The notes beneath the pieces were generated by a model. It searched no databases. It was not told the DNA's origin and worked only from the letters and a program-made list of their open reading frames with translations. Made by a program: the position numbers and the translations under genes. This document shows positions 1 to 64,000 of a stretch of 64,000 nucleotides of DNA, one piece after another (the stretch's first letter is position 1; each line of letters opens with the position of its first letter). This DNA is from Desulfurispirillum indicum S5 (GTDB lineage: Bacteria > Chrysiogenota > Chrysiogenetes > Chrysiogenales > Chrysiogenaceae): contig NC_014836.1 in the NCBI RefSeq assembly GCF_000177635.2, positions 2,058,001 to 2,122,000 on the forward strand. Direction: 5' to 3'.

Positions 1-21
1 TGGGGCAGGTTGTAGAAAAAA

Positions 22-498
22 ATGCGTGAACACATTGTGGATATTGGCTCTTATCTCCTCTCCAGCCATCTGGACGATGTATTGGCAACACGCTCACTGG
101 TGTCCAATGTGGCCATCTGCGTTCACGACCAGCAACGACGCCTCGGTGGCCTCTTTCACTTTGCCCTGCCTGAATGCACCATCTCCGACAACAACCCATA
201 TCTCTACGGAATTCCTGGGCTGGCCCTCTTTTTTGAAGCCTGTTATGGCGCCGGCATGGATCCTGGAAGAATCCGCATCGGCCTTGCCGGTGGCGGCGGA
301 CTGCCGGGAAACCCGGTTTCATCGGGACTGGGAAGCCATAACCGTCGGGTACTGCTGGATTTTCTGAAAAAAGAGCGACTCCCCATAGCCGCCGCCAGCC
401 TCGGTCAGGCCGCTGATGCCTGCTCCCTGCGCCTGCATATCGGTACGGGAAAAATCATGACCTTTCGCATTGGATGTTCTGAGGAGGAACCCCTATGA
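22..498 (+). CDS. cheD: CheD-like protein lacking the catalytic cysteine
   Basis: CheD deamidates glutamines on chemoreceptors with a Cys-His-Thr triad. The order and spacing of family landmarks are visible here: Thr23 in place of the family Thr, the GGLFHFALP block with His46 exactly 17 residues after the position of the nucleophile, and later the NPYLYG and LKKERLPIAA segments. The nucleophile position itself is Asn29 (SLVSNVAIC instead of LGSC), and the usual GGNxGR tail motif is replaced by LGQAADAC. Length (158 aa) is normal for the family. The protein is therefore probably not a deamidase but could still bind CheC or receptors. Its stop overlaps the start of the HDOD gene by 4 bp, so the two are likely cotranscribed. 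A TAG at 13-15 may be the end of an upstream gene. The start has only a weak ribosome binding site. Confidence 0.75.
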   Translation: MREHIVDIGSYLLSSHLDDVLATRSLVSNVAICVHDQQRRLGGLFHFALPECTISDNNPYLYGIPGLALFFEACYGAGMDPGRIRIGLAGGGGLPGNPVSSGLGSHNRRVLLDFLKKERLPIAAASLGQAADACSLRLHIGTGKIMTFRIGCSEEEPL

Positions 499-1349
499 AG
501 CCCTTGACCCTGGAAGAGTTACTGCAGAATATCAACACCCTTCCTCCCATCCCCAGCCTGGTCATCCATGTGCTTGAGCTGCTGGACGACAAAAACTCCG
601 ACACGCGGCTTATTTCCGACCAGCTGGCCTGCGACCCGGCGCTGACGGCGTCCATCCTGGCGGTGTGCAATTCCGGCTACTACTCCGTGCGCCAGGAGAT
701 TACCAGCATCCAGATGGCCATCTCCTACCTGGGACGCAATACCATCAAGCGGATTCTCATCACTTCACTGGTCAGTCGTTACTATCAGAATCTGCCCAAA
801 GGATACGAGGCATATCCCGGCCAGCTCTGGGAGCACTGCATCGCGGTGGCGATTTTCGCCGAACTGCTGGGCGAGCACTCAGCTCAGCTCAACCGCGACA
901 CGCTCTTCACCGTGGGTCTGCTCCACGATGTGGGGAAAATCGTCCTCAACAGCCTGCTCCATGAGGAGTATCAGAAAGTTCTGGAAATAACCCGGCAGAA
1001 CTCACGGCCCTTTGAGGAGGTGGAAAGGGAATTGTTCGGATTCACCCACGGCGAAGCGGGTGCCTACCTGCTGGAAAAGTGGAAAATGCCTTCGGTTTTT
1101 ATCGATGTGGCGCGTCACCACTGCTCGCCAGCGCCATCACACGCCCCCGAGGTGCACGTGGTGGCAGCCGCCAACACCATGGCACGTTCCATGGGCCTTG
1201 GCACCGATATATATATCGTCGAGTGCGCACCCGATCACCCGCTGCTGGACAAAATCTCCCAGCAAGAAGGGCTGATGGAAGATCTCATCGCCCGCTTCCA
1301 GCAATCGTTCCAGCGTACCAGCGAGCTCTATCGCAACGCGGTGAAATAA
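495..1349 (+). CDS. HDOD domain signalling protein
   Basis: The 284-residue protein is an HDOD domain (metal-dependent phosphohydrolase-related output domain) over most of its length. Typical landmarks are the start LPPIPSLVIHVLELL, the CNSGYYS and ISYLGRNTIKRIL blocks and LLHDVGKIVLNSLL. HDOD proteins act in signalling, often beside chemotaxis or cyclic-di-GMP genes; they are usually not active phosphodiesterases. It starts with ATG inside the end of the cheD-like gene (ATGA overlap) behind a GAGGAGG ribosome binding site, so translational coupling is likely. The partner is unknown. Function beyond signalling cannot be read from the sequence. Confidence 0.88.
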   Translation: MKPLTLEELLQNINTLPPIPSLVIHVLELLDDKNSDTRLISDQLACDPALTASILAVCNSGYYSVRQEITSIQMAISYLGRNTIKRILITSLVSRYYQNLPKGYEAYPGQLWEHCIAVAIFAELLGEHSAQLNRDTLFTVGLLHDVGKIVLNSLLHEEYQKVLEITRQNSRPFEEVERELFGFTHGEAGAYLLEKWKMPSVFIDVARHHCSPAPSHAPEVHVVAAANTMARSMGLGTDIYIVECAPDHPLLDKISQQEGLMEDLIARFQQSFQRTSELYRNAVK

Positions 1350-1396
1350 CCCTGGAGCACTGCGTGCAACGCCGCAGATAAGGGCTTCCCAGCCTG

Positions 1397-1861
1397 TCAG
1401 AGGTGACGGGGAGACGGTTTGTGCGCAACCCCGGACTGACTCCAGCTGGCAATGCGCCGATCATCATACTTGATGTGATTCACCAGCCACTCCACGATCT
1501 CCCGGTGAAAGACTTCAGCGAGCCCTTCATTGAAGCCTTCCTGTTTAAAGCGGTTCTTGAATTCCACCAGACGCGTGATGTAGTAGCTGTGAGCTATGCG
1601 GTGGGAGAGGAAATCGGGAAAATCACTCTCAATCATAATGCGCTCTTCATGGGAAAAGTGCGCAATCACGTAATCCAGCAAAAACACCACAAGATCCAGA
1701 ATTTCCAGCTCTTCTTCAAAGGAAAACTCGTGGGGCGCGTTCAGGGAGGCAATGCACTGCCCCATCCGCTTCACCAGTTCCCGGTGCTGCGCGTCAATAC
1801 TCTCATTGTGGGTCAGCAGCTCATCGCTCCACTGACATTCGGGGATATTCCATCGTGCCAT
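1397..1861 (-). CDS. Bacteriohemerythrin
   Basis: This 154-residue single-domain protein has the complete di-iron ligand set of hemerythrins: HNESIDAQHREL, HFSHEERIM, the HRIAH pair and HIKYDD near the C-terminus. Such proteins reversibly bind O2 in the cytoplasm and serve as oxygen sensor, store or scavenger, which suits an anaerobe or microaerophile. A good ribosome binding site (AAGGAG) precedes the ATG. It lies downstream of, and on the same strand as, the diguanylate cyclase gene, with a 57 bp gap. It converges with the HDOD gene. Confidence 0.93.
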   Translation of the reverse strand: MARWNIPECQWSDELLTHNESIDAQHRELVKRMGQCIASLNAPHEFSFEEELEILDLVVFLLDYVIAHFSHEERIMIESDFPDFLSHRIAHSYYITRLVEFKNRFKQEGFNEGLAEVFHREIVEWLVNHIKYDDRRIASWSQSGVAHKPSPRHL

Positions 1862-1883
1862 AATAACTCCTTGTCTGGGTTCG

Positions 1884-1895
1884 CGCGCATGCGCG
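1884..1895. repeat. Perfect 12 bp palindrome between the hemerythrin and cyclase genes
   Basis: CGCGCATGCGCG lies in the 57 bp gap between the cyclase stop and the hemerythrin start. It could form a short hairpin in the transcript, but no T-run follows on the - strand, so a terminator role is doubtful. Confidence 0.4.
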
Positions 1896-1918
1896 TGTCG
1901 TGAGAAAACTTCAGCTGG

Positions 1919-2947
1919 TTACGGGTGTTCCGGATGCGCGGCAATGGTGGTGCGATTCCTGCCAGCGCGTTTTGAGGCATACATGGCCTGGTCGGCCCGG
2001 GCCAGGAGAGATTCGTGGCTCTCGCCGGCAACATGACTCGCGGCGCCAAAACTGGCTGTCAGGCGCAGTGAGATGTCAGCGCTGAGCTGACCGCCTGCTT
2101 CCAAGTGGAAGACATGCTCCGCAATATGACGGCGAATGTGCTCGGCAAGCTGATAGGTCGCCGCCAGGTTGGTCTGCGGCAGGATGACGATAAATTCCTC
2201 GCCCCCGAAGCGGAATACCAGGTCATCACGACGCACGTATTCGCCGAGTTTCCGGGCAAAGAGCTTCAGGACACTGTCCCCACAGAGGTGCCCGTAGGTA
2301 TCGTTGATCTCCTTGAAGTTGTCTATATCCATGGCTACCAGACCCAGGGGATGACGGTGCTCTCCAAGGCAGATCTCCTGAAGCATCTCCTCCAGCACCT
2401 GGCGGTTGAGCAGGCCCGTCAGGAAATCCCGTCTGGCACGCTGTCCCAGTTCCTCATAGCGTTGTCGCAGGGCTTCCATACGGTGTAATGACTCCTGCAG
2501 GGAGCTGCGCATCTTGCCGTACTCCCGGGCCACGGCGCCGATCTCATCGCCCAGGATGTGAACAGCTGTTTCCAGGCTGACATGACCCTGGCTGACCTGT
2601 TCCTTCAGTGATTCCAGCTTCTGCTGGCGATCGTCACCAAACTGGTCAAGGGTGGCGGAAAGGCGCTCGAGTATGAGCGCCACCATCTTCTGGCTCTCCT
2701 CCTGGAGTTTGAGACTCTGCCCATCGACGGCGGGAAAGTGCCGCTGGTACAGAACATCCAGCGAAGTCTCGTCGATGGATTCCAGCGCGTGAATATCGCG
2801 GGAAAGCGCAGGGTTCACCCCGGCATAATGCTCGAAAAAAATCTGAAAGTAGTCGGGGGTAGCAGGCAGACCCTCTTCGCGCAGACGGGTCAGTGCCTGG
2901 CGCGAAAGGCCGGATATCTCCCCTTTCAGGTGGGCATACTTACCCAT
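1919..2947 (-). CDS. Diguanylate cyclase (GGDEF domain)
   Basis: A 342-residue cytoplasmic protein. Residues 1-165 are helical, with a long coiled-coil-like stretch and no recognised sensor domain or membrane segment. The C-terminal GGDEF domain carries the active GGEEF signature at about 248-252 and an intact inhibitory site RRDD at 239-242 (RxxD five residues before it), so both c-di-GMP synthesis and product inhibition are predicted. I chose the ATG at 2947, giving MGKYAHLKGE: it overlaps the lgt stop by 8 bp, whereas the longer reading would run far into lgt. The coupling to lgt looks positional; the input signal is unknown. Confidence 0.9.
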   Translation of the reverse strand: MGKYAHLKGEISGLSRQALTRLREEGLPATPDYFQIFFEHYAGVNPALSRDIHALESIDETSLDVLYQRHFPAVDGQSLKLQEESQKMVALILERLSATLDQFGDDRQQKLESLKEQVSQGHVSLETAVHILGDEIGAVAREYGKMRSSLQESLHRMEALRQRYEELGQRARRDFLTGLLNRQVLEEMLQEICLGEHRHPLGLVAMDIDNFKEINDTYGHLCGDSVLKLFARKLGEYVRRDDLVFRFGGEEFIVILPQTNLAATYQLAEHIRRHIAEHVFHLEAGGQLSADISLRLTASFGAASHVAGESHESLLARADQAMYASKRAGRNRTTIAAHPEHP

Positions 2948-3704
2948 AGTACGCCTTTCTGCGCACCCAGATAATCCAGGCGCCGAGGACAAACATAATG
3001 GCACTGGCGAGGTAGGGCACAGCAATGCCGGCCAGCAGCAGATCGTCGGCGCGGAATGTGGAGGTGAAGCTGCGAATCAGCGCGTAGCTGATCAGGTACC
3101 AGCCAAACAGCTCGCCCTTGACCAAATGGCGACGCAGGGCAAAGAGCACCGTGAAGACAAAGAGGTTGAGCAGCATCTCATAGAGCATGACGGGATGAAT
3201 GGGGATGCCGGGGAATTCGTTACCGGCGATGGAACCAGGGGGGAATACCACTCCCCATGGCATGGCAGTGGGAATGCCGTGGGCATCGCCGTTCATGAAA
3301 TTGCCAAAGCGTCCGAAGGCCTGGCCCAGCAGCACGCACAGGCCGGCGATATCGGCAATATGCCACAGGTCAAACTTCTGGCGTTTGCCGTACCACCAGG
3401 CAGCCATGGCGCCACCGATCAGACCGCCGTGAATCGCCAGCCCACCCTGCCATACAGCCACCATGGCCAGCAGGTCGCCAGCATAGTACTCCCAGTTGAA
3501 TGCCACATAGTAGACGCGGGATCCGATAATGCCACCGATAAACGCAAAGGAGACCATATCGAGGATCTTCTCGGTGGGAATTCCCAGCTGCCGCTCCCGG
3601 ACAAGCTTCTTCATGATCAGAAAGCCACTGAAGGCGGCAAGAATATACATGAGGCTGTAGTAGCGCAGCGAAAAGCCGAATATTTCCACAATAACTGGTT
3701 GCAT
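2940..3704 (-). CDS. lgt: Prolipoprotein diacylglyceryl transferase
   Basis: Lgt transfers a diacylglyceryl group from phosphatidylglycerol to the lipobox cysteine of prolipoproteins at the inner membrane. The 254-residue protein has about seven membrane segments, the family block GGLAIHGGLIGG and the signature FGRFGNFMNGDAHG. The ATG at 3704 (MQPVIVEIFG) is preceded by GGAG at good distance, and the protein then has normal family length; the 20 extra upstream residues of the open frame are not expected. The downstream cyclase gene overlaps its end. Confidence 0.96.
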   Translation of the reverse strand: MQPVIVEIFGFSLRYYSLMYILAAFSGFLIMKKLVRERQLGIPTEKILDMVSFAFIGGIIGSRVYYVAFNWEYYAGDLLAMVAVWQGGLAIHGGLIGGAMAAWWYGKRQKFDLWHIADIAGLCVLLGQAFGRFGNFMNGDAHGIPTAMPWGVVFPPGSIAGNEFPGIPIHPVMLYEMLLNLFVFTVLFALRRHLVKGELFGWYLISYALIRSFTSTFRADDLLLAGIAVPYLASAIMFVLGAWIIWVRRKAYYG

Positions 3705-3908
3705 GGGTACTCCGTTGAAGTGCCTTTGAAATGTATGCAGAAGAGGTTTCGAAAGTTCCGTCAAGGCAAGCCGAGTATATGTTTTCCATTGGTTTTTATC
3801 AACGGATTAATGTATATACTAAGGTTCGCCAACTGGCGTCCGCAGACGGATGCGATCCTCGGAAAACACCTGTTTTCCCGGATTTCCCGTCCCATCAGGG
3901 AGGTTTTT

Positions 3909-4544
3909 TTGCAGTATCATGTTTTTGCCGTTGGTCCGCTTGAAGCAAACTGTGCCGTTCTCTTCGAAAGCCCTTCCGGGGATGCCGTTGTCATTGACCC
4001 CGGCGGCGATGCCAACACCATAACCCGCTTTCTTGACGAACACCACCTCACCCCCCGCTACTTTCTCCATACCCATGGCCACTTTGACCATGTCGGCGCC
4101 CTGAGCGCTCTGAAAAAGAAGTATCCCGACGCCACCTACCTGATCCACCAGCAGGACGAGACGCTGGCCATGCACGCCGACAAGACCGCGCAGCTCTACG
4201 GGCTGCAGGCCCTGCCCGCCACGGCGGCCGACGCCTACCTCTCTGCGGAGACATCGCTGCAGCTGGGAGCCAGTCAGATCACCGTCATTGAAACCCCCGG
4301 CCACACCCCCGGCGGCGTCTGTTTCTACCTCAACGAGGAAAATCTGCTGTTCTCCGGCGACACGCTCTTCCAGGGCAGCATCGGGCGCACTGACCTGCCC
4401 GGCGGAAACTACGACCAGCTGATCCACTCCATCAGAACCAAGCTCTTTGGGCTGCCCGATGAGGTAGTGGTGATCCCCGGCCACGGCCCCCGCACCTCCA
4501 TCGGCGCGGAAAAGAAGCATAACCCTTTTTTCCGATACATGTAA
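3909..4544 (+). CDS. Metallo-beta-lactamase fold hydrolase, glyoxalase II-like
   Basis: A 211-residue single-domain metallo-hydrolase. It shows the THGHFDHVG zinc motif, ETPGHTPGG with the third-site His, SGDTLFQGSIGRTDL with the bridging Asp, and VIPGHGP. These are the ligands for a two-metal centre as in hydroxyacylglutathione hydrolases and related short enzymes; the actual thioester substrate is not determined. The reading frame has no ATG at a sensible place. The TTG at 3909, with GGGAGG a few bases upstream, gives the standard start MQYHVFAVGPLEANC. It lies 18 bp before proS and is probably cotranscribed. Confidence 0.9.
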   Translation: MQYHVFAVGPLEANCAVLFESPSGDAVVIDPGGDANTITRFLDEHHLTPRYFLHTHGHFDHVGALSALKKKYPDATYLIHQQDETLAMHADKTAQLYGLQALPATAADAYLSAETSLQLGASQITVIETPGHTPGGVCFYLNEENLLFSGDTLFQGSIGRTDLPGGNYDQLIHSIRTKLFGLPDEVVVIPGHGPRTSIGAEKKHNPFFRYM

Positions 4545-4562
4545 TACGGCACAGGAGGAATT

Positions 4563-6281
4563 GTGCGCTACTCACAAGCATTTCTGTTTACAGCCAAGGA
4601 GACCCCATCCGACGCCGAAGTCATCAGCCACCAGCTCATGCTGCGCGGCGGCTACATAAAGAAGACGGCCGCCGGCATCTACTCCTACCTGCCCCTTGCC
4701 TGGCGGGTGCTGCGCAAGATAGAAAACATCATCCGCGAGGAGATGACACGGGAAGGCGCTGAAGAGCTGATGATGCCCGCCGCCCTGCCCGCCGAGCTGT
4801 GGATGGAAAGCGGGCGCTGGCAAAAATACGGGCCAGAGCTGCTGCGCTTTCAGGATCGCCACGGCCGCGACTTCTGCATCGGCCCGACCCACGAGGAGGC
4901 CATTACCGACATCGTGCGCCACGCCGTCAGCTCCTACCGCCACCTGCCCAAAAACCTCTACCAGATCCAGACCAAATTCCGTGACGAGATACGTCCACGC
5001 TTCGGCCTGATGCGCGGGCGCGAGTTCATCATGAAAGACGGATACAGCTTTGATGTGGACGATGAGGCTTCCGCCACTACCTACGAAAAGATGTACCGCG
5101 CCTACTCCAGTATCTTCCGGCGCTGCGGTCTCTCCTTCAAGGCCGTCGAAGCTGACTCGGGGCAGATCGGCGGCTCATTCTCCCATGAGTTCATGGTGCT
5201 GGCCAACTCGGGCGAAGACGGCATCGCCAGCTGCAGCAAGTGTTCGTACGCTGCCAACCTGGAAAAAGCCTTCAATGGCAATACCTATCAGTGCACTCCC
5301 CGTGGCAGCACCACCGGAGAAAGAGTCTCCACGCCGGGCCTGAGCTCCATGGAGCAGCTCTCAGAGTTCTTCGGCCTGCCAGCGGCAGCCCTGGTGAAGT
5401 CCGTCGCTTTCATGGACGAGGAGGGTACGCTCTGCCTCGGCTTTGTACGCGGCGACCGCGAGGTCAACCAGGTGAAGCTGGAGCGGCTCAGCGGCAAGGC
5501 CCTCCATGCCGCCGATGGCGAAGCCCTGGCCAAAGCCGGCGTCGTGGCTGGTTACATGGGGCCCATCAATCTGCCCGCCGATACCCGCTACTGGCTTGAC
5601 CCGAGCCTGCGCTCACTGGATGAGATCATCTGCGGCGCTGGCGAAGCGGATTTCCATCTGCGCGGCCTCAGCCCCGCTGTCCTGGACGAAAAGCGCTTTG
5701 CCGATATCAGTACCGTCATCGAAGGCGACTGCTGCCCGCGCTGCCACAGCGAACTCAATATCCTGCGCGGCATCGAAGTCGGCCATGTTTTCCGCCTCGG
5801 CACGGTCTACTCCCAGTCCATGAAGGCTACCTACCTGGATCGCAACGGCAAGGAGCAACCCATGGTGATGGGCTGCTATGGCATCGGCGTCGGTCGCACG
5901 GCCGCAGCCGCCATTGAACAGAATCACGACGACAAGGGCATCATCTGGCCCATGTCCATTGCCCCCTATCAGGTGGTCATATGCACAGTGAACCCCTCCC
6001 GCGATGAACAGAGCCGCGCCACGGCCGACAGCCTGTACGAGCGTCTGGCAGCCACCTGCGATGTGCTCTATGATGACCGCGACGAGCGGCCAGGCGTGAA
6101 GTTCATCGACAGTGAGCTCATCGGCATCCCCCTGCGCCTGACCATCAGCCAGAAAACCCTGGAGCAGTCCAGCGTTGAAATCACCATCCGCAAAAGTGGC
6201 GAAAAATACCTGCACCCCCTGGAAACCATCAGCGAGGAAGTGGCTCGACTGATCCAGCAACAGATGGAGGCATGCCTGTGA
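4563..6281 (+). CDS. proS: Prolyl-tRNA synthetase (bacterial type with editing insertion)
   Basis: The 572-residue enzyme charges tRNA-Pro. It has the class II catalytic core with RPRFGLMRGREFIMKD (motif 2), GCYGIGVGRTAAAAIEQ (motif 3), the editing (INS) domain between them including the LVKSV segment, and the C-terminal anticodon-binding domain. Length fits the bacterial-type ProS. It starts at GTG 4563 behind a strong AGGAGG. The stop overlaps lapA by 10 bp, so proS, lapA and the lapB-like gene form one unit. Confidence 0.97.
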   Translation: MRYSQAFLFTAKETPSDAEVISHQLMLRGGYIKKTAAGIYSYLPLAWRVLRKIENIIREEMTREGAEELMMPAALPAELWMESGRWQKYGPELLRFQDRHGRDFCIGPTHEEAITDIVRHAVSSYRHLPKNLYQIQTKFRDEIRPRFGLMRGREFIMKDGYSFDVDDEASATTYEKMYRAYSSIFRRCGLSFKAVEADSGQIGGSFSHEFMVLANSGEDGIASCSKCSYAANLEKAFNGNTYQCTPRGSTTGERVSTPGLSSMEQLSEFFGLPAAALVKSVAFMDEEGTLCLGFVRGDREVNQVKLERLSGKALHAADGEALAKAGVVAGYMGPINLPADTRYWLDPSLRSLDEIICGAGEADFHLRGLSPAVLDEKRFADISTVIEGDCCPRCHSELNILRGIEVGHVFRLGTVYSQSMKATYLDRNGKEQPMVMGCYGIGVGRTAAAAIEQNHDDKGIIWPMSIAPYQVVICTVNPSRDEQSRATADSLYERLAATCDVLYDDRDERPGVKFIDSELIGIPLRLTISQKTLEQSSVEITIRKSGEKYLHPLETISEEVARLIQQQMEACL

Positions 6282-6619
6282 GTATTCTCAAAAACCTTGT
6301 GCGCTTTGCGTTACTGGCGTACCTGATCGTTTTCGCCTACCTGAACAGCGGCTCCGTGCTCATCGCCCTCTACCCCGGCGAAGAGCGTGACGTACCTGCC
6401 GTGCTGCTGGTCATTGCCGCTATTGCCATCGGAGCGGCGGTTATGTATCTTACCATGATCATAGACCAGCTCCACCTGAAGGCCGAAATCAAGAGGAAGC
6501 AAAAACGCCTGCACCAACTGGAAGACGAGAACCGCAAACTCAAAGAAGTCACCGTTGAAAAAATTCCTGTGGAAATACCAAAAGGACATTCGGAGCATGC
6601 TGACACGACTCAAGACTAA
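6272..6619 (+). CDS. lapA: LapA-domain (DUF1049) inner membrane protein
   Basis: The 115-residue protein has two N-terminal membrane helices (about 10-28 and 42-62), then a basic coiled-coil segment (IKRKQKRLHQLEDENRKL). This is the architecture of LapA, the small partner of LapB in lipopolysaccharide assembly control. It overlaps proS upstream by 10 bp and the LapB-like gene downstream by 23 bp. The conserved pairing with a TPR plus zinc ribbon protein supports the name more than its short, divergent sequence does. Confidence 0.82.
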   Translation: MPVSILKNLVRFALLAYLIVFAYLNSGSVLIALYPGEERDVPAVLLVIAAIAIGAAVMYLTMIIDQLHLKAEIKRKQKRLHQLEDENRKLKEVTVEKIPVEIPKGHSEHADTTQD

Positions 6620-7694
6620 AGGCTCCTCCAGTGACGAGAGTCACCGCAAGGACTATGTCTTTGAGGGCATCCAGAAGGCCCTCAGCCTGAACAGCGAGGA
6701 CAAGTACGCCTACCTGGCGCTTGGCCAGCTCCTGCGCGAGCGCGGCGAACTGGAACAGGCCATCAAAATCCACAAGACCCTCCAGATCAGCGCGGATCAG
6801 GATATCTTCATGCGTTCCCTGCTGGAGCTGGCCAAGGACTACAAGGCCGCCGGCCTGCACGATCGCGCCAAGGAATCCCTCAAGGAGTTCCTCTCCCTGA
6901 AAGACTCCATCGAAGGCTATGCGCTGCTCATCGAAGTGTGCATCCAGCTGGTTGAATACGAAGCGGTGGTTGACGCCTACAAGAAGCTCTCCCGCCTGAC
7001 CGGAGAGAACTATCAGTACGAGATCTCCCTCTTCCTCTACCTCCTCTACGAGCAGACAGAAGACCAGAGCTTCCTGAAATCGTCCCACAAGCAGTACCAG
7101 CGCAACTTCTTTTCGAACCTGGCCTTTGCCCGCGAACATCGCGACAGGCCCGAAAAGGGGCTGCCCTACCTGGATGTGGCCCTGGAGGCCCCCCACGCCG
7201 TGGGGAGCATGATCTACCCGTTCATGGAGAGCGCCTACCAGGACTACCTGGGCAAGGATGGCATCCGCCAGCGCTACCAGAAGCGCCTGGACACTTTCGG
7301 ATTCGAGGTCTCCACGGTGCAGCACTTCAGCCACTACCTGTATATCAGCGGCTACAAGCAGGACGCCTTTGATCTGCTGGAAGAGGTCATCGCCCGCGGT
7401 GAAACCTCGGTGCACATCTTTCACATGCTGGCCATGCTGCACTACCAGGAGGGCAACACCGAAGAAGCCAGTCGCGTCTTCATCCACCGCTACCCGCTGA
7501 ACCAGGAAAGTTTCCGCTGCTCTCACTGCGGTTTCGTCTCCCGCAAGTACCAGCTGCTCTGCCCAGGCTGCTCCTCCATCGGAACCATGGACGAACAGTT
7601 CTCCCACTTTACCCTGGCAGCACTGACCCAGAGCCTGCAGGAGAAGACATTCCTGAAGCTCTTCCCCCTCAAGCGCCGGGAAGACAGCACCTGA
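6597..7694 (+). CDS. lapB: LapB-like TPR protein with C-terminal rubredoxin-type zinc ribbon
   Basis: LapB (YciM) recruits FtsH to LpxC and so tunes lipopolysaccharide synthesis. This 365-residue protein has a run of TPR-like helical repeats and ends in a zinc ribbon with two CxxC pairs (CSHCGF and CPGCSS), the hallmark of LapB. It lacks the N-terminal transmembrane helix of the E. coli protein; the neighbouring LapA may anchor it. I chose ATG 6597 over an upstream TTG at 6555 that lies deep within lapA. The name rests on domain order and on adjacency to lapA. Confidence 0.8.
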
Positions 7695-7755
7695 ACATGA
7701 CCCCAAAGCTTCCATGCTTTACTATACGGGAACAAAATTGTCTCAAGGAGTACAC

Positions 7756-8169
7756 ATGTCCAGAACCTTTGCCATGATTAAACCCGATGCCGTAGAACGC
7801 GCCATTTCCGGGAAAATTATCGCGAAAATTGAAGAAGCCGGCTTTAACATCGTCGCCATGAAAAAAGTTCAGCTGAGTCTTGCGGACGCCCAGGCGTTCT
7901 ATGCCGTCCATAAAGAGCGTCCCTTCTTCGGTGAACTGACCGAGTTCATGAGCCGCTCTCCCATCATCGCCCTGGCGATGGAAAAACCCGACGCTGTCGC
8001 CGCCTGGCGCAAGCTCATGGGAGCCACAAACCCCGCTGAAGCGGAACCCGGCACCATTCGTAAGGAGTTCGCCCTCAGCATTGGCGAAAACGCGGTGCAT
8101 GGTTCTGACAGCGATGAAAACGCCGCCATAGAGATCAGTTTCTTCTTCAACCACTTCGAACAGGTGTAA
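7756..8169 (+). CDS. ndk: Nucleoside diphosphate kinase
   Basis: The enzyme balances NTP and dNTP pools by phosphoryl transfer through a histidine. The 137 residues match the family along the full length: the start [15 protein letters not shown], and the active site ENAVHGSDS with the phospho-histidine at residue 115. A strong AAGGAG sits before ATG 7756; the open frame extends upstream but not into family sequence. A 15 bp gap separates it from the exported protein gene. Confidence 0.97.
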
Positions 8170-8184
8170 GGTCTGCGCAACCCG

Positions 8185-8814
8185 ATGAAAAAAACCGCAC
8201 TGCTTGTCATTCTGTGCATAACCTCAGCAGCACTTCTGGCCTCACCGGCCGCCGCGCTGACCATTGAGGCGCGGGGAGTCACCCTGCCAAGCCAGCAGGT
8301 CAACTACAAGACCCAGGCCATTGACCGCAGCCGCGCCAAAGCCATACTGCGAATGGTAGCCACGGCCTCCGAAGGCGTCGGCGAACAGTACCTCACCGGC
8401 ATAACCGCCAAGGAGGCGCTGGCCGCGTCCCAAAGCTTTGTGCGGGGCTACACGATACTGGAAGTGGCTGAGCGCGATCTGCTCTACCAGGTGAACATCG
8501 CCTGGGATATCGATATGGATGCACTGGAAGCCCTGCTCTTCTCACGCCTGCTGGATGAGGCCATCACCTGCACGGTACTGCTCTATCAGGTCAAGGAGAG
8601 CCACAGCCTCTGGGATACCCTGGATACCCTGGGGTCCCAGGATCATGTACACCTGGACAAGATCCTGCTGATGGATGACAACAAGGCACTTTTCTCTTTG
8701 CGCACACAGGTGAACCCCTCTCAGATGCTGGCTCCTCTGCTTGCCACCTACCAGGTGAGTCAGGACGAGAACTGCTATATCATCATTGAGGCCAAGAAAG
8801 AGGAAGAATCATGA
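8185..8814 (+). CDS. Exported protein of unknown function
   Basis: The 209-residue protein begins with a clear signal peptide ([19 protein letters not shown], cleavage near AAA-LT at about 24). The mature part is mixed alpha/beta without cysteines that I would read as catalytic. A segment near residues 40-105 ([19 protein letters not shown] ... [12 protein letters not shown]) resembles flagellar-assembly or LPP20-type exported domains in general pattern, but I do not recognise the family. It overlaps metK by 4 bp (ATGA), so it is cotranscribed with it. A periplasmic location is inferred. Confidence 0.75.
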
Positions 8815-9947
8815 GCATAAAACTATTCACATCTGAGTCGGTTACCGAGGGACACCCCGACAAGATTTCCGATCAGATATCCGACGCCATCCTCGATGGC
8901 ATCCTCTCCCAGGACAGCCATGGCCGGGTTGCCTGTGAAACCATGGTCTCCACAGGACTGGTGATCGTGGCCGGGGAAATCACCACCAGCTGCTATGTGG
9001 ATGTTCCCGAGGTAGTCCGCCAGACGATCCGCGAGATTGGTTACACACGTGCCAAATACGGGTTCGACTATGAAACCTGCGGCGTCATCAGCGCCATCAA
9101 CAAGCAATCCCCCGATATCGCCATGGGCGTTGATGTGGGTGGCGCCGGTGACCAGGGCATGATGTTCGGCTTTGCCTGCCGGGAAACCGAAGAGCTCATG
9201 CCTCTGCCCATCACCCTGGCCCACAAGCTGACCATGCGCCTGGCAGCGGTACGCAAAAACGGGACCCTGAGCTACCTGCGCCCCGACGGCAAAGCCCAGG
9301 TGACGATCGCCTACGAGGGCAATCGCCCGGTATATGTGGACACGGTGGTCGTCTCGACCCAGCACTCGGAGTCCGTAACCCAGGACATCATCCATCATGA
9401 CATCATCGAGCAGGTGATTAAGCCGATTATCCCCGCCGAACTCTTTGACGAAAGCAGGATCACCTACCATATCAATCCCACTGGAAAGTTCGTCATCGGC
9501 GGGCCCATGGGAGACTGCGGCCTGACAGGACGCAAAATCATCGTCGACACGTACGGGGGCATGGGCCGCCACGGCGGCGGCGCTTTCAGTGGCAAGGATC
9601 CCTCCAAAGTGGATCGTTCCGCTGCCTATGCCGCCCGCTGGGTTGCCAAGAACGTCGTCGCCGCAGGCTATGCCGACCGCTGCGAAGTCCAGCTGGCCTA
9701 CGCCATCGGCGTGGTTAAACCTGTTTCCATCAACGTCAACACCTACGGGACAGCCACCGTTGATGAGGATCGCATTGCCCGTGCCATCCAGGAAGTGTTC
9801 GACCTGACGCCCAAGGGTATTATCACCAGCCTTGACCTGTTGCGTCCCATTTACCGGCCCACTGCCGCGTATGGACACTTCGGACGGGGCGAATTCTCCT
9901 GGGAGCAGACGAACCGCGTGGACATGCTGCGCACCCAGCTGGGATAA
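8811..9947 (+). CDS. metK: S-adenosylmethionine synthetase
   Basis: MetK makes S-adenosylmethionine from methionine and ATP. The 378-residue protein has all landmarks: [20 protein letters not shown] at the N-terminus, [13 protein letters not shown], and the glycine-rich [18 protein letters not shown] loop. Length is normal. It begins inside the end of the upstream exported-protein gene and is followed by a strong palindromic terminator. No SAM riboswitch is apparent upstream. Confidence 0.97.
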
Positions 9948-9969
9948 GCTTCCCCCGCATCTGAGCATC

Positions 9970-9999
9970 CGGCGGCATGGATATCCATGCCGCCGTTTC
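9970..9999 (+). terminator. Rho-independent terminator after metK
   Basis: A 26 bp perfect palindrome at 9970-9995 (arms starting CGGCGGCATGGA) is followed by TTTCTTAT. It ends the proS/ndk/metK block before hprK. The zero-spacer palindrome would fold with a small central loop. Confidence 0.8.
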
Positions 10000-10062
10000 T
10001 TATCGGATCCAACTCCCCCGCCGCAAAGCGCTCCATCGCTCCCTGCGCCATAAGAGGCCAAC

Positions 10063-11019
10063 ATGCTGACGGTAGCCGACTTCTATGAACATAACCGCAA
10101 TATCCTGGGTCTCAGGATTCTGGTGGCAGCGAATTTTTCCGCCACGATACTCCAGCCACGTATCCAGAAAAGCGGCCTGGCACTGACCGGGTACACCGAA
10201 TTCGTTCACGAAGACCGCATCCAGATCTTCGGCCAGACCGAGATGGGCTACCTGGGCTCAATAGGCCGCGCCGAAGCGACCCGCAAACTGGAGTCCTTCC
10301 TGACCTTCCCCTTTCCGGCGGTGCTCATCACACACCATCCCCAGCCTATCGAACCCTGGATGCTGGAACTTTTCACCAGACATGGAGTCGCCCTGCTGCA
10401 GACCGTGCAGACCTCCAGTCACGTCATCGCCACGGTCACTCGCTATCTTGAGTTTGAGCTGGCGGAGCAGACAACCCTCCACGGTGGCATGATGGATATA
10501 TTCGGCGTCGGAATGCTGATTACCGGGGAGAGCGGCATCGGCAAAAGCGAATGCTGCCTGGACCTGATCACCAGTGGTCACCGCCTGGTGGCCGACGATG
10601 TGGTTCTGGTAAAAAATATCTCCGGCGAACTGGTGGCCTTTTCCAACAATGAGCTGGAGCACCATATGGAGGTTCGTGGACTGGGCATCATCAATATCAA
10701 GGATATTTTCGGCGCGGCCAGCGTGCGTCGGCGCAAAAAAGTGGAGCTGATCATTGAGCTGCAAAGCTGGGAGCGCCAGAATGCCGCTCAACTGGAGCGA
10801 CTGGGAGATACCAGGAGTTTTCGCCATGTTCTCGACATCGACATTCCCGTGGTCTGCCTTCCGGTGACTCCGGGAAGGAACATCGCCAAAATTCTTGAGG
10901 TGCTGGCACGGAACACCATTCTGCAAAACATGGGATATCAGACGGTTGAAACTTTCATGAGCAAACTGCATAATCGAATCCAGTCCAAAACCGCAGACGG
11001 CAGTACGGGAGGCGCGTAG
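10063..11019 (+). CDS. hprK: HPr kinase/phosphorylase
   Basis: HprK phosphorylates and dephosphorylates HPr on its regulatory serine. The 318-residue protein has the N-terminal domain (1-130), the conserved His140 (TTLHG), the Walker A GESGIGKS at 155-162, the LVADD segment with its catalytic aspartates, and the signature MEVRGLGIINIKDIFG. It opens a contiguous run of PTS genes: rapZ follows after 2 bp and HPr lies 3 kb downstream. It starts at ATG 10063, where the 115 bp gap to metK contains only the terminator. Confidence 0.96.
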   Translation: MLTVADFYEHNRNILGLRILVAANFSATILQPRIQKSGLALTGYTEFVHEDRIQIFGQTEMGYLGSIGRAEATRKLESFLTFPFPAVLITHHPQPIEPWMLELFTRHGVALLQTVQTSSHVIATVTRYLEFELAEQTTLHGGMMDIFGVGMLITGESGIGKSECCLDLITSGHRLVADDVVLVKNISGELVAFSNNELEHHMEVRGLGIINIKDIFGAASVRRRKKVELIIELQSWERQNAAQLERLGDTRSFRHVLDIDIPVVCLPVTPGRNIAKILEVLARNTILQNMGYQTVETFMSKLHNRIQSKTADGSTGGA

Positions 11020-11021
11020 CC

Positions 11022-11873
11022 ATGGAGCTTGTATTTATTGCCGGACAGAGTGGCGCGGGGAAAACCGCTGCCGCCGCTGTCCTTGAGGATCTGGGGTACT
11101 ACCGTGTCGACAATATTCCCCTGACCATGGTGGAAGCCCTCATCGATGAGCTGCGCAAGAGCTCCTTCGAACGGATCTGCGTTGTCATCGGCGGCTACCA
11201 GCTCACTTCACGCCAGCTGGATCTGCAGCAGTACTTCATGGAGCTCTCCCGCAAAGGCATCCGCGTCCGCTCGCTCTTCCTGTGTGCCGACGACGAGGAA
11301 CTGATTCGCCGCTTCAACATCACCAGACGCGCCCACCCCTTTTCCGGAGAGCTGGCCAGTGCTTTGAAGGAGGAAAAGGACAGCATTTACCGCTGGTCAG
11401 AGTTCTTTGAACTGGTCATCGACACCACCAGCCTGAGCATTCACCAACTTAAGGAGAAGCTCGTGGTGCTCTTTGCCAAAGGGCAAACCCCGCGGCGCCT
11501 GACCATATCCTTTGTTTCCTTTGGTTTTAAATATGGTATATACAAAGGAGCTGATAATGTGGTGGACGTCCGTTTTCTTCCCAACCCGCACTTTGTGGCG
11601 GCACTCAAAGAAAAAACGGGCCTGCAGCAGGATGTCTACGACTACGTCATGGAGGCGCCCCTGACCGGAGAGTTCCTGACCCTCTGGCAACAGGTCTTTG
11701 ACTCTCTTTTCCGCTGGTATATCCAGGAAGGAAAGTCCTACGCCACCATCGCCTTTGGCTGTACCGGCGGCAAACACCGCAGTGTTTCCCTGGCCCGCTA
11801 CTGGTCGGAGTACTACCAGCAGCGCGACGATTACCATGTTTTCGTTTACCACAGGGATATTTCTCACCCCTGA
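11022..11873 (+). CDS. rapZ: RapZ-family nucleotide-binding protein (YvcJ)
   Basis: The 283-residue protein has the Walker A GQSGAGKT at 8-15, the DLGYYRVDNIP block and the C-terminal FGCTGGKHRSV signature. In enterobacteria RapZ binds small RNAs and targets glmS control; elsewhere its RNA role is less clear. Its place between hprK and PTS genes is conserved in many bacteria and suggests a link with PTS signalling. The ribosome binding site overlaps the end of hprK. Confidence 0.95.
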   Translation: MELVFIAGQSGAGKTAAAAVLEDLGYYRVDNIPLTMVEALIDELRKSSFERICVVIGGYQLTSRQLDLQQYFMELSRKGIRVRSLFLCADDEELIRRFNITRRAHPFSGELASALKEEKDSIYRWSEFFELVIDTTSLSIHQLKEKLVVLFAKGQTPRRLTISFVSFGFKYGIYKGADNVVDVRFLPNPHFVAALKEKTGLQQDVYDYVMEAPLTGEFLTLWQQVFDSLFRWYIQEGKSYATIAFGCTGGKHRSVSLARYWSEYYQQRDDYHVFVYHRDISHP

Positions 11874-11899
11874 AACTCTCTCCCATTGAGGCACAGCGC

Positions 11900-12316
11900 A
11901 TGATAGGTATTATTCTCGCCACCCACGGCAACCTGGCCCACGAGCTCCTGGAAACGGCCCAGTCAATCATCGGCCCCCAGGAGCATGTCAAGCTCCTGAG
12001 CATTGACTTCCAGCACGATGTAGACACCATTTTCACCCAGTACGAAGATTGCCTCAAAGATGTCAATCAGGGTGAAGGCGTCCTGATACTCACGGACATG
12101 TTTGGCGGCACTCCATCCAATATATCTCTTTCGTATCTGAATACTGCCAATATTGAAGTGCTGACCGGAGTGAATCTGCCCATGCTGATCAAGGTTCTCA
12201 CCTCCCGCGCCGAGGCTCCCACCCCTACCGCCCTGGCAAAGATGGCAAAAACCGATGCCATCGACGGCATTGTCATTGCGTCGGAAGTCATGAGGCAAAA
12301 AGTTGAAGAAATCTAG
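11900..12316 (+). CDS. Mannose-family PTS EIIA
   Basis: The 138-residue protein is a mannose-type EIIA domain. The phosphorylated residue is His9 in GIILATHG, and LTDMFGGTPSN is the second family block. It accepts phosphate from HPr and passes it to EIIB. In organisms without sugar pathways such EIIA domains are often regulatory. It follows rapZ by 26 bp and overlaps the EIIB start by 14 bp. Confidence 0.95.
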   Translation: MIGIILATHGNLAHELLETAQSIIGPQEHVKLLSIDFQHDVDTIFTQYEDCLKDVNQGEGVLILTDMFGGTPSNISLSYLNTANIEVLTGVNLPMLIKVLTSRAEAPTPTALAKMAKTDAIDGIVIASEVMRQKVEEI

Positions 12317-12752
12317 TTTTATCCGCCTTGATGAACGGCTGGTCCATGGCCAGGTCGTACACGGCTGGCTGAGGCACCTGAAAGCCCGCACTATTGTCGT
12401 CGTGGACAGCCGGGTTGCGGTGGATCCTCTGCGACAGCAGATTTACCGCAGCGCGGTACCACGGGGCATTGACGTACAGTTCATGACACCGCCGCAGTGC
12501 GAAGAGGTCATCGACACCCTCGACGAAACCCTCTTTCTCTTCTCTTCCGTGGAGCAGATGGAAGAAGTGCTGCAGCAACACCCCGTCCAGGAAATAAATA
12601 TCGGCTGCATGCAGAAGAAGAGCAGCCGTCAACAGGAGTTTAACTCCATCTATATCTCGGACGACGAACTCGACCGTCTGCGCAACCTCAAGGCAACGGG
12701 CGCGGTGATTGTCTTCCAGAAAGTTCCAGGAGAGAAAAAATTTATACTCTGA
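12303..12752 (+). CDS. Mannose-family PTS EIIB
   Basis: This 149-residue EIIB domain shows the signature FIRLDERLVHGQVVHGW with the phospho-histidine at residue 15. It would take phosphate from EIIA and hand it to the sugar bound at EIIC/EIID. The start is TTG 12303; no ATG exists at the N-terminal end of the domain. The end overlaps the start of EIIC by 13 bp. Confidence 0.94.
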   Translation: MKKSSFIRLDERLVHGQVVHGWLRHLKARTIVVVDSRVAVDPLRQQIYRSAVPRGIDVQFMTPPQCEEVIDTLDETLFLFSSVEQMEEVLQQHPVQEINIGCMQKKSSRQQEFNSIYISDDELDRLRNLKATGAVIVFQKVPGEKKFIL

Positions 12753-13438
12753 GCCAGCTCCTTCTGCTGACAGGCGCCTTCGCCCTTATAGAATCAGACC
12801 GCTATGCCTTCGGACAGTTTGGCATATGCCAGCCCCTGATCGCCTGCACCCTTACCGGCTGGATCATGGGCGACTGGGCCACCGGGCTGCTGTTGGGTGC
12901 CGCCTTTCAGCTCCTGTGGATAACCTTTATCCCCGTGGGCGCCAGCATGTACACCAACGAGTCCGTGGTGACAGCGGCCATCGCTGCTTTTGCAGCCTCC
13001 GTGGGAGAGGTGCGGCCAGAGGTACTGATGATCCTCTTTCTCCTGTGCATTCCCGTTACCGTAGTTGCCATGAAAATGGACTACCTGGCCCGCAGCGCCA
13101 ATGGAGTCTTTGCCAACTACGCCAAGCAGGGAATCCTCAGCGCCCACTACTCCATGGCCCAACGCTTTCACCTGGTGGGAATCCCCCTGAACTGGCTCAA
13201 CGGAATTCTGATTGGCTGGACTGTTTTGATCGGCCTGTCCCTGATCCACGATATGGCGGGACACCTGCTCCTGAAGCATGGCCTGGAAAGCGGATTGGCC
13301 CTGCAGTGGAAGCTGCTGCCACTGATCGGCATTCTCTTCCTGGCCCATGACAGCTTCCGCGACTACCGCTCCTATATCTACTTCCTGGCCGGCTGCCTCA
13401 TCGGCGGCGGCATCATCGCCCTGGGGCTGATGGCATGA
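12740..13438 (+). CDS. Mannose-family PTS EIIC, apparent ATT start
   Basis: The membrane permease subunit has several hydrophobic helices and the family blocks CQPLIACTLTGWIMGDWATG and GAAFQLLWI. The first ATG of the frame (12866) would cut away about 42 residues, including the first membrane helix and half of the signature. Homologous sequence continues upstream to 12740, where ATT (ATT TAT ACT CTG) stands 7-8 bases after AGGAG. I therefore place the start at this ATT, giving 232 residues. CTG 12749 is the alternative. The gene overlaps EIIB by 13 bp in the -1 frame and EIID by 4 bp. Confidence 0.85.
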   Translation: MYTLSQLLLLTGAFALIESDRYAFGQFGICQPLIACTLTGWIMGDWATGLLLGAAFQLLWITFIPVGASMYTNESVVTAAIAAFAASVGEVRPEVLMILFLLCIPVTVVAMKMDYLARSANGVFANYAKQGILSAHYSMAQRFHLVGIPLNWLNGILIGWTVLIGLSLIHDMAGHLLLKHGLESGLALQWKLLPLIGILFLAHDSFRDYRSYIYFLAGCLIGGGIIALGLMA

Positions 13439-14154
13439 AGGCGCTGTCACTGCTGCGGGTTGCCTGGCGCCTGCTCTTCATCCAGAGCTCGTGGAATTTC
13501 AATAACATGCAGGGCATCGGGGTTTTCTACGCCGCCTACCCTGAGCTTTCACGTCTGAAAATGCCCGTCAAGGGCATGCGCCACTTCGCCCGCTACTTCA
13601 ATACCAACCCGTACATGGCAGGGGTCGTCATCGGCGTGGCGCTGAACTACGAAATCCAGCGCGGCGAACACCTCAGCAGTGAGTACAAAAACACCCTGGC
13701 CAGCTTCTTCGGCGCCATTGGAGACGCCTTTTTCTGGGCCACCTTCCGCCCGGCCGTCTTTGCCCTGGGGGTCACCATGTACTTCATTGAGCCCCTGCGC
13801 CCCCTCTGCCTGTGGGTTCCCATAATTCTCTACCTGGCGGTAACACTCACCGCCCGCTTCTACGGTTTTTACCTGGGCTATGTCCACGGCATGTCCGTGG
13901 TGCAGAAAATCCAGCCAGGCCTGCTGCATCTCTGTATCGACGGACTCAAGAACAGTCATTATATCCTTGCCGGAATCCTGTTCACGCTCATCATGTACCA
14001 GGTGTTTCTGCACTTTGCACCCTTCTACATGGGAATTGCCATAGTGTTTCTTATCTGCAATCTGATTTTTTTTCACTTCATGCGGGTAAATGTTTTTATT
14101 ATTCTGATTTCCATTTTTATGTTTATAATCGAATTTTTCAGGCAGAGCGTATGA
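13435..14154 (+). CDS. Mannose-family PTS EIID
   Basis: EIID forms the sugar channel with EIIC. Family landmarks are FIQSSWNFNNMQGIGVFYA at residues 16-34 and the central FFGAIGDAFFWAT. At 239 residues it is shorter than typical EIID (around 270), and the C-terminal part is unusually rich in Phe and Ile with little similarity I can recall. It may therefore have lost transport specificity. It overlaps both EIIC and HPr with ATGA junctions. Confidence 0.92.
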   Translation: MKALSLLRVAWRLLFIQSSWNFNNMQGIGVFYAAYPELSRLKMPVKGMRHFARYFNTNPYMAGVVIGVALNYEIQRGEHLSSEYKNTLASFFGAIGDAFFWATFRPAVFALGVTMYFIEPLRPLCLWVPIILYLAVTLTARFYGFYLGYVHGMSVVQKIQPGLLHLCIDGLKNSHYILAGILFTLIMYQVFLHFAPFYMGIAIVFLICNLIFFHFMRVNVFIILISIFMFIIEFFRQSV

Positions 14155-14426
14155 GTATGCAAGCAAAAAAGACACTGAAAATCCAGAACCGGCTGGGTCT
14201 GCACGCTCGTGCGGCCGCCAAACTGGTGCGAGTCACAACCGCTTATGAGTGCAGCATCAATCTGACCTACCAGGACAAGAGCGTAAACGCCAAAAGTATC
14301 CTCGGCCTTCTTATGCTGGCGGCGCCCTTGGGCAGCGAAGTGCTCATCGAAGCTGACGGAAGCGATGCTCACCAGGCGGTGGATGCTCTGGAGGACCTCT
14401 TTACAAGACGATTCGACGAGGAGTAA
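14151..14426 (+). CDS. ptsH: Phosphocarrier protein HPr
   Basis: The 91-residue protein (89 if the second ATG, 14157, is used) carries the active His18 in NRLGLHARAAAKLV and the regulatory Ser49 in NAKSILGLL. Both the EI phosphorylation site and the HprK target site are thus present, so the upstream kinase has a real substrate. It overlaps EIID by 4 bp and stands 3 bp before ptsI. Confidence 0.95.
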   Translation: MSMQAKKTLKIQNRLGLHARAAAKLVRVTTAYECSINLTYQDKSVNAKSILGLLMLAAPLGSEVLIEADGSDAHQAVDALEDLFTRRFDEE

Positions 14427-14429
14427 CTG

Positions 14430-16199
14430 GTGGAGACCTACTACGGCCACAGCGTCAGCAGCGGCATTGCCCTGGGGCGGCTGGTGCGGCTGCACGAGAC
14501 GGACAACCGCATCAAGTCCATCTATATCGCTTCTGCTGACCAGCAGGGCGAGTGGCAGCGTTTTGAACAGGCGCGCCATCTGGCCCGGGCGGAACTGCAG
14601 CACAGCGCCGAAGTGATCAGCGATCTGCTGGGGGAAGCTCAGCGCCTGATCATTGAGCCCCAGATCATGATGCTTGATGACAACTCCTTCGTGACATCGG
14701 TCAGACAATCCATCTTCCAGGAAAGTTACTCCCTGGAATACGCCGTGGAGAAATTCAGACAGGAGGTCTCAGCCTCCTTTGCCAGTGTGGAAGACACCTA
14801 TCTGCGTGAGCGCATGAATGACATTTTCACCGTCACCCGCCTTGTGGTGAAATACGCCCAGCAGCAAAACAGCAACCCCAAAGAGCCCGAGGACTTCTCC
14901 TACGGCAGTGAAATCCAGGGAGCTATCGTCTACGCCAACGACATCACCCCCAGTGAAATCACCCTGCTGATCTCATCGGGCATTGTCGGCGCCGTCACGG
15001 CCAAGACATCGGCCCTCAGCCATACGGCCATTCTCTGCAAGAGCATGGAAATTCCCATGCTCACCGGCATTGAGTTCGGCGAAGTGCAGGACTGCCCCGT
15101 TATCATCGACTCCTACCGGGGACAGTTCATCGTCAATCCCACGCCAGAGGTGGAAGATGACTTTCGCCAGCGGCAGCTGCGCATTATCCAGTACAAAACC
15201 ATCATGGTCTCTTCGTCCTTTCAGCGTAAAGACACCGACGTGCAGATTTACGGAAACGTGGAGATCCCGGCTGAAGCCATCCACCTCGCCCAGTATCAGG
15301 CCCACGGAATCGGCCTGCTGCGCAGCGAGTTCATGATCCTCCAGATGGAGCGCTTTCCCCGCTTTGAGGAGCAGCTGGCCTTTTATCAGTCCATCCTGGA
15401 AAAGTGCAACTACCTCCCCACCACCGTGCGTACCGTGGACATAGGGTCTGATAAGGTCGCCTCATTCCTGCATATGGAGCACGAAGACAACCCGGCCATG
15501 GGCCGTCGCGGTATCCGCTACAGCCTCAGCAGGCCCGAGGAATTCGCCACCCACCTCAGGGCGATTCTCTCGCTGGCCCAGTGGACTGACCTCAGAGTCA
15601 TGTTCCCCATGGTCACCATCCCCGATGAAGTCATCCGCGCACGGGCCCTGACAGAACAGGTGCTGGCGGAACTGCGCCGGGAGAATCCCGCCCTGCCCGC
15701 CTCCGTGCCCATCGGCATCATGGTGGAGACCCCCGCCAGCGCCATGAGCATTGGTGCCTTTGTCAAGTACATCGACTTTATCAGCGTCGGCACCAACGAC
15801 CTCACCCAGTATGTCATGGCCAGCGATCGCACCAGCAAAGGGGTGGGGCACCTGTGCAATCCCTACCACCCCCCCATACTGCGGGTGCTGCACCACATTG
15901 CCCAGACCGCAAAAAAATTCAACATACCCGTCAACATTTGCGGCGAAACCGCTTCTGATATATTTTACTTGCCTATTCTCCACGGAATGGGGTACAGGTC
16001 TTTCAGCGTTCGCACCCCCTCTATTCCCGAAGTGCGTGTCGTGCTTTCGGATCTCGATCCCGCCCGCAGCGAGCACCTGGCGACCCGTGTCATGGAGAGC
16101 TGGAACGTGGAACAGGTCACTGAACAATGTGTTGAATTTATTCAGGATATACTGCCAACAGAACTTCTCGAATACGTCATGGTGAACAAAACATGCTAG
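14430..16199 (+). CDS. ptsI: PTS enzyme I (phosphoenolpyruvate-protein phosphotransferase)
   Basis: Enzyme I phosphorylates HPr using phosphoenolpyruvate. The 589-residue protein has the phospho-histidine His198 in TSALSHTAILCKSMEIP and the C-terminal TIM-barrel motifs GTNDLTQYVMASDR and NICGETASD with the active-site cysteine. It starts at GTG 14430 after GAGGAG; no ATG is near. The stop overlaps argD by 7 bp, linking the PTS block to arginine biosynthesis. Confidence 0.96.
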   Translation: METYYGHSVSSGIALGRLVRLHETDNRIKSIYIASADQQGEWQRFEQARHLARAELQHSAEVISDLLGEAQRLIIEPQIMMLDDNSFVTSVRQSIFQESYSLEYAVEKFRQEVSASFASVEDTYLRERMNDIFTVTRLVVKYAQQQNSNPKEPEDFSYGSEIQGAIVYANDITPSEITLLISSGIVGAVTAKTSALSHTAILCKSMEIPMLTGIEFGEVQDCPVIIDSYRGQFIVNPTPEVEDDFRQRQLRIIQYKTIMVSSSFQRKDTDVQIYGNVEIPAEAIHLAQYQAHGIGLLRSEFMILQMERFPRFEEQLAFYQSILEKCNYLPTTVRTVDIGSDKVASFLHMEHEDNPAMGRRGIRYSLSRPEEFATHLRAILSLAQWTDLRVMFPMVTIPDEVIRARALTEQVLAELRRENPALPASVPIGIMVETPASAMSIGAFVKYIDFISVGTNDLTQYVMASDRTSKGVGHLCNPYHPPILRVLHHIAQTAKKFNIPVNICGETASDIFYLPILHGMGYRSFSVRTPSIPEVRVVLSDLDPARSEHLATRVMESWNVEQVTEQCVEFIQDILPTELLEYVMVNKTC

Positions 16200-17356
16200 A
16201 AACTCATCTCATCAACAACTACAAGCGTATGGACATTGCCTTTGAACAGGGAAGCAATTACACCCTCACGGACACCAGCGGTAAGTCCTATATCGACCTG
16301 CTGGCCGGCATTGCTGTTGTCAACGTAGGTCACAGCAACCCCCACGTCATACGCAGCGTCCAGGAACAGCTTCCACGACTGGTACACACCTCCAATATAT
16401 TCAGGATTCCCCTCCAGGAAGCCCTGGCTACACGCATCACCGAGCTGAGCTTCCCCTGCAAGGGTTTTTTCTGCAACTCCGGCGCCGAGGCCAATGAGGC
16501 AGCCGTCAAGCTGGCGCGCCTGTACTCCTTCAACAAGCGCGGAGCTGATAACTTCAAGATCATCACCCTGCTGCGCTCTTTTCACGGCCGCACCATGGCA
16601 GGCATCTCGGCCACGGGCCAGGAAAAGGTCAAACTGGGATTCAACCCTCTGCTCAACGGCTTTGAACACGTGGAGCCCAACGACATGGAAGCCATGGCCA
16701 AAGCGGCTCGTGGTGCCGCCGCCATACTGGTGGAACTGGTGCAGGGTGAAAGCGGAGTCCACCCCCTCGACAGAGGCTATGTTCGAGAGCTGCGCCAGTT
16801 CTGCTCTGATAATGATATCCTGCTGATGCTCGACGAAGTGCAGACCGGCATCGGTCGTACCGGAAAAATGTTTGCTTTTCAGAACTACGACATCGAACCC
16901 GATGTCTTCACCATCGCCAAAGGCCTTGGCAATGGCTTTCCCATCGGCGCCATGTTTGCCAAAGAACCCTTTGCCTCCCACATGGTTCCCGGAACCCACG
17001 GCTCCACCTTCGGCGGCAATCCCCTGTGCTGCAGCGCTGCCATGGGAGTGCTGGACGCCTTTGAAACCGACGGCATTCTGGAGCATGTGCAGCACATGGA
17101 AGCCCACCTGCGCGAACTTTGCGAAGCCATGCTCGGACGCGGCACCATTATGTCCTATCGCGGCCTCGGCCTGATGTACGCCCTGGAACTGCCCGGCGAA
17201 ATGCCTGATCTGGTCAAGGCATGCCTGCAAAACGGCCTGATCATCAACCAGACCTCACCCTCCACCATCCGACTGCTGCCCCCCCTGACCATTGACCGGC
17301 AAGGTCTTTCCCAGGGGCTTGAAATCCTGGAAAACACCATAAGGAACCTTACATGA
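16193..17356 (+). CDS. argD: Acetylornithine aminotransferase
   Basis: This PLP enzyme converts N-acetylglutamate semialdehyde to N-acetylornithine. The 387 residues contain the class III aminotransferase landmarks: GIAVVNVGHSNP near the start, FFCNSGAEANEAAVKLAR, LDEVQTGIGRTGK, and the Schiff-base lysine in FTIAKGLGNGFPIGA. It begins in the end of ptsI and overlaps argF by 4 bp, so argD-argF are translationally coupled. Confidence 0.95.
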   Translation: MLETHLINNYKRMDIAFEQGSNYTLTDTSGKSYIDLLAGIAVVNVGHSNPHVIRSVQEQLPRLVHTSNIFRIPLQEALATRITELSFPCKGFFCNSGAEANEAAVKLARLYSFNKRGADNFKIITLLRSFHGRTMAGISATGQEKVKLGFNPLLNGFEHVEPNDMEAMAKAARGAAAILVELVQGESGVHPLDRGYVRELRQFCSDNDILLMLDEVQTGIGRTGKMFAFQNYDIEPDVFTIAKGLGNGFPIGAMFAKEPFASHMVPGTHGSTFGGNPLCCSAAMGVLDAFETDGILEHVQHMEAHLRELCEAMLGRGTIMSYRGLGLMYALELPGEMPDLVKACLQNGLIINQTSPSTIRLLPPLTIDRQGLSQGLEILENTIRNLT

Positions 17357-18273
17357 AGCACTTTCTGGCACTGCGGGACTACCACAAGGATGAGCTCACC
17401 CATATTCTCAACCTGGCCTTCACCCTGAAACGCGAGCTGAAGCAGAATATTGCCCACCCGAAGCTTGCAGGGAAAACCCTGGCCATGATCTTTGAGAAGT
17501 CCTCCACCCGCACCAGAGTGTCCTTTGAAACCGGCATATTCCAGTTGGGAGGCGTTGGGCTCTTCCTGAGCTCCAATGACCTGCAGATGGGACGCGGCGA
17601 ACCGATCCGCGATACCGCTGCGGTGCTTTCGCGCTATGTGGATGGCATCATGATCCGCACCTTTGCCCACTCCACGGTGGAAGAGCTGGCCAGACACTCG
17701 AGCGTCCCCGTCATAAACGGTCTCAGTGACCTCCTGCACCCCTGCCAGGCCATGGCCGATGTCATGACCATGCTGGAACACAGTGACAAGCCCCTCGAGG
17801 AAATCAAACTGGCCTATGTCGGCGACGGCAACAACGTCGCCAACTCTCTTATTTACGGTGCCGCCAGTTTGGGTTACAGTATCAGCATCGCCTCACCAAA
17901 AGGCTACGAAGTGGCTGATCATGTGGCACAGCAAGCCAGCACCATTGCCCGGTCAACGGGAGCGCCCATACACTATACCCACGATCCGGCTGAAGCGATC
18001 CGAGGTGCTGACTTCGTCTACACCGACGTGTGGGCCAGCATGGGACAGGAGGACCAACAGCAGGAGCGTCTGCGCGCCTTTGAAGGCTTCACGGTCACGG
18101 AAAAGCTCATGCAGCTTGGCACCCCCAACTGCAAGTTTCTCCACTGCCTGCCCGCCTATCGCGACAAGGAAGTCAGCGCCGAAGTCTGTGACGGACCCCG
18201 CAGCATTATCTATGACCAGGCGGAAAATCGACTCCACGCCCAGAAAGCCATCATGGTTCACCTGATGGCCTAG
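17353..18273 (+). CDS. argF: Ornithine carbamoyltransferase
   Basis: ArgF makes citrulline from ornithine and carbamoyl phosphate. The 306-residue protein shows the carbamoyl phosphate motif FEKSSTRTRVSFE, the HPCQAMAD block and the ornithine-binding HCLPAYRDKE with its catalytic cysteine. It overlaps argD by 4 bp and precedes argG by 80 bp. Confidence 0.97.
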   Translation: MKHFLALRDYHKDELTHILNLAFTLKRELKQNIAHPKLAGKTLAMIFEKSSTRTRVSFETGIFQLGGVGLFLSSNDLQMGRGEPIRDTAAVLSRYVDGIMIRTFAHSTVEELARHSSVPVINGLSDLLHPCQAMADVMTMLEHSDKPLEEIKLAYVGDGNNVANSLIYGAASLGYSISIASPKGYEVADHVAQQASTIARSTGAPIHYTHDPAEAIRGADFVYTDVWASMGQEDQQQERLRAFEGFTVTEKLMQLGTPNCKFLHCLPAYRDKEVSAEVCDGPRSIIYDQAENRLHAQKAIMVHLMA

Positions 18274-18353
18274 CAGGCGTTCCGGACTGGGCTGACCGCC
18301 ATTCCAAGCTCGTTCTTTCTTAACGATATGCCTTTAACTCCCTGGAGGAACCT

Positions 18354-19577
18354 ATGTCGAAAAAAACCAGCGTGAACAAAGTTGTCCTGGCATACAGCGG
18401 CGGCCTTGACACCAGTGTCATTCTCAAATGGCTCATCAAGGAATACGACTGCGAGGTCATCGCCTTTACCGCCGACCTCGGCCAGGAAGAGGAGCTGGAC
18501 TCCGTCAAACCCAAGGCCCTGAAGACAGGCGCGTCCAAGGTGTACATCGAAGACCTGCGCGACGAGTTCGCCCGCGACTTCATCTACCCCATGATGCGCT
18601 CCAGCTGTGTCTATGAAGGCCGCTATCTGCTGGGAACATCCATCGCCCGTCCCCTGATCACCAAGGGCATGATGGATATTGTCGCCCGCGAAAGCGCCGA
18701 TGCCATCAGCCATGGCGCCACCGGCAAGGGCAATGACCAGGTACGCTTCGAGCTGGCCGCCTACCACTACGACCCGTCCATCAAGGTCATCGCCCCCTGG
18801 CGCGAATGGGATCTCAACTCCCGCGACGCCCTGGTGAAATTCGCCAAAGACAATGATATCGAAATACCACCAGCCAAGAAATCCCCCTACTCGCGGGACC
18901 GCAACCTGATGCATATCTCCCACGAGGGTAATAATCTGGAAGATCCATGGTGGGAACCCGACGAGGATGTCTACGTCCTGACCGTCTCCCCGGAAAAAGC
19001 CCCTGACAAGCCAACCTGGCTGGAGATTGACTTCCAGCACGGCAACGCGGTGGCCATTAACGGCAAAGCCATGTCACCCCTGGAGATATTCCAGTACCTC
19101 AACAAAGTCGGCGGCGCCAACGGTGTGGGACGGCTGGATCTGCTGGAAAACCGCTATGTGGGCATGAAGTCCCGTGGCGTCTATGAAACTCCCGGCGGCA
19201 CCATCTACCACGCAGCCCATCGCGGCATGGAAGAACTCACCATGGACCGCGAAGTCATGAACCTGCGCGACTCCCTGATCCCCCGCTATGCCGCCATGGT
19301 CTATAACGGCTACTGGTTCTCCCCCGAGCGCGAAGCGCTGCAGGCGCTCATCGACGAGACCCAGAAGACCGTCAACGGCACCGTCCGCATGAAAATCTAT
19401 AAGGGCAACGTCAGCGTCACCGGCCGCAAGTCGGCCACAGACTCCCTGTTTGACGCCAACATCTCCACCTTCGAAGAAGACCATCAGGTCTACAATCAGG
19501 CTGACGCGGAGGGCTTTATCAAGCTCAACGCCCTGCGCCTGAAAATCCGCAGCAAGCTGTACGGGAAAAAGAAGTAA
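18354..19577 (+). CDS. argG: Argininosuccinate synthase
   Basis: ArgG joins citrulline and aspartate using ATP. The 407-residue protein starts with the PP-loop [17 protein letters not shown] and has [13 protein letters not shown]. The ATG at 18354 follows CTGGAGGAACC. argH is not in the window. The 80 bp gap upstream might hold its own promoter, but I see no convincing one. Confidence 0.97.
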
Positions 19578-19578
19578 T

Positions 19579-20130
19579 ATGTCTTCACACCTCGGCAGTC
19601 TGCCCCACCACCAGCAGCAGGAGATGCTGCAGCTGGTGCGCGACACCATCGGCCAGGAGCTCAAACTCGTGAGCCCAAAGGCACACTATGATATCCCGGC
19701 CATGGAAAGCGGTCTCTTCGTGACCCTCACCCTGGAGGGTCAGCTGCGCGGCTGCATAGGTACTTTTTTGCCACAGCCACTGCGAGAGAACCTCACCTCC
19801 ATGGCCTGCGCGGCGGCTTTCGGCGACTATCGCTTCAAGCCGCTCCAGGCCACGGAATTTGAGATGATCGCCATTGAAGTAACGGTTCTGGCTCCACCAA
19901 AGCCCGTAGGCATTGATGACATCGTTGTCGGTCGCCACGGCCTCATGGTATCCCTTGGCTCTCAGCGCGGGGTTCTGCTGCCCCAGGTCGCCATAGAGCA
20001 CCAGTGGAGCCGTGAGGAGTTCCTCAGCTTTACCTGCATCAAGGCTGGACTGCCCAAGGAGGCCTACCGCAGTCCCGACTGCACCATTGAAGCCGTTGAA
20101 GCCTTTATTATAAAGGATGTAACGGGGTGA
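19579..20130 (+). CDS. AMMECR1-domain protein (AmmeMemoRadiSam system protein A type)
   Basis: The 183-residue protein is a single AMMECR1 domain with the invariant LRGCIGTF motif at about residues 55-62 and AAFGDYRF downstream. The family occurs beside Memo and radical SAM proteins in many prokaryotes, but neither partner is visible here and its biochemical role is not established. It begins 1 bp after argG and ends 34 bp before hppA. Confidence 0.9.
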   Translation: MSSHLGSLPHHQQQEMLQLVRDTIGQELKLVSPKAHYDIPAMESGLFVTLTLEGQLRGCIGTFLPQPLRENLTSMACAAAFGDYRFKPLQATEFEMIAIEVTVLAPPKPVGIDDIVVGRHGLMVSLGSQRGVLLPQVAIEHQWSREEFLSFTCIKAGLPKEAYRSPDCTIEAVEAFIIKDVTG

Positions 20131-20164
20131 TACCCCGCAGAATACACATTGAAGGAGAACCCTC

Positions 20165-22231
20165 ATGACGTCTGTGTTATTTGCCTTGGTCTGTTCAATC
20201 CTGGGAATTGCGATGGGACTGGTGTTTACCAGAAAAATTTCCGCCATGCCCGCTGGTGACGAGAAAATGACCTCCATCGCTGCCGCGATTCAGGAAGGCG
20301 CATCGGCCTATCTGACGCGCCAGTACAAGGCAATCGCCATTGTCGGCATCATTGTAACTATCGCTATTTTCGTATTTATCGGACTGGTTGAAGACTTTGC
20401 CCATGGCGCCTTCCAGGCCATCGGCTTTATCATTGGTGCCGTGCTCAGCGCCCTGGCTGGTTTTATCGGCATGAACGTCAGCGTCCGTGCCAACGTTCGC
20501 GTAGCGGCCGCGGCCCGCGAGGGACTGCAAAGCGCCCACAAGGTTGCCTTCATGGGTGGCGCCGTTACTGGTCTGCTGGTTGTGGGCCTGGGTCTGCTGG
20601 GTGTTGCCGGTTACTATTTCATCCTGACCCTTGTCATGCCTGCCAGCAGCCACGGCCATGAAGCCGCTGTCATCTCCCTGATCGGCCTGGCTTTCGGTTC
20701 CAGCCTTATCTCCATGTTCGCCCGCCTTGGCGGTGGTATTTACACCAAAGCTGCCGATGTTGGCGCTGACCTGGTGGGAAAAGTGGAAGCAGGCATTCCT
20801 GAAGACGATCCCCGCAACCCGGCCGTCATTGCCGACAACGTGGGCGACAACGTGGGCGACTGCGCCGGTATGGCGGCTGACCTCTTCGAAACCTATGCCG
20901 TAACCGCCATCGCGGCCATGCTGATTGCCGCCTTCATGGTAAGCGACAGCTTCAGCGTCGTCACCTACCCCCTGGTTCTCGGCGGTATCAGCATCCTGGG
21001 CTCCATCATCGGCAGCTTCTACACCAAACTCACCAATGACAATGTCATGGGCTCCCTCTATAAATCACTGGCCATCAGCGCCATCATCAGCGCCATCCTC
21101 TTTTATCCCGCCACCACCATGATGCTGGAAGGCTTTGTGGAGAACCCGCTGAATGTCTTCTTCTGTGCCATCATCGGCCTGGCGGTCACCGGACTGATCT
21201 TCTACATCACGGAATACTATACCTCCACAGCCTATGGCCCCGTGAAGAAAATTGCCGCCGCCAGTGAATCCGGCAGCGCCACCAACATCATCGCCGGACT
21301 GGCCATTGGATTGCAATCCACAGCGCCCGTGGTCATGGTCATCGTCATGGGCATCATCTTCTCCTACATGCTGGCTGGCGTCTTCGGAGTGGCCATTGCC
21401 GCCATGAGTCTGCTGTCCATGGCCGGCATGATCGTCACCCTCGACGCCTACGGCCCCATCACCGACAATGCCGGTGGTATCGCTGAAATGAGCGAGCTGG
21501 ACGCCAACGTGCGCAATGTCACCGATAAACTGGACGCCGTGGGCAACACCACCAAAGCCGTAACCAAAGGCTACGCTATCGGCTCCGCCGGACTGGCCAG
21601 TATCGTACTTTTCTCCGCCTACAAAGTCGACCTGGAGCGCATCAAGGGCATTACCATGGAGTTCCTGCTCTCTGATCCCTTCGTCATCGCTGGTCTCTTC
21701 ATCGGTGGTATGGTCCCCTTCCTCGTAGGCGCTTACGCCATGGAAGCCGTTGGCAAAGCTGCCGGCGCCGTTATCGAAGAAGTCCGCCGTCAGTTCCGCA
21801 ACAATCCGAAAATCATGCAAGGCACCGAAAAGCCCGACTACTACCAGTGCGTGAATATCGTTACCGGTGAAGCCATCAAGCAGATGATCATTCCCGCTCT
21901 GCTGCCCGTGCTGGTGCCTATCCTGGCGGTTATTATCGGAACAATGATCGCGCCCGACGCTGCCCCCAAGATTCTCGCTGGCGTCCTCATCGGCTGCATC
22001 GTAACTGGTATCTTTGTGGCGGTCTCCCTGTGCAACAGTGGTGGCGCCTGGGATAACGCCAAGAAGTACATTGAAGACGGCCACCATGGAGGCAAAGGCT
22101 CCGAAGCCCACAAAGCTGCGGTAACCGGCGACACCGTCGGTGACCCCTACAAGGACACCGCCGGCCCCGCCATCAATCCCGTCATCAAAGTTATCAACGT
22201 CGTGGCCCTGCTGCTGATTCCCTTCCTCTGA
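20165..22231 (+). CDS. hppA: Membrane-bound H+-translocating pyrophosphatase, K+-independent type
   Basis: The 688-residue protein has about 16 membrane helices and couples PPi hydrolysis to proton export. The catalytic segments [20 protein letters not shown] and [18 protein letters not shown] are intact. The subtype residue is Lys464 in [10 protein letters not shown]; lysine here marks the K+-independent, proton-pumping class, whereas K+-dependent (including Na+-pumping) enzymes have alanine. A good ribosome binding site (AAGGAG) stands before the ATG and a strong terminator follows. Confidence 0.96.
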
Positions 22232-22260
22232 TCGCCAGCACAGTACGCACATAAACAGCC

Positions 22261-22292
22261 GCCCCGCTCACACACGTGAGCGGGGCGTTTTC
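22261..22292 (+). terminator. Rho-independent terminator after hppA
   Basis: An 11 bp perfect stem (GCCCCGCTCAC/GTGAGCGGGGC) with a 4-base loop is followed by GTTTTCT. It closes the long + strand block from hprK to hppA. Confidence 0.9.
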
Positions 22293-22390
22293 TGTACAGA
22301 ACAAATCCAAAACCCTGTCAAGCAGAAGAGATCCTCTCACCCGTTGCTGCGCCTGCGCAGATACTGTCTGAAAAGGTTCAAGTTCTCCCA

Positions 22391-22426
22391 TTCGCGCTTA
22401 TTGGCGTTCATTTGCGGCTAATGCTC
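22391..22426. repeat. Short 11-base periodic repeat remnant
   Basis: Three imperfect 11-base units read CGCGCTTATTG, GCGTTCATTTG and CGGCTAATGCT in a row, just before the end of the L,D-transpeptidase gene. It is non-coding. It may be a worn copy of a dispersed repeat, which cannot be tested in one window. Confidence 0.4.
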
Positions 22427-22439
22427 AGCCTTTTGCCCG

Positions 22440-23492
22440 TCAGGAATCTCCCTCCTGAATCACCACCCGATCCCCTTCACGCATAAGCTTGTACAGCTGC
22501 TCAGCCACATCATTATGGGTGCGGATGCAACCGCTGCTCATGCGTTGGCCGATGCTGTCCAGATTGCGAGTGCCGTGGATTGCGTAAGTCTTGCCGATAT
22601 TGAGGGCAAAATTGCCCAGCACGCCGGGAAAACAGCGTTGTCCAGCGGCAATATCCGCCGCATAACGCTCCTCCTTTTCCATGGAGGGAGGAATGCACCA
22701 TTCGATGCCATCGGGCTCATAGATCTTCCAGCGAACGGCATACTCACCGGGCTCGGTGAAGTAGCAGTTGCCCCCCTGCTCCCGTGGCATGCACTCATCG
22801 CGCCCAAGCCCAACGAGCGCGGTATAGATGATGCGCTCCTGTCCCCGTGAGTCCACTTCATGGACATTGAGCAGAAAACTCTCCTTGTTGATGACAATAT
22901 ACCGGCTGTGCCCCGGCTTCAATGGAACCAGCGGTACCGTCGGGCGGGTGATATCCCGCACTCCGCTGCGGTGTACCCACCAGGATTCACGATTGGGAGT
23001 CCAGGCATCACCGGGAAAATAGCCGGTAACGCGAATCCAGTCACCGGCCTGCCGGTTGGAGGTAAAGCGACTGCCCACCTCCCATGTGTCCAGAACCGTC
23101 TCTCCCCCGGCCTCATCACGCACATAGAGCAGTTGCACCGCCTCATAGGTGCGCGCTTCCACGCTTCGTTCCTGTGGAATATCCTGGAAGACATGTTCCT
23201 TGTGCACCCACCAGATCCCGGGCGCGGCCTTCCAGCTCCCTTCAGGGAAATATCCGGTTATGCGCAGCCACGGGCCAGACTCCTCATTGGACGTAAAGGG
23301 CGTACCCGCGTACCAGGTTCCGATGGCGTCTCCATCGGGGCGGTTAAAAATCGGCGCGTCGGCAGTAATCGTCAGGGCGCTGGTGCCCGCAGAGGCAACC
23401 ACCACACGGGAGTCGGGCTGGGAAAGAGCGGAAAGGGGAGAAAGCAGGAGGAAAAGGCACAGCAGCATACGGGAAGAATATTTCGTGAACAT
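22440..23492 (-). CDS. L,D-transpeptidase (YkuD) with two SH3-like repeats, exported
   Basis: The 350-residue protein starts with a signal peptide (MLLCLFLLLSPLSALS region), followed by two related SH3-like modules (each with WLRITGYFPEGSW or WIRVTGYFPGDAW and a following WWVH). The C-terminal YkuD domain has HGTRNLDSIG and the catalytic SSGCIRTHN with Cys at about 322. Such enzymes make 3-3 crosslinks in peptidoglycan or attach proteins to it, in the periplasm. I place the start at ATG 23492; the ribosome binding site is weak. It is divergent from hflX. Confidence 0.9.
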   Translation of the reverse strand: MFTKYSSRMLLCLFLLLSPLSALSQPDSRVVVASAGTSALTITADAPIFNRPDGDAIGTWYAGTPFTSNEESGPWLRITGYFPEGSWKAAPGIWWVHKEHVFQDIPQERSVEARTYEAVQLLYVRDEAGGETVLDTWEVGSRFTSNRQAGDWIRVTGYFPGDAWTPNRESWWVHRSGVRDITRPTVPLVPLKPGHSRYIVINKESFLLNVHEVDSRGQERIIYTALVGLGRDECMPREQGGNCYFTEPGEYAVRWKIYEPDGIEWCIPPSMEKEERYAADIAAGQRCFPGVLGNFALNIGKTYAIHGTRNLDSIGQRMSSGCIRTHNDVAEQLYKLMREGDRVVIQEGDS

Positions 23493-23624
23493 GGTCGTGT
23501 TGTTTCTCGCTTTTGATGATAAAATGCATTTTCCTGTGAAGGGTTTTATAGAAATACGTGGCATATTGCACTGCTGTCAAGATCTTTCCGGTAAATGTAC
23601 CAGGAAGAGCTGAAAGGATACTTC

Positions 23625-24896
23625 TTGTTTGACCGATATCAACGTGGCGAGCAGGCCATCATCGTCCATGTCAACTTCTCCCGACAGACCATGGATGCAG
23701 AAGATCTCAATGAGTGCATGGAGCTGGCGCAATCCGCCGGCGCTTCAGTACTCAGCGTGTTTCAGTGCAACCGCGACGAGCCCGACTCGCGCCTGTACAT
23801 CGGCAGCGGCAAAGCCCAGGAGATCGCCCAATACGTGGAAGAGCAGGCCGTTGAAATCGCCATCTTCAACCATACCCTCAGCCCCACCCAGGAGCGCAAC
23901 CTGGAGAAACTGTTTCAGTGCCGGGTCATCGACCGTACCGGCCTGATCCTCGATATTTTCGCCCAGCGCGCCCGCACCTTTGAGGGCAAACTCCAGGTGG
24001 AGCTTGCCCAGCTGCGCTATATGTCCACCCGCCTGGTACGGGGCTGGACACACCTGGAACGCCAGAAGGGCGGCATCGGCATGCGTGGCCCCGGTGAAAC
24101 CCAGCTGGAAACAGACCGTCGCCTGATCCGCAAACGCATCGAGTATATTCAGCAGCGGCTGGAAAAAGTCACCCGCCAGCGCCAGCAGGTCCGGCAGCAC
24201 CGCACCCGCCACGAGAAGGCCACCATCTCGCTGGTCGGCTACACCAACGCTGGCAAATCCACCCTCTTCAACGCCCTGACCACCTCCACCGTCTATGCCC
24301 ACGATCAGCTCTTCGCCACCCTGGACCCCACCATCCGCTCCCTCAGCCTGCCCGGCATGCCCGACGCCTTCCTGGCCGATACCGTGGGATTCATCCGCCA
24401 CCTGCCGCACACCCTGGTGGCCGCCTTTCGCTCCACCCTGCAGGAGACCCGTGAAAGCACACTGCTGCTCCACGTCATGGACGCCTCCCACGAAGAGCTG
24501 GAACGCAACCGGGAATCCGTGCTGAAAGTTCTGGAAGATATTGAAGCCATCGAAGTGGCACAGCTGGAGGTGATGAACAAGATCGACCGCATCCCCGAAG
24601 GCATTGAGCCCCATATCGACTACGACGACGAAGGAAAGCCCCGGCGGGTATGGATCAGCGCCCTGCGGGGACAGGGACTTGATCTGCTGCGCCAGGCCGT
24701 CGCCCAGCTTTTGGAACCACAGCTGAAAAGAAGCCACATCGTCCTTGGCCCCGCCCAGGGAAAACTGCGCGCGCTGCTCTACGAACGCAACGCCATTGTC
24801 AACGAAACCCTCGACGATGAAGGCAACTGGATACTTGAGGTCTTCCTCGCCCGGGAGCACCTCGAGCGCCTGCTGGAGAGCCATCCCCCGTGCTGA
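23625..24896 (+). CDS. hflX: GTPase HflX
   Basis: HflX binds ribosomes and splits stalled 70S particles. The protein has the N-terminal HflX domain, the GPGETQLETDRR linker, the G1 loop GYTNAGKSTLFN, DTVGFIRHLPH (G3) and NKID (G4). I place the start at TTG 23625 (FDRYQRGEQA), which is 6 bases after AAAGGA and matches the usual family start, giving 423 residues. ATG 23595 would add 10 residues but has no ribosome binding site. The stop overlaps the next gene by 7 bp. Confidence 0.94.
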   Translation: MFDRYQRGEQAIIVHVNFSRQTMDAEDLNECMELAQSAGASVLSVFQCNRDEPDSRLYIGSGKAQEIAQYVEEQAVEIAIFNHTLSPTQERNLEKLFQCRVIDRTGLILDIFAQRARTFEGKLQVELAQLRYMSTRLVRGWTHLERQKGGIGMRGPGETQLETDRRLIRKRIEYIQQRLEKVTRQRQQVRQHRTRHEKATISLVGYTNAGKSTLFNALTTSTVYAHDQLFATLDPTIRSLSLPGMPDAFLADTVGFIRHLPHTLVAAFRSTLQETRESTLLLHVMDASHEELERNRESVLKVLEDIEAIEVAQLEVMNKIDRIPEGIEPHIDYDDEGKPRRVWISALRGQGLDLLRQAVAQLLEPQLKRSHIVLGPAQGKLRALLYERNAIVNETLDDEGNWILEVFLAREHLERLLESHPPC

Positions 24897-25639
24897 ATCT
24901 GCTGAAGTACCTGGTACTGCCTCCCGTCATCAATGCCCTGCTCATCGCAGTCGGCAGCCTGCTGTGCATAAGGAGCCACCGTCGTCTGGGCATAACACTG
25001 TGGAGCATCGGCCTCCTGAGCCTGCTGCTGCTCAGCCTGCCCGTCACCAGTGCCTGGCTGCACAGTGGCCTGCAGCAGCACCCCCCACCCACCGGGAAAG
25101 ACATACGCCGCGCCCAGGCTATCGTCATCCTGGGCGGTGGACGCGATTACGGCGCACCGGAATTTGGCGCGGAAGACGCCCCCGGCAACGCCACCTGGCG
25201 ACGCCTGGCCTATGGAGCACACCTGGCCAGACAAAGTGGTCTGCCCATCCTGGTCAGCGGCGGACGGGTACACGGCGAACTCCACAGTGAAGCCTGGCTG
25301 ATGGATCAGGCCCTGCGACACTCCTTTGGTCTCGAAGCCCAGTGGAGAGAAGAGCACAGCCGCACCACCAGAGAAAACGCTCGCTACAGCGCCCCCATCC
25401 TCCAAAACGCAGACATCACGCATATTCTGCTGGTCACCCAGGCCTGGCACCTGCCCCGCGCCCTGCCTGAATTTCGCCGCCAGGGCCTTGAAGTCATCCC
25501 CGCTCCCACCGACTTCGCCAGCCCGCCACCAGGAGGCATTATCGCCTGGATACCTCGCGCCCATCATCTCGAGCGCAGCACCCAGGCCATCCACGAGTGG
25601 CTCGGCAAAGCCGTTTACCGCCTCCTCGGCAGCTCCTGA
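24890..25639 (+). CDS. YdcF/ElyC-like (DUF218) membrane-anchored protein
   Basis: The 249-residue protein has two N-terminal membrane helices (about 8-24 and 33-52) and a DUF218 domain with IVILGGG at the start of the fold, ILVSGGR, TRENA and LLVTQAWHLPRA. The family includes ElyC and SanA, linked to envelope integrity and peptidoglycan precursors; the exact reaction is not known. It starts at GTG 24890 inside hflX and its end overlaps the convergent dmeF by 25 bp. Confidence 0.88.
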   Translation: MLNLLKYLVLPPVINALLIAVGSLLCIRSHRRLGITLWSIGLLSLLLLSLPVTSAWLHSGLQQHPPPTGKDIRRAQAIVILGGGRDYGAPEFGAEDAPGNATWRRLAYGAHLARQSGLPILVSGGRVHGELHSEAWLMDQALRHSFGLEAQWREEHSRTTRENARYSAPILQNADITHILLVTQAWHLPRALPEFRRQGLEVIPAPTDFASPPPGGIIAWIPRAHHLERSTQAIHEWLGKAVYRLLGSS

Positions 25640-26628
25640 CACTCCTCACAGTAGTACACTTCGATAATCGGATGATGGATGCCCGCCATATCCGCCAACT
25701 GCTCCTTGTACACCTCCGGAGAAACCGGATGGTGACTGACCACCGAAGCCATCAGCGTCCACGCCCCCTGGCCCACCGACCACAGGTGCAGATCCGTCAC
25801 ACGGCTGTCGGCAACCCCCTCCAGACGGCTGCGAATCCGGTTACGCAGCTGCTTCGGCCCCTCGGCATCCAGCAGTACCGCACTGGTCTGGCGCAGCAAG
25901 CCAAAAGACCAGCGCAGAATCACCAGCGAAGCCACCAGGGCAATCACCGGATCTAGCCAGTTCCAACCCCAGAGCCAGGCCGCCAGCAAGCCGACAATAG
26001 CCGCCACCGAGGTCACCGCGTCGGCGATGACATGCACCAGCGCCGCCCGCAGATTATTATCCTGATGGTGATGGTGAGATTCATGGGAGTCCCCATGATG
26101 ATGGTCGTGATCGTGATCATGGCTGTGATGGTGATCGTGACTTCCCGCCAGCAGCCAAGCGGAAACCAGATTGACCAGCAAGCCGATCACCGCCACCATC
26201 AGAGCCTCCATGGCATAAAGCGACTGGGGATTGAGCAGACGGTTCACCGACTCGTACACCAGCCAGAGAATGGAAGCTCCCAGGAAAAGGGCGCTGGTGT
26301 AGGCCGCCAGATCTGCAATCTTGCCACTGCCCAGACTCAAGCGGCGATCATGGGCGTGGCGCCGCGCCAGGTAGTACGCCAGCGTCGCCAGCCCCAGCGC
26401 CACCGTGTGACCACCCATGTGAATTCCGTCCGCCAGCAGGGCCATTGACCCCGTCAGCCAGCCACCGGCAATCTCGCCAATCATGGTCACCAGCGTCAGT
26501 ATGGTGACGATCAGCGTGCGCCGTTCCGCGCTGCGCTTCGTCCCCTGACCGAAATCGTGTTCACTGTTTATGCGCGCCACCAGGGTACAGGTGTCCATGG
26601 ATGGCGCAGAAGAAGCGTGTGTTGCCAT
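25615..26628 (-). CDS. dmeF: CDF-family divalent metal exporter, DmeF type
   Basis: A 337-residue inner membrane antiporter exporting divalent metals. It has six hydrophobic helices; the metal site residues lie in LLADGIHMGGH (helix II) and HVIADAVTSV (helix V), and a histidine-rich cytoplasmic loop (HDHHHSHDHDHDHHHGDSH) sits between helices IV and V. The N-terminal HDFGQ segment and overall pattern match DmeF (Co/Ni) rather than CzcD. The ATG at 26628 follows GGGAG; the reading upstream starts from a TTG. It is the first gene of the long - strand metal island. Confidence 0.9.
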   Translation of the reverse strand: MATHASSAPSMDTCTLVARINSEHDFGQGTKRSAERRTLIVTILTLVTMIGEIAGGWLTGSMALLADGIHMGGHTVALGLATLAYYLARRHAHDRRLSLGSGKIADLAAYTSALFLGASILWLVYESVNRLLNPQSLYAMEALMVAVIGLLVNLVSAWLLAGSHDHHHSHDHDHDHHHGDSHESHHHHQDNNLRAALVHVIADAVTSVAAIVGLLAAWLWGWNWLDPVIALVASLVILRWSFGLLRQTSAVLLDAEGPKQLRNRIRSRLEGVADSRVTDLHLWSVGQGAWTLMASVVSHHPVSPEVYKEQLADMAGIHHPIIEVYYCEECQELPRRR

Positions 26629-26771
26629 ACAAAGTGCTCCCAAAGAGAATATCCGGCCAGCACGACCGGTGAGCGTTCAGGCCCATTCATCAGAAGAAGC
26701 ATGATAGACCCGGCTAACCGGAAAATCAACTGGGCGCGTACTTCATTGGCAGCGGATTATGAAAATGTCTT

Positions 26772-27413
26772 TCACGAAGACAACCTGTTTCGGTACAGAA
26801 CCACAGCAGAAGCAGCAAAAAACAGGGCAAACATGATGTTAAACCTGCCACCTTCCAGGAGAACCAGCAGGGGTGATGGCAGGTACACAAAAAATGAAGT
26901 CCACAGCCACACCACCAGGGGATGAAAAAACAGTATCCATTTTGGAAACGGCGTACGCCCACGCAGAACCAGAACCATCAGATACAGCAATCCAGCGGCC
27001 ATAAAAAACGCATAGAAATAAAACATGGAAAACGCCGTGACCATGAGTTGCTCCAGAAGAACCGCATGGTCATCCGTACGCGAGACAAAACCAAAGGGCG
27101 CAAACATCGCGTGAAATACAGCGCCAAAAACAATAGCCGCCGCCAGCATGACAAAAATCACTGTTCCGCTGAGCGGAGCCGTTTTTGCCAGTGCCCTTTT
27201 GATGTGGTAGAAACCCGCTATGTAAAAAACCGTGGCCAGTGGCCCACACAGTGCTCCCAGGTGAAGGCGCCAGTCAGAAACACCGGACATGATCCGGAAA
27301 ATATCCTCTTCAAGGCTGGTTACAGGGGTGGGCGTGTAGTAAAAAAGCATATCCCCGGCATACATAATCACCGCCCCCAATAACCCCAGGAGTGCATAAA
27401 CCCATGTTCGCAT
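26772..27413 (-). CDS. Multi-pass membrane protein of unknown function
   Basis: The 213-residue protein has about six hydrophobic helices and few charged residues. Notable segments are MYAGDMLFYY, GPLATVFYIAGF and FHAMFAPFGF. It resembles uncharacterised membrane families such as DUF6796, which I recall only by pattern. It has a good AAAGGAG ribosome binding site and stands 36 bp downstream of the MFS gene in the same direction, so it is probably the tail of the siderophore-type transport operon. Confidence 0.75.
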   Translation of the reverse strand: MRTWVYALLGLLGAVIMYAGDMLFYYTPTPVTSLEEDIFRIMSGVSDWRLHLGALCGPLATVFYIAGFYHIKRALAKTAPLSGTVIFVMLAAAIVFGAVFHAMFAPFGFVSRTDDHAVLLEQLMVTAFSMFYFYAFFMAAGLLYLMVLVLRGRTPFPKWILFFHPLVVWLWTSFFVYLPSPLLVLLEGGRFNIMFALFFAASAVVLYRNRLSS

Positions 27414-27449
27414 ATGTCAGTGCTCCTTTGCATTTTTGACATCAACCAC

Positions 27450-28625
27450 TTATCCAGAAAACCTGCGCCGCATCGCCAGCCCGCCAGAGAGGGCCAGAAC
27501 CAGCAGCAGCACCGCACACACGCCATAGGGAAGTGTTGGGTTCATGCCGTACAGCGCCGCACTGGCCAGTGGCGCAATCACGATGGCGAGCCCCTGGACG
27601 GCTGAAACCGAACCAGCCGCATGGCCCTGTTCCGTGGCGCTCACCGCATTGGCTGCCAGGGCCTGAAACGCCGGAAAAACCAGTCCCATGCCCGCCGCAG
27701 CAATACCGTAACTCACGATCAGACCCAAAGACGCGGATACCTGGGTTACCGCACCAAAACCTGTAGCCGCAACCAGAGCTCCGCTGGTGAGCCATACTTC
27801 AGGTGCAACGGAACGAAACCGCATGACGGCAACCTGAACCGCTATCAACATGACCCCGACACAAGCCATGGCAGAGCCCGCTACTCTGGCCGCACTGGCT
27901 CCGTCGAGATTCAGGCGGTCAAGGGCAAAAAAACCGATACACGTCTGAGCGGTCACCACGGTACCCATGGCAAGCAGGGCACTCGCCAGTGGCAGGCGCA
28001 GACGCGGATCGAAAAGTCGCGGCGGAGCCGCTGAAGCGGCACTACGAGGTTCCGTAGCGGGCAGAAAACGCCACAGCAGCACCACCGCCAGCAGCGGCAG
28101 CACCGCCGCCATATACAGTGGCAACGTCAGGCTCCAGCTGGCCAGCATACCTCCGAGGAGCGGACCCAGCACCATGCCGATGGCATTGGCGGCGCCCAGG
28201 GACGCCATGGCTGAGGTCCGGGTTTCACGGGGAAAACGATCGGCGATCAAGGCCGCGCTGGCAGGGGGAACAGCCGCATAGAAGGCTCCGATCAGGCTGC
28301 GGCTCAGTGACAGGAGGGTCACGGTTACGACGACGCCCAGGGAGAGGTACAGGGCGATATCCAGCACCACCGCCAGCAGCAGATAGGCCAGGGCAAATCC
28401 GCCCATGCTCAGCAGCAGTATCGGCTTGCGTCCATACCTGTCGCTGGCCCTTCCCCAGGGGCGGGCCAGCAGCATCCACAATACGCCAGCCAGGGTGACT
28501 GCCAGCCCGCCATGCCACTCCGCCAATCCCAGAGCCCGTACCAGCGGGCCGACCACCGCGACAAAAGCCATCATCGCCGATACGCACAGGGCGTTGGCAA
28601 TCAGCAGCGGGCGCAGTTCAGTCAC
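27450..28625 (-). CDS. MFS transporter, YbtX-like position
   Basis: A 391-residue major facilitator with 12 hydrophobic helices. The loop 2-3 motif is GRASDRYGRKPIL, and a helix V segment (NAIGMVLGPLLGG) resembles drug-exporter class proteins. It starts at GTG 28625 behind GGGAGG and overlaps the preceding ABC gene by 8 bp. In Yersinia the MFS gene ybtX likewise follows ybtPQ; its role there is unclear. The direction of transport cannot be read, and export of a chelator after iron release is one option. Confidence 0.88.
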   Translation of the reverse strand: MTELRPLLIANALCVSAMMAFVAVVGPLVRALGLAEWHGGLAVTLAGVLWMLLARPWGRASDRYGRKPILLLSMGGFALAYLLLAVVLDIALYLSLGVVVTVTLLSLSRSLIGAFYAAVPPASAALIADRFPRETRTSAMASLGAANAIGMVLGPLLGGMLASWSLTLPLYMAAVLPLLAVVLLWRFLPATEPRSAASAAPPRLFDPRLRLPLASALLAMGTVVTAQTCIGFFALDRLNLDGASAARVAGSAMACVGVMLIAVQVAVMRFRSVAPEVWLTSGALVAATGFGAVTQVSASLGLIVSYGIAAAGMGLVFPAFQALAANAVSATEQGHAAGSVSAVQGLAIVIAPLASAALYGMNPTLPYGVCAVLLLVLALSGGLAMRRRFSG

Positions 28626-30429
28626 GGGAGTCACCTCCCGCAGCCACGGCCAGATGCCAGCTTTTGGCGCTCTGCTGGGCATTCCACATGGCCCGGTAGC
28701 GTCCACCGGCATCCAGCAGATGTTCATGGGTTCCCTGCTCCACCAGTTTCCCGTCTTCAAGAACCAGGATGCGTTCAGCCCCCACGATGGTGGAAAGCCG
28801 ATGGGCTATGACAATAACGGTACGATCCTGCACCAGCGTATCAATAGCCTGCTGGACAGAAAGCTCACTTTCGGTATCCAGCGCTGCCGTTGGCTCATCC
28901 AGCATGACAATGGGCGCATCCTTGAGGAGAGCGCGGGCAATACTGATGCGTTGCCGCTCACCTCCCGAGAGGCTGCCACCGATATCGCCAACCCGGGTCT
29001 GATACCCAAGGGGCAGGCGGCTGATGAATTCATGGCAGCAGGCTGCCCGGGCAGCGGCTTCCACTTCAGCATCCGTGGCACTGCAACGGCCCATGCGGAT
29101 GTTGGCGAGAATGGTATCGTCAAAGAGGTACACATCCTGGAAAACCACGGAAATACAGGCCATAAGCTCTTCGGGCTCCATGGCCCGGATATCGTTTCCT
29201 CCGATCATGATGCGACCCTGCTGGGGATCAGCATAGCGCATCAGCAGGCGCGTGATCGTCGTCTTGCCGGAACCCGACGGTCCCACCAGCGCGGTCAGGG
29301 ATCGCTCCGGCAGATGGAGATCAAGGCCACTGAGCACTGCGCCCTCCGTACCGGCATACTGGAAGCTCACCCCTTCAAAGCGCACGTCAAAACGCGTGGG
29401 CAGTGAAGAGGGCTGCAGGCATGGCAGCGGTTTCACCGCCAGCAGCTTTTCCACCTGTTCAAAACCCGCCTCCATATAGTCAAAAACCGCCGACAGGTTC
29501 GTCATGATCGCCAGGGGCTCGGAAATTCGCACCGTAATAATCAGCAGCGCCGCCAGCATGGCAATGGAAAGGCTGCCACCAGCGACCAGGACAACTCCCA
29601 GTGCCAGGATCAGGATAAGCCCGCCCTCAATCAGGGTCCATATAACCAGACTCGGCCAGAGGCCGGACCACTGGTTTCTGGCCTGGACATCCTGCAGATG
29701 CACCAGGGACTCCTGCAGGCGACGAGCCTTCACTCCTGTGGCATTGGCAGAGCGCAGCACCGCCAGGCCCTGGGTATACTCGATAATTTCAGCCGAAGTA
29801 CGGGCATGGGCAGCCGCCAGCGTGCGCATGCTTCCCCCCGAGAGACGCTTGCGCCACCGATAGAGGGGCACCGTCACCGGAAACAGCAGGAGCATGGCCA
29901 GAGCCAGGCGCCATTCAATCAGAGCCGTCGTCAGGACCACTACCAGTGGAACCAGGGCACTGCGCAAAAAGGTATCGGCCAGCATGCCCATGGGGGTGAC
30001 CACTTCGTCCACATTGCCCGCAATCACGGCGGAAAGCTCTCCGGTCCGGCTCTGATAGAGTTCTTCCAGGGGCATGAGACGCAGCTGGTTCCCCAGGCGC
30101 ACCCGAATGGCATGGGTAACGTCAGCCAGACAGCGGGAGTACCCGAAGGTGTGTCCGTGCCAGCGCAACACCCAGTCGAGCAGCGCAAAAAGCAGCATCA
30201 TTCCACCGGGAACCCACAGGGCATGAACATCAAAAGGCTCACGCAGCACCGCTGACAGAATCGGATACAGGCACGCCAGGGCCAGACCCTGAAAAATAGC
30301 CGAGAGCGCGGAACTGATCAACGATGAACGCAGCTGGGGTGCCCGTTCATCGGCTATCTGGATCATGCGCCCATAGGTTTGCCAGAGCGTGGGTATGCCA
30401 ATGCGCGGCATGGCGTCAGTGGGTGTCAT
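28618..30429 (-). CDS. Half-ABC transporter, siderophore type (YbtQ-like)
   Basis: The 603-residue protein has an N-terminal six-helix membrane domain and a C-terminal ATPase with Walker A GPSGSGKTT, signature LSGGERQRISIARALL and Walker B IVMLDEPTAALD. It has exporter-type (type IV) fold order, yet in YbtPQ/IrtAB systems such half transporters pair up and import ferric siderophores. It overlaps the preceding half-ABC gene by 14 bp, which argues for a heterodimer. The start at ATG 30429 follows AGGAGG. Confidence 0.9.
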   Translation of the reverse strand: MTPTDAMPRIGIPTLWQTYGRMIQIADERAPQLRSSLISSALSAIFQGLALACLYPILSAVLREPFDVHALWVPGGMMLLFALLDWVLRWHGHTFGYSRCLADVTHAIRVRLGNQLRLMPLEELYQSRTGELSAVIAGNVDEVVTPMGMLADTFLRSALVPLVVVLTTALIEWRLALAMLLLFPVTVPLYRWRKRLSGGSMRTLAAAHARTSAEIIEYTQGLAVLRSANATGVKARRLQESLVHLQDVQARNQWSGLWPSLVIWTLIEGGLILILALGVVLVAGGSLSIAMLAALLIITVRISEPLAIMTNLSAVFDYMEAGFEQVEKLLAVKPLPCLQPSSLPTRFDVRFEGVSFQYAGTEGAVLSGLDLHLPERSLTALVGPSGSGKTTITRLLMRYADPQQGRIMIGGNDIRAMEPEELMACISVVFQDVYLFDDTILANIRMGRCSATDAEVEAAARAACCHEFISRLPLGYQTRVGDIGGSLSGGERQRISIARALLKDAPIVMLDEPTAALDTESELSVQQAIDTLVQDRTVIVIAHRLSTIVGAERILVLEDGKLVEQGTHEHLLDAGGRYRAMWNAQQSAKSWHLAVAAGGDSRD

Positions 30430-32209
30430 GGGTGCCTCCTGTGGGCCGGATTTTTTGCAGGGACCAGCCCTGAGCCTGCTCATAGGTATTCCAGAGCCGC
30501 CGATAGAGGCCCTTAAGAGCCAGGAGCTCTCCGTGACAGCCCCGCTCGACGACACAGCCACCCTCAAGGACGAGAATCTGATCGGCATCCTGGACCGTGG
30601 GCAGGCGATGGGCGATAAGGATAACCGTCCGTCCGCGCATCAGGTGTGCCAGAGCGCTGACCAGGGCTACTTCATTTTCGGGGTCCGCAAAAGCCGTAGC
30701 CTCGTCGAGCACCACGATGGGACGATCCTGCAAGATGGCACGGGCAATGGTGATACGCTGACGCTGCCCACCGGAAAGGCGACCACCACGGTCTCCCGCC
30801 CTGGTTTCATAGCCTTCCGGCAGCTGCACAATGAAATCATGGGCCTGAGCGGCCCGAGCCGCCCGTTCCACTTCGGCCATGGTAGCGTCGGGACGGCCCA
30901 GGCGAATATTGTCGGCAATGGTATCGTGAAACAGGAACGTATCCTGGAAGACAAATGCCACATGGGACATCAGGGTCTGGGCGCTCATGTGGCGCACATC
31001 CACACCACCAATCCTGATCGCACCCGCGCGCACATCCCAGAAGCGTGGCAGAAGACGCGCCACGGTGCTCTTGCCGGAGCCCGAAGGGCCCACCAGCGCC
31101 GTCACCGTGCCGGCAGGCACACAAAAACTCACCTCGTGCAGAACATCACCGGATCGCTCTCCATAGGCGAAGCTCACCGAATCAAAGACAATATCGCTGC
31201 CCACAGGCTGCTGCGCGGACAGCGGCTCCGGCAGAGGCGGCTCGGATCGCAGCGACTGAATACGCAAGGCACTGCCATTGGCTTTGCGGATAAAACCACT
31301 CAGCCACATCAACGGAATCAGCGCCTCCGCCATACCTGTACCGATCAGCAGCACCCCCACCCAGACCGCAAAACTCAGACTGCCGGAAGCGAAGAGCAGG
31401 CTGCCTGCCACCAGCAGGGCTATGAGTGTGGGCAGCGGACTCAGCACGATCATGGCAAGACGTCCGCTGGTGCTTGACGCCTCCACCCAGTGCGCCAGGA
31501 CACCATGGAAGGCGCTCAAGGCCTGATGATAGCGTCGAAACGAGGTACTGCCGTCATCGAACGTCCTCACCACCGGCATGGCCTGCACAAACTCGATAAC
31601 CGCCCCGTTGATGCGTTCCCGTTCCGCGTCATAGCGTTCGGAAAGCTCTCTGTGATCCCGCATGGCCAGGCGCAGCACCAGGACACCAGCCAGCAGCACC
31701 CCCAGCGCCACCAGAGCCAGCCGCCAGTCGATGACCAACAGCACCACCAGGGTGACAACGGGAGCGGTAACCGAGCGCCCCAGCAGAGGGGTGCTGTCTG
31801 CCACGAAACCATGCAGGTCTTTCACATCATCCTGAATGACTTTGGTCAAAGCACCGGAGCCGCTGGAGAGAAGAAATCCCAGTGGAACACGGGCCAGGTG
31901 CTCCGCCAGCTCAGTGCGCAGCATTGTCTCCAGCCGGAATGCCACCAGGTGAGACAGGGTAAAGCTCGCCCCGCGCAGGATGAGCGCCACCGCCGTCAGT
32001 AGCAGCGCCAGCACCATCCACCGTGCCGGCTGGGGATCACTCTGCAGCAGTTCATGCACCACCAGCGCCAGGACCACGACAGCACCGATGGTTGCCATGG
32101 AACCGAGCGCCGCCAGGGCCATGGCACCGCGAATTCCCCCCATGACGGGTGCCATCACTCCCCAGATACCGGGTTTGCTCAGCATTCCATGGGCCAAAGG
32201 CGATTTCAT
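30416..32209 (-). CDS. Half-ABC transporter, siderophore type (YbtP-like)
   Basis: The 597-residue protein has six membrane helices followed by an ATPase: Walker A GPSGSGKST, signature LSGGQRQRITIARAIL and Walker B IVVLDEATAFADPENE. The DEATAFADPENE form is characteristic of siderophore-type half transporters such as YbtPQ and IrtAB. ATG 32209 follows GGAGG at 6 bases. It lies 25 bp after the large permease gene and is coupled to its partner downstream. The substrate is inferred from the neighbourhood. Confidence 0.9.
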   Translation of the reverse strand: MKSPLAHGMLSKPGIWGVMAPVMGGIRGAMALAALGSMATIGAVVVLALVVHELLQSDPQPARWMVLALLLTAVALILRGASFTLSHLVAFRLETMLRTELAEHLARVPLGFLLSSGSGALTKVIQDDVKDLHGFVADSTPLLGRSVTAPVVTLVVLLVIDWRLALVALGVLLAGVLVLRLAMRDHRELSERYDAERERINGAVIEFVQAMPVVRTFDDGSTSFRRYHQALSAFHGVLAHWVEASSTSGRLAMIVLSPLPTLIALLVAGSLLFASGSLSFAVWVGVLLIGTGMAEALIPLMWLSGFIRKANGSALRIQSLRSEPPLPEPLSAQQPVGSDIVFDSVSFAYGERSGDVLHEVSFCVPAGTVTALVGPSGSGKSTVARLLPRFWDVRAGAIRIGGVDVRHMSAQTLMSHVAFVFQDTFLFHDTIADNIRLGRPDATMAEVERAARAAQAHDFIVQLPEGYETRAGDRGGRLSGGQRQRITIARAILQDRPIVVLDEATAFADPENEVALVSALAHLMRGRTVILIAHRLPTVQDADQILVLEGGCVVERGCHGELLALKGLYRRLWNTYEQAQGWSLQKIRPTGGTHDTH

Positions 32210-32234
32210 ATCAGACCTCCGGACAGCAGCCGCA

Positions 32235-35200
32235 TCAGCGACACTCCGGTGACGATGCGCGCCACAGATTATCAACGGGAGCCCGCTCATAGGCGAAGCG
32301 TCCATCCAGGTACAGGGCGTCACAGGCATCAGTGGCATGGCTCTCCAGGCCACTCACCGGTTCCCCCCGGAGCTTTCCGTCCCGAATCACATAGCGCCAG
32401 GGCTCCAGAGGCGTCTCTTCCGTCTGCCAGCCACCCGCATGCCATATCCAGCGTTCTCCGGTAATCTGAAGTTCACTGCCACCACCCAGGCGCACATCCG
32501 AAGCCAGCGGGGGACCAAGCAGCCGTTCCGCGCTGGACGCTCCCACCTTCGCCCGCAGTGCGCTGACCGCATCGCCCTGGCGTACATCTGCCAGCAGAGC
32601 GTTCAGCTCACCGGAAGATTGAGTTACTACCAGATTCAGAAGCGCCAGCGGCGCATAGTCCACCGCCCAGCCCGATTCCGTCGGAGCACTCCGCAGCGTC
32701 GTCACCGGTATGGTGCTGGCTGCCAGGGAACGCGCCACCTGATCCGTGCCGTGAGAGAGCAGGGCCGACAGGGCACTGAGGCCATCTGCTTCCGCCACAC
32801 ATGCCAGGCCAAGGGCACCGGAGAGTCCGGGATTCAGCCACAGGGAACCCTCACCTTCGCGCACATCGCCGTCATCCAGAATCACCCGTTCCGCCAGGGC
32901 CCGGGCAATGGCCGAACGTCGCAGCCATCGCCCCACGCCACTCTCCTGGACATCCCAGTGGGGCGCTTCGGCCAGCAGCAGCCTCTCGCCCGACAGGCGG
33001 GTCTCGCCCAGTTCACGGGGCCACTGGAGAATGTGGGAAACTGGCGGAACGCGTCCCATGCGTTGACCAATACAGGCTCCCATGGCGTCAAGATCCTCGA
33101 CCACCGACGCCGCCATGCCCCTGCGGCTGCGATCATGCAGCAGCGTTACCGCACCATGATCATGCTCCTCCAGACCAGCCACCCAGGCATCGGTAAAATC
33201 CAGCAGGCCATGGGTCGCTCCGCGCTGGACATGAACGATCTCCTGCCCCCGGTGTACCTGTACCTCCCAACTCCAATCACCCGCCGCAGCCGCGGCACCA
33301 GCGGCCAGCGTGGAGGCGTAGGGAGGCAGAACCACGGGGTTCGGCAGGCCAAAGTGCTCCCGTTCTGCGGGAGTACGCAGCACATGGTTGGCATCAAAGC
33401 CCAGCCGAGGCATCAGGTCCGGCGCGTGCAGCCAGTATGCATCGGCGACCAGCCAGGGTGGCCGATGCTCAGGGTCCCAGCCCCGCGCCGACAGTGTCCA
33501 CTCCAGAGTCACCTGGCAACCCGTGGGAGGACAGTTCTCCAAAGGCACAGCCACATGGTGATGACGCACCTCGGCAACGACTTCGCGTCCCTCCACCATC
33601 GCTTTCTGAAAACGCAGCAGATCGGGCAGTGCAGCGTGCAGGTGTCCATTGTCGGAGCTGACCCCTTCCATGCGCCACTGCCCTGCAAGCTGCCGCTGCT
33701 GCGGATATACCTGCAGCAGCACATGCCCGCCAGCCACCGTGAAAGGAGCGGCCTGTCCAAGCCAGTGACGCTCCCAGGCGGCATCGTGGGCAAGCTCCGT
33801 GGCACGGCTCTCGTAATGACCCTGCGCCACATAGCGCTCAAACATCACCACACTGAACAGGGCCAGGCAGATTGTCGCCGCCAGGGCACCAATACCAGCC
33901 CGGCCACGCAGAGAGCGGCGAAATGTTTTCCAGCGCACTTTCCAGTGGTCATCGGTGCCCCGTACGACCAGCATGGCACTCAGGGCCAGCAGCAGGGCTG
34001 CCAGAGCCAGTTTGAAACCGCCGCTGACCAGCAGTTTCTCCATCCAGGGGCCAAGTCCCGTCAGCCCGGAAATATGCACGGGTATCTGCAATCCTATTTC
34101 CAGGGGTGGATAGGTCACCAGGTGGGCCTCATGGTTCACGATCATAATAAACACCGCCAGGATAGAGGCGGCATAGGCCGGCCCCGGACGGCGGATCAGA
34201 ATGTGCAGTAACAGGGTGAACGCGCAGATTTCCAGTAACGCGGGCAGAAGCACGAAGAACTGGTGCGCAAAGGGAAAGACCAGGCGCACACTTTCCGGTG
34301 CCACGAACAACGCCGTGAGAAGGCTGGCCAGAGCCGGAACCATGACCAGGACCAGGGCAATGCCTGCCATACCGGCAACCAGTCCGGCCAGGCGCACAGA
34401 GTTCGGCGCCGGTGCCGCGTCCAGCATCTGCTCAATACCACCCCGGCCATCCCGGCGGATGGCGAGGCCCACCAGGCCAGCCAGCATAAACACGATGATG
34501 AGATAGAAATTTCTGGAGAGCAGAGGGGTGACCAGCTCGGGGCGAGGCACCATGGGACCGTAGGCGTGCTGCACGCCATGGACAAACCCAGCCGCAAACC
34601 CCAGCAGCACCAGCATGCCCAGGGTCAGCCACATCCAGCGACGGTTGAGCACCTGGCGCACCTGCCACCAGGATTCACTGGCTGCGGCACGGCTCCACGA
34701 AACCGCCCCGCCGACAGGCCCCGGCAACACCTGTGGCCCTGGCCCCAGCTCATTACCCGACGCAACCGCCATGACTGCGCGTCCGCGCTCCAGCACCAGC
34801 CACTCCCGACGGACGCGCAGCAGGGAAACCGCCAGCAGCAGTGGTGGCAGACCGCACCAGATCAGACGATTCCAGATCAGGCCAGGGGTCAGGGCCAGCA
34901 GAGCCGTGCTTTTCTGGTGGGGTGTCCAGTTGTCGACAACCTGATACTCCGTCTCGGCAAAGCCGGAAGGATCGAGAATCGCAAAATAAAAGGGGTCCAC
35001 ATACCCGTCCTTGAGGATGATCATGGAGACCATCCAGAAACCCATCAGGGCAGCCGCCACCGCGAAAGGCGCGCCGAGACTGCGGCCGCGCAGGGCGGCC
35101 ACGAAATACAGAGAACCGCTTCCCAGGGCCAGGGGAATAATAAACAGCAGCATTCCCCAACCAAAGGCAAGCCAGGGGGTCGGAGCAAAGGAATTCTCCG

Positions 35201-35615
35201 GCACAGCGCCCATCCACTCCAGAACGGGTGCAATGGCAAAGCCGACAACCTGGGAACTGCCGATCACAATGGCAACGGCCAGGGCTCCCACAAAGCGCGC
35301 CCCCAGCAGCTGGCGCAGGGAAACAGGAGAAGCCAGCACCACCTCATGCAGGCCAGCGGCCTGATCACGCAGAATAGGCTGAGCGAACACCCAGGCCCAG
35401 ATAAAGAAGAGGAAAAACGACATCCCCGAAGACATGAGATAGACCAGAGCCGGCGCATTGCGGGGTACGTCCACCGCCCCCATATCGCGCAGATAATCAG
35501 CGTTACTGAGCACCAGCAGGAGATACCCCACCAGCACCAGATAGACCAGAATCACGACACCGCTGCTCATGCCAAAACGAAATTCATGCCAGGCTTCCTT
35601 CAGAAAGAACTTCAT
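32235..35615 (-). CDS. ABC-2 permease fused to a degenerate M1-peptidase-like periplasmic domain
   Basis: A giant 1126-residue protein. Residues 1 to about 570 contain two blocks of membrane helices of ABC-2 permease type (first block 20-350, second about 370-560). The remaining half has no membrane helix after about 590 and is probably periplasmic. The arrangement matches proteins annotated as ABC permease/M1 aminopeptidase. The M1 motifs are worn: no HEXXH is present anywhere in the C-terminal half, and the spot corresponding to the third ligand reads WLNPGLSG (about 926) where active enzymes have NEG. It should therefore be inactive as a peptidase. The start at ATG 35615 overlaps the ATPase stop (ATGA). 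Confidence 0.85.
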   Translation of the reverse strand: MKFFLKEAWHEFRFGMSSGVVILVYLVLVGYLLLVLSNADYLRDMGAVDVPRNAPALVYLMSSGMSFFLFFIWAWVFAQPILRDQAAGLHEVVLASPVSLRQLLGARFVGALAVAIVIGSSQVVGFAIAPVLEWMGAVPENSFAPTPWLAFGWGMLLFIIPLALGSGSLYFVAALRGRSLGAPFAVAAALMGFWMVSMIILKDGYVDPFYFAILDPSGFAETEYQVVDNWTPHQKSTALLALTPGLIWNRLIWCGLPPLLLAVSLLRVRREWLVLERGRAVMAVASGNELGPGPQVLPGPVGGAVSWSRAAASESWWQVRQVLNRRWMWLTLGMLVLLGFAAGFVHGVQHAYGPMVPRPELVTPLLSRNFYLIIVFMLAGLVGLAIRRDGRGGIEQMLDAAPAPNSVRLAGLVAGMAGIALVLVMVPALASLLTALFVAPESVRLVFPFAHQFFVLLPALLEICAFTLLLHILIRRPGPAYAASILAVFIMIVNHEAHLVTYPPLEIGLQIPVHISGLTGLGPWMEKLLVSGGFKLALAALLLALSAMLVVRGTDDHWKVRWKTFRRSLRGRAGIGALAATICLALFSVVMFERYVAQGHYESRATELAHDAAWERHWLGQAAPFTVAGGHVLLQVYPQQRQLAGQWRMEGVSSDNGHLHAALPDLLRFQKAMVEGREVVAEVRHHHVAVPLENCPPTGCQVTLEWTLSARGWDPEHRPPWLVADAYWLHAPDLMPRLGFDANHVLRTPAEREHFGLPNPVVLPPYASTLAAGAAAAAGDWSWEVQVHRGQEIVHVQRGATHGLLDFTDAWVAGLEEHDHGAVTLLHDRSRRGMAASVVEDLDAMGACIGQRMGRVPPVSHILQWPRELGETRLSGERLLLAEAPHWDVQESGVGRWLRRSAIARALAERVILDDGDVREGEGSLWLNPGLSGALGLACVAEADGLSALSALLSHGTDQVARSLAASTIPVTTLRSAPTESGWAVDYAPLALLNLVVTQSSGELNALLADVRQGDAVSALRAKVGASSAERLLGPPLASDVRLGGGSELQITGERWIWHAGGWQTEETPLEPWRYVIRDGKLRGEPVSGLESHATDACDALYLDGRFAYERAPVDNLWRASSPECR

Positions 35616-36499
35616 TCCTCTGCCCCCGTCAGACCTGCCTGGGCCAGCGCCAGGTGGTAGACATCTTCCAGACAGGCAGTGTGACGCCGGAAGCCCTTCC
35701 CCGGCGAAGCCTCTGCCTGCACCACAGCCAGGGTGCCATCGGGTACCGCACTGTAATGGAGGGCTTCGGGTAATTCGTCGCCCCGTGGCACCACCCGTGA
35801 CCACAGGCGATTTTCCAGACTGCCGATCAGTTCAGAAGGCGAGCCCTCCATCAGGATGCGGCCGTGGGCCAGAATGGCCAGGCGACCGCACAGGCTCTCC
35901 ACATCCTCCACGATATGGGTTGAAAGCAGAACCACCGCATCGGCCGCCACATCAGCCAGAACCCGGTGGAAGCGATTGCGCTCGGCCGGATCAAGCCCAG
36001 CAGTGGGTTCATCCACTATCAGCAGGCGCGGCGAACCGATCAGGGCCATGGCAATACCGAAGCGGCGCAGCATGCCACCGGAATAGGTGAAGACAGCGCG
36101 ATGGGCAGCTTCGTTAAGATTCACCCGCTCCAGGAGGATACTCACCTCAGCCTGACGCTCCCGGCGATCCGTGCGACCCTTGAGCCAGGCAAAGCGAGTC
36201 AGCAGGTCACGCCCGCTGACACCAGGATAGGCCCCGATATGCTGGGGCAGATACCCGAGCCGCTTTCGCAGGTGATCAGGCTGCGCCAGCACATCTATTT
36301 CATCCAGATAAATCTCACCCGCATCCGGGGCCTGCAGGGTCGCCAGTGTCCGCATAAGGGTGCTCTTGCCCGCCCCGTTGGGGCCCAGCAGTCCATACAG
36401 GCCGGGCCCCACTTCGAGATCCACGCCATCAAGGGCGCAGACACCGTTGGCGTAGGTTTTTTTCAGCCCCTGTACTCTCAGACTCGTCTCTTTTCGCAT
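35612..36499 (-). CDS. ABC transporter ATPase for the fused permease
   Basis: A 295-residue stand-alone ATPase with Walker A GPNGAGKST, signature YSGGMLRRFG and Walker B LLIVDEPTAGLDPAE. It belongs to the ABC-2 exporter type (drug or polysaccharide subfamily). The ATG 36499 has AGGAG 10 bases upstream; the longer frame runs through non-coding sequence. Its end overlaps the permease start, so both form one transporter. A palindrome with core CGGGAAG stands just upstream. Confidence 0.92.
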   Translation of the reverse strand: MRKETSLRVQGLKKTYANGVCALDGVDLEVGPGLYGLLGPNGAGKSTLMRTLATLQAPDAGEIYLDEIDVLAQPDHLRKRLGYLPQHIGAYPGVSGRDLLTRFAWLKGRTDRRERQAEVSILLERVNLNEAAHRAVFTYSGGMLRRFGIAMALIGSPRLLIVDEPTAGLDPAERNRFHRVLADVAADAVVLLSTHIVEDVESLCGRLAILAHGRILMEGSPSELIGSLENRLWSRVVPRGDELPEALHYSAVPDGTLAVVQAEASPGKGFRRHTACLEDVYHLALAQAGLTGAEE

Positions 36500-36513
36500 C
36501 GTAATGTGCTCCT

Positions 36514-36530
36514 GCGGGAAGGCTTCCCGC
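36514..36530. promoter_or_regulatory. Palindrome upstream of the ABC operon
   Basis: GCGGGAAG-G-CTTCCCGC is a perfect 8 bp palindrome with a 1 bp centre, 15 bp before the ATPase start codon. Its CGGGAAG core recurs in the receptor promoter region at 38914. It could be an operator or an RNA hairpin covering the ribosome binding site. Confidence 0.55.
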
Positions 36531-36610
36531 GATATTTTTTCAGCCGATATCTTCGGACACCGGCAGTGCCTGGGGTGACAGTATTGTCCCTCCGGCATGG
36601 TTTTCAGGGT

Positions 36611-36645
36611 GCTCTGCCCGGCTGATGTACTCAGCCGGGCAGAGC
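36611..36645. terminator. Strong hairpin between the receptor gene and the ABC operon
   Basis: A perfect 15 bp stem (GCTCTGCCCGGCTGA and its complement) with loop TGTAC lies 70 bp after the receptor stop. No T-run follows on either strand, so it may be an attenuating or mRNA-stabilising hairpin rather than a full terminator. Confidence 0.6.
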
Positions 36646-36714
36646 GGAAAAAGGAGTGAAGAAAGGAAAGAGTATGCCTAACACAGCCTCAGGATGAGGA
36701 CTGCGGGAGGACCA

Positions 36715-38892
36715 TCAGAAGACATAGCGCGCTCCGACGCCAAAGGTGCGGGGGTCGCCATAGGCAATAACGCGCATACCCGAGTACATGCTGATATATT
36801 TTTCATCGGTAAGGTTACGTCCGTAAAGATAGAAGTCCCAGTCAGCAACCCGATACCCGAACTTCGCATCTGCGAGGGTATAGGCGTCCTGTTTCGGAAA
36901 TGGCTCAAGGGCAGTTGCATCATCGTAGAAGTAATGTCTGCCTGTGCTGGACACATCAATACGCCCATAGAACCCGTGAGGATGTGTATAGGCAACGCCT
37001 GCCCTTACACTGTGTGCAGGGGTCTGCTCAATGGTCTGCCCGTCAAAATTGCCACCACCCCAGTCATAATCGCGATATTTTGCCTTCACGAGCCCCACTG
37101 AAGAGTTCATCTCCAGCCCATGCACAGGGCGGAAGGTCACCTCGACTTCTGCACCCTGAGAGTAGGCTTTTTTTGCATTATCCGTGACGTACATCGCGCC
37201 GATGGATTTAGATATATGGATATCTTCTATATCCATATAAAATAACGATGCCGCAATGGAGCCCTGCCCGAAGTTACCCTTCACGCCCAACTCATAGTTT
37301 GTAGAGGTCTGAGGTTCAAACCGATTATCATCGGCGCTGCCTGCCATGGCGAAATAGTTAAACCCTCCAGGCATATACCCCTTTGACCACAGCGCATATG
37401 TGTTCCATGCATCCGCAAACTGCCAGGATATGGCTGCCTTCGGCAGAAATGCGTTCCAGGTCTTTTCCGCCTCCAGCTCATACATGGCTGGACCTGGCAC
37501 GCCCACGGGCAAGTAGTACATGGAGAGGTCAATTTCTTTTGTAATACGCTGGTAACGTCCACCAAAGGTCAACTCAAACTGTTCTGCAAAAGGGATAATT
37601 ACCTGACCAAAGGCAGCAAGAGTGTCTGAATCGGTTCGTGAGACGGCACTCATCTCCGAGTTTCCAAGGTATGCGTAACTTACCGGGTCAAAATCGGGGA
37701 ATTGCATGCCCATACGCCCTTGTTTGTGACGCTCGGCTTCAAAATAGAAACCACCCACCCAACGCAAACCCTGTCCAGCGTTGCTTGACAAGCGCAATTC
37801 CTGAGTCCAGCTGTCCACATCAAAATCACTGAACTGAACCAGACCTGCGTATAGCGGATCATTGCCAAAATCCGAGTCGTACTCACCATTGAACTGAACC
37901 GTTTTATTGGTCGTCACCGCATTCAGGGACACGGCATCAAATTCATAGGTCAAACCCATGCTTTGGGCATTACTTTCCGTGACCTGTTTGGTCGGCATAT
38001 CCACTTCCTGTTTCTTGGCATCATCTCTGGAAAAATCGCCAATAACAGCGCTGCCGGGTATGCCGATACCATTGATCCCATACTGCTGCGTGTATTCATT
38101 CGTCAACGAAAGCCTCGCGGTGAAACGATCAGTAGGAGTCATGGTCAGGTTAAGGTTCAGTCGCCGATCATTTTCCTTATTGAAATCACTGTCCATGCCG
38201 GCGGCTGTATTTTCGATCCATCCGTCATCCTGCCGGTACTGGACATTCAAGCCCAGAAAAAGCCTGTCATCGATCAGCGCACCCCCTGCGTTCAGGGCGC
38301 TTCGCATTGAGTTGAAACTGCCGTATTCGGTCTCCACCTTCCCTTGCCAGGTATTTGATGGTCTTTTGGTCACAATATTGATGACCCCGCCAATGGCATC
38401 TTTACCGTAAAGAGTACCTTGAGGCCCCCGCAGCACTTCGACCCGCTCGGCATTCATGAGCGACGCATCAAACCCTTCGATCCCACTGTGAGCAACCCCA
38501 TCAATATAGATCACCACAGGATTGTTGTTCGTGAATATAGAGGGATTCAGGCCCCGAAAATTTACCGCACTGGCCATCGGACCTGAGCTGGCCTTCATAT
38601 TCGGAATCTCCCTGATAACGTCAGCCACGGATTTGATGCCTTTATCCTCAAGCATTATCTCGTTGATAACAGTAATGCTCTGAGGGACATCAATGATGTC
38701 CTCTTCAATTTTATTGGCCGTCACCGTGATAGTCTGCAGGACGCTTACCTGCCCGGACGCTTCAGCATCCCCTTCGTTCGCCCAGGCAGCCCCTCCACTG
38801 AACCACACTACCAGTGCCAGAACCATGGGGACCTGACCCCATTTTCCGCTCCGCAATTGATTCGCACACCACACCTGCACATCATGTCTCAT
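36715..38892 (-). CDS. TonB-dependent outer membrane receptor (FyuA-like)
   Basis: A 725-residue receptor. It has a signal peptide (hydrophobic VPMVLALVVWFSGGAAWA), a TonB-box-like start (QTITVTANKIEED), the plug domain with VEVLRGPQGTLYGKDAIGGVINIVTKRP, and a beta barrel ending in the C-terminal aromatic VGARYVF. The plug pattern is that of FyuA and related siderophore receptors. The ATG at 38892 follows GGAGG. The gene is isolated from the ABC operon by a strong hairpin and stands downstream of the AraC-type regulator. Its ligand is unknown. Confidence 0.93.
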   Translation of the reverse strand: MRHDVQVWCANQLRSGKWGQVPMVLALVVWFSGGAAWANEGDAEASGQVSVLQTITVTANKIEEDIIDVPQSITVINEIMLEDKGIKSVADVIREIPNMKASSGPMASAVNFRGLNPSIFTNNNPVVIYIDGVAHSGIEGFDASLMNAERVEVLRGPQGTLYGKDAIGGVINIVTKRPSNTWQGKVETEYGSFNSMRSALNAGGALIDDRLFLGLNVQYRQDDGWIENTAAGMDSDFNKENDRRLNLNLTMTPTDRFTARLSLTNEYTQQYGINGIGIPGSAVIGDFSRDDAKKQEVDMPTKQVTESNAQSMGLTYEFDAVSLNAVTTNKTVQFNGEYDSDFGNDPLYAGLVQFSDFDVDSWTQELRLSSNAGQGLRWVGGFYFEAERHKQGRMGMQFPDFDPVSYAYLGNSEMSAVSRTDSDTLAAFGQVIIPFAEQFELTFGGRYQRITKEIDLSMYYLPVGVPGPAMYELEAEKTWNAFLPKAAISWQFADAWNTYALWSKGYMPGGFNYFAMAGSADDNRFEPQTSTNYELGVKGNFGQGSIAASLFYMDIEDIHISKSIGAMYVTDNAKKAYSQGAEVEVTFRPVHGLEMNSSVGLVKAKYRDYDWGGGNFDGQTIEQTPAHSVRAGVAYTHPHGFYGRIDVSSTGRHYFYDDATALEPFPKQDAYTLADAKFGYRVADWDFYLYGRNLTDEKYISMYSGMRVIAYGDPRTFGVGARYVF

Positions 38893-38913
38893 CCACAACC
38901 TCCATGAAGTCTC

Positions 38914-39004
38914 CGGGAAGAAAATACGTTACAGCTAACTCTTTTCCCACAGCTCATAGAAGTCTGCTACTCGACACGGGAAAACGACTGCTCCAATCGG
39001 GAAA
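38914..39004 (-). promoter_or_regulatory. Phased CGGGAA direct repeats upstream of the receptor gene
   Basis: On the + strand CGGGAAG starts at 38914, CGGGAAA at 38977 and CGGGAAA at 38998. The spacings are 63 and 21 bp, both multiples of two helical turns. AraC-type regulators bind such direct repeats, and one is encoded immediately upstream. No clear -10/-35 pair or Fur-type site is seen in the 284 bp gap. Confidence 0.5.
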
Positions 39005-39176
39005 CCTTTCAGCCTGCGACGGCAATGTCCTTCCATTCCGACTCTCTATGACAGCGGAAAAAGAATACAGGGAAGTGAAAGAGCATGGATGAGTGATCTA
39101 CTCAAGGCATTACCAGGAGAGGAAAACGGGGGAGGGGGAACCTGAACTCTCATTAGACACAGAGCAGGGAAGAGCG

Positions 39177-40178
39177 CTACCTGATGCAGTTGGAGGGAAG
39201 CCGGCCATGGAACTGTCTGAAGGCACCGCTGAAATGCCCCGGACAGGAGTATCCCACCATCAGGGCCACCTCCAGCACCGAGTGCTCACCGGTCTCCAGC
39301 AATTCCAGGGCCTTCTGCATGCGCAGCTTGCGCACATACTCGCCAATGGTCATGCCAAGGCGCTGGCGGAAGCCGGTTTTCAGGTAACATTCATTGAGGG
39401 CAACCCGGCGGGCAAGGGCCGCGATGGTTGGCGGATCAACCCATTCGCTGCACAGGATATCCACCGCCTCGTCAATGGCGACACTGCGACGACTGCCACC
39501 ACAGTGACGGCGGGTTTCTTCCGCAGAGATATCAAGCCCCAGAAAGACGGCCAGGATATCCAGAGCCTGGGACTCAAGACGCAATTCGTCACAAACATCA
39601 CTGCAGGATTGTGCAAGCAGACGAGTGGCCAACCGGCTGATGGTCGGACGATGGTGTGTCAGGCGCATGCAGACGGCAGGATCACGGGAAAGCAAGGCGT
39701 CCAGGTTGCGACTGAAACGCTGCGGAAGCTGCTCACGCCATTGATCAAGCACATGAACAGGTATATCCAGTGAGAGCCCGCGCATGGTAGTGTGAGGCTG
39801 GTGGCGGTAACGGACTTCCTCAACACGGCCACTGCACAGCCACAGGTCACCAGCCTGCACCTGTTCTGAGAGCCCAAGCTCGGGGATACCCAGCTGAAAG
39901 CCGCCACAGAGCAGCATATTAAAACCAAGGTTGCAGCTGAAATTTGGATAGCTGTACTCATGAGGAGAGTGGATGACGCAATCACAACGCCCAAGGGAAA
40001 TCCCATCACGCAGCTCACGTATATCCATCCAGCCACGCCCGACTTGGGGCGACACGCCAGCGCGCAGACAGGTACCCCGAGACTCCCGTCGATCGTGCTG
40101 CACCACAAAAAAACCCCGATCTTCGTAGAGTGTTCGGCATTGGTCCAGAATCGTCACATCCGGCGGGTCTTTTTCCAC
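39177..40178 (-). CDS. AraC-family transcriptional regulator (PchR/YbtA-like)
   Basis: The 333-residue protein has a variable N-terminal ligand domain and a C-terminal double helix-turn-helix: IAALARRVALNECYLKTGF is the first, VLEVALMVGYSCPGHFSGAF the second, both typical of AraC. PchR and YbtA of this size sense ferric siderophores and activate receptor and uptake genes, as the neighbours here suggest. I chose GTG 40178, exactly 6 bases after AGGAGG, over ATG 40205, which lacks a ribosome binding site. Confidence 0.9.
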   Translation of the reverse strand: MEKDPPDVTILDQCRTLYEDRGFFVVQHDRRESRGTCLRAGVSPQVGRGWMDIRELRDGISLGRCDCVIHSPHEYSYPNFSCNLGFNMLLCGGFQLGIPELGLSEQVQAGDLWLCSGRVEEVRYRHQPHTTMRGLSLDIPVHVLDQWREQLPQRFSRNLDALLSRDPAVCMRLTHHRPTISRLATRLLAQSCSDVCDELRLESQALDILAVFLGLDISAEETRRHCGGSRRSVAIDEAVDILCSEWVDPPTIAALARRVALNECYLKTGFRQRLGMTIGEYVRKLRMQKALELLETGEHSVLEVALMVGYSCPGHFSGAFRQFHGRLPSNCIR

Positions 40179-40205
40179 AACGGCCCTCCTGTACTCAGGG
40201 TTCAT

Positions 40206-40503
40206 CGAAGTCTACGCGTATTCACGCTGACATGGGGTGCTGACAGCATCAGCCTCCACAGAACATCCCGAAGTGGTGGCGCACTGCCAGCACCCCATGA
40301 CACCATCGAATTTACTCTTACCGCGATAAAGCTAAAGAGGCAACACAAAAATAGCAGGAACTAAGTTCAACTTCACCCTTCCCGGAATATCCCGGTACCG
40401 CAAGTACACTGAAAAGCCTCGAATCCCAGGCGCGCATGAAACCAGAAATGCCCCGCCGCTCAACACGAGTCGGTGGAGCATCTGGGCTCAGATTCGATGG
40501 CAA
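40206..40503. other. Intergenic region upstream of the AraC-type gene
   Basis: About 300 bp without a gene. It holds a long inverted repeat (40231-40299) and a pair of TCCCGG motifs 11 bp apart (40379-40385 and 40390-40395), the complement of the CGGGA core found before the receptor gene. The TCCCGG pair may be an autoregulatory site. Confidence 0.6.
40231..40299. repeat. Perfect 12 bp inverted repeat in the leader of the AraC-type gene
   Basis: CATGGGGTGCTG (40231-40242) and CAGCACCCCATG (40288-40299) are exact complements around a 45-base interior. In the - strand transcript this gives a stem about 50 bases before the start codon of the regulator. Confidence 0.65.
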
Positions 40504-41268
40504 TCAGGGGATACTGAAGGTAAGGGTGGCGGCGTAGGTATGATAATCACAGACCCGCTTATCGGGATAATCCTCTTGATGGCTGACTTTGATGAGAAAT
40601 TCTCCGGCACTCCCCGGGACAAGAGCCAACCGGCCCGACGGATCGGCTTTGATTTTACGGGATTCCAGTTCGCCTTCACCCTTGCGAAAAAAGATTTCGG
40701 CTTCCGCTGCCGCCAGGGGCTCGCCATTGAAGAGGACCACAATCTCAATGGACTGGTCAGAGCTATACGAAACGGCGGTATGGGGTATCAGTTCAAGCTG
40801 GTGCCCTACGGGAGAGGTCATCTGCGTTTCATCCAGCACGGCATCGCCCGCAATCAGCAGTCGCTTGCCGAACATCTGGGCCTGTGAGCAGTAAAGAGCG
40901 CCCAGTACATCACGTTTTGTGGCCTGACGCCATCCAGCCGGGTTTCGCGTCCAGTAGGTCGGGCGATAGGTGGCAGCCACATAGTAGGTTCCCGGCGCCA
41001 CACCCTCAGGGAGCACGTAGCGATAGTTTTCCCCTTCCTGAATCATCTCCACGCTTTCCCCACTGCCGAAAACCTTCATGGGCGGGAAAATATGGACCCG
41101 GTCCTCCGCGATGGCCTCCGCCACGGGGAAGTCGTGACCATAGCCCAGTTCCGCCGTGAGTGATGTGCCGGACTCGCTGGCATTGACCCACAGATCATGG
41201 GCACAGACTCCGGTAGCAAGCAGGCCCGCCAGCAGTACGGGTGCCGTAAATGTGTTCAGCAGACGCAT
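40504..41268 (-). CDS. DUF4198 periplasmic protein (NikM-like domain family)
   Basis: The 254-residue protein has a signal peptide (cleavage near CAHD) and starts its mature part with HDLWVNA, the DUF4198 hallmark where the N-terminal His can bind metal. The C-terminal half (EIVVLFNGEPLAAAEAEIFF) has the repeating beta pattern of this family. Members often sit beside TonB receptors and nickel or cobalt systems and may receive the metal in the periplasm. It follows the siderophore receptor gene by 17 bp, with AAGGAG before its ATG, so both are cotranscribed. Confidence 0.85.
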   Translation of the reverse strand: MRLLNTFTAPVLLAGLLATGVCAHDLWVNASESGTSLTAELGYGHDFPVAEAIAEDRVHIFPPMKVFGSGESVEMIQEGENYRYVLPEGVAPGTYYVAATYRPTYWTRNPAGWRQATKRDVLGALYCSQAQMFGKRLLIAGDAVLDETQMTSPVGHQLELIPHTAVSYSSDQSIEIVVLFNGEPLAAAEAEIFFRKGEGELESRKIKADPSGRLALVPGSAGEFLIKVSHQEDYPDKRVCDYHTYAATLTFSIP

Positions 41269-41285
41269 AAGAACTCCTTATTGAT

Positions 41286-43409
41286 TCAGAATTGGTAGGT
41301 TACCTGAAGGGTATAGTTACGCGGCGCTCCCGGGGTAACCCAGTGCTCCCAGTAGGAGGCCGTGTAATACTCCTTGTCCAGGAGGTTGTCGATGATAAAG
41401 GCGACTTCCATATCAGGTCGCGGTTTATAGGCGGCGCGAACGTGCACCGTGGAATACGAGGGCAGAGTAAAGTCGGTATTGCTCTGGTTGCCCACCCGCG
41501 AATCCACATACACAATACCACCGCCGATGCTGGCATCCCTGTCGGCCAGTTTCCATCCGTAATTGGTCAGCAGACTGGCCTGGTTGCGGGGCACATTATT
41601 CAGGCGGGTATCCTGGCTGAAGGTAACCCCGTCAGCCACTATATGGGCATCGGTATAGCTGTAGCTGAAGCTGGCACTGAGGCTTTCGGTGATTTTCCCG
41701 TTCACATCCAGCTCAATTCCCCTGCTTCTGACCTCGCCAGCGGTCACCGAGAAGGCGGCGTCAACGGGGTCGCGGGTAAGCACGTTCTCTTTGGTAATCT
41801 GAAAGAGACTGGCGTCCAGGGAGAGTCCACCGGGCAGTGTGGTCTTCAGGCCAATGTCGTAGGAAGTGGAGGTTTCGGGATCAAACTGGTCGCCATGACG
41901 ATCCGCACCAGAGTTGGGATTGAATGCCCGTGATGCATTGGCAAAAACCGTCACCAGGGAGGTGAGATCGTGACTGACACCGACTCGCGGATTGACGGCA
42001 TTGTCCCTTTGGGATGCCTTCACCCCCGTCTGGAGATTTTTCGTCTCCTGCTCAAAGCGGTCGAAGCGTCCGCCCACCAGCACACGGGTCGCATAGTTCA
42101 CATGAATGAGATCCTGCACGTAGAAGGCGAGGGTATCCTCAGCATCCTCGCGCTGATTGGTCCGCGAATCGTCGAAGGGTATGGGCCCGCTACCGTAAAC
42201 CGGATTGTAAATATTGAACGCGTAGGGATCAGACGCGTTGGCCTGCGTGCGGGCACTGCGCCGCATGAGAAAGTCCTGTTCGTATCGGCTCAGCTCGGCC
42301 CCCAGCAGCAGGTCATGGCGCAGTCCGGAAAGCTCCACACTGCCACGGATCTCCGCTGAAGCCACCAGATCATCGCTCTCATAATCGCGGTGACGCCGTT
42401 CGCGAATCAGGTAGCCATCGCTTTGGCCCATGGCCTCAGTGGAATCGCCCTTCATCGTGCTGTGCATATGGGCCAGAGTCAGTTGGCTGGACCAGTTCTC
42501 GCTGAGATCAGCCTGAAAACGCAGACGATTTGCCTGGGTCCTGAGAGTGATGTCGCCATCATCGGGCTCATTGAGAAAGCGCGTCACCGGTACCACACCG
42601 AGCCTGTTATCCACCGCCATGACCCCACGGTCAAGGGGGCGCTTCTGTTGGGAAAATTCGCCATCATAGTGCACACGCGCGTTGTCGGAAAGAATCCATG
42701 AGAAAGCTGGTGCCACCACAAAGCGATTTTCACTGACATGATCCCGGAAGGTATCGCCATCCTCAACCGCCACACTGATCCGGCCGGCAATGGAATCACT
42801 CAGAGGCCCAGTGTAATCGAAGGTCGCCCGATGGGGCTTATCACTGGAGGCAGCCAGCGTTACCTCGCCGGATGACTCAAAGCTGGGGCGCTTGGTCACA
42901 ATATTCACCGCTCCACCGGGATCAGCTCTGCCGATCAATGCCGAAGACGACCCCCGCAGAATTTCAATACGCTCAAGGTTGACAGCATCCTGTTTGCCTG
43001 TATACCCGCGGTTAGCCCGTACACCATCCCGCAGAAAAACCGGCCCCCGGTTGATATCACCTTCGAAACCCCGGATGGAATAGTTGTCCCACATTCCGCC
43101 GAAATCGTTTTGAGAAGACACCCCGCTGACAAAGGGCAAAGCATCGCCCATGCGCGTGGCACCCAGGTGTTCAAGCATCTGTGGCGTCACGATAGTCACC
43201 GCCTGGGGCACCAGTGTCGGATCAATGGGCATGCCGGTCGCCCCACTCACTTCACTGGCCCGGTATCCGGTACTTTCATGCGCCGTTCCGGTAACGCGCA
43301 CAGGCTCAAGCTGTACTGATACCTTGGGATCATCCGCCTGTGCCGCCGTCACGGCAAGCAATGCCACTGCGAAGCCTGCCCTCCAACCTTCCAAGAACCT
43401 TCTTAACAT
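41286..43409 (-). CDS. TonB-dependent siderophore receptor (FhuA/FpvA group)
   Basis: A 707-residue outer membrane receptor with signal peptide (ending TAAQADD) and no N-terminal signalling domain. The plug carries the siderophore-receptor pattern DNYSIRGFEGD and IEILRGSSSALIGRADPGG followed by NIVTKRP. The barrel ends in LQVTYQF. The ATG 43409 is preceded by GAGGAG. A promoter candidate lies at 43454-43482. The DUF4198 gene is coupled behind it; ligand unknown. Confidence 0.93.
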   Translation of the reverse strand: MLRRFLEGWRAGFAVALLAVTAAQADDPKVSVQLEPVRVTGTAHESTGYRASEVSGATGMPIDPTLVPQAVTIVTPQMLEHLGATRMGDALPFVSGVSSQNDFGGMWDNYSIRGFEGDINRGPVFLRDGVRANRGYTGKQDAVNLERIEILRGSSSALIGRADPGGAVNIVTKRPSFESSGEVTLAASSDKPHRATFDYTGPLSDSIAGRISVAVEDGDTFRDHVSENRFVVAPAFSWILSDNARVHYDGEFSQQKRPLDRGVMAVDNRLGVVPVTRFLNEPDDGDITLRTQANRLRFQADLSENWSSQLTLAHMHSTMKGDSTEAMGQSDGYLIRERRHRDYESDDLVASAEIRGSVELSGLRHDLLLGAELSRYEQDFLMRRSARTQANASDPYAFNIYNPVYGSGPIPFDDSRTNQREDAEDTLAFYVQDLIHVNYATRVLVGGRFDRFEQETKNLQTGVKASQRDNAVNPRVGVSHDLTSLVTVFANASRAFNPNSGADRHGDQFDPETSTSYDIGLKTTLPGGLSLDASLFQITKENVLTRDPVDAAFSVTAGEVRSRGIELDVNGKITESLSASFSYSYTDAHIVADGVTFSQDTRLNNVPRNQASLLTNYGWKLADRDASIGGGIVYVDSRVGNQSNTDFTLPSYSTVHVRAAYKPRPDMEVAFIIDNLLDKEYYTASYWEHWVTPGAPRNYTLQVTYQF

Positions 43410-43453
43410 AACCACTCCTCATGAAATACGACGAAGCTCACTCCAGGTGGCAC

Positions 43454-43482
43454 AATTTACATATTCGTAGCACGATCGTCAA
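43454..43482 (-). promoter_or_regulatory. Sigma-70-type promoter of the siderophore receptor gene
   Basis: On the - strand TTGACG (43477-43482) is followed after 17 bases by TAAATT (43454-43459), which matches four of six -10 positions. The distance of about 45 bp to the start codon is suitable. Confidence 0.5.
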
Positions 43483-43886
43483 GACCCAATTCTGACTGGA
43501 ATGAGCAACGACAGAGCGGAACTCTGCTGTAAGTACGGTGCGAGATCATCATCTACGAGGAGGTGAGGAAGTGTTCAACTGCAGGAAGGTGGGCGTGGGG
43601 AAGCGCTTTTCAGTACCTCGACGGTGCATATGTCAGCAGATGGATCAATGCCGACCTGAAAGTTCATGACAGTCTCACAATAGAGGACATAGAAACCACC
43701 CGAGTCGCCATCATGAAAGCCATAGGGGGAAACTCAGGTTTCGCACCCCCGAAATAACGGGTTCTCGGCGTTTCTCCTTATGGCATGCAGAAATATGACA
43801 CTCTGACATGTTTCGTGGCAATCGTGGAAAATTGTCGGGATTTATGGCTACGTCCTGAGTGCTTTTCTCCCCGTTGTAAATAGACA

Positions 43887-43952
43887 TACTGCGATAGCGG
43901 CAGTATTCCCTTGGCCACACTGGGCAAGGCACTCCACACCGCTATCGCAGTA
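43887..43952. repeat. 66 bp element with 14 bp perfect inverted ends
   Basis: TACTGCGATAGCGG at 43887-43900 and its exact complement at 43939-43952 enclose 38 bases, which contain a second inner pair (CCTTG/CAAGG). No T-run follows. It lies just past the TolC-type gene end on the 3' side of that convergent-free gap and could be a hairpin or a small mobile repeat. Confidence 0.6.
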
Positions 43953-43977
43953 CAAGCATCTCAGTTCAAAACGCTTC

Positions 43978-45384
43978 TCACATCCCGGCGTACTGCCACC
44001 CACCCCCCAGAACTTTATACAGTTCCAGCGCACCATTCAGGCGGGTCAGCTGCAGCTGCACCATCTGATCCTGGGCACTGAAGAGGCTGCGCTGGGCATC
44101 CAGCACGCTGAGCAGGTCATCGGCTCCTTCGCGGTAGCGCAGTTCCGCCAGCTGCAGGCTCCTTCTGGTTTCCGCCAGGATGTCTGTCTGCAGCTGTTCC
44201 TGCTGCGAGCTGAAGTGGACCGTGTTCAGGGCGTCCTCCACTTCCTTGAGGGCGGTCAGAATGGCCTTGCGGTAGGTTTCCAACAGCTCACGCTGGCGGG
44301 ATTCGGCACTGGCAATCTGACTCTGGCGGCGCCCGCCATCAAAGATGCTCTGGGTGATGGAGGCACCCAGGCTCAGGGTGCTGGTAGGGCTTGAGAGGGA
44401 GAGAAGCCCGCTGCTGGCGGCTCCCGCCGAAGCCGACAGGGAGATGGAGGGGAAGAGGGCAGTACGGGCCGCCACAATGCTGGCGTCGGCGGCAACGAGC
44501 TGGGCTTCGGCCCGCGCCAGATCGGGTCGCCGCAAGAGCAGGTCTGAAGGCATTCCGGGGTCGACGGTGGGAACGCGCAACTGGCTGAAGGGCTCAGGGT
44601 TGATGGCAAATTCCTGGGGCGCGACGCCCAGGAGAATGGCCAGGGCCGAGCGGGTCTGGCGCTGCTGCTGTTCCAGGCTCAGCAGGGTGGAGCGCTGGCT
44701 GAGCACGGTGGACTGCTGACGGGCCAGGTCAAGCGCAGAGGCGGTGCCGTGGCGCTGGCGCGCCTCGACGATGCCCAACACCCGTTCACTGATGGCGAGG
44801 TTTTCGCGGGAATAGGCCAGGCGTTCCTCCAGGGCCAGCAGCTGAAAATAGCCGCTGGCTACGCCGGCGATCAGGCTCAGGCGCACACTTTCATAGTCAA
44901 AGTGGCTGGCCGCGAGATTGGCTTCGGAGGCCCGCACATCCGCCGCAATGCGTCCCCACACATCCACTTCGTAGCTGGCTCCCAGGGAGAGGTTGGTGGA
45001 TTCGCTGCTGGTGCTGCTGCCACCGGAAACGCTGCGGCGTTGGGCGGATGTTCCGCCACTGAGGTTCACGGCGGGAAAGAGGGAAGAGCCCGTACTGCGC
45101 AGCTGAGCTTCTGCCTGAATCACTCTTTCCACCGCGCCGGCAAGGTCGGGACTGCCTTCCATGCCCATGAGCACCAGCTCCTCAAGACGCGGGGAGCCAA
45201 AACGCTGCCACCAGTCGCCTTCGGGTACCTGGGCTTCAGCGGGCAGCTGGGCCTGCCAGGCTTCGGGCAGCACGGGTTCGGGACGCGCGGGAGGGGCAAA
45301 CTGGCTGGCACAGCCACTGAGGACAATACAGCAGCAGCCGATGAACAGCCGCTGCAGAGGCCATATGGGAAACGGTATTTTCAT
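43978..45384 (-). CDS. TolC-like outer membrane efflux lipoprotein
   Basis: The 468-residue protein is an OprM/NodT-type outer membrane factor: a lipoprotein signal with lipobox LSGCAS (Cys near 25), the domain start WWQRFGSPRLEELV, and the repeated sequences YEVDVWGRI and LRRPDLARAEAQLVAADA. It would form the trimeric channel of a tripartite exporter with MacA and MacB, encoded directly upstream. A repeat-containing 270 bp gap separates it from macB, unlike the usual tight linkage. Confidence 0.94.
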   Translation of the reverse strand: MKIPFPIWPLQRLFIGCCCIVLSGCASQFAPPARPEPVLPEAWQAQLPAEAQVPEGDWWQRFGSPRLEELVLMGMEGSPDLAGAVERVIQAEAQLRSTGSSLFPAVNLSGGTSAQRRSVSGGSSTSSESTNLSLGASYEVDVWGRIAADVRASEANLAASHFDYESVRLSLIAGVASGYFQLLALEERLAYSRENLAISERVLGIVEARQRHGTASALDLARQQSTVLSQRSTLLSLEQQQRQTRSALAILLGVAPQEFAINPEPFSQLRVPTVDPGMPSDLLLRRPDLARAEAQLVAADASIVAARTALFPSISLSASAGAASSGLLSLSSPTSTLSLGASITQSIFDGGRRQSQIASAESRQRELLETYRKAILTALKEVEDALNTVHFSSQQEQLQTDILAETRRSLQLAELRYREGADDLLSVLDAQRSLFSAQDQMVQLQLTRLNGALELYKVLGGGWQYAGM

Positions 45385-45514
45385 AGAACACTTCCATTCA
45401 GGCCCTTATCAAGGCCGTAAATCTGCATTGCAATGCGATTGCACAAGACAAAAACCGGGTTCACACCACGGGAATCAAGCCGCCAAGAGGGGAGGCCTTT
45501 ATAGTAAAGAGGAT

Positions 45515-45621
45515 AAACCACGGAATACACGGAAAGTCCGGACAAACAGCCAGGAGTGGGAAAGAGTTTTTTGGAAAAAAAATATCCTCTCGTTCCGTGT
45601 TCTCCGTGCCTTCCGTGGTTT
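45515..45621. repeat. Inverted repeat element of the CCACGGAA family, copy 1
   Basis: The left arm runs AAACCACGGAATACACGGAA and the right arm is an imperfect complement ending in CCGTGGTTT; about 50 bases lie between. It occupies the gap between the TolC-type gene and macB and belongs to the same family as the element at 53972-54088. Confidence 0.75.
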
Positions 45622-45654
45622 CTTTCTTCTGCCTTGCCCCTTATGGCTTTTGCC

Positions 45655-47592
45655 TCATTCCGACGCCAGCGCCACCACCGGGTCCAGCCGCGCCGCTTTG
45701 CGGGCGGGCAGATAGCCGAACACCAGCCCTGTGGCAAAGGCGCAGCCAAAGGCCAGCACCACCGGAGTCAGAGAGTAGTGGATGGCGGTTCCCAGGGAAC
45801 CGACGATGGCGGCAACGCTGAGGCCCACCGCCACACCGATCAGCCCGCCCATGGCGGAGACCACCAGCGCTTCAATGAGAAACTGCTGGAGAATATTGCG
45901 CATGCGCGCTCCAGTGGCCATGCGGATGCCGATTTCACGGGTGCGTTCGGTGACGCTGACCAGCATGATGTTCATGACGCCAATGCCACCCACCAGCAGG
46001 GAGATGGCGGCGATGGAACCCAGCAGGATGGTCATGGTGTTCTGAGTTTCGGTCACATTGTCAATCAGGGCGGCCATATTGCGGATCTGGAAATCTTCCA
46101 CACCGCCGTGCCGCATGAGCAGCAGGGCGTGCACCTCTTCCTGGGTCTGGTCAATCTGCCGTACGTCCTCGACGGCAATAATCATATTGCGCAGGAAGCG
46201 CTGTCCGGTCAGGCGCAGGCTGCTGGTGGTAAAGGGCACCAGGACCACATCATCCTGATCCTGCCCCCCCAGTCCGGCGCCCCGTTCGTCCATGATGCCG
46301 ATTATCTGAAAGGGAATATTGTTGATGAGAATAAATTGTCCCAGGGCATCACCAGAGGGAAAGAGCGCACTGGAAACCGTTTGACCCACGACGGCCACGG
46401 TGGCGTAGCTGCGTTCATCGTCAGCGCTGAAGAAGGTTCCCTCCGCCGGATGCCAGGCCCGCGCCACGGGGAAATCGGCAGAAGTGCCGTTGACTTCGGT
46501 GCGATGGTCAAAGTTGCCAAAGCGCACCGTAACCGAGCTGCTCTGCTCCGGCACAGCTGCCAGCACATTGGAGAGCTCCCGCACGGCCACCACGTCATCG
46601 GGCACCAGGGTGGCAATTCCACCCCGCCCCCGCATATTGGGGGCTCCCGGCCGCACCGTCAGCAGGTTACTGCCCAGGGAGCTGATGCGCTCCACCACCT
46701 CCTGCTTGGCGCCATCGCCAATGGCCAGCATGGTGATAACCGATGCCACACCGATGACAATCCCCAGCAGAGTCAGGATCGTGCGGAAAATATTGCTGCG
46801 CAGGGCGCGTACCGCCGTGCGGGTCGCCTCCAGCAGCTCACCGAAGAAAGAGTCCTTCTGATGCTGAGCATCAAAACCCTCTTTTCCCGAAGACACTGGC
46901 TGCGGTCCGGGGTCGGAAAGGATATCTCCATCGCGGATCTCGATAACGCGGCTGGCGTGCTCAGCCACCTCCCGCTCATGGGTAATCAGAATGATCGTGT
47001 GGCCGCGGGCGGAGAGTTCGCGCAGCAGCCGCATGACTTCGGCACCACTCTTGCTGTCCAGGGCGCCCGTGGGTTCGTCGGCCAGAATGATACGACCGCC
47101 ATTCATCAGGGCTCGAGCTATGGACACCCGCTGCTGCTGCCCACCGGAGAGCTGCCCCGGACGATGGGTCAGGCGATCTTCCAGGCCCAGCTCAGCCAGC
47201 AGGGCATGGGCACGTTCGCGTCGCATGGCAGGAATCATACCGGCATAGACCGCTGGCACCTCCACATTTTCCACCGCCGTAGCCACACTGATGAGGTTGT
47301 AGCTCTGGAAGACAAAACCGAACTCTTCCCGGCGCAGGCGAGCCAGTTCATCGCGCTCCAGATCCGAGACATCCTGTCCCATGAACAGGTACTGCCCTGA
47401 AGTGGGCCGATCCAGGCAACCAAGGATATTCATGAGTGTCGACTTGCCGGAACCGGAAGCGCCCATGATGGCCACAAATTCGCCGGGGTAGATTTTCAGG
47501 TCGACACCGTGGAGTACCTCCACGGAGAGCTCACCATTAAAATAGGTCTTGGTGACCTGCCGCAGTTCAATAAGGGGTTGGGATGCTGCCAT
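45655..47592 (-). CDS. macB: MacB-type ABC transporter (ATPase plus permease)
   Basis: The 645-residue protein has an N-terminal ATPase (Walker [10 protein letters not shown], signature [16 protein letters not shown], Walker [10 protein letters not shown]), a first membrane helix near residue 270, a large periplasmic domain (about 290-520) and three C-terminal membrane helices. This is the MacB mechanotransmission layout. PvdT-like members export or recycle siderophores, others export macrolides or peptides; here the setting favours a chelate, by inference. It overlaps macA by one or a few bases. Confidence 0.94.
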
Positions 47593-48938
47593 CAGCGCAC
47601 CCTGGGCATGCCCGTGCCCGGACCCCCAGCAGCCAGAGGGCTGCCGGCAGTCGCAGTGCGCGCCGCGCCGGAATTGCCCGCCTGGGCAACGCCCACGGCA
47701 ACCCGTTCACCTTCCACCAGGCCGGAAAGCACCTGCGCCTGAATGCGGTTGCTGACTCCAACCTCAACTTCGCGGGGTTCCAGGGTGCCATCGGCCAGAA
47801 CGACCTGAACGGTGGCGCGGGAAGTGGCACTGGCAGTAGCGGCTGCGCGACTGCGCTCACCGGATTCACCACCGGGCATGCGCGCGCGATCGCCCGATTC
47901 TGCCCCCGCAGGCCGTTCACGGCGCTGCGCGGTATTCGTGTTCGTTGCGGAGCTCATGCTCAGGGCTGCCACCGGCACCAGCAAAGCGTCGCGGGCCGAG
48001 GACACCACAAAGAAGACCTGGGCGGTCATCTGGGGCAGCAGTTCGCGATTGGCATTGGTGACATCGAACAGGGCATTATAGAGCACCACGTTGTTTTCCA
48101 CGGTGGGTGTGGGTTCCACCCGGTGGAGCCTGCCGTACCAGCGCCGGCCCTGACTGCCCAAGGTGGTAAAGTACGCTTCCATATCCATGCGCAGTTTACT
48201 GACATCGGCTTCGGAAACCTGGGTCTGCACGGTCATGGTGGAAAGATCGGCAATGCGCAGAATGGTCGGCGCCTGCTGGCTGGCATTGATGGTCTGCCCC
48301 TGGCGCACGCTGACGGAAACCACCGTGCCGTCCATGGGAGCATAGATCATGGCGTAGTTGAGGCTGGCTTCATCGGAGCGCAGGGTCGATTCCGTCTGGT
48401 CGATCTGTGCCCTGAGCATTTCGATCTGAGCCCTGGCAGAAAGCAGCGATGCTTCGGCATTCTGAACATTTTCCTCGGTGGTGGCATCTTCCGCCAGCAG
48501 ATTTTTCTGCCGCCGGTAATGGTTTTCCGCCAGGATCAGCTGCGCCTCGCGATCGCGTAGCTGGGCCAGCTGGTAACGCAGCTGGGCCCGCGTGGCATCC
48601 ACTTTGGCCACAAAGAGCGTCGGGTCGATCTCCGCCAGCAGTTCACCCTGCTGCACCTGGGTGCCCACCTCCACATGGATCTTCTGCATCTGGCCCGACA
48701 CCTGGGCTCCCACATCCACGTAATTGCGTGGCTGCAGGGTACCCGTGGCCGTTACCAGGTTTTCGATATTGCCTTTCTGGACCTGGGCAATGCTCCAGGC
48801 CTGCTGGCCTTTCTGGTTGCTGAACATATGCTGCCAGCTGAAATAGCCTGCCCCGGCCAGCAGCACAAGCCCTGGCAACACAAGAAACAGTGCGCGCCTT
48901 GAGGGACGCCATCGACGTGATTGCATTTCGCGATTCAT
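47592..48938 (-). CDS. macA: MacA-type periplasmic adaptor protein
   Basis: The 448-residue membrane fusion protein has an N-terminal membrane anchor (about 16-35), a lipoyl/barrel-sandwich segment around residues 65-110 ([16 protein letters not shown]), a helical hairpin and a beta-barrel domain. It links MacB to the TolC-type channel. A low-complexity stretch rich in Arg, Glu, Gly and Ser (about 332-375) is inserted near the C-terminal domain and recalls the insert in the next upstream gene. ATG 48938 follows AGGATGGA. Confidence 0.93.
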
Positions 48939-49001
48939 GATTCCATCCTGTCCTGAAGATTCTTAAAGGCAGCACACACATCACACAAGTGCCTTTACGC
49001 A

Positions 49002-50750
49002 TCAAACAAGGGCAGAACCTGCAACGGGAAAACTGGCCAGCTGCTGCTGCCAGCGGGCAATGGCCTCGGGATCACCGTTATCCACCTCTACCATGGGGTA
49101 CAGGGACACGGCGCCGTGGTCACGCAGCCAGGCATCCAGTTCATGGCCAAATTTGCAGTACAGCTCGTACTGGCGGTCTCCAACCGCCAGCAGGGCATAT
49201 TCAAAACCATTCAGGGCAAGATCTCCCTCCGCCATCAGCCGCACAAAGGGGCGGGCGCTGACCGGGGGCTCACCGTCACCGAATGTTGATACCAGAAACA
49301 GCGCGCGGGAATAACTGCCAAGATCGGAAGCGCTCAGGCTGCCAAGTTCCTTCACACTGATATTGTAACCGTGTTTCTGGAGTGTCGCCGCACTCTGCCA
49401 GGCCAGGCTTTCACTATAGCCGGTCTGGCTGGCATAGGCAATCAGCAGCGGTTCGGCATTTTCGTCAGCATCTGCCTGCCGGGCCTCGGAAGCGATTGCC
49501 AGGGCGGCTTTTTTATGGCGACGGCGCTCAAAGTAGAGCATGAAACCAGTAATGGTGAACAATGGCATGAGGATACTGGCCACCATGAAGATGATCTTGC
49601 CCGGCAGGCCCCAGTAACTTCCCGCGTGCAGCGGCAGCATGCTGCCCATGAGACGGACATTGAGGGGCCGGTCGGCGTACCGGTCATGCAGGGTGACTTC
49701 ACCCGACACGGGGTGAATGGTCATACGATTATTGGCCCGCTCATGCTGCGGTCTGGCATCCTGATAGGTAACGCTGACCTCCTGGCCATTGCCCTGGGGA
49801 ATACGCAGCTGAACCTGGCTGAAGTTGCCCTGGGAAGCTTCCTGAAACGACGTCCATACCACGCCCAGTTCGCGGGCGATGGCAGCGCTGGATGGCGCAG
49901 CAGATTCTCTTCCCGCGCCGCTGCCTCGCTCGCCGGATCGCCCTTCGGGCCGTGTCCGCTCGGAGCCTTCACCACCACGCTGGGCTGGTGCAACTCCTTC
50001 CGGTGTCGCTTCAGGTGCCGCCGGAGGAGGCATGACCCGGGCAGCCGGGCGCGGCACTCCGCTGATATCAAAAAGCATATTGCGATACCAGCCATAGGAC
50101 CAGTACAGCCCGGTCAGTGACATGATCAGAAAGGGTATGAGTACCCAGGTTCCCAGCACCGCGTGCATATCCCAGACAAAGCCGCGTCCGCGACGCTTCA
50201 GGTCAAAGGTCAACCACACCTTCAGGCTGCTCACCTGGCGGGGCCAGCGCAGGTAGATCCCCGTAATGCTGAGCAGGATACACAGCACCGTGGAGGCTCC
50301 CACGATCTGTTTGCCAAGGGTGCGGTTATGAAAAAATTCATCGGTCAGCAGCCAGCGGTGCAGGCGCATGGTCGCGGAGAAGAAGCTCTGCCCCTTCACC
50401 TCTCCCAGCAGTTCACCGGTGTAAGGATTGACATAGCGCGTCTCACCCCGCCGCATCCTGGGATCAGCACTGGCCAGATTTACCGACGCCGAGCGATTGG
50501 CTCCGGTATGGAGCGTCAGGGAGTTGACGGTACGATCCGGGAACTCCCGCTGAAGCTTGCGCAGAAGCTCCGTTGGGTCGAGCTTTTCAGCACCCGCAGG
50601 AACCGTGACCGTCAGCACACCGGGATTCATGAGGCGCAGAATCTCCGACTGAAACGAAAGCATACCGCCGGTAACCCCGACGATAATCAGGATAACCCCG
50701 GCGGTAATGCCAAAGAACCAGTGAAGCTGAAACCAGATATTTCGAAACAT
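49002..50750 (-). CDS. PepSY-TM membrane protein fused to a flavodoxin domain
   Basis: The 582-residue protein has PepSY_TM architecture: a helix at 10-30, a PepSY segment, helices near 150-168 and 200-222, a disordered Arg/Gly/Glu insert (237-288), a second PepSY region, a helix near 395-415 and then a C-terminal flavodoxin domain (about 433-575, FMN loop ASQTGYSES, STFGDGEPP). Longer relatives also carry an FAD/NADPH reductase module after the flavodoxin, which is missing here and is not encoded next door. Related proteins reduce ferric siderophores at the inner membrane. ATG 50750 follows AAAGGAG. Confidence 0.88.
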   Translation of the reverse strand: MFRNIWFQLHWFFGITAGVILIIVGVTGGMLSFQSEILRLMNPGVLTVTVPAGAEKLDPTELLRKLQREFPDRTVNSLTLHTGANRSASVNLASADPRMRRGETRYVNPYTGELLGEVKGQSFFSATMRLHRWLLTDEFFHNRTLGKQIVGASTVLCILLSITGIYLRWPRQVSSLKVWLTFDLKRRGRGFVWDMHAVLGTWVLIPFLIMSLTGLYWSYGWYRNMLFDISGVPRPAARVMPPPAAPEATPEGVAPAQRGGEGSERTRPEGRSGERGSGAGRESAAPSSAAIARELGVVWTSFQEASQGNFSQVQLRIPQGNGQEVSVTYQDARPQHERANNRMTIHPVSGEVTLHDRYADRPLNVRLMGSMLPLHAGSYWGLPGKIIFMVASILMPLFTITGFMLYFERRRHKKAALAIASEARQADADENAEPLLIAYASQTGYSESLAWQSAATLQKHGYNISVKELGSLSASDLGSYSRALFLVSTFGDGEPPVSARPFVRLMAEGDLALNGFEYALLAVGDRQYELYCKFGHELDAWLRDHGAVSLYPMVEVDNGDPEAIARWQQQLASFPVAGSALV

Positions 50751-50838
50751 CAATAAACTCCTTTATGGAAGAGAGCGGACTCACGCGAACGTGTGCGTTC
50801 CTGGCGAACTGACGCCTTAAAAAGCCAGCGCCATCACT

Positions 50839-51477
50839 TCATGGATTGCTGAACGTGAGCGTCAGGCCGTAGCGGGTTCGGTCATAATGCTCACCCTCAG
50901 CGGTTTCGCCAGGCTGCTCATGGGTATGGGAAGCTCGCACCAGATACTGCCCCGCCTTGAGAGTGAGAATCTGCACCTGCCCCAGGGCATTGGTAGTCAG
51001 CTTCTGTTCCTGGCGATCCGGGTCGTAAACGGTAATCTCGGTGTCGGCCAGGGGACTGCCCTGAAACTGCAGGGCAAAGCGGTTTCCGTCGGGGACCATG
51101 GGCACGAGATCCAGATCCACCAGGGAGTTGGCCTGGGAGCGTCCGGCACGGGCCAGCGCCACTGCGCGGGTCACTTCCGTGCCGATACGGGCGCGGCGCA
51201 GTCCGGTTTCTTCCACCAGCGCCACATCGCCAGGAGCCTTGATGGTGATCTCGATATGATCGTCGCGGCGGTAACTGGCTCCCGCAATATCTGCGGGAAG
51301 AATCCCGGTGGCCTTGATATCGTCAAGCTTGTCACCGGTCTTTTCGTGAATACCGCGATGCCAGTAACCGAAGTAGGCCCTGGCAGAAGTTTCATCAGCA
51401 CGTTCAAGCCAGATATAGTGAGCGCTGGCGGAACTTATCAGCACAGCGATCAAAAGCAATGTCAGCAGGGTACGCAT
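50839..51477 (-). CDS. DUF4198-like periplasmic protein
   Basis: The 212-residue protein has a signal peptide ending ISSASA, then HYIWLERAD, so the mature N-terminus starts with His as in DUF4198 proteins. Later blocks (DGNRFALQFQGSPLADTEITVYD and the terminal YGLTLTFSNP) match the family's beta pattern, as in the larger relative at 40504-41268. It lies between the third receptor and the PepSY-flavodoxin gene, which suggests a periplasmic metal or chelate carrier passing to the reductase. AGGAGATCCC precedes the ATG. Confidence 0.82.
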   Translation of the reverse strand: MRTLLTLLLIAVLISSASAHYIWLERADETSARAYFGYWHRGIHEKTGDKLDDIKATGILPADIAGASYRRDDHIEITIKAPGDVALVEETGLRRARIGTEVTRAVALARAGRSQANSLVDLDLVPMVPDGNRFALQFQGSPLADTEITVYDPDRQEQKLTTNALGQVQILTLKAGQYLVRASHTHEQPGETAEGEHYDRTRYGLTLTFSNP

Positions 51478-51494
51478 GGGATCTCCTGAAAAGA

Positions 51495-51525
51495 GCCCTG
51501 CAGGCTCATGACGAACCTGCAGGGC
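51495..51525 (-). terminator. Hairpin between the third receptor gene and the DUF4198-like gene
   Basis: A perfect 10 bp stem GCCCTGCAGG/CCTGCAGGGC with an 11-base loop, 17 bp past the receptor stop. On the - strand it is followed by CTCTTTTC, so partial termination is likely. Confidence 0.55.
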
Positions 51526-51541
51526 GTGAAGTGGTCAGCGA

Positions 51542-53887
51542 TTAAAAGACAACGTTCACGCCAACCCAGAAGTTGCGGGCTTTGTCTTTGTTGTTATAGT
51601 CGTCGGTAAAGGTCGCATTGTAGGTACCGTCATTATTGTCGGTAAAGCTGGTCTGATAACTGGTGAAGTCTTCATCCAGCAGGTTATTGATGCGCGCGTT
51701 AATCGTGACAGCATCGCTCAGCTTAAAGGATGTCCCAAGATGCAACACTTCGTAGCTCTTATAGTAGCGAGCCTTATCCGCATCACTATCCCAGCCCCGG
51801 TAGCGATCAGACTCCGCCTGCATGGTCAGAAAGAGGTTAAGGCGCTGCGTGACGCCCCAGTCAAGGGTGGCATTCATCATATGCTCAGCGGTATTGTTGA
51901 GGGGACGCCCCTTGTTAGCGCCACTCTTCTGCTCCGAGTCCGTATAGGTGTAGTTGGCGCGCAGAGAGAGATTGTGCAGAATCTGGTAGCGGCCAGCCAT
52001 TTCATACCCTCTGATCTCTACCTTATCGATATTGATGTTCTGACTGTACGTATCAAAGCCCAGTTGCTCATAAGCGCCCAGATTGACGCAGGGGCGTTGA
52101 CCACCAGTGGCGACACAAGTCTGGGTCGCTTCACCACGGGCGATCTTGTCTTTGAAGTCGTTCTGGAAGTAGGTGAAATTGAAACTGTGTCGATCAGGGT
52201 GGCTCCAGTACACCGCAACCTCTGTGTTCACACTGGTTTCGGGCTCAAGATCCGGATTCCCTGCCCAGGGGCTGGTGCCCTGTCCACCAAATCCGACAAT
52301 ACCATCGTAGAGATCAGTGGTTTTTGGTGTCTTATAGCCCGTGCTTACACCACCCTTGATGGTCCATTGGCTGTCCAGGGCATAGACCGCATAGAGGCGC
52401 GGTGAAACCTGACTGCCGAACATATCGTGGTCGTCAAAGCGCGCACCACCAGTAATGGTCAAGGGGTCAACGGGGCTCCAGTTGTCCTCGACAAACAGGG
52501 AGTACATTTTGTGCTCCTGGACGGCGCTGGTCTTATTGTCCTCCATACCGAAAACGCCATCTTCAAGCTCCCCGTCAATCACCTGTCCACCCACTACCAG
52601 CATATGGTTCCCGGCCATATCGTAGAGAGGGATATCCAGACGCGCGTCCAGCGTGTACTGGCTGCTTTCCAGGGTACGGCGCGGACGCGGCAGAAACGTT
52701 TCTTCAGCCAATGCCCTGCGCTCTGCCTCTGTCATTCCCGCATAGGCACCGGTGCCATCATACATTTCCTGCAGTAACTGTCGCTCTGCCACCGTAAAGG
52801 GCATGCTGCGACCTTTGTTATTGGTGGCAATGTGGGAAAGCGCCACCATGCTGCGGCCAAAGTCCCACTGCCCCTCATGGGCCAGGCTCCACTGGTCGCG
52901 GGTGAATTCCTGCTCCGTGGAGTAGCCAACGCGGGGAGCCACCTGTCCCCCCTGCTGGCGCCAGATGGAATCAATGCCATCCAGCGTTCCCAGAGGGTAG
53001 GAGACTGACTGGGTAGCTACGTTATAGGTGGGGGTATTGTCATAAACCTGCTTGGAGGTGTCATAGTCAAAGCTGATCCTCTGACGATCGTCGGGAGTCC
53101 AGTCAAGACTGAAGCCAAAGCTTTCATTGGCATTATTCACCGTTTTGCCACCACCACCAAAGCCAAGGCCACGGGTATGAAGCTCCCCTGCAGGGTCTCT
53201 TACCGGCGCATATTCGGGATTTGAAGCCAGCCGATTATACATGCTGCCGCGAACAGACATGCCCAGAACGCCGGGAATCAACGGGCCCATGATGTTAAAA
53301 TCGGTGGTGATATCATTGCCAAAGTCATCATTGGTCTGATAGGTGCGCCCGTGGGAAATAGAACCACTCCAGGTGTCCATGCCCTTACGGGTGATGATGT
53401 TGATAACCCCACCCATGGCGTCGGCACCGTAGAGGGTTGAAGCCGGGCCGCGGATAATCTCGATGCGCTCAATGGCGTCCAGGGGGGGGATATGGTTGAA
53501 CTGATTCCCGCCGAAGTTGTTGGGATAGATATCCCCGTGGTTACTCTGACGACGGCCATTAATCAGGACCAGGGTATAATCCGAACCCATGCCCCGCATA
53601 CTGATGGTACGCTGACCGGTTTTGTCCGACGTTTCACCCACATCCACACCTTCGACATCGCGCACCGCGTCAATCAGGGTGGTGTAAGGCCGCCGCATGA
53701 GCTCTTCACGGGTAATCACCGTGATACTGGCCGGAGCGTCGGTGATCTTCTGTTCAAAACCGGCAGCGGTGACAACCATGGGAGCAAGCTCCTGGGCGTT
53801 TTCGGCTGCCTGAGCCACCAGACTGGCCGTCAGCATGGCCATGGCGCTGAAGCCAAGGCGACGTGAGAGTTCCTTTCCTTTCCTCAT
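51542..53887 (-). CDS. TonB-dependent receptor (FepA/CirA group)
   Basis: A 781-residue receptor. It has a signal peptide (AMAMLTASLVAQAAE), a TonB-box-like APMVVTAAGF, the plug with ISMRGMGSDYTLVLINGRR and IEIIRGPASTLYGADAMGG, and a barrel ending WVGVNVVF. The plug pattern places it with catecholate or iron receptors such as FepA and CirA. ATG 53887 follows GGAGG. A 6 bp inverted repeat (AACTCC-gaat-GGAGTT at 53939-53954) in the leader may be an operator. The ligand is not predictable. Confidence 0.93.
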   Translation of the reverse strand: MRKGKELSRRLGFSAMAMLTASLVAQAAENAQELAPMVVTAAGFEQKITDAPASITVITREELMRRPYTTLIDAVRDVEGVDVGETSDKTGQRTISMRGMGSDYTLVLINGRRQSNHGDIYPNNFGGNQFNHIPPLDAIERIEIIRGPASTLYGADAMGGVINIITRKGMDTWSGSISHGRTYQTNDDFGNDITTDFNIMGPLIPGVLGMSVRGSMYNRLASNPEYAPVRDPAGELHTRGLGFGGGGKTVNNANESFGFSLDWTPDDRQRISFDYDTSKQVYDNTPTYNVATQSVSYPLGTLDGIDSIWRQQGGQVAPRVGYSTEQEFTRDQWSLAHEGQWDFGRSMVALSHIATNNKGRSMPFTVAERQLLQEMYDGTGAYAGMTEAERRALAEETFLPRPRRTLESSQYTLDARLDIPLYDMAGNHMLVVGGQVIDGELEDGVFGMEDNKTSAVQEHKMYSLFVEDNWSPVDPLTITGGARFDDHDMFGSQVSPRLYAVYALDSQWTIKGGVSTGYKTPKTTDLYDGIVGFGGQGTSPWAGNPDLEPETSVNTEVAVYWSHPDRHSFNFTYFQNDFKDKIARGEATQTCVATGGQRPCVNLGAYEQLGFDTYSQNINIDKVEIRGYEMAGRYQILHNLSLRANYTYTDSEQKSGANKGRPLNNTAEHMMNATLDWGVTQRLNLFLTMQAESDRYRGWDSDADKARYYKSYEVLHLGTSFKLSDAVTINARINNLLDEDFTSYQTSFTDNNDGTYNATFTDDYNNKDKARNFWVGVNVVF

Positions 53888-53938
53888 TCCTTCCTCCAAA
53901 AAAAATTTTCGGACCTCTCACGGGTCTCTCTGTATGTG

Positions 53939-53954
53939 AACTCCGAATGGAGTT
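53939..53954. promoter_or_regulatory. Small inverted repeat in the leader of the third receptor gene
   Basis: AACTCC and GGAGTT flank GAAT, about 52-67 bp before the start codon. It is a possible operator; no promoter hexamers are evident beside it. Confidence 0.35.
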
Positions 53955-53971
53955 GCACGCAGAAGATGTTC

Positions 53972-54088
53972 AACCACGGAACACACGGAAAGGCACGGAA
54001 GAAAGCCAGAAACATCAAAACAATTTCTCCCAAAATGCTTATTCATCTCTATGTCACCTTTCCGTGTCCTTCCGCGTATTCCGTGGTT
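53972..54088. repeat. Inverted repeat element of the CCACGGAA family, copy 2
   Basis: Left arm 53972-54000 and right arm 54060-54088 agree as complements in about 25 of 29 positions, with three CACGGAA units in each arm. Spacer about 58 bases. Its right arm continues into the first of two direct repeats around the GxxExxY gene. Confidence 0.8.
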
Positions 54089-54106
54089 GTGAGTGAAGCT
54101 GTCTTA
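54057..54106. repeat. 50 bp direct repeat, downstream copy
   Basis: These 50 bases (start CCTTTCCGTGTCC, end GAAGCTGTCTTA) are repeated exactly at 54505-54554, 448 bp away. The two copies bracket the GxxExxY gene. Confidence 0.9.
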
Positions 54107-54117
54107 AAGGCAGGGGG

Positions 54118-54495
54118 TTAACGCACAAAACGCTCAACCTGCACTTTAGGTGAACTTCCAAAGTTCACCAGCAGCCCCAGCCGCAGGTTTGTTGCCTGTA
54201 AATAATTTATGATCTGAGCTTTGTGCTCTGACAAAACTTCCTTGACGGCTTTGAGTTCAAGAACAATCTGTTCATAACAGATAAAATCCGGTTTATAGAC
54301 CTGCCGCAAAAGCTGGCCTTTGTAATGCAACCGCAATTCTGGCTGAGCGGTAAAGGGAATGCCTCTTGCGCTCAACTCCGTTTCCAGACACTCCTGATAC
54401 ACGGTTTCTAGAAAACCGCAGCCCATTTCGCGGTAAACCTCGAAAACAGCACCACGTATGGCATATGACTCTTCTTCAAGAAGCAGATCGTTCAT
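54118..54495 (-). CDS. GxxExxY family protein
   Basis: The 125-residue protein shows the naming motif GFLETVY at 27-33 and a nuclease-like PDFICYEQIVLELKAVK segment with the Asp and Glu-x-Lys pattern of PDDEXK enzymes. The biological role of this family is not known. It is the only gene inside a 448 bp unit bounded by 50 bp perfect direct repeats, which implies arrival by recombination or transposition-like insertion between the receptor and TonB operons. Confidence 0.9.
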   Translation of the reverse strand: MNDLLLEEESYAIRGAVFEVYREMGCGFLETVYQECLETELSARGIPFTAQPELRLHYKGQLLRQVYKPDFICYEQIVLELKAVKEVLSEHKAQIINYLQATNLRLGLLVNFGSSPKVQVERFVR

Positions 54496-54504
54496 CTCCC
54501 TTCC

Positions 54505-54554
54505 CCTTTCCGTGTCCTTCCGCGTATTCCGTGGTTGTGAGTGAAGCTGTCTTA
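54505..54554. repeat. 50 bp direct repeat, upstream copy
   Basis: Exact second copy of 54057-54106. It contains one CACGGAA-type arm only, without the facing arm of the full element. Confidence 0.9.
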
Positions 54555-54562
54555 CTCAAGGG

Positions 54563-55765
54563 TCAGCCTGGATGCTTCAGATACTCCAGCCAGTTCTCTG
54601 CCTGCCTGCGCACTTCCTCATAGGCTCGCGCTTCGACAAAGGCGTGCTGGGCTTCCTCCACGGCGCCATGCGAGTAGGCGGCCATACCCAGGAGCAGCAG
54701 TGCTTCCGCCCGGGTGCGGCCCTTGTCACTTTTCGCGGCGGTTTTGAGGTGGGGCAGGGCCGCGTGGTGGTCCTCGTTCTGCAGCAGCAGGCGGCCCAGG
54801 CGCAGGCTTACATCGTGGTCTGCACCGGCTTTCAACGCCTGTTCGTAGGTATGAATGGCCAGCCCGATCTCCCGGGAGCGCAGCCAGATTTCCGCCAGCA
54901 TTTCGTAGTGACGGGCAGTGTCTTCCACGGTGCCCTTGTGCATGGCTTCGCGCAGAACCCGCGCCGCCTTGTGGGGAACGCCGGCGTGCAGGAAGAGCTG
55001 GGCCATGTAGGTCAGGTCGCTGGAGTCCTCCAGCAGTCCGTTATGGTAGGCAGCGGCCAGGGTGGCTGTGGCGCGACGGTGCCGCTCCTGCTGCAGGTGG
55101 ACAGAGGCCAGCTGCATCCAGAAGGTCTTCTGTTCGGGGTAGTCTTTGATGGCGCGGGGCAGCCACTGTTCCAGGGCACGGAAGTCATCGGTGGCCTGCA
55201 GGGCCGCCACCAGTATCTGATACCAGCTCTGCTGTGGCTCATCCACGCGGGAAATGGCGCCCTGCATAAGGGTGGCGGCATCGCGATGGTGCCCGGCACT
55301 CAGGTAGATCCAGGCAGCTTGTACCTGCTGTGTCGGCGTGGGGTCGGCATACTCGGCAAGCCACTTTCCAATGCGTTCCACCGCCTCGCTGGAGCGCTCC
55401 AGCACCAGCAGCAGCTGGGCGGTGTTATAGAGCACCTGCTGGCTGCTCTCGGCGTCCAGGGCTTCGGTGTCCAGGGCCTTCTCGTAGGCATGCAGGGCTT
55501 TATCATGCTGATCCAGTTCACTGAAGACATAGCCGCGCATCTGCCAGGCGGTGGCCTGGGCATAGGGTTCACGGCCAAAACGCTGGATCATGCGATCCAG
55601 GCGCTCACCGGCTTCCAGCCACTGGGACTCCTGCAGCAGCTCATGGACTTCGGTAAGGGCTTCATAGGCCATGGGAGAAATGGTGCTGGCCTGCACCGGC
55701 AACACACTGGCCAGTGTCAGCAGCAGGCACGCCAGAAGGCTCTGGGAGATTTTCCGTCTGCACAT
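54563..55765 (-). CDS. TPR protein of the TonB2-type operon
   Basis: The 400-residue protein has a signal peptide (LLACLLLTLASVLPVQAS) and then TPR-like helical pairs over its length, so it is probably periplasmic. A TPR protein of this kind closes TtpC-type TonB operons in Vibrio and relatives. I place the start at ATG 55765, 5 bases after GAGGTGA, while GTG 55774 and ATG 55771 are alternatives. It lies 10 bp after tonB. The partner surface is unknown. Confidence 0.85.
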   Translation of the reverse strand: MCRRKISQSLLACLLLTLASVLPVQASTISPMAYEALTEVHELLQESQWLEAGERLDRMIQRFGREPYAQATAWQMRGYVFSELDQHDKALHAYEKALDTEALDAESSQQVLYNTAQLLLVLERSSEAVERIGKWLAEYADPTPTQQVQAAWIYLSAGHHRDAATLMQGAISRVDEPQQSWYQILVAALQATDDFRALEQWLPRAIKDYPEQKTFWMQLASVHLQQERHRRATATLAAAYHNGLLEDSSDLTYMAQLFLHAGVPHKAARVLREAMHKGTVEDTARHYEMLAEIWLRSREIGLAIHTYEQALKAGADHDVSLRLGRLLLQNEDHHAALPHLKTAAKSDKGRTRAEALLLLGMAAYSHGAVEEAQHAFVEARAYEEVRRQAENWLEYLKHPG

Positions 55766-55775
55766 ACTCATCACC

Positions 55776-56432
55776 TCACTGATCGAGACTGAAGTTAATG
55801 GTTATGGTGGCGTGGGCGGCCACGGCTTCACCGGCTATGGTCTGGGGAGCAAAGCGCCAGCGGCTCAGGGCCCGCCGGGCTTCGTGATCAAAAATGCCCC
55901 GGCGCGGGCTGGCCTCCAGCACCTGAATATCACGCACACTGCCGTCAGGATTGATGACAAAGCTCAGTCGAACCCAGCCGGAGATGCCCTCCATCAGGGC
56001 GCGGCGCGGATACATGGGCTGCACCTGGGAGAGGGGGGTCATGGGCTGGGAGTAGGCCACCAGTCCGTCCATGCCGGTGGCCATCACGGGGATGCCGGTC
56101 ATGGAGAGATTGGGGCGAAAATCCGGGGTGGGGGTCTTCATCTGTGGTGCGCGCAGCATCGGCGATGGTGCCTGCATGGACTCCATGCGCGGGGTGGGCT
56201 TCGGCGGCTCCGGCGGTCGCGGGCGACGGCGCTCCCGTTGCTGCACCGGGGTCGGGGCTTCGTCAATCCGGATGAAGTTCATCACCATGCGCTGACGGGC
56301 AGCATCCAGTTCACCGGCACTGCCACTGATCATGGCGTTCATGAGCCAGAACAGCCCAAGGGCCACGGCACCACCACAGGCAATGGCTACCAGATGCCGT
56401 ACCAGCGCGGGACTCATGAAAAAATGGCTCAT
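55776..56432 (-). CDS. tonB: TonB protein (TonB2 type)
   Basis: The 218-residue protein has an N-terminal membrane anchor (about 12-32), a proline-rich spacer (RPRPPEPPKPTPRM) and a C-terminal TonB domain with QPMYPRRALMEGISGWVRLSF and RWRFAPQTI. It carries proton-motive force energy to the outer membrane receptors. The spacer is short, as in TonB2-type proteins. It overlaps exbD by 4 bp. It is the only tonB in the window and probably serves the three receptors. Confidence 0.94.
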   Translation of the reverse strand: MSHFFMSPALVRHLVAIACGGAVALGLFWLMNAMISGSAGELDAARQRMVMNFIRIDEAPTPVQQRERRRPRPPEPPKPTPRMESMQAPSPMLRAPQMKTPTPDFRPNLSMTGIPVMATGMDGLVAYSQPMTPLSQVQPMYPRRALMEGISGWVRLSFVINPDGSVRDIQVLEASPRRGIFDHEARRALSRWRFAPQTIAGEAVAAHATITINFSLDQ

Positions 56433-56836
56433 GGACGGCTCGCTGCTATGGCGACGTCAAGGACTCCGGCCAGGCGAACCTGATCCATCACTTCCACCAG
56501 AATACCGGTGCGGGAGGATGCATCGGCCTGAATCACCACGGCCCCTTCGGGATTTTCGGCCCGCAGGCGCTCCACATTGGCGCGTACGGCCCGCAGATCC
56601 ACCTGGCGCTGATCAATCCAGATATCTCCGTTTTCAGAGACGGCGATCATGATATTGGCCCGTTCCTGGCGCTCTGCGGTGGCGGCGGCGGGACGGCTTA
56701 CCTCAATGCCGGCTTCCTTGACAAAGGAGGTGGTCACGATAAAGAAGATGAGCATGATGAAGACCACATCCATCATGGAAGTCATATCGATTTCGGCTGA
56801 ACTGTTTTCGGTTATCCGCTGTCGGCGTCGTCTCAT
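56429..56836 (-). CDS. exbD: ExbD biopolymer transport protein
   Basis: The 135-residue protein has one N-terminal membrane helix with the essential aspartate in MTSMMDVVFIMLIFFIVTT and a periplasmic domain. The ATG 56836 (MRRRRQRITENSS) follows AGGAAACACC and overlaps the upstream exbB stop. With ExbB it forms the proton channel that powers TonB. Confidence 0.95.
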   Translation of the reverse strand: MRRRRQRITENSSAEIDMTSMMDVVFIMLIFFIVTTSFVKEAGIEVSRPAAATAERQERANIMIAVSENGDIWIDQRQVDLRAVRANVERLRAENPEGAVVIQADASSRTGILVEVMDQVRLAGVLDVAIAASRP

Positions 56837-57459
56837 GGTGTTTCCTGCTCCGGCAGCCCGGCAGCTGCCTTGCGTGTTTTCCATCGGTTCCAGAGGGTGG
56901 TTATCCAGTGGGGCTGAAGATCGGGCATGGCGCAGGTACGCCCGAGGCAGCGTGAAAGCACGTCGGCGGCCTGGCGGGCCCGGGATTCACTGCTGCGTCC
57001 CAGGTCAATGCTGAAAAAGAGCCCGGAGAGCGCCACCACCAATCCACTCATGGTGGGCAGCGTTGCCATGGAAACCCCGGTGGCAATGGCCCGGGGGTTG
57101 CCGGTGCCGCTGTATTCCAGGACTTCAAAGACCTGAATCATGCCAACAACCGTGCCAAGCAGCCCCAGCAAGGGGCACATGGCAATAAAGGTGCGGATGA
57201 GGAACAGCGAGGCACCCAACTGCTGGCGCAGGCGCGAGATCTCCATCTGCTGAAGCTTCCTGGCCAGCCAGAGATCGCTGACCGGCGGGTGCTCCCAGCG
57301 CTGCAGCAGGGTGGCGAACTCACGGGGGAAAACCCGCCAGTGGTACCAGTAGCGCTCAATGATGAGCGCCCACATGGCAATGGCAACGATGAGTATGGCC
57401 CAGAGCACCTGACCTCCGGCGTGGAAGAAATTGCCGATATCGTAAAGGATCTCAGGCAT
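56833..57459 (-). CDS. exbB: ExbB-like MotA/TolQ/ExbB channel protein
   Basis: The 208-residue protein has three membrane helices (about 15-35, 95-120, 135-160) and the family segment CPLLGLLGTVVGMIQVFEVL. It is the short ExbB of the TonB2-type operon. ATG 57459 follows GGAGAGG and overlaps the TtpC-like stop by 8 bp. Confidence 0.94.
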   Translation of the reverse strand: MPEILYDIGNFFHAGGQVLWAILIVAIAMWALIIERYWYHWRVFPREFATLLQRWEHPPVSDLWLARKLQQMEISRLRQQLGASLFLIRTFIAMCPLLGLLGTVVGMIQVFEVLEYSGTGNPRAIATGVSMATLPTMSGLVVALSGLFFSIDLGRSSESRARQAADVLSRCLGRTCAMPDLQPHWITTLWNRWKTRKAAAGLPEQETP

Positions 57460-58819
57460 GGGCCTCTCCGCGACCTCTGGCCATATGCATGGCCAGAAGT
57501 CCGGCACCCTGTTCTTCCATGGTGTTGATCAGGGCGCGGCTTTTGGCCGTGGCCAGGTTATGCAGGAAGAGCAGGGGTATCGCCACCACCAGGCCAAGGG
57601 CGGTGGTCACCAGGGCCTGGGAGATGCCACCGGCCATCAGCTGGGGATCGCCCGTACCGAAGAGGGTGATGGCCTGGAAGGTCTCAATCATGCCCACCAC
57701 GGTACCCAGCAGCCCCAGAAGCGGGGCAACGGCCGCGAGGATTTTGATGGTGGTCAGCCCCCACTCCAGGCGGGGTACTTCCCGCAGAATCTCCTCGTCC
57801 AGGCGCAGTTCCATGGTTTCCACGTCGGTTTCACGGTTCTCTTCATAGAGGGCCAGAATGCGGCCCAGGGGATTGTTGGGATGGATATCGTTGCGGTGTT
57901 CCATCTGGTGGCTGATGCGTCGTCCCATGATGTGCAGCCAGGTATAACGCAGCGCGAACATACCCAGGCCGAAAGCGCCCAGTACGAGGATGATCACCCC
58001 GATAGCCCGACCCTGGCGAACGCGTTCGGTCAGGGAGGGTGACTGCACCAGCTGGGAGAGGATGGCCCCCCGGGAAGGGTCAACGGCAAAGGCGAAGGTC
58101 TGGCCGGGCTGGCCGTTTTCCAGGCGGCTGGCCATGCGAAGGTAACGGTTCTGTGGCTGACGGGGCAGCTCCACAAACTGGTTCCGCCCCTCCACATGGG
58201 TCAGGTACCTGCCATTGGCAATGGCGTTAAAGGCACCAACACGCAGTACTTCGCCGGGCTGACGATGACCGTCGGGACTGACGATTTCGCTGGCAAAGGA
58301 GACCACTTTGCCGGAGTCGGCCATCTCCTGCAGCATCAGCAGCCACATGCGCTCTATCTGGGCGATGGAGGGCAGGGTACGGCTGTTGCTCAGGCGTCGC
58401 AGATACTCCAGATCATCGTGACGATTGGCCATGGCCAGGGACGAGAGGAACTGAGCGTGGAAATCGCCAGCATTCTGGCGCACCACACCGAAGATCTCAC
58501 CCAGATTCCCCTGCTGCTCCCGCAGCGCTTCTTCCAGGGTGATCAGCCGGGCTTCATTGGCGTCATACACGCTTGCCAAGCGCTCCTGTCGTTGCTGTTC
58601 ACGCGCCAGGCGTTCCCTGGCCTGGGCCACCTGCTGCCGGGCAGCGTTCAGATCGCGGGAGAATTCCTGCTCGCGCTCGCGGTTGATGTCTCGTTCAGAA
58701 AGGGACTGCTGCTGCACCTGGCGCAGAAAGTCATCGATACTGGTACGCACAGCAGCTTCCTCAGCGCTGGATACGCCCATGAGCAGCATCACGATGAGCA
58801 CAAGTATTCCATACCTCAT
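57452..58819 (-). CDS. TtpC-like ExbB paralogue with large periplasmic domain
   Basis: The 455-residue protein has a signal or anchor sequence, a long coiled-coil periplasmic segment (about 25-125) and a further soluble region to 270, then a membrane helix and a C-terminal TolQ/ExbB domain with VAPLLGLLGTVVGMIETF. This is the TtpC layout, which in Vibrio is required by the TonB2 system for ferric siderophore uptake. It overlaps DUF3450 and exbB. Confidence 0.93.
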   Translation of the reverse strand: MRYGILVLIVMLLMGVSSAEEAAVRTSIDDFLRQVQQQSLSERDINREREQEFSRDLNAARQQVAQARERLAREQQRQERLASVYDANEARLITLEEALREQQGNLGEIFGVVRQNAGDFHAQFLSSLAMANRHDDLEYLRRLSNSRTLPSIAQIERMWLLMLQEMADSGKVVSFASEIVSPDGHRQPGEVLRVGAFNAIANGRYLTHVEGRNQFVELPRQPQNRYLRMASRLENGQPGQTFAFAVDPSRGAILSQLVQSPSLTERVRQGRAIGVIILVLGAFGLGMFALRYTWLHIMGRRISHQMEHRNDIHPNNPLGRILALYEENRETDVETMELRLDEEILREVPRLEWGLTTIKILAAVAPLLGLLGTVVGMIETFQAITLFGTGDPQLMAGGISQALVTTALGLVVAIPLLFLHNLATAKSRALINTMEEQGAGLLAMHMARGRGEAHA

Positions 58820-59607
58820 GGCTGCACCTCGCTCAACAGAACTGGCAGCTCAATGAGCTGGGGAGCGCTCTGACGGCTGGCCATACGGATGCCCTGGCGG
58901 ATGGCGCGATGGTAGTCGCGGTCCAGCGGCACCCATTCATGGCGCTGGGGGTGCCAATAGCCGCTTTCGCGCCGGTCGATGGTCTGATAGACCAGGGCCA
59001 GACGGCCAACACGCAGAAATTCTACGCTGCGCACAGACCCATCAAGCTCCAGTTCTCCCTGATAGCTTTCAATGGTACGCCCGTACTCGGACTCTTTCTG
59101 GTAGGCTTCCATGATCTGACGGAATTTGGAGGGAGTCTCCACATTGGCGCGCTTCATGAGGGCGTGCAGCCCCAGCACCCGCTCGCGGCGCTCCGCCAGC
59201 AGAAAGGGGAGATCGCGCTCCACATAGCCATCAAGCGCGTCAAGCATGCGCAGCATGAGGGGCACAATCTCCCGCTGGGTCACCTGTATGTCTTCAATCT
59301 GACGCTCCAGGGAGGCAATCTCCTCCTCCTGGGAGCTAATCATCTGCTCAAGGTTCTCATTATAGGCCTGCAGGCTGTCGGCCTGACGCTGCAGGTCGCG
59401 ATACTCCCGCAGAAGACGGGTTGCCTCGTCATCCATGGCTTCAACACGCACCTGGGATTCCTGGCCCTGCTGCAGGCTCCGCTCCTCGACTTCCACGACG
59501 GAGTCGGCAGCCAACAGGGGCAACGACAGCAGCAACACGGGAAAACAGACTCTGATCATCTGGGAAATGCTTTTTTGATGACTCCGGACAACTTGCTGGA
59601 ATGACAC
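58816..59607 (-). CDS. DUF3450 periplasmic coiled-coil protein
   Basis: DUF3450 proteins head TtpC-ExbB-ExbD-TonB operons. This one has a signal peptide (VCFPVLLLSLPLLAADS), a coiled coil (about 60-130) and a compact C-terminal domain with DGSVRSVEFLRVGRLALVYQT. The start is uncertain: GTG 59607 follows AGGAAGG, while a longer GTG at 59652 and an ATG at 59559 are also open. Its role beside TtpC is not known. Confidence 0.85.
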   Translation of the reverse strand: MSFQQVVRSHQKSISQMIRVCFPVLLLSLPLLAADSVVEVEERSLQQGQESQVRVEAMDDEATRLLREYRDLQRQADSLQAYNENLEQMISSQEEEIASLERQIEDIQVTQREIVPLMLRMLDALDGYVERDLPFLLAERRERVLGLHALMKRANVETPSKFRQIMEAYQKESEYGRTIESYQGELELDGSVRSVEFLRVGRLALVYQTIDRRESGYWHPQRHEWVPLDRDYHRAIRQGIRMASRQSAPQLIELPVLLSEVQP

Positions 59608-59726
59608 ACTCAATCCCTTCCTCTTCCAGAAATGCGAAAAATCCGAACTCACGTGACCACCTCACGGCAGCACAGTCCGGTTCCGCAGATATTCGGTGTT
59701 ACAGGTCAGGGATTTGAAATCCTCGC

Positions 59727-59748
59727 AAAAAAAGGCGCTTGAAGCGCT
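59727..59748 (-). terminator. Weak terminator behind the Com-like gene
   Basis: On the - strand AGCGCTTCAAGCGC forms a small stem and is followed by CTTTTTTTG. It separates the zinc ribbon gene from the TonB operon. Confidence 0.55.
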
Positions 59749-59761
59749 CGGAGCCCAGGGA

Positions 59762-59953
59762 CTACTTACTGTCGGCAGCGTTTATGGAGTAATCGAAATA
59801 CTGTACTGATCGGCACTTCGGACACTTCACCTCGACAGAGATAACACTGCCTTTAAAGAGCAGGCGATTACAACGCTTACAGCGTACTTCATGCAAAGCC
59901 TGCCCTTCCCGACAACAGGACGGAACAACATCAGCTGGTGCTGCTTTACTCAT
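59762..59953 (-). CDS. Small Com-like zinc ribbon protein
   Basis: The 63-residue protein has two CxxC pairs, VRCKRCNRLLFKG and VKCPKCRSVQYF, like the Com protein of phage Mu and chromosomal relatives. Com binds RNA and activates translation of a DNA-modification gene; no mom gene is visible here. ATG 59953 is preceded by GGGG. It has its own promoter candidate (60009-60037) and terminator, so it is a separate unit. Confidence 0.8.
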   Translation of the reverse strand: MSKAAPADVVPSCCREGQALHEVRCKRCNRLLFKGSVISVEVKCPKCRSVQYFDYSINAADSK

Positions 59954-60008
59954 GGGAACCCCACAGACAATGCGGTAAGCGATAATAAAGATTCTTAAAA
60001 TGCCCTGA

Positions 60009-60037
60009 TTTTTACTGTACCTTCGCAAAGATGTCAA
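60009..60037 (-). promoter_or_regulatory. Sigma-70-type promoter of the Com-like gene
   Basis: On the - strand TTGACA (60032-60037) and TAAAAA (60009-60014) are separated by 17 bp, about 55 bp before the start codon. Confidence 0.6.
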
Positions 60038-60101
60038 GAATTAACTTACTTCAGCCTAACTCTTATCTTGCAGGTTAACAATAGGAGGTCGGCACGGAAG
60101 G

Positions 60102-61382
60102 CTACTTGGCCTGGGCTTTCGGAATGTCAGCCCAGCGGGTGGTGCTGGCGGGAGAGACGTGTTCGCGACGCATGTGCCGATCCATGCCCGCACCCTTGGC
60201 GGCAAACCAGATATGCTCGCCGCGACGGTTGATGTGATCCAGGGCTGCCATGAGCGACTGGCTTCTGCTGCGCGCCTCGGCATCTTCAAAGAGGCCGTGC
60301 TGATAGCTTGCCTGGGGTTGTAGTTCCGCCAGCCACACCCCGGCTTTCACATACTGGTACCTGTCTTTCCAGATGGCACGCAGCAGCGCCAGCGAACGCT
60401 CAAGGATATGACGGGTATCAGCGGTGGGATGGAGCAGCTCTCCTGTAGCGCTGTTACTGTACTGGGGTACGTGTGAATTATGCTGATTGGTGCGAACGAA
60501 TACACTGACAACGCCAGCCAGCAGCCCCTCTTCCCGCAACTTTTCTGCGGCGCGACTGGCGTATTCCGACACAGCCAGCTCCAGCGACTCCAGATTGGTC
60601 ACCGGTGAACCAAATGATCGCGAACAGAGTACCTGCCTGCGGGTAGCGCGAACATCGGTCAGCTCGTAGCAGCTGACACCATTGAGTTCATGAACCGCGC
60701 GGGAAACCGTAATGGAAAAGCGTTTACGCATCTGGACGGGATCGGCACAGGCCAGCTGCCAGGCTGTCTCTATTCCCGTCACTTCCAGTTTGCGGCTGGT
60801 ACGCCGTCCCACGTTCCACACATCCGAGGCCGCTACCAGTTTCAGCAGTTTATGTTGACGCTCAGGATCGCGCAGGTCGACTACTCCACCAGTCGCCGGA
60901 TACTTCTTGGCGGCAAGGTTAGCCAGCTTGGCAAGGGTTTTCGTGGGCGCGATACCGATACTGACCTGAATACCCGTATGCCTGGCAACCGTCTGCTGAA
61001 TATGCCGGGCAAACGCTTCGCCCCGGGCGCCTGCGCCCATGGAGGAAAAGTCGAGAAACGCTTCGTCGATGGAGTAGATCTCCATGGCATCGGCAAAGGA
61101 CTCAAGTGTCGCCATCACCCGTGAGGAGATATCGGCATAGAGGGTGTAGTTCGAGGAGAAAACCACCACATTTTCCCGCTCGATAATGTGGCGGATCTGA
61201 TAGGCAGGCACGGCCATGCCTATGCCCAGCGCCTTGGCCTCGGCACTGCGGGAAACCACACAGCCATCATTGTTGGAGAGAACAATCACCGGTCGCTGCC
61301 GCAGATCAGGGCGAAAGAGGCGCTCGCAGCTGACATAGAAGTTATTGCAGTCGACAAGGGCAAAGGTGTGGGGAGCCGTCAT
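60102..61382 (-). CDS. umuC: Error-prone DNA polymerase V catalytic subunit UmuC
   Basis: The 426-residue Y-family polymerase has FALVDCNNFYVSCERLF at the start, YSIDEAFLDFS with two catalytic acidic residues, and SIGIAPTKTLAKLAN. It is full length for UmuC including the C-terminal UmuC-specific part. It overlaps umuD by 4 bp, so both are produced together under SOS control. Confidence 0.97.
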   Translation of the reverse strand: MTAPHTFALVDCNNFYVSCERLFRPDLRQRPVIVLSNNDGCVVSRSAEAKALGIGMAVPAYQIRHIIERENVVVFSSNYTLYADISSRVMATLESFADAMEIYSIDEAFLDFSSMGAGARGEAFARHIQQTVARHTGIQVSIGIAPTKTLAKLANLAAKKYPATGGVVDLRDPERQHKLLKLVAASDVWNVGRRTSRKLEVTGIETAWQLACADPVQMRKRFSITVSRAVHELNGVSCYELTDVRATRRQVLCSRSFGSPVTNLESLELAVSEYASRAAEKLREEGLLAGVVSVFVRTNQHNSHVPQYSNSATGELLHPTADTRHILERSLALLRAIWKDRYQYVKAGVWLAELQPQASYQHGLFEDAEARSRSQSLMAALDHINRRGEHIWFAAKGAGMDRHMRREHVSPASTTRWADIPKAQAK

Positions 61383-61807
61383 CGGAAACAGCGGATGGAG
61401 TGAATGACCACGCCGAAAACCTCCAGCTCCGACTCGTCATGCAGCTCCAGGGGAGGGTAATCGGGATTCATGGCTTCCAGGCGGACCTGACCCTGCAGGC
61501 GCAGTCTCTTGACCAGAAGCTCACCGTGCAGGCAGGCGATGATGATATCGCCATCCGCCGCTTCCAGGGATCGGTCAACAATGAGAATATCGCCGGAAAA
61601 AATCCCCGCACCAATCATGGAATCGCCATCGGCCCGTACAAAATAGGTGGCGGCAGGGTGACGAATACACAGTTCGTTGAGATCCAGGCTGCGATCCACA
61701 TAGTCACGGGCCGGGGAGGGGAAGCCGGCAGAAACCCCTTCGACAAACAAAGGGATGGGAGGCGGAGCACCTCGTTCCGGGCACGCGCCGAGCACGGTAA
61801 CTGACAT
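61379..61807 (-). CDS. umuD: SOS mutagenesis protein UmuD
   Basis: The 142-residue self-cleaving protein has the S24 peptidase pair Ser63 (DGDSMIG) and Lys100 (LLVKR), plus IFSGDILIVD. The cleavage position reads VSAG-FPSP, that is Ala27-Gly28, where E. coli UmuD has Cys-Gly; Ala-Gly is the bond used in LexA. The ATG 61807 follows AAGGAAGGAACCC. The palindrome at 61878-61899 lies 71-92 bp upstream. Confidence 0.95.
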   Translation of the reverse strand: MSVTVLGACPERGAPPPIPLFVEGVSAGFPSPARDYVDRSLDLNELCIRHPAATYFVRADGDSMIGAGIFSGDILIVDRSLEAADGDIIIACLHGELLVKRLRLQGQVRLEAMNPDYPPLELHDESELEVFGVVIHSIRCFR

Positions 61808-61877
61808 GGGTTCCTTCCTTGCAAACAGGCATAGAGAGGCAGCATCGTACCACATTCTTCCATATCCGGCACCCATA

Positions 61878-61899
61878 CGAAAACTCCTGCCAGTTTTCG
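61878..61899 (-). promoter_or_regulatory. Candidate SOS operator (LexA-type box) upstream of umuD
   Basis: CGAAAACT and its exact complement AGTTTTCG stand around 6 bp (CCTGCC). It is not the E. coli (CTGT-N8-ACAG) or Bacillus (GAAC-N4-GTTC) box, but position and perfect symmetry suit a clade-specific LexA site. Confidence 0.65.
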
Positions 61900-61927
61900 A
61901 TACAAGTCACTCAACTTTCGCATCTTG

Positions 61928-61955
61928 TTGTCTTGAGTTAAGCTGTTATTATAAT
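61928..61955 (+). promoter_or_regulatory. Plus-strand promoter into a gene-free region
   Basis: TTGTCT (61928-61933), 16 bp, then a consensus TATAAT (61950-61955). Nothing coding follows on this strand for at least 800 bp. Confidence 0.6.
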
Positions 61956-62030
61956 GGCATTTATCTCGCGGAAACTATATTGATTTTGCATGCTTGACTT
62001 ATCGGTACTCCACTTTTTGTCTCCGGATAT

Positions 62031-62569
62031 TGTCCTTTTTGACCGCACAAAAAGGACACAAAAACGCGCCCCCCGAACGCCCGTTTTTCCGGCTCGTTGG
62101 CTCGCCTGTTCTGGAGATCCGACAGCAGGCTGATCAAAGAGGCCCATCTGCTGCGTTGCCGGGCATCGCTCGTCACTGCGACGTACAGGGAGTACGCCTC
62201 CCTCCTCGCTTTGCCCGCGCCTTGCACCTGGGTCTCTTTGCGTTGCCTGACCCCTGCCTCCCTGCAGTGCTGCCGGACCACTCACTTCCTGTGAGTGTCC
62301 CGTTCGGGTCTTGCCAGCCAGGCGTCGCACTCACCGGACGGGCTCAGGGGGGACGGCCTGCTTCTGCCTCTCCCCCGTGTGCTGGCCCAGCCAGAACGCG
62401 CCGACTGGAACGCTATGGACCCGCAGGGTTGACGCCACGACGGCGGCAACCGCAAACCAAAAGCCATGGAGGGCGGTTGTTTGCGGTCCCCAGTTCCAGG
62501 CAAGCGGGCGGCTGATAAGGACAGCACTGGGGGTCGCTTCCCAGCCACTTTTTGCGGGTAAAAAGTGGC
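62031..62569. repeat. Hairpin-bounded gene-free element
   Basis: The ends are two perfect 10 bp hairpins: TGTCCTTTTT/AAAAAGGACA (62031-62058) and GCCACTTTTT/AAAAAGTGGC (62544-62569). Read in opposite directions they resemble each other (CTTTTTG-TGCGGTC-AAAAAG and CTTTTTG-CGGGT-AAAAAG), so they look like inverted ends. Inside are further perfect stems: AAAAACG/CGTTTTT (62060-62088), CGTAC/GTACG (62182-62196), CACTCAC/GTGAGTG (62279-62297) and CCGCAAAC/GTTTGCGG (62449-62485). No family-like reading frame is present. It may be a dispersed repeat or a structured RNA. Confidence 0.65.
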
Positions 62570-62774
62570 AAAAGAAACTCGAATATATGGTGAGGATAAT
62601 GTCAAGCGACGCAGTCTGTGTAGAACCATTTCGGCCATTGCAGCGTGACATCAGGGTCAGCGCTGACAACCTGCCGTTTCGGGGATGCGAAACTTCAGAA
62701 GTCACTTATCGGACAAAGCGTATCCGGAAAGCCTGCTCTCCGGATACGCTTGCAAAATACCATAGCGACATGTG

Positions 62775-63197
62775 TCAGCTGATATCAATACGGCGGGGAA
62801 GTTTGTTCTGATCCACCGGGATGCTGATCCTGAGAACCCCATTCTCAAGGGAAGCGCTCAGTTTCTCCTCATCCACCTCGGGTGGCAGCACAAAGCTGCG
62901 CTGAATCTGGCCAAAGTAACTTTCCATGCGGTAGTAGTCCTTCTCCAGATGCTCACGGCTCATGGAGCGCTCTGCCTTGAGCAGGAGCACTCCGCTGTCG
63001 ACGCTCAGGGTAATGTCGTCTTTCCTGACTCCGGGCAGATCAACACTGATGGTGTAGGCTGCCTGGTCTTCGCGGGTATTTGCCGGCGGCGTATGCCCCA
63101 GAAAAGAGCTCACCGCCGGGCGTATTTTCTGCATGCCTTTGCGAACAAAGTCCTCAACGCGGGTTTCCAGTTCGCGGGCTTTTTCAATCCATCCCAT
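62775..63197 (-). CDS. Hsp20 small heat shock protein, second gene
   Basis: The 140-residue chaperone has the alpha-crystallin domain with VDLPGVRKDDITL, SYFGQIQRSFVLPPEV and the ending LENGVLRISIPV. It lacks a canonical C-terminal I-x-I but has PRRIDIS. It follows the first Hsp20 gene by 9 bp and is cotranscribed. Divergence between the two suggests hetero-oligomers or distinct clients. Confidence 0.95.
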   Translation of the reverse strand: MGWIEKARELETRVEDFVRKGMQKIRPAVSSFLGHTPPANTREDQAAYTISVDLPGVRKDDITLSVDSGVLLLKAERSMSREHLEKDYYRMESYFGQIQRSFVLPPEVDEEKLSASLENGVLRISIPVDQNKLPRRIDIS

Positions 63198-63206
63198 GGC
63201 GACTCC

Positions 63207-63653
63207 TCACTGAATGGGTACCTGTCTGGGTTGACTGCTCCCGGTCAGGGCGCGTTTCGGAATAGTGACATTCAGCACTCCGTCATGGTAGCTGGCCTGC
63301 ACGTTCTCCACATCAATGTCACCGGGAAGGGTGAAGCTGCGCTGAAACTTCCCGAAGGAGCTTTCCTGATGGATGTACCCTTCAGATTCCTCGCGCTTCT
63401 CTTCACGGCGTTCACCGCTGATGCGCAGCACATTTCCCGCCACATCGATGGTGACATCTTCTTTGGGAACTCCCGGCAGGTCTACCTCTACGACGTAACC
63501 CTGCTCATCCTCACGGGTGTTGACAGACGGGGCAAAGAATGGTGATTCTTTGCTGCCTGAACCGGCTTTCCCCGAAAAGCGATCCAGGAGCTCACCAAAC
63601 TGCCGTTCAAACTCGCGCAGGGGGCGCAGGGGATCAAGTGGTGATGGCAACAT
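63207..63653 (-). CDS. Hsp20 small heat shock protein, first gene
   Basis: The 148-residue protein has the start MLPSPLDPLRPLREFERQ, the alpha-crystallin domain with VDLPGVPKEDVTI, SSFGKFQRSFTLPGDI and DGVLNVTIPK, and a C-terminal VPIQ. It holds unfolding proteins in the cytoplasm. A promoter candidate is present at 63728-63755. Confidence 0.96.
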   Translation of the reverse strand: MLPSPLDPLRPLREFERQFGELLDRFSGKAGSGSKESPFFAPSVNTREDEQGYVVEVDLPGVPKEDVTIDVAGNVLRISGERREEKREESEGYIHQESSFGKFQRSFTLPGDIDVENVQASYHDGVLNVTIPKRALTGSSQPRQVPIQ

Positions 63654-63727
63654 GGTTCACACCTCCTCTTGCACTATGGTTGATCTAAGAGCTTGCTCAA
63701 ATACCTCACAACACGCAGGCAAAGGTA

Positions 63728-63755
63728 AGTATAAGCGCCCACCCCTGAAATTCAA
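63728..63755 (-). promoter_or_regulatory. Sigma-70-type promoter of the hsp20 pair
   Basis: On the - strand TTGAAT (63750-63755), 16 bp, TATACT (63728-63733). The -35 forms part of CCTTGAA, which also resembles a heat-shock sigma -35, but no CCCCAT-type -10 follows. Confidence 0.55.
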
Positions 63756-63770
63756 GGGCCACCTGGTGTC

Positions 63771-63806
63771 AAAAAAAATCCCGGTTCTGCCAGAGCAGAA
63801 CCGGGA
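63771..63806 (-). terminator. Rho-independent terminator behind the partial gene
   Basis: A perfect 12 bp stem (TCCCGGTTCTGC and complement) with loop CAGA; on the - strand it is followed by eight T. It ends the partial gene at 63831 and isolates hsp20 from it. Confidence 0.92.
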
Positions 63807-63830
63807 TAAAAAGGGAATTTCCCATAAGGA

Positions 63831-64000
63831 TCAGAGCAGTGGATGCTCGTTCATGGCAATCAGGCGCTCCCAGCGACGATCAACTTCCTTCTGAACCTCT
63901 TCAACAACCGGCTTGGCCTCCGGTTTATTGAGGTGGCTGGTGGCTTTCCCCATCAGTTTGAGGGCGTCGCCAACGGGGATCTTTTTGTCCTTGGGATCGT
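63831..64000 (-). CDS. C-terminal part of an unidentified gene
   Basis: The last 55 codons of a - strand gene that starts outside the window. They read through DALKLMGKATSHLNKPEA and end EHPLL, charged and helical in character, then TGA. A strong terminator follows at once, which supports a real gene end. I do not recognise the family. Confidence 0.7.
   Translation of the reverse strand, partial: DPKDKKIPVGDALKLMGKATSHLNKPEAKPVVEEVQKEVDRRWERLIAMNEHPLL

Follow-up and report, generated by a model that had tools for sequence, protein, structure and literature searches.

The closest described systems to the locus analysed here are those for the uptake of yersiniabactin (FyuA, YbtP, YbtQ, YbtX and YbtA) and of pyochelin (FptA, FptX, PchHI and PchR). 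TonB-dependent receptors of this type bring the ferric siderophore into the periplasm and ABC pairs of the YbtPQ/PchHI type import it (PMC10967856, PMC10846271), with PchHI described as a heterodimeric pair that takes part in pyochelin uptake (PMC10846271). How exporter-fold siderophore importers like YbtPQ get their substrate from the periplasm is a gap noted in a 2024 structural paper, in which a periplasmic helper could not be ruled out and searches for one had failed (PMC10967856). In Caulobacter, a Zur-repressed system consisting of a TonB receptor and ABC-2 genes (znuK and znuGHI) has been proposed to act in uptake (PMC4176598).

The window, a 64,000-nucleotide stretch of contig NC_014836.1 from the bacterium Desulfurispirillum indicum S5, contains an operon that encodes, in the order of transcription, an AraC regulator, a TonB receptor, an ATPase, a permease, a YbtP-like protein, a YbtQ-like protein and an MFS transporter (Table 1). 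Measured against a yersiniabactin-type uptake locus, both the YbtP and YbtQ halves are present, each with its namesake as the best PDB match by a wide margin, and the receptor is FyuA-like. The NRPS genes of a yersiniabactin or pyochelin producer are lacking, as we found no condensation domain in the window's genome. Because of this, and because the only two chorismate-binding enzymes of the genome are both also found in its relatives, the organism probably makes use of a siderophore produced by others. The five genes from the ATPase to the MFS transporter (27450-36502) have a GC content of 60-64% vs 50-58% in their neighbours and our search of 50 other genomes of the same phylum returned no homologue, which together suggests that these genes were gained horizontally. 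Beyond the operon (40504-53899), further metal-related genes encode a DUF4198 protein, two more TonB receptors and a PepSY-flavodoxin protein, along with HlyD and outer-membrane efflux proteins that accompany an ABC exporter of the MacB type.

Table 1. Features of the operon and of the permease, with positions in the window
Feature	Position	Strand	Basis or remark
AraC-family regulator, YbtA/PchR-like position	39177..40205	-	HTH_18
TonB-dependent receptor	36715..38898	-	closest solved structure FyuA/pesticin receptor, 4epa_A, 1.5e-39
ABC ATPase subunit	35612..36502	-	start about residue 33 of 35612-36598 frame
ABC-2 permease with C-terminal M1-aminopeptidase-like domain, predicted catalytically dead, 1126 aa	32235..35615	-	hhalign, Foldseek, Pfam sub-threshold ABC2_membrane_2
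Predicted pseudo-M1 domain, about residues 599-1126	32235..33821	-	hhalign, AlphaFold, hydropathy, shuffled controls
C695-C700 pair	33516..33533	-	invariant in group, absent from active relatives
E883, GXMEN-type exopeptidase Glu column	32967..32969	-	kept in 6/6 group members
HEXXH-equivalent R905-A906-L907-A908-E909	32889..32903	-	same register in hhalign and MAFFT; within predicted helix
WLNPG, residues 926-930	32826..32840	-	P929 in third-zinc-ligand column (hhalign, MAFFT)
Y987, catalytic Tyr column	32655..32657	-	kept in 6/6 group members
YbtP-like ABC importer half	30416..32209	-	best PDB match YbtP 6p6i_A, E 7.8e-178
YbtQ-like ABC importer half	28618..30432	-	best PDB match YbtQ 8vsi_B, E 2.3e-172
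MFS transporter, placed as YbtX/FptX in related loci	27450..28637	-	MFS_1
DUF6796 protein	26772..27413	-	near operon

The permease is read from a single open frame (35804-32235, minus strand) with its start ATG at 35615, and the region 32235-33900 discussed in the preliminary description is the C-terminal part of this frame, from about residue 572 to 1126. The permease start and the stop of the DrrA/GldA-like ATPase gene share an ATGA overlap. Hydropathy indicates about 12 ABC-2 helices and a further helix, TM13, at 574-592. As TM13 comes after a strongly basic linker, the positive-inside rule would place the residues after 593 in the periplasm. A Pfam search with the permease gave only the sub-threshold ABC2_membrane_2 match and no peptidase. 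Single-sequence searches of Pfam, NCBIfam and the PDB with the domain likewise yielded nothing useful and left an M1 relation undetected; pyrophosphohydrolase and transposase matches were at chance level and were dismissed.

Relatives were gathered from Alkalilimnicola (52% identity) and a Polyangia MAG (41%) and through whole-genome searches, giving a main group of six members, hereafter the dead group. ABC-2 permeases that carry an intact M1 domain also emerged from these whole-genome searches, as a broad family that includes L006 (PF01433 at 9e-14). When profiles of the dead group and of 23 of these active M1-fused permeases, the set also used in our MAFFT alignment, were compared with hhalign, they aligned over nearly their full length, from residue 8 to 962 (E 1.5e-54). 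On its own, the domain still matched the active permeases (E 2.2e-8), as it did the C-terminal part only of the active proteins (E 1.4e-7). By these profiles its M1 relation is far above chance: 12 column-shuffled controls gave E-values of 0.075-0.93, a reversed alignment 0.62 and TonB receptors 0.44.

An AlphaFold model built from three sequences was of moderate confidence (mean pLDDT about 57), with pLDDT values of 70-90 over much of the saddle and catalytic core, and a second, cropped model was no better (mean pLDDT 57.6). Searched against the PDB with Foldseek, the first model had M1 enzymes in all 50 of the matches listed, such as ERAP2, LTA4H, ERAP1, Anopheles APN1 and Deinococcus M1 (E about 1e-9 to 1e-10, probability 1.00), and the matches listed for the cropped model comprised 49 M1 enzymes and one related M61 enzyme. 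TM-scores were low (0.3-0.5) because the models are uncertain in their domain packing. The predicted fold has the N-terminal saddle and thermolysin-like catalytic domain of the M1 family and differs from the two-lobed SBP fold of a classical periplasmic binding protein. Although the lack of Pfam and PDB sequence matches could be taken to mean that the C-terminal region is unrelated to M1 peptidases, hhalign with its controls and Foldseek make this extremely unlikely, and the fold search already refutes it. We therefore regard the C-terminal half of the permease as confirmed, at the level of profiles and predicted structure, to be a diverged M1 aminopeptidase domain. The protein thus combines the membrane part, M1-derived domain and ATPase partner of the M1-fused permease layout that the preliminary description had recognised, and the comparison of a predicted structure with M1 enzymes proposed there returned the M1 fold from both models.

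The same description had reported that HEXXH is missing and that WLNPG stands where the third zinc ligand (NEG) would be, and both observations hold. No HEXXH occurs anywhere in the 1126-residue protein, R905 and E909 occupy the columns of the zinc-binding histidines, A906 that of the catalytic Glu, and P929, within a WLNPG that starts at 926, that of the third-ligand Glu. A register judged by eye, which put AIARA (902-906) below HEXXH, was rejected, as hhalign and MAFFT agree on R905-E909. In M1 enzymes HEXXH lies within a helix and the third ligand opens the next one; in the AlphaFold model residues 905-909 likewise belong to a long helix and the next helix begins at P929. Judged from this alignment, the domain has lost all zinc ligands of the HEXXH-X18-E site together with the general base and is predicted to be catalytically dead. 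The check on relatives in siderophore or TonB loci gave the same answer. HEXXH is absent and the zinc site lost in all six main-group members, the four ligand columns (His/Glu/His/third ligand) reading T, A, R and E in L002, E, A, S and R in L003, E, A, R and R in L008, E, A, R and W in L009 and R, A, R and D in G955, so that by these residues the usual zinc binding is possible in none of them. Of the features of an active M1 enzyme, the Glu of the exopeptidase motif (E883) and the catalytic Tyr (Y987) are present. Only 16 domain columns combine at least 90% conservation in active enzymes with invariance in the first five dead members; these two residues are among them, and the sixth member, G955, retains both. 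Most active-site columns are not conserved any more in the dead domains.

A tree of the membrane part, which is midpoint-rooted only, unites the first five dead members in a single, fully supported clade that has a long branch; the sixth shares 36-48% identity with these five. From the M1 family at large, we infer that the ancestor of the dead domains was an active peptidase. In two genomes (G052 and G955), a dead copy within a metallophore-type locus coexists with an active one located elsewhere. Further, we identified a second, separate dead clade of two members, L010 (G063) and its 82% relative L042/L068 (Alkalilimnicola G051), in which RALAA replaces HEXXH, an Arg stands at the third ligand and the Tyr is lost. 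In the draft assembly, the frame of the Alkalilimnicola copy of this clade is broken, and a TetR regulator lies beside L010. A plasmid search returned only weak matches to the N-terminal permease part and none to the domain.

The dead domains of the main group are also marked by gains. They contain 19-21 tryptophans (3.6-4.1%) vs 4-10 (0.6-1.7%) in active domains, about three times as much, while the permease halves show little difference (2.9% in dead vs 2.4% in active proteins). As the membrane halves are alike and the active genomes equally GC-rich, base composition does not explain the excess. Across the first five dead members, eleven tryptophan positions never vary, and several of these sites are mostly Phe or Tyr in active enzymes. 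The second dead clade has an ordinary tryptophan content, so this signature is not general to dead versions. These residues bear on an alternative in which the domain binds no chelate and persists as a relic with a structural or regulatory task, stabilising the permease or sensing load. Many pseudoenzymes do serve as scaffolds or allosteric parts, and the conservation gone from most active-site columns would fit such a role, but the invariant pocket Glu and Tyr and the eleven tryptophans invariant in the first five members argue for remodelling rather than decay, and we consider a relic improbable.

Cysteines were gained as well. C848 and C939 are, member by member, either both present or both absent, and this pattern together with the C695-C700 pair suggests two disulfides. 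H660, H687, C695 and C700, all invariant in the first five dead members, fall in the predicted saddle domain and could be read as a new metal site by which the domain keeps some chemistry, if it does not act as a metal-free hydrolase, to release siderophore iron, a step that cells do need. However, 14 of 22 active enzymes likewise have His in the H660 column, so this residue is not specific, a periplasmic CX4C pair suits a disulfide, and no known catalytic set is formed, so we regard a retained chemistry as very unlikely.

The dead copies also differ from the active ones in their surroundings. A TonB receptor lies within the stretch read at all six main-group and both second-clade loci (8/8 dead) and near active M1-fused copies at 2 of 41 loci, and NRPS genes stand beside four of the six main-group loci vs 0/41 active loci, counts that come from stretches several of which end at contig ends and, for the receptors, from a TonB profile built from these loci's own receptors. 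The Fisher values (1e-7 and 8e-5) are descriptive only, since clade members are not independent, and overstate the TonB association because it involves only two independent clades. Two intact-HEXXH M1-fused permeases, L112 (G959) and L045 (G378), have a TonB receptor nearby; the permease frame of L045 contains an in-frame TGA. Among the loci of the dead group, G084 and G955 have an NRPS with an embedded methyltransferase and a thioesterase, an Irp3-like thiazolinyl imine reductase adjoins the ATPase gene in G955, and the Alkalilimnicola locus encodes an isochorismate synthase, an AMP-ligase and a two-module NRPS. The combination of embedded-methyltransferase NRPS, Irp3-like reductase and isochorismate synthase with AMP-ligase points to thiazoline-phenolate siderophores. 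The Polyangia locus (L003/L014/L015) encodes a methyltransferase, CobW, an FAD-dependent enzyme and a TonB receptor, and the portion of it that was read shows no NRPS, a hint of another metallophore, perhaps one for zinc. A weak relative of the DUF6796 protein lies directly 3' of the dead-M1 permease there (L003 13141-13989).

Since pocket residues are kept, catalytic residues lost, tryptophans gained and the context moved to metallophore loci, we lean on balance towards the domain being a candidate tethered periplasmic capture and hand-over domain for a ferric thiazoline-phenolate siderophore of the pyochelin/yersiniabactin class. The FyuA-like receptor would deliver the ferric aromatic siderophore to the periplasm, where the old M1 substrate groove, with E883, Y987 and the added tryptophans, could hold the aromatic chelate. 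The domain might then pass it on to the membrane part of the ABC-2 transporter or to the YbtP/YbtQ importer encoded next to it, and would thus act as a tethered stand-in for the missing periplasmic binding protein. The preliminary description had proposed a binding or hand-over domain for a peptide-like chelate; the residues, tryptophans and gene context favour this role, in which binding itself is what we infer, and the chelate can be sharpened to the thiazoline-phenolate type. To our knowledge, YbtPQ functions in Yersinia and Klebsiella with no known partner of such kind, which counts against the hand-over reading.

ABC-2 transporters are mostly exporters, as are usually those ABC-2 permeases paired with DrrA/GldA-like ATPases, and the direction here may be outward, which counts against import. 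Once iron has been released, the transporter could then export or recycle the apo-siderophore or some by-product, with the dead M1 domain as an exit guide or gate, and four of the relatives do belong to biosynthesis loci, which need an exporter. However, the window's genome has no NRPS or siderophore-type chorismate enzyme, leaving only recycling and not secretion as a possible task, yet the transporter is kept beside uptake genes. Further, the Caulobacter ABC-2 genes were proposed to serve uptake and share a Zur-bound region with a TonB receptor gene (PMC4176598), which makes an ABC-2 uptake role plausible by analogy. Taken together, we consider outward transport rather unlikely, and capture and hand-over during uptake remains our preferred reading.

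The locus bears on the gap noted for YbtPQ because, alongside YbtP, YbtQ and a FyuA-like receptor, it encodes a large, tryptophan-rich and predicted periplasmic domain derived from a peptide-binding enzyme. Should this domain bind a ferric siderophore, it would represent a binding protein of a new type and a clear example of how an enzyme can evolve into a carrier within a transporter, for which the active copies in some of the same genomes are available for comparison. More tentatively, we suggest that an ABC-2 family may have recruited a dead aminopeptidase as a membrane-tethered siderophore binder, possibly as the periplasmic partner whose need has been suspected for exporter-fold importers like YbtPQ, and that a similar recruitment may have happened twice, given the second TonB-linked clade.

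Finally, the window protein can be set against the systems already described. The active M1-fused ABC-2 permeases, an unnamed family (PF12679 and PF01433; L006 and 40 other loci), have the same layout and, where looked at, the same partner ATPase directly upstream; unlike the dead group they have HEXXH-X18-E and low tryptophan and lack the cysteine pairs. The dead-M1 permease is thus a new version of a known layout, and our literature search found no report of an M1-fused or dead-M1 ABC permease, although other literature may have one. A non-catalytic M1 fold serving in binding, like the role proposed here, is found in TAF2, an M1-like subunit of TFIID, which unlike the window protein is eukaryotic, nuclear and not part of a transporter. 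The Caulobacter system has a TonB receptor, an ABC-2 ATPase and permeases for metal acquisition, as in the window, with its znuGHI differing in having two separate permease genes (PMC4176598). Pyochelin (PMC10846271) and the enantio-pyochelin system FetABCDEF (PMC4956303) belong to the thiazoline-phenolate class proposed for the window, but the portions of these papers at hand make no mention of an M1-derived domain, and known siderophore importers of the YbtPQ type seem to have no such domain. The window operon resembles the yersiniabactin system in its FyuA-, YbtP- and YbtQ-like proteins, its MFS transporter and its AraC regulator; it lacks the biosynthesis genes and adds the ABC-2 ATPase and the pseudo-M1 permease.
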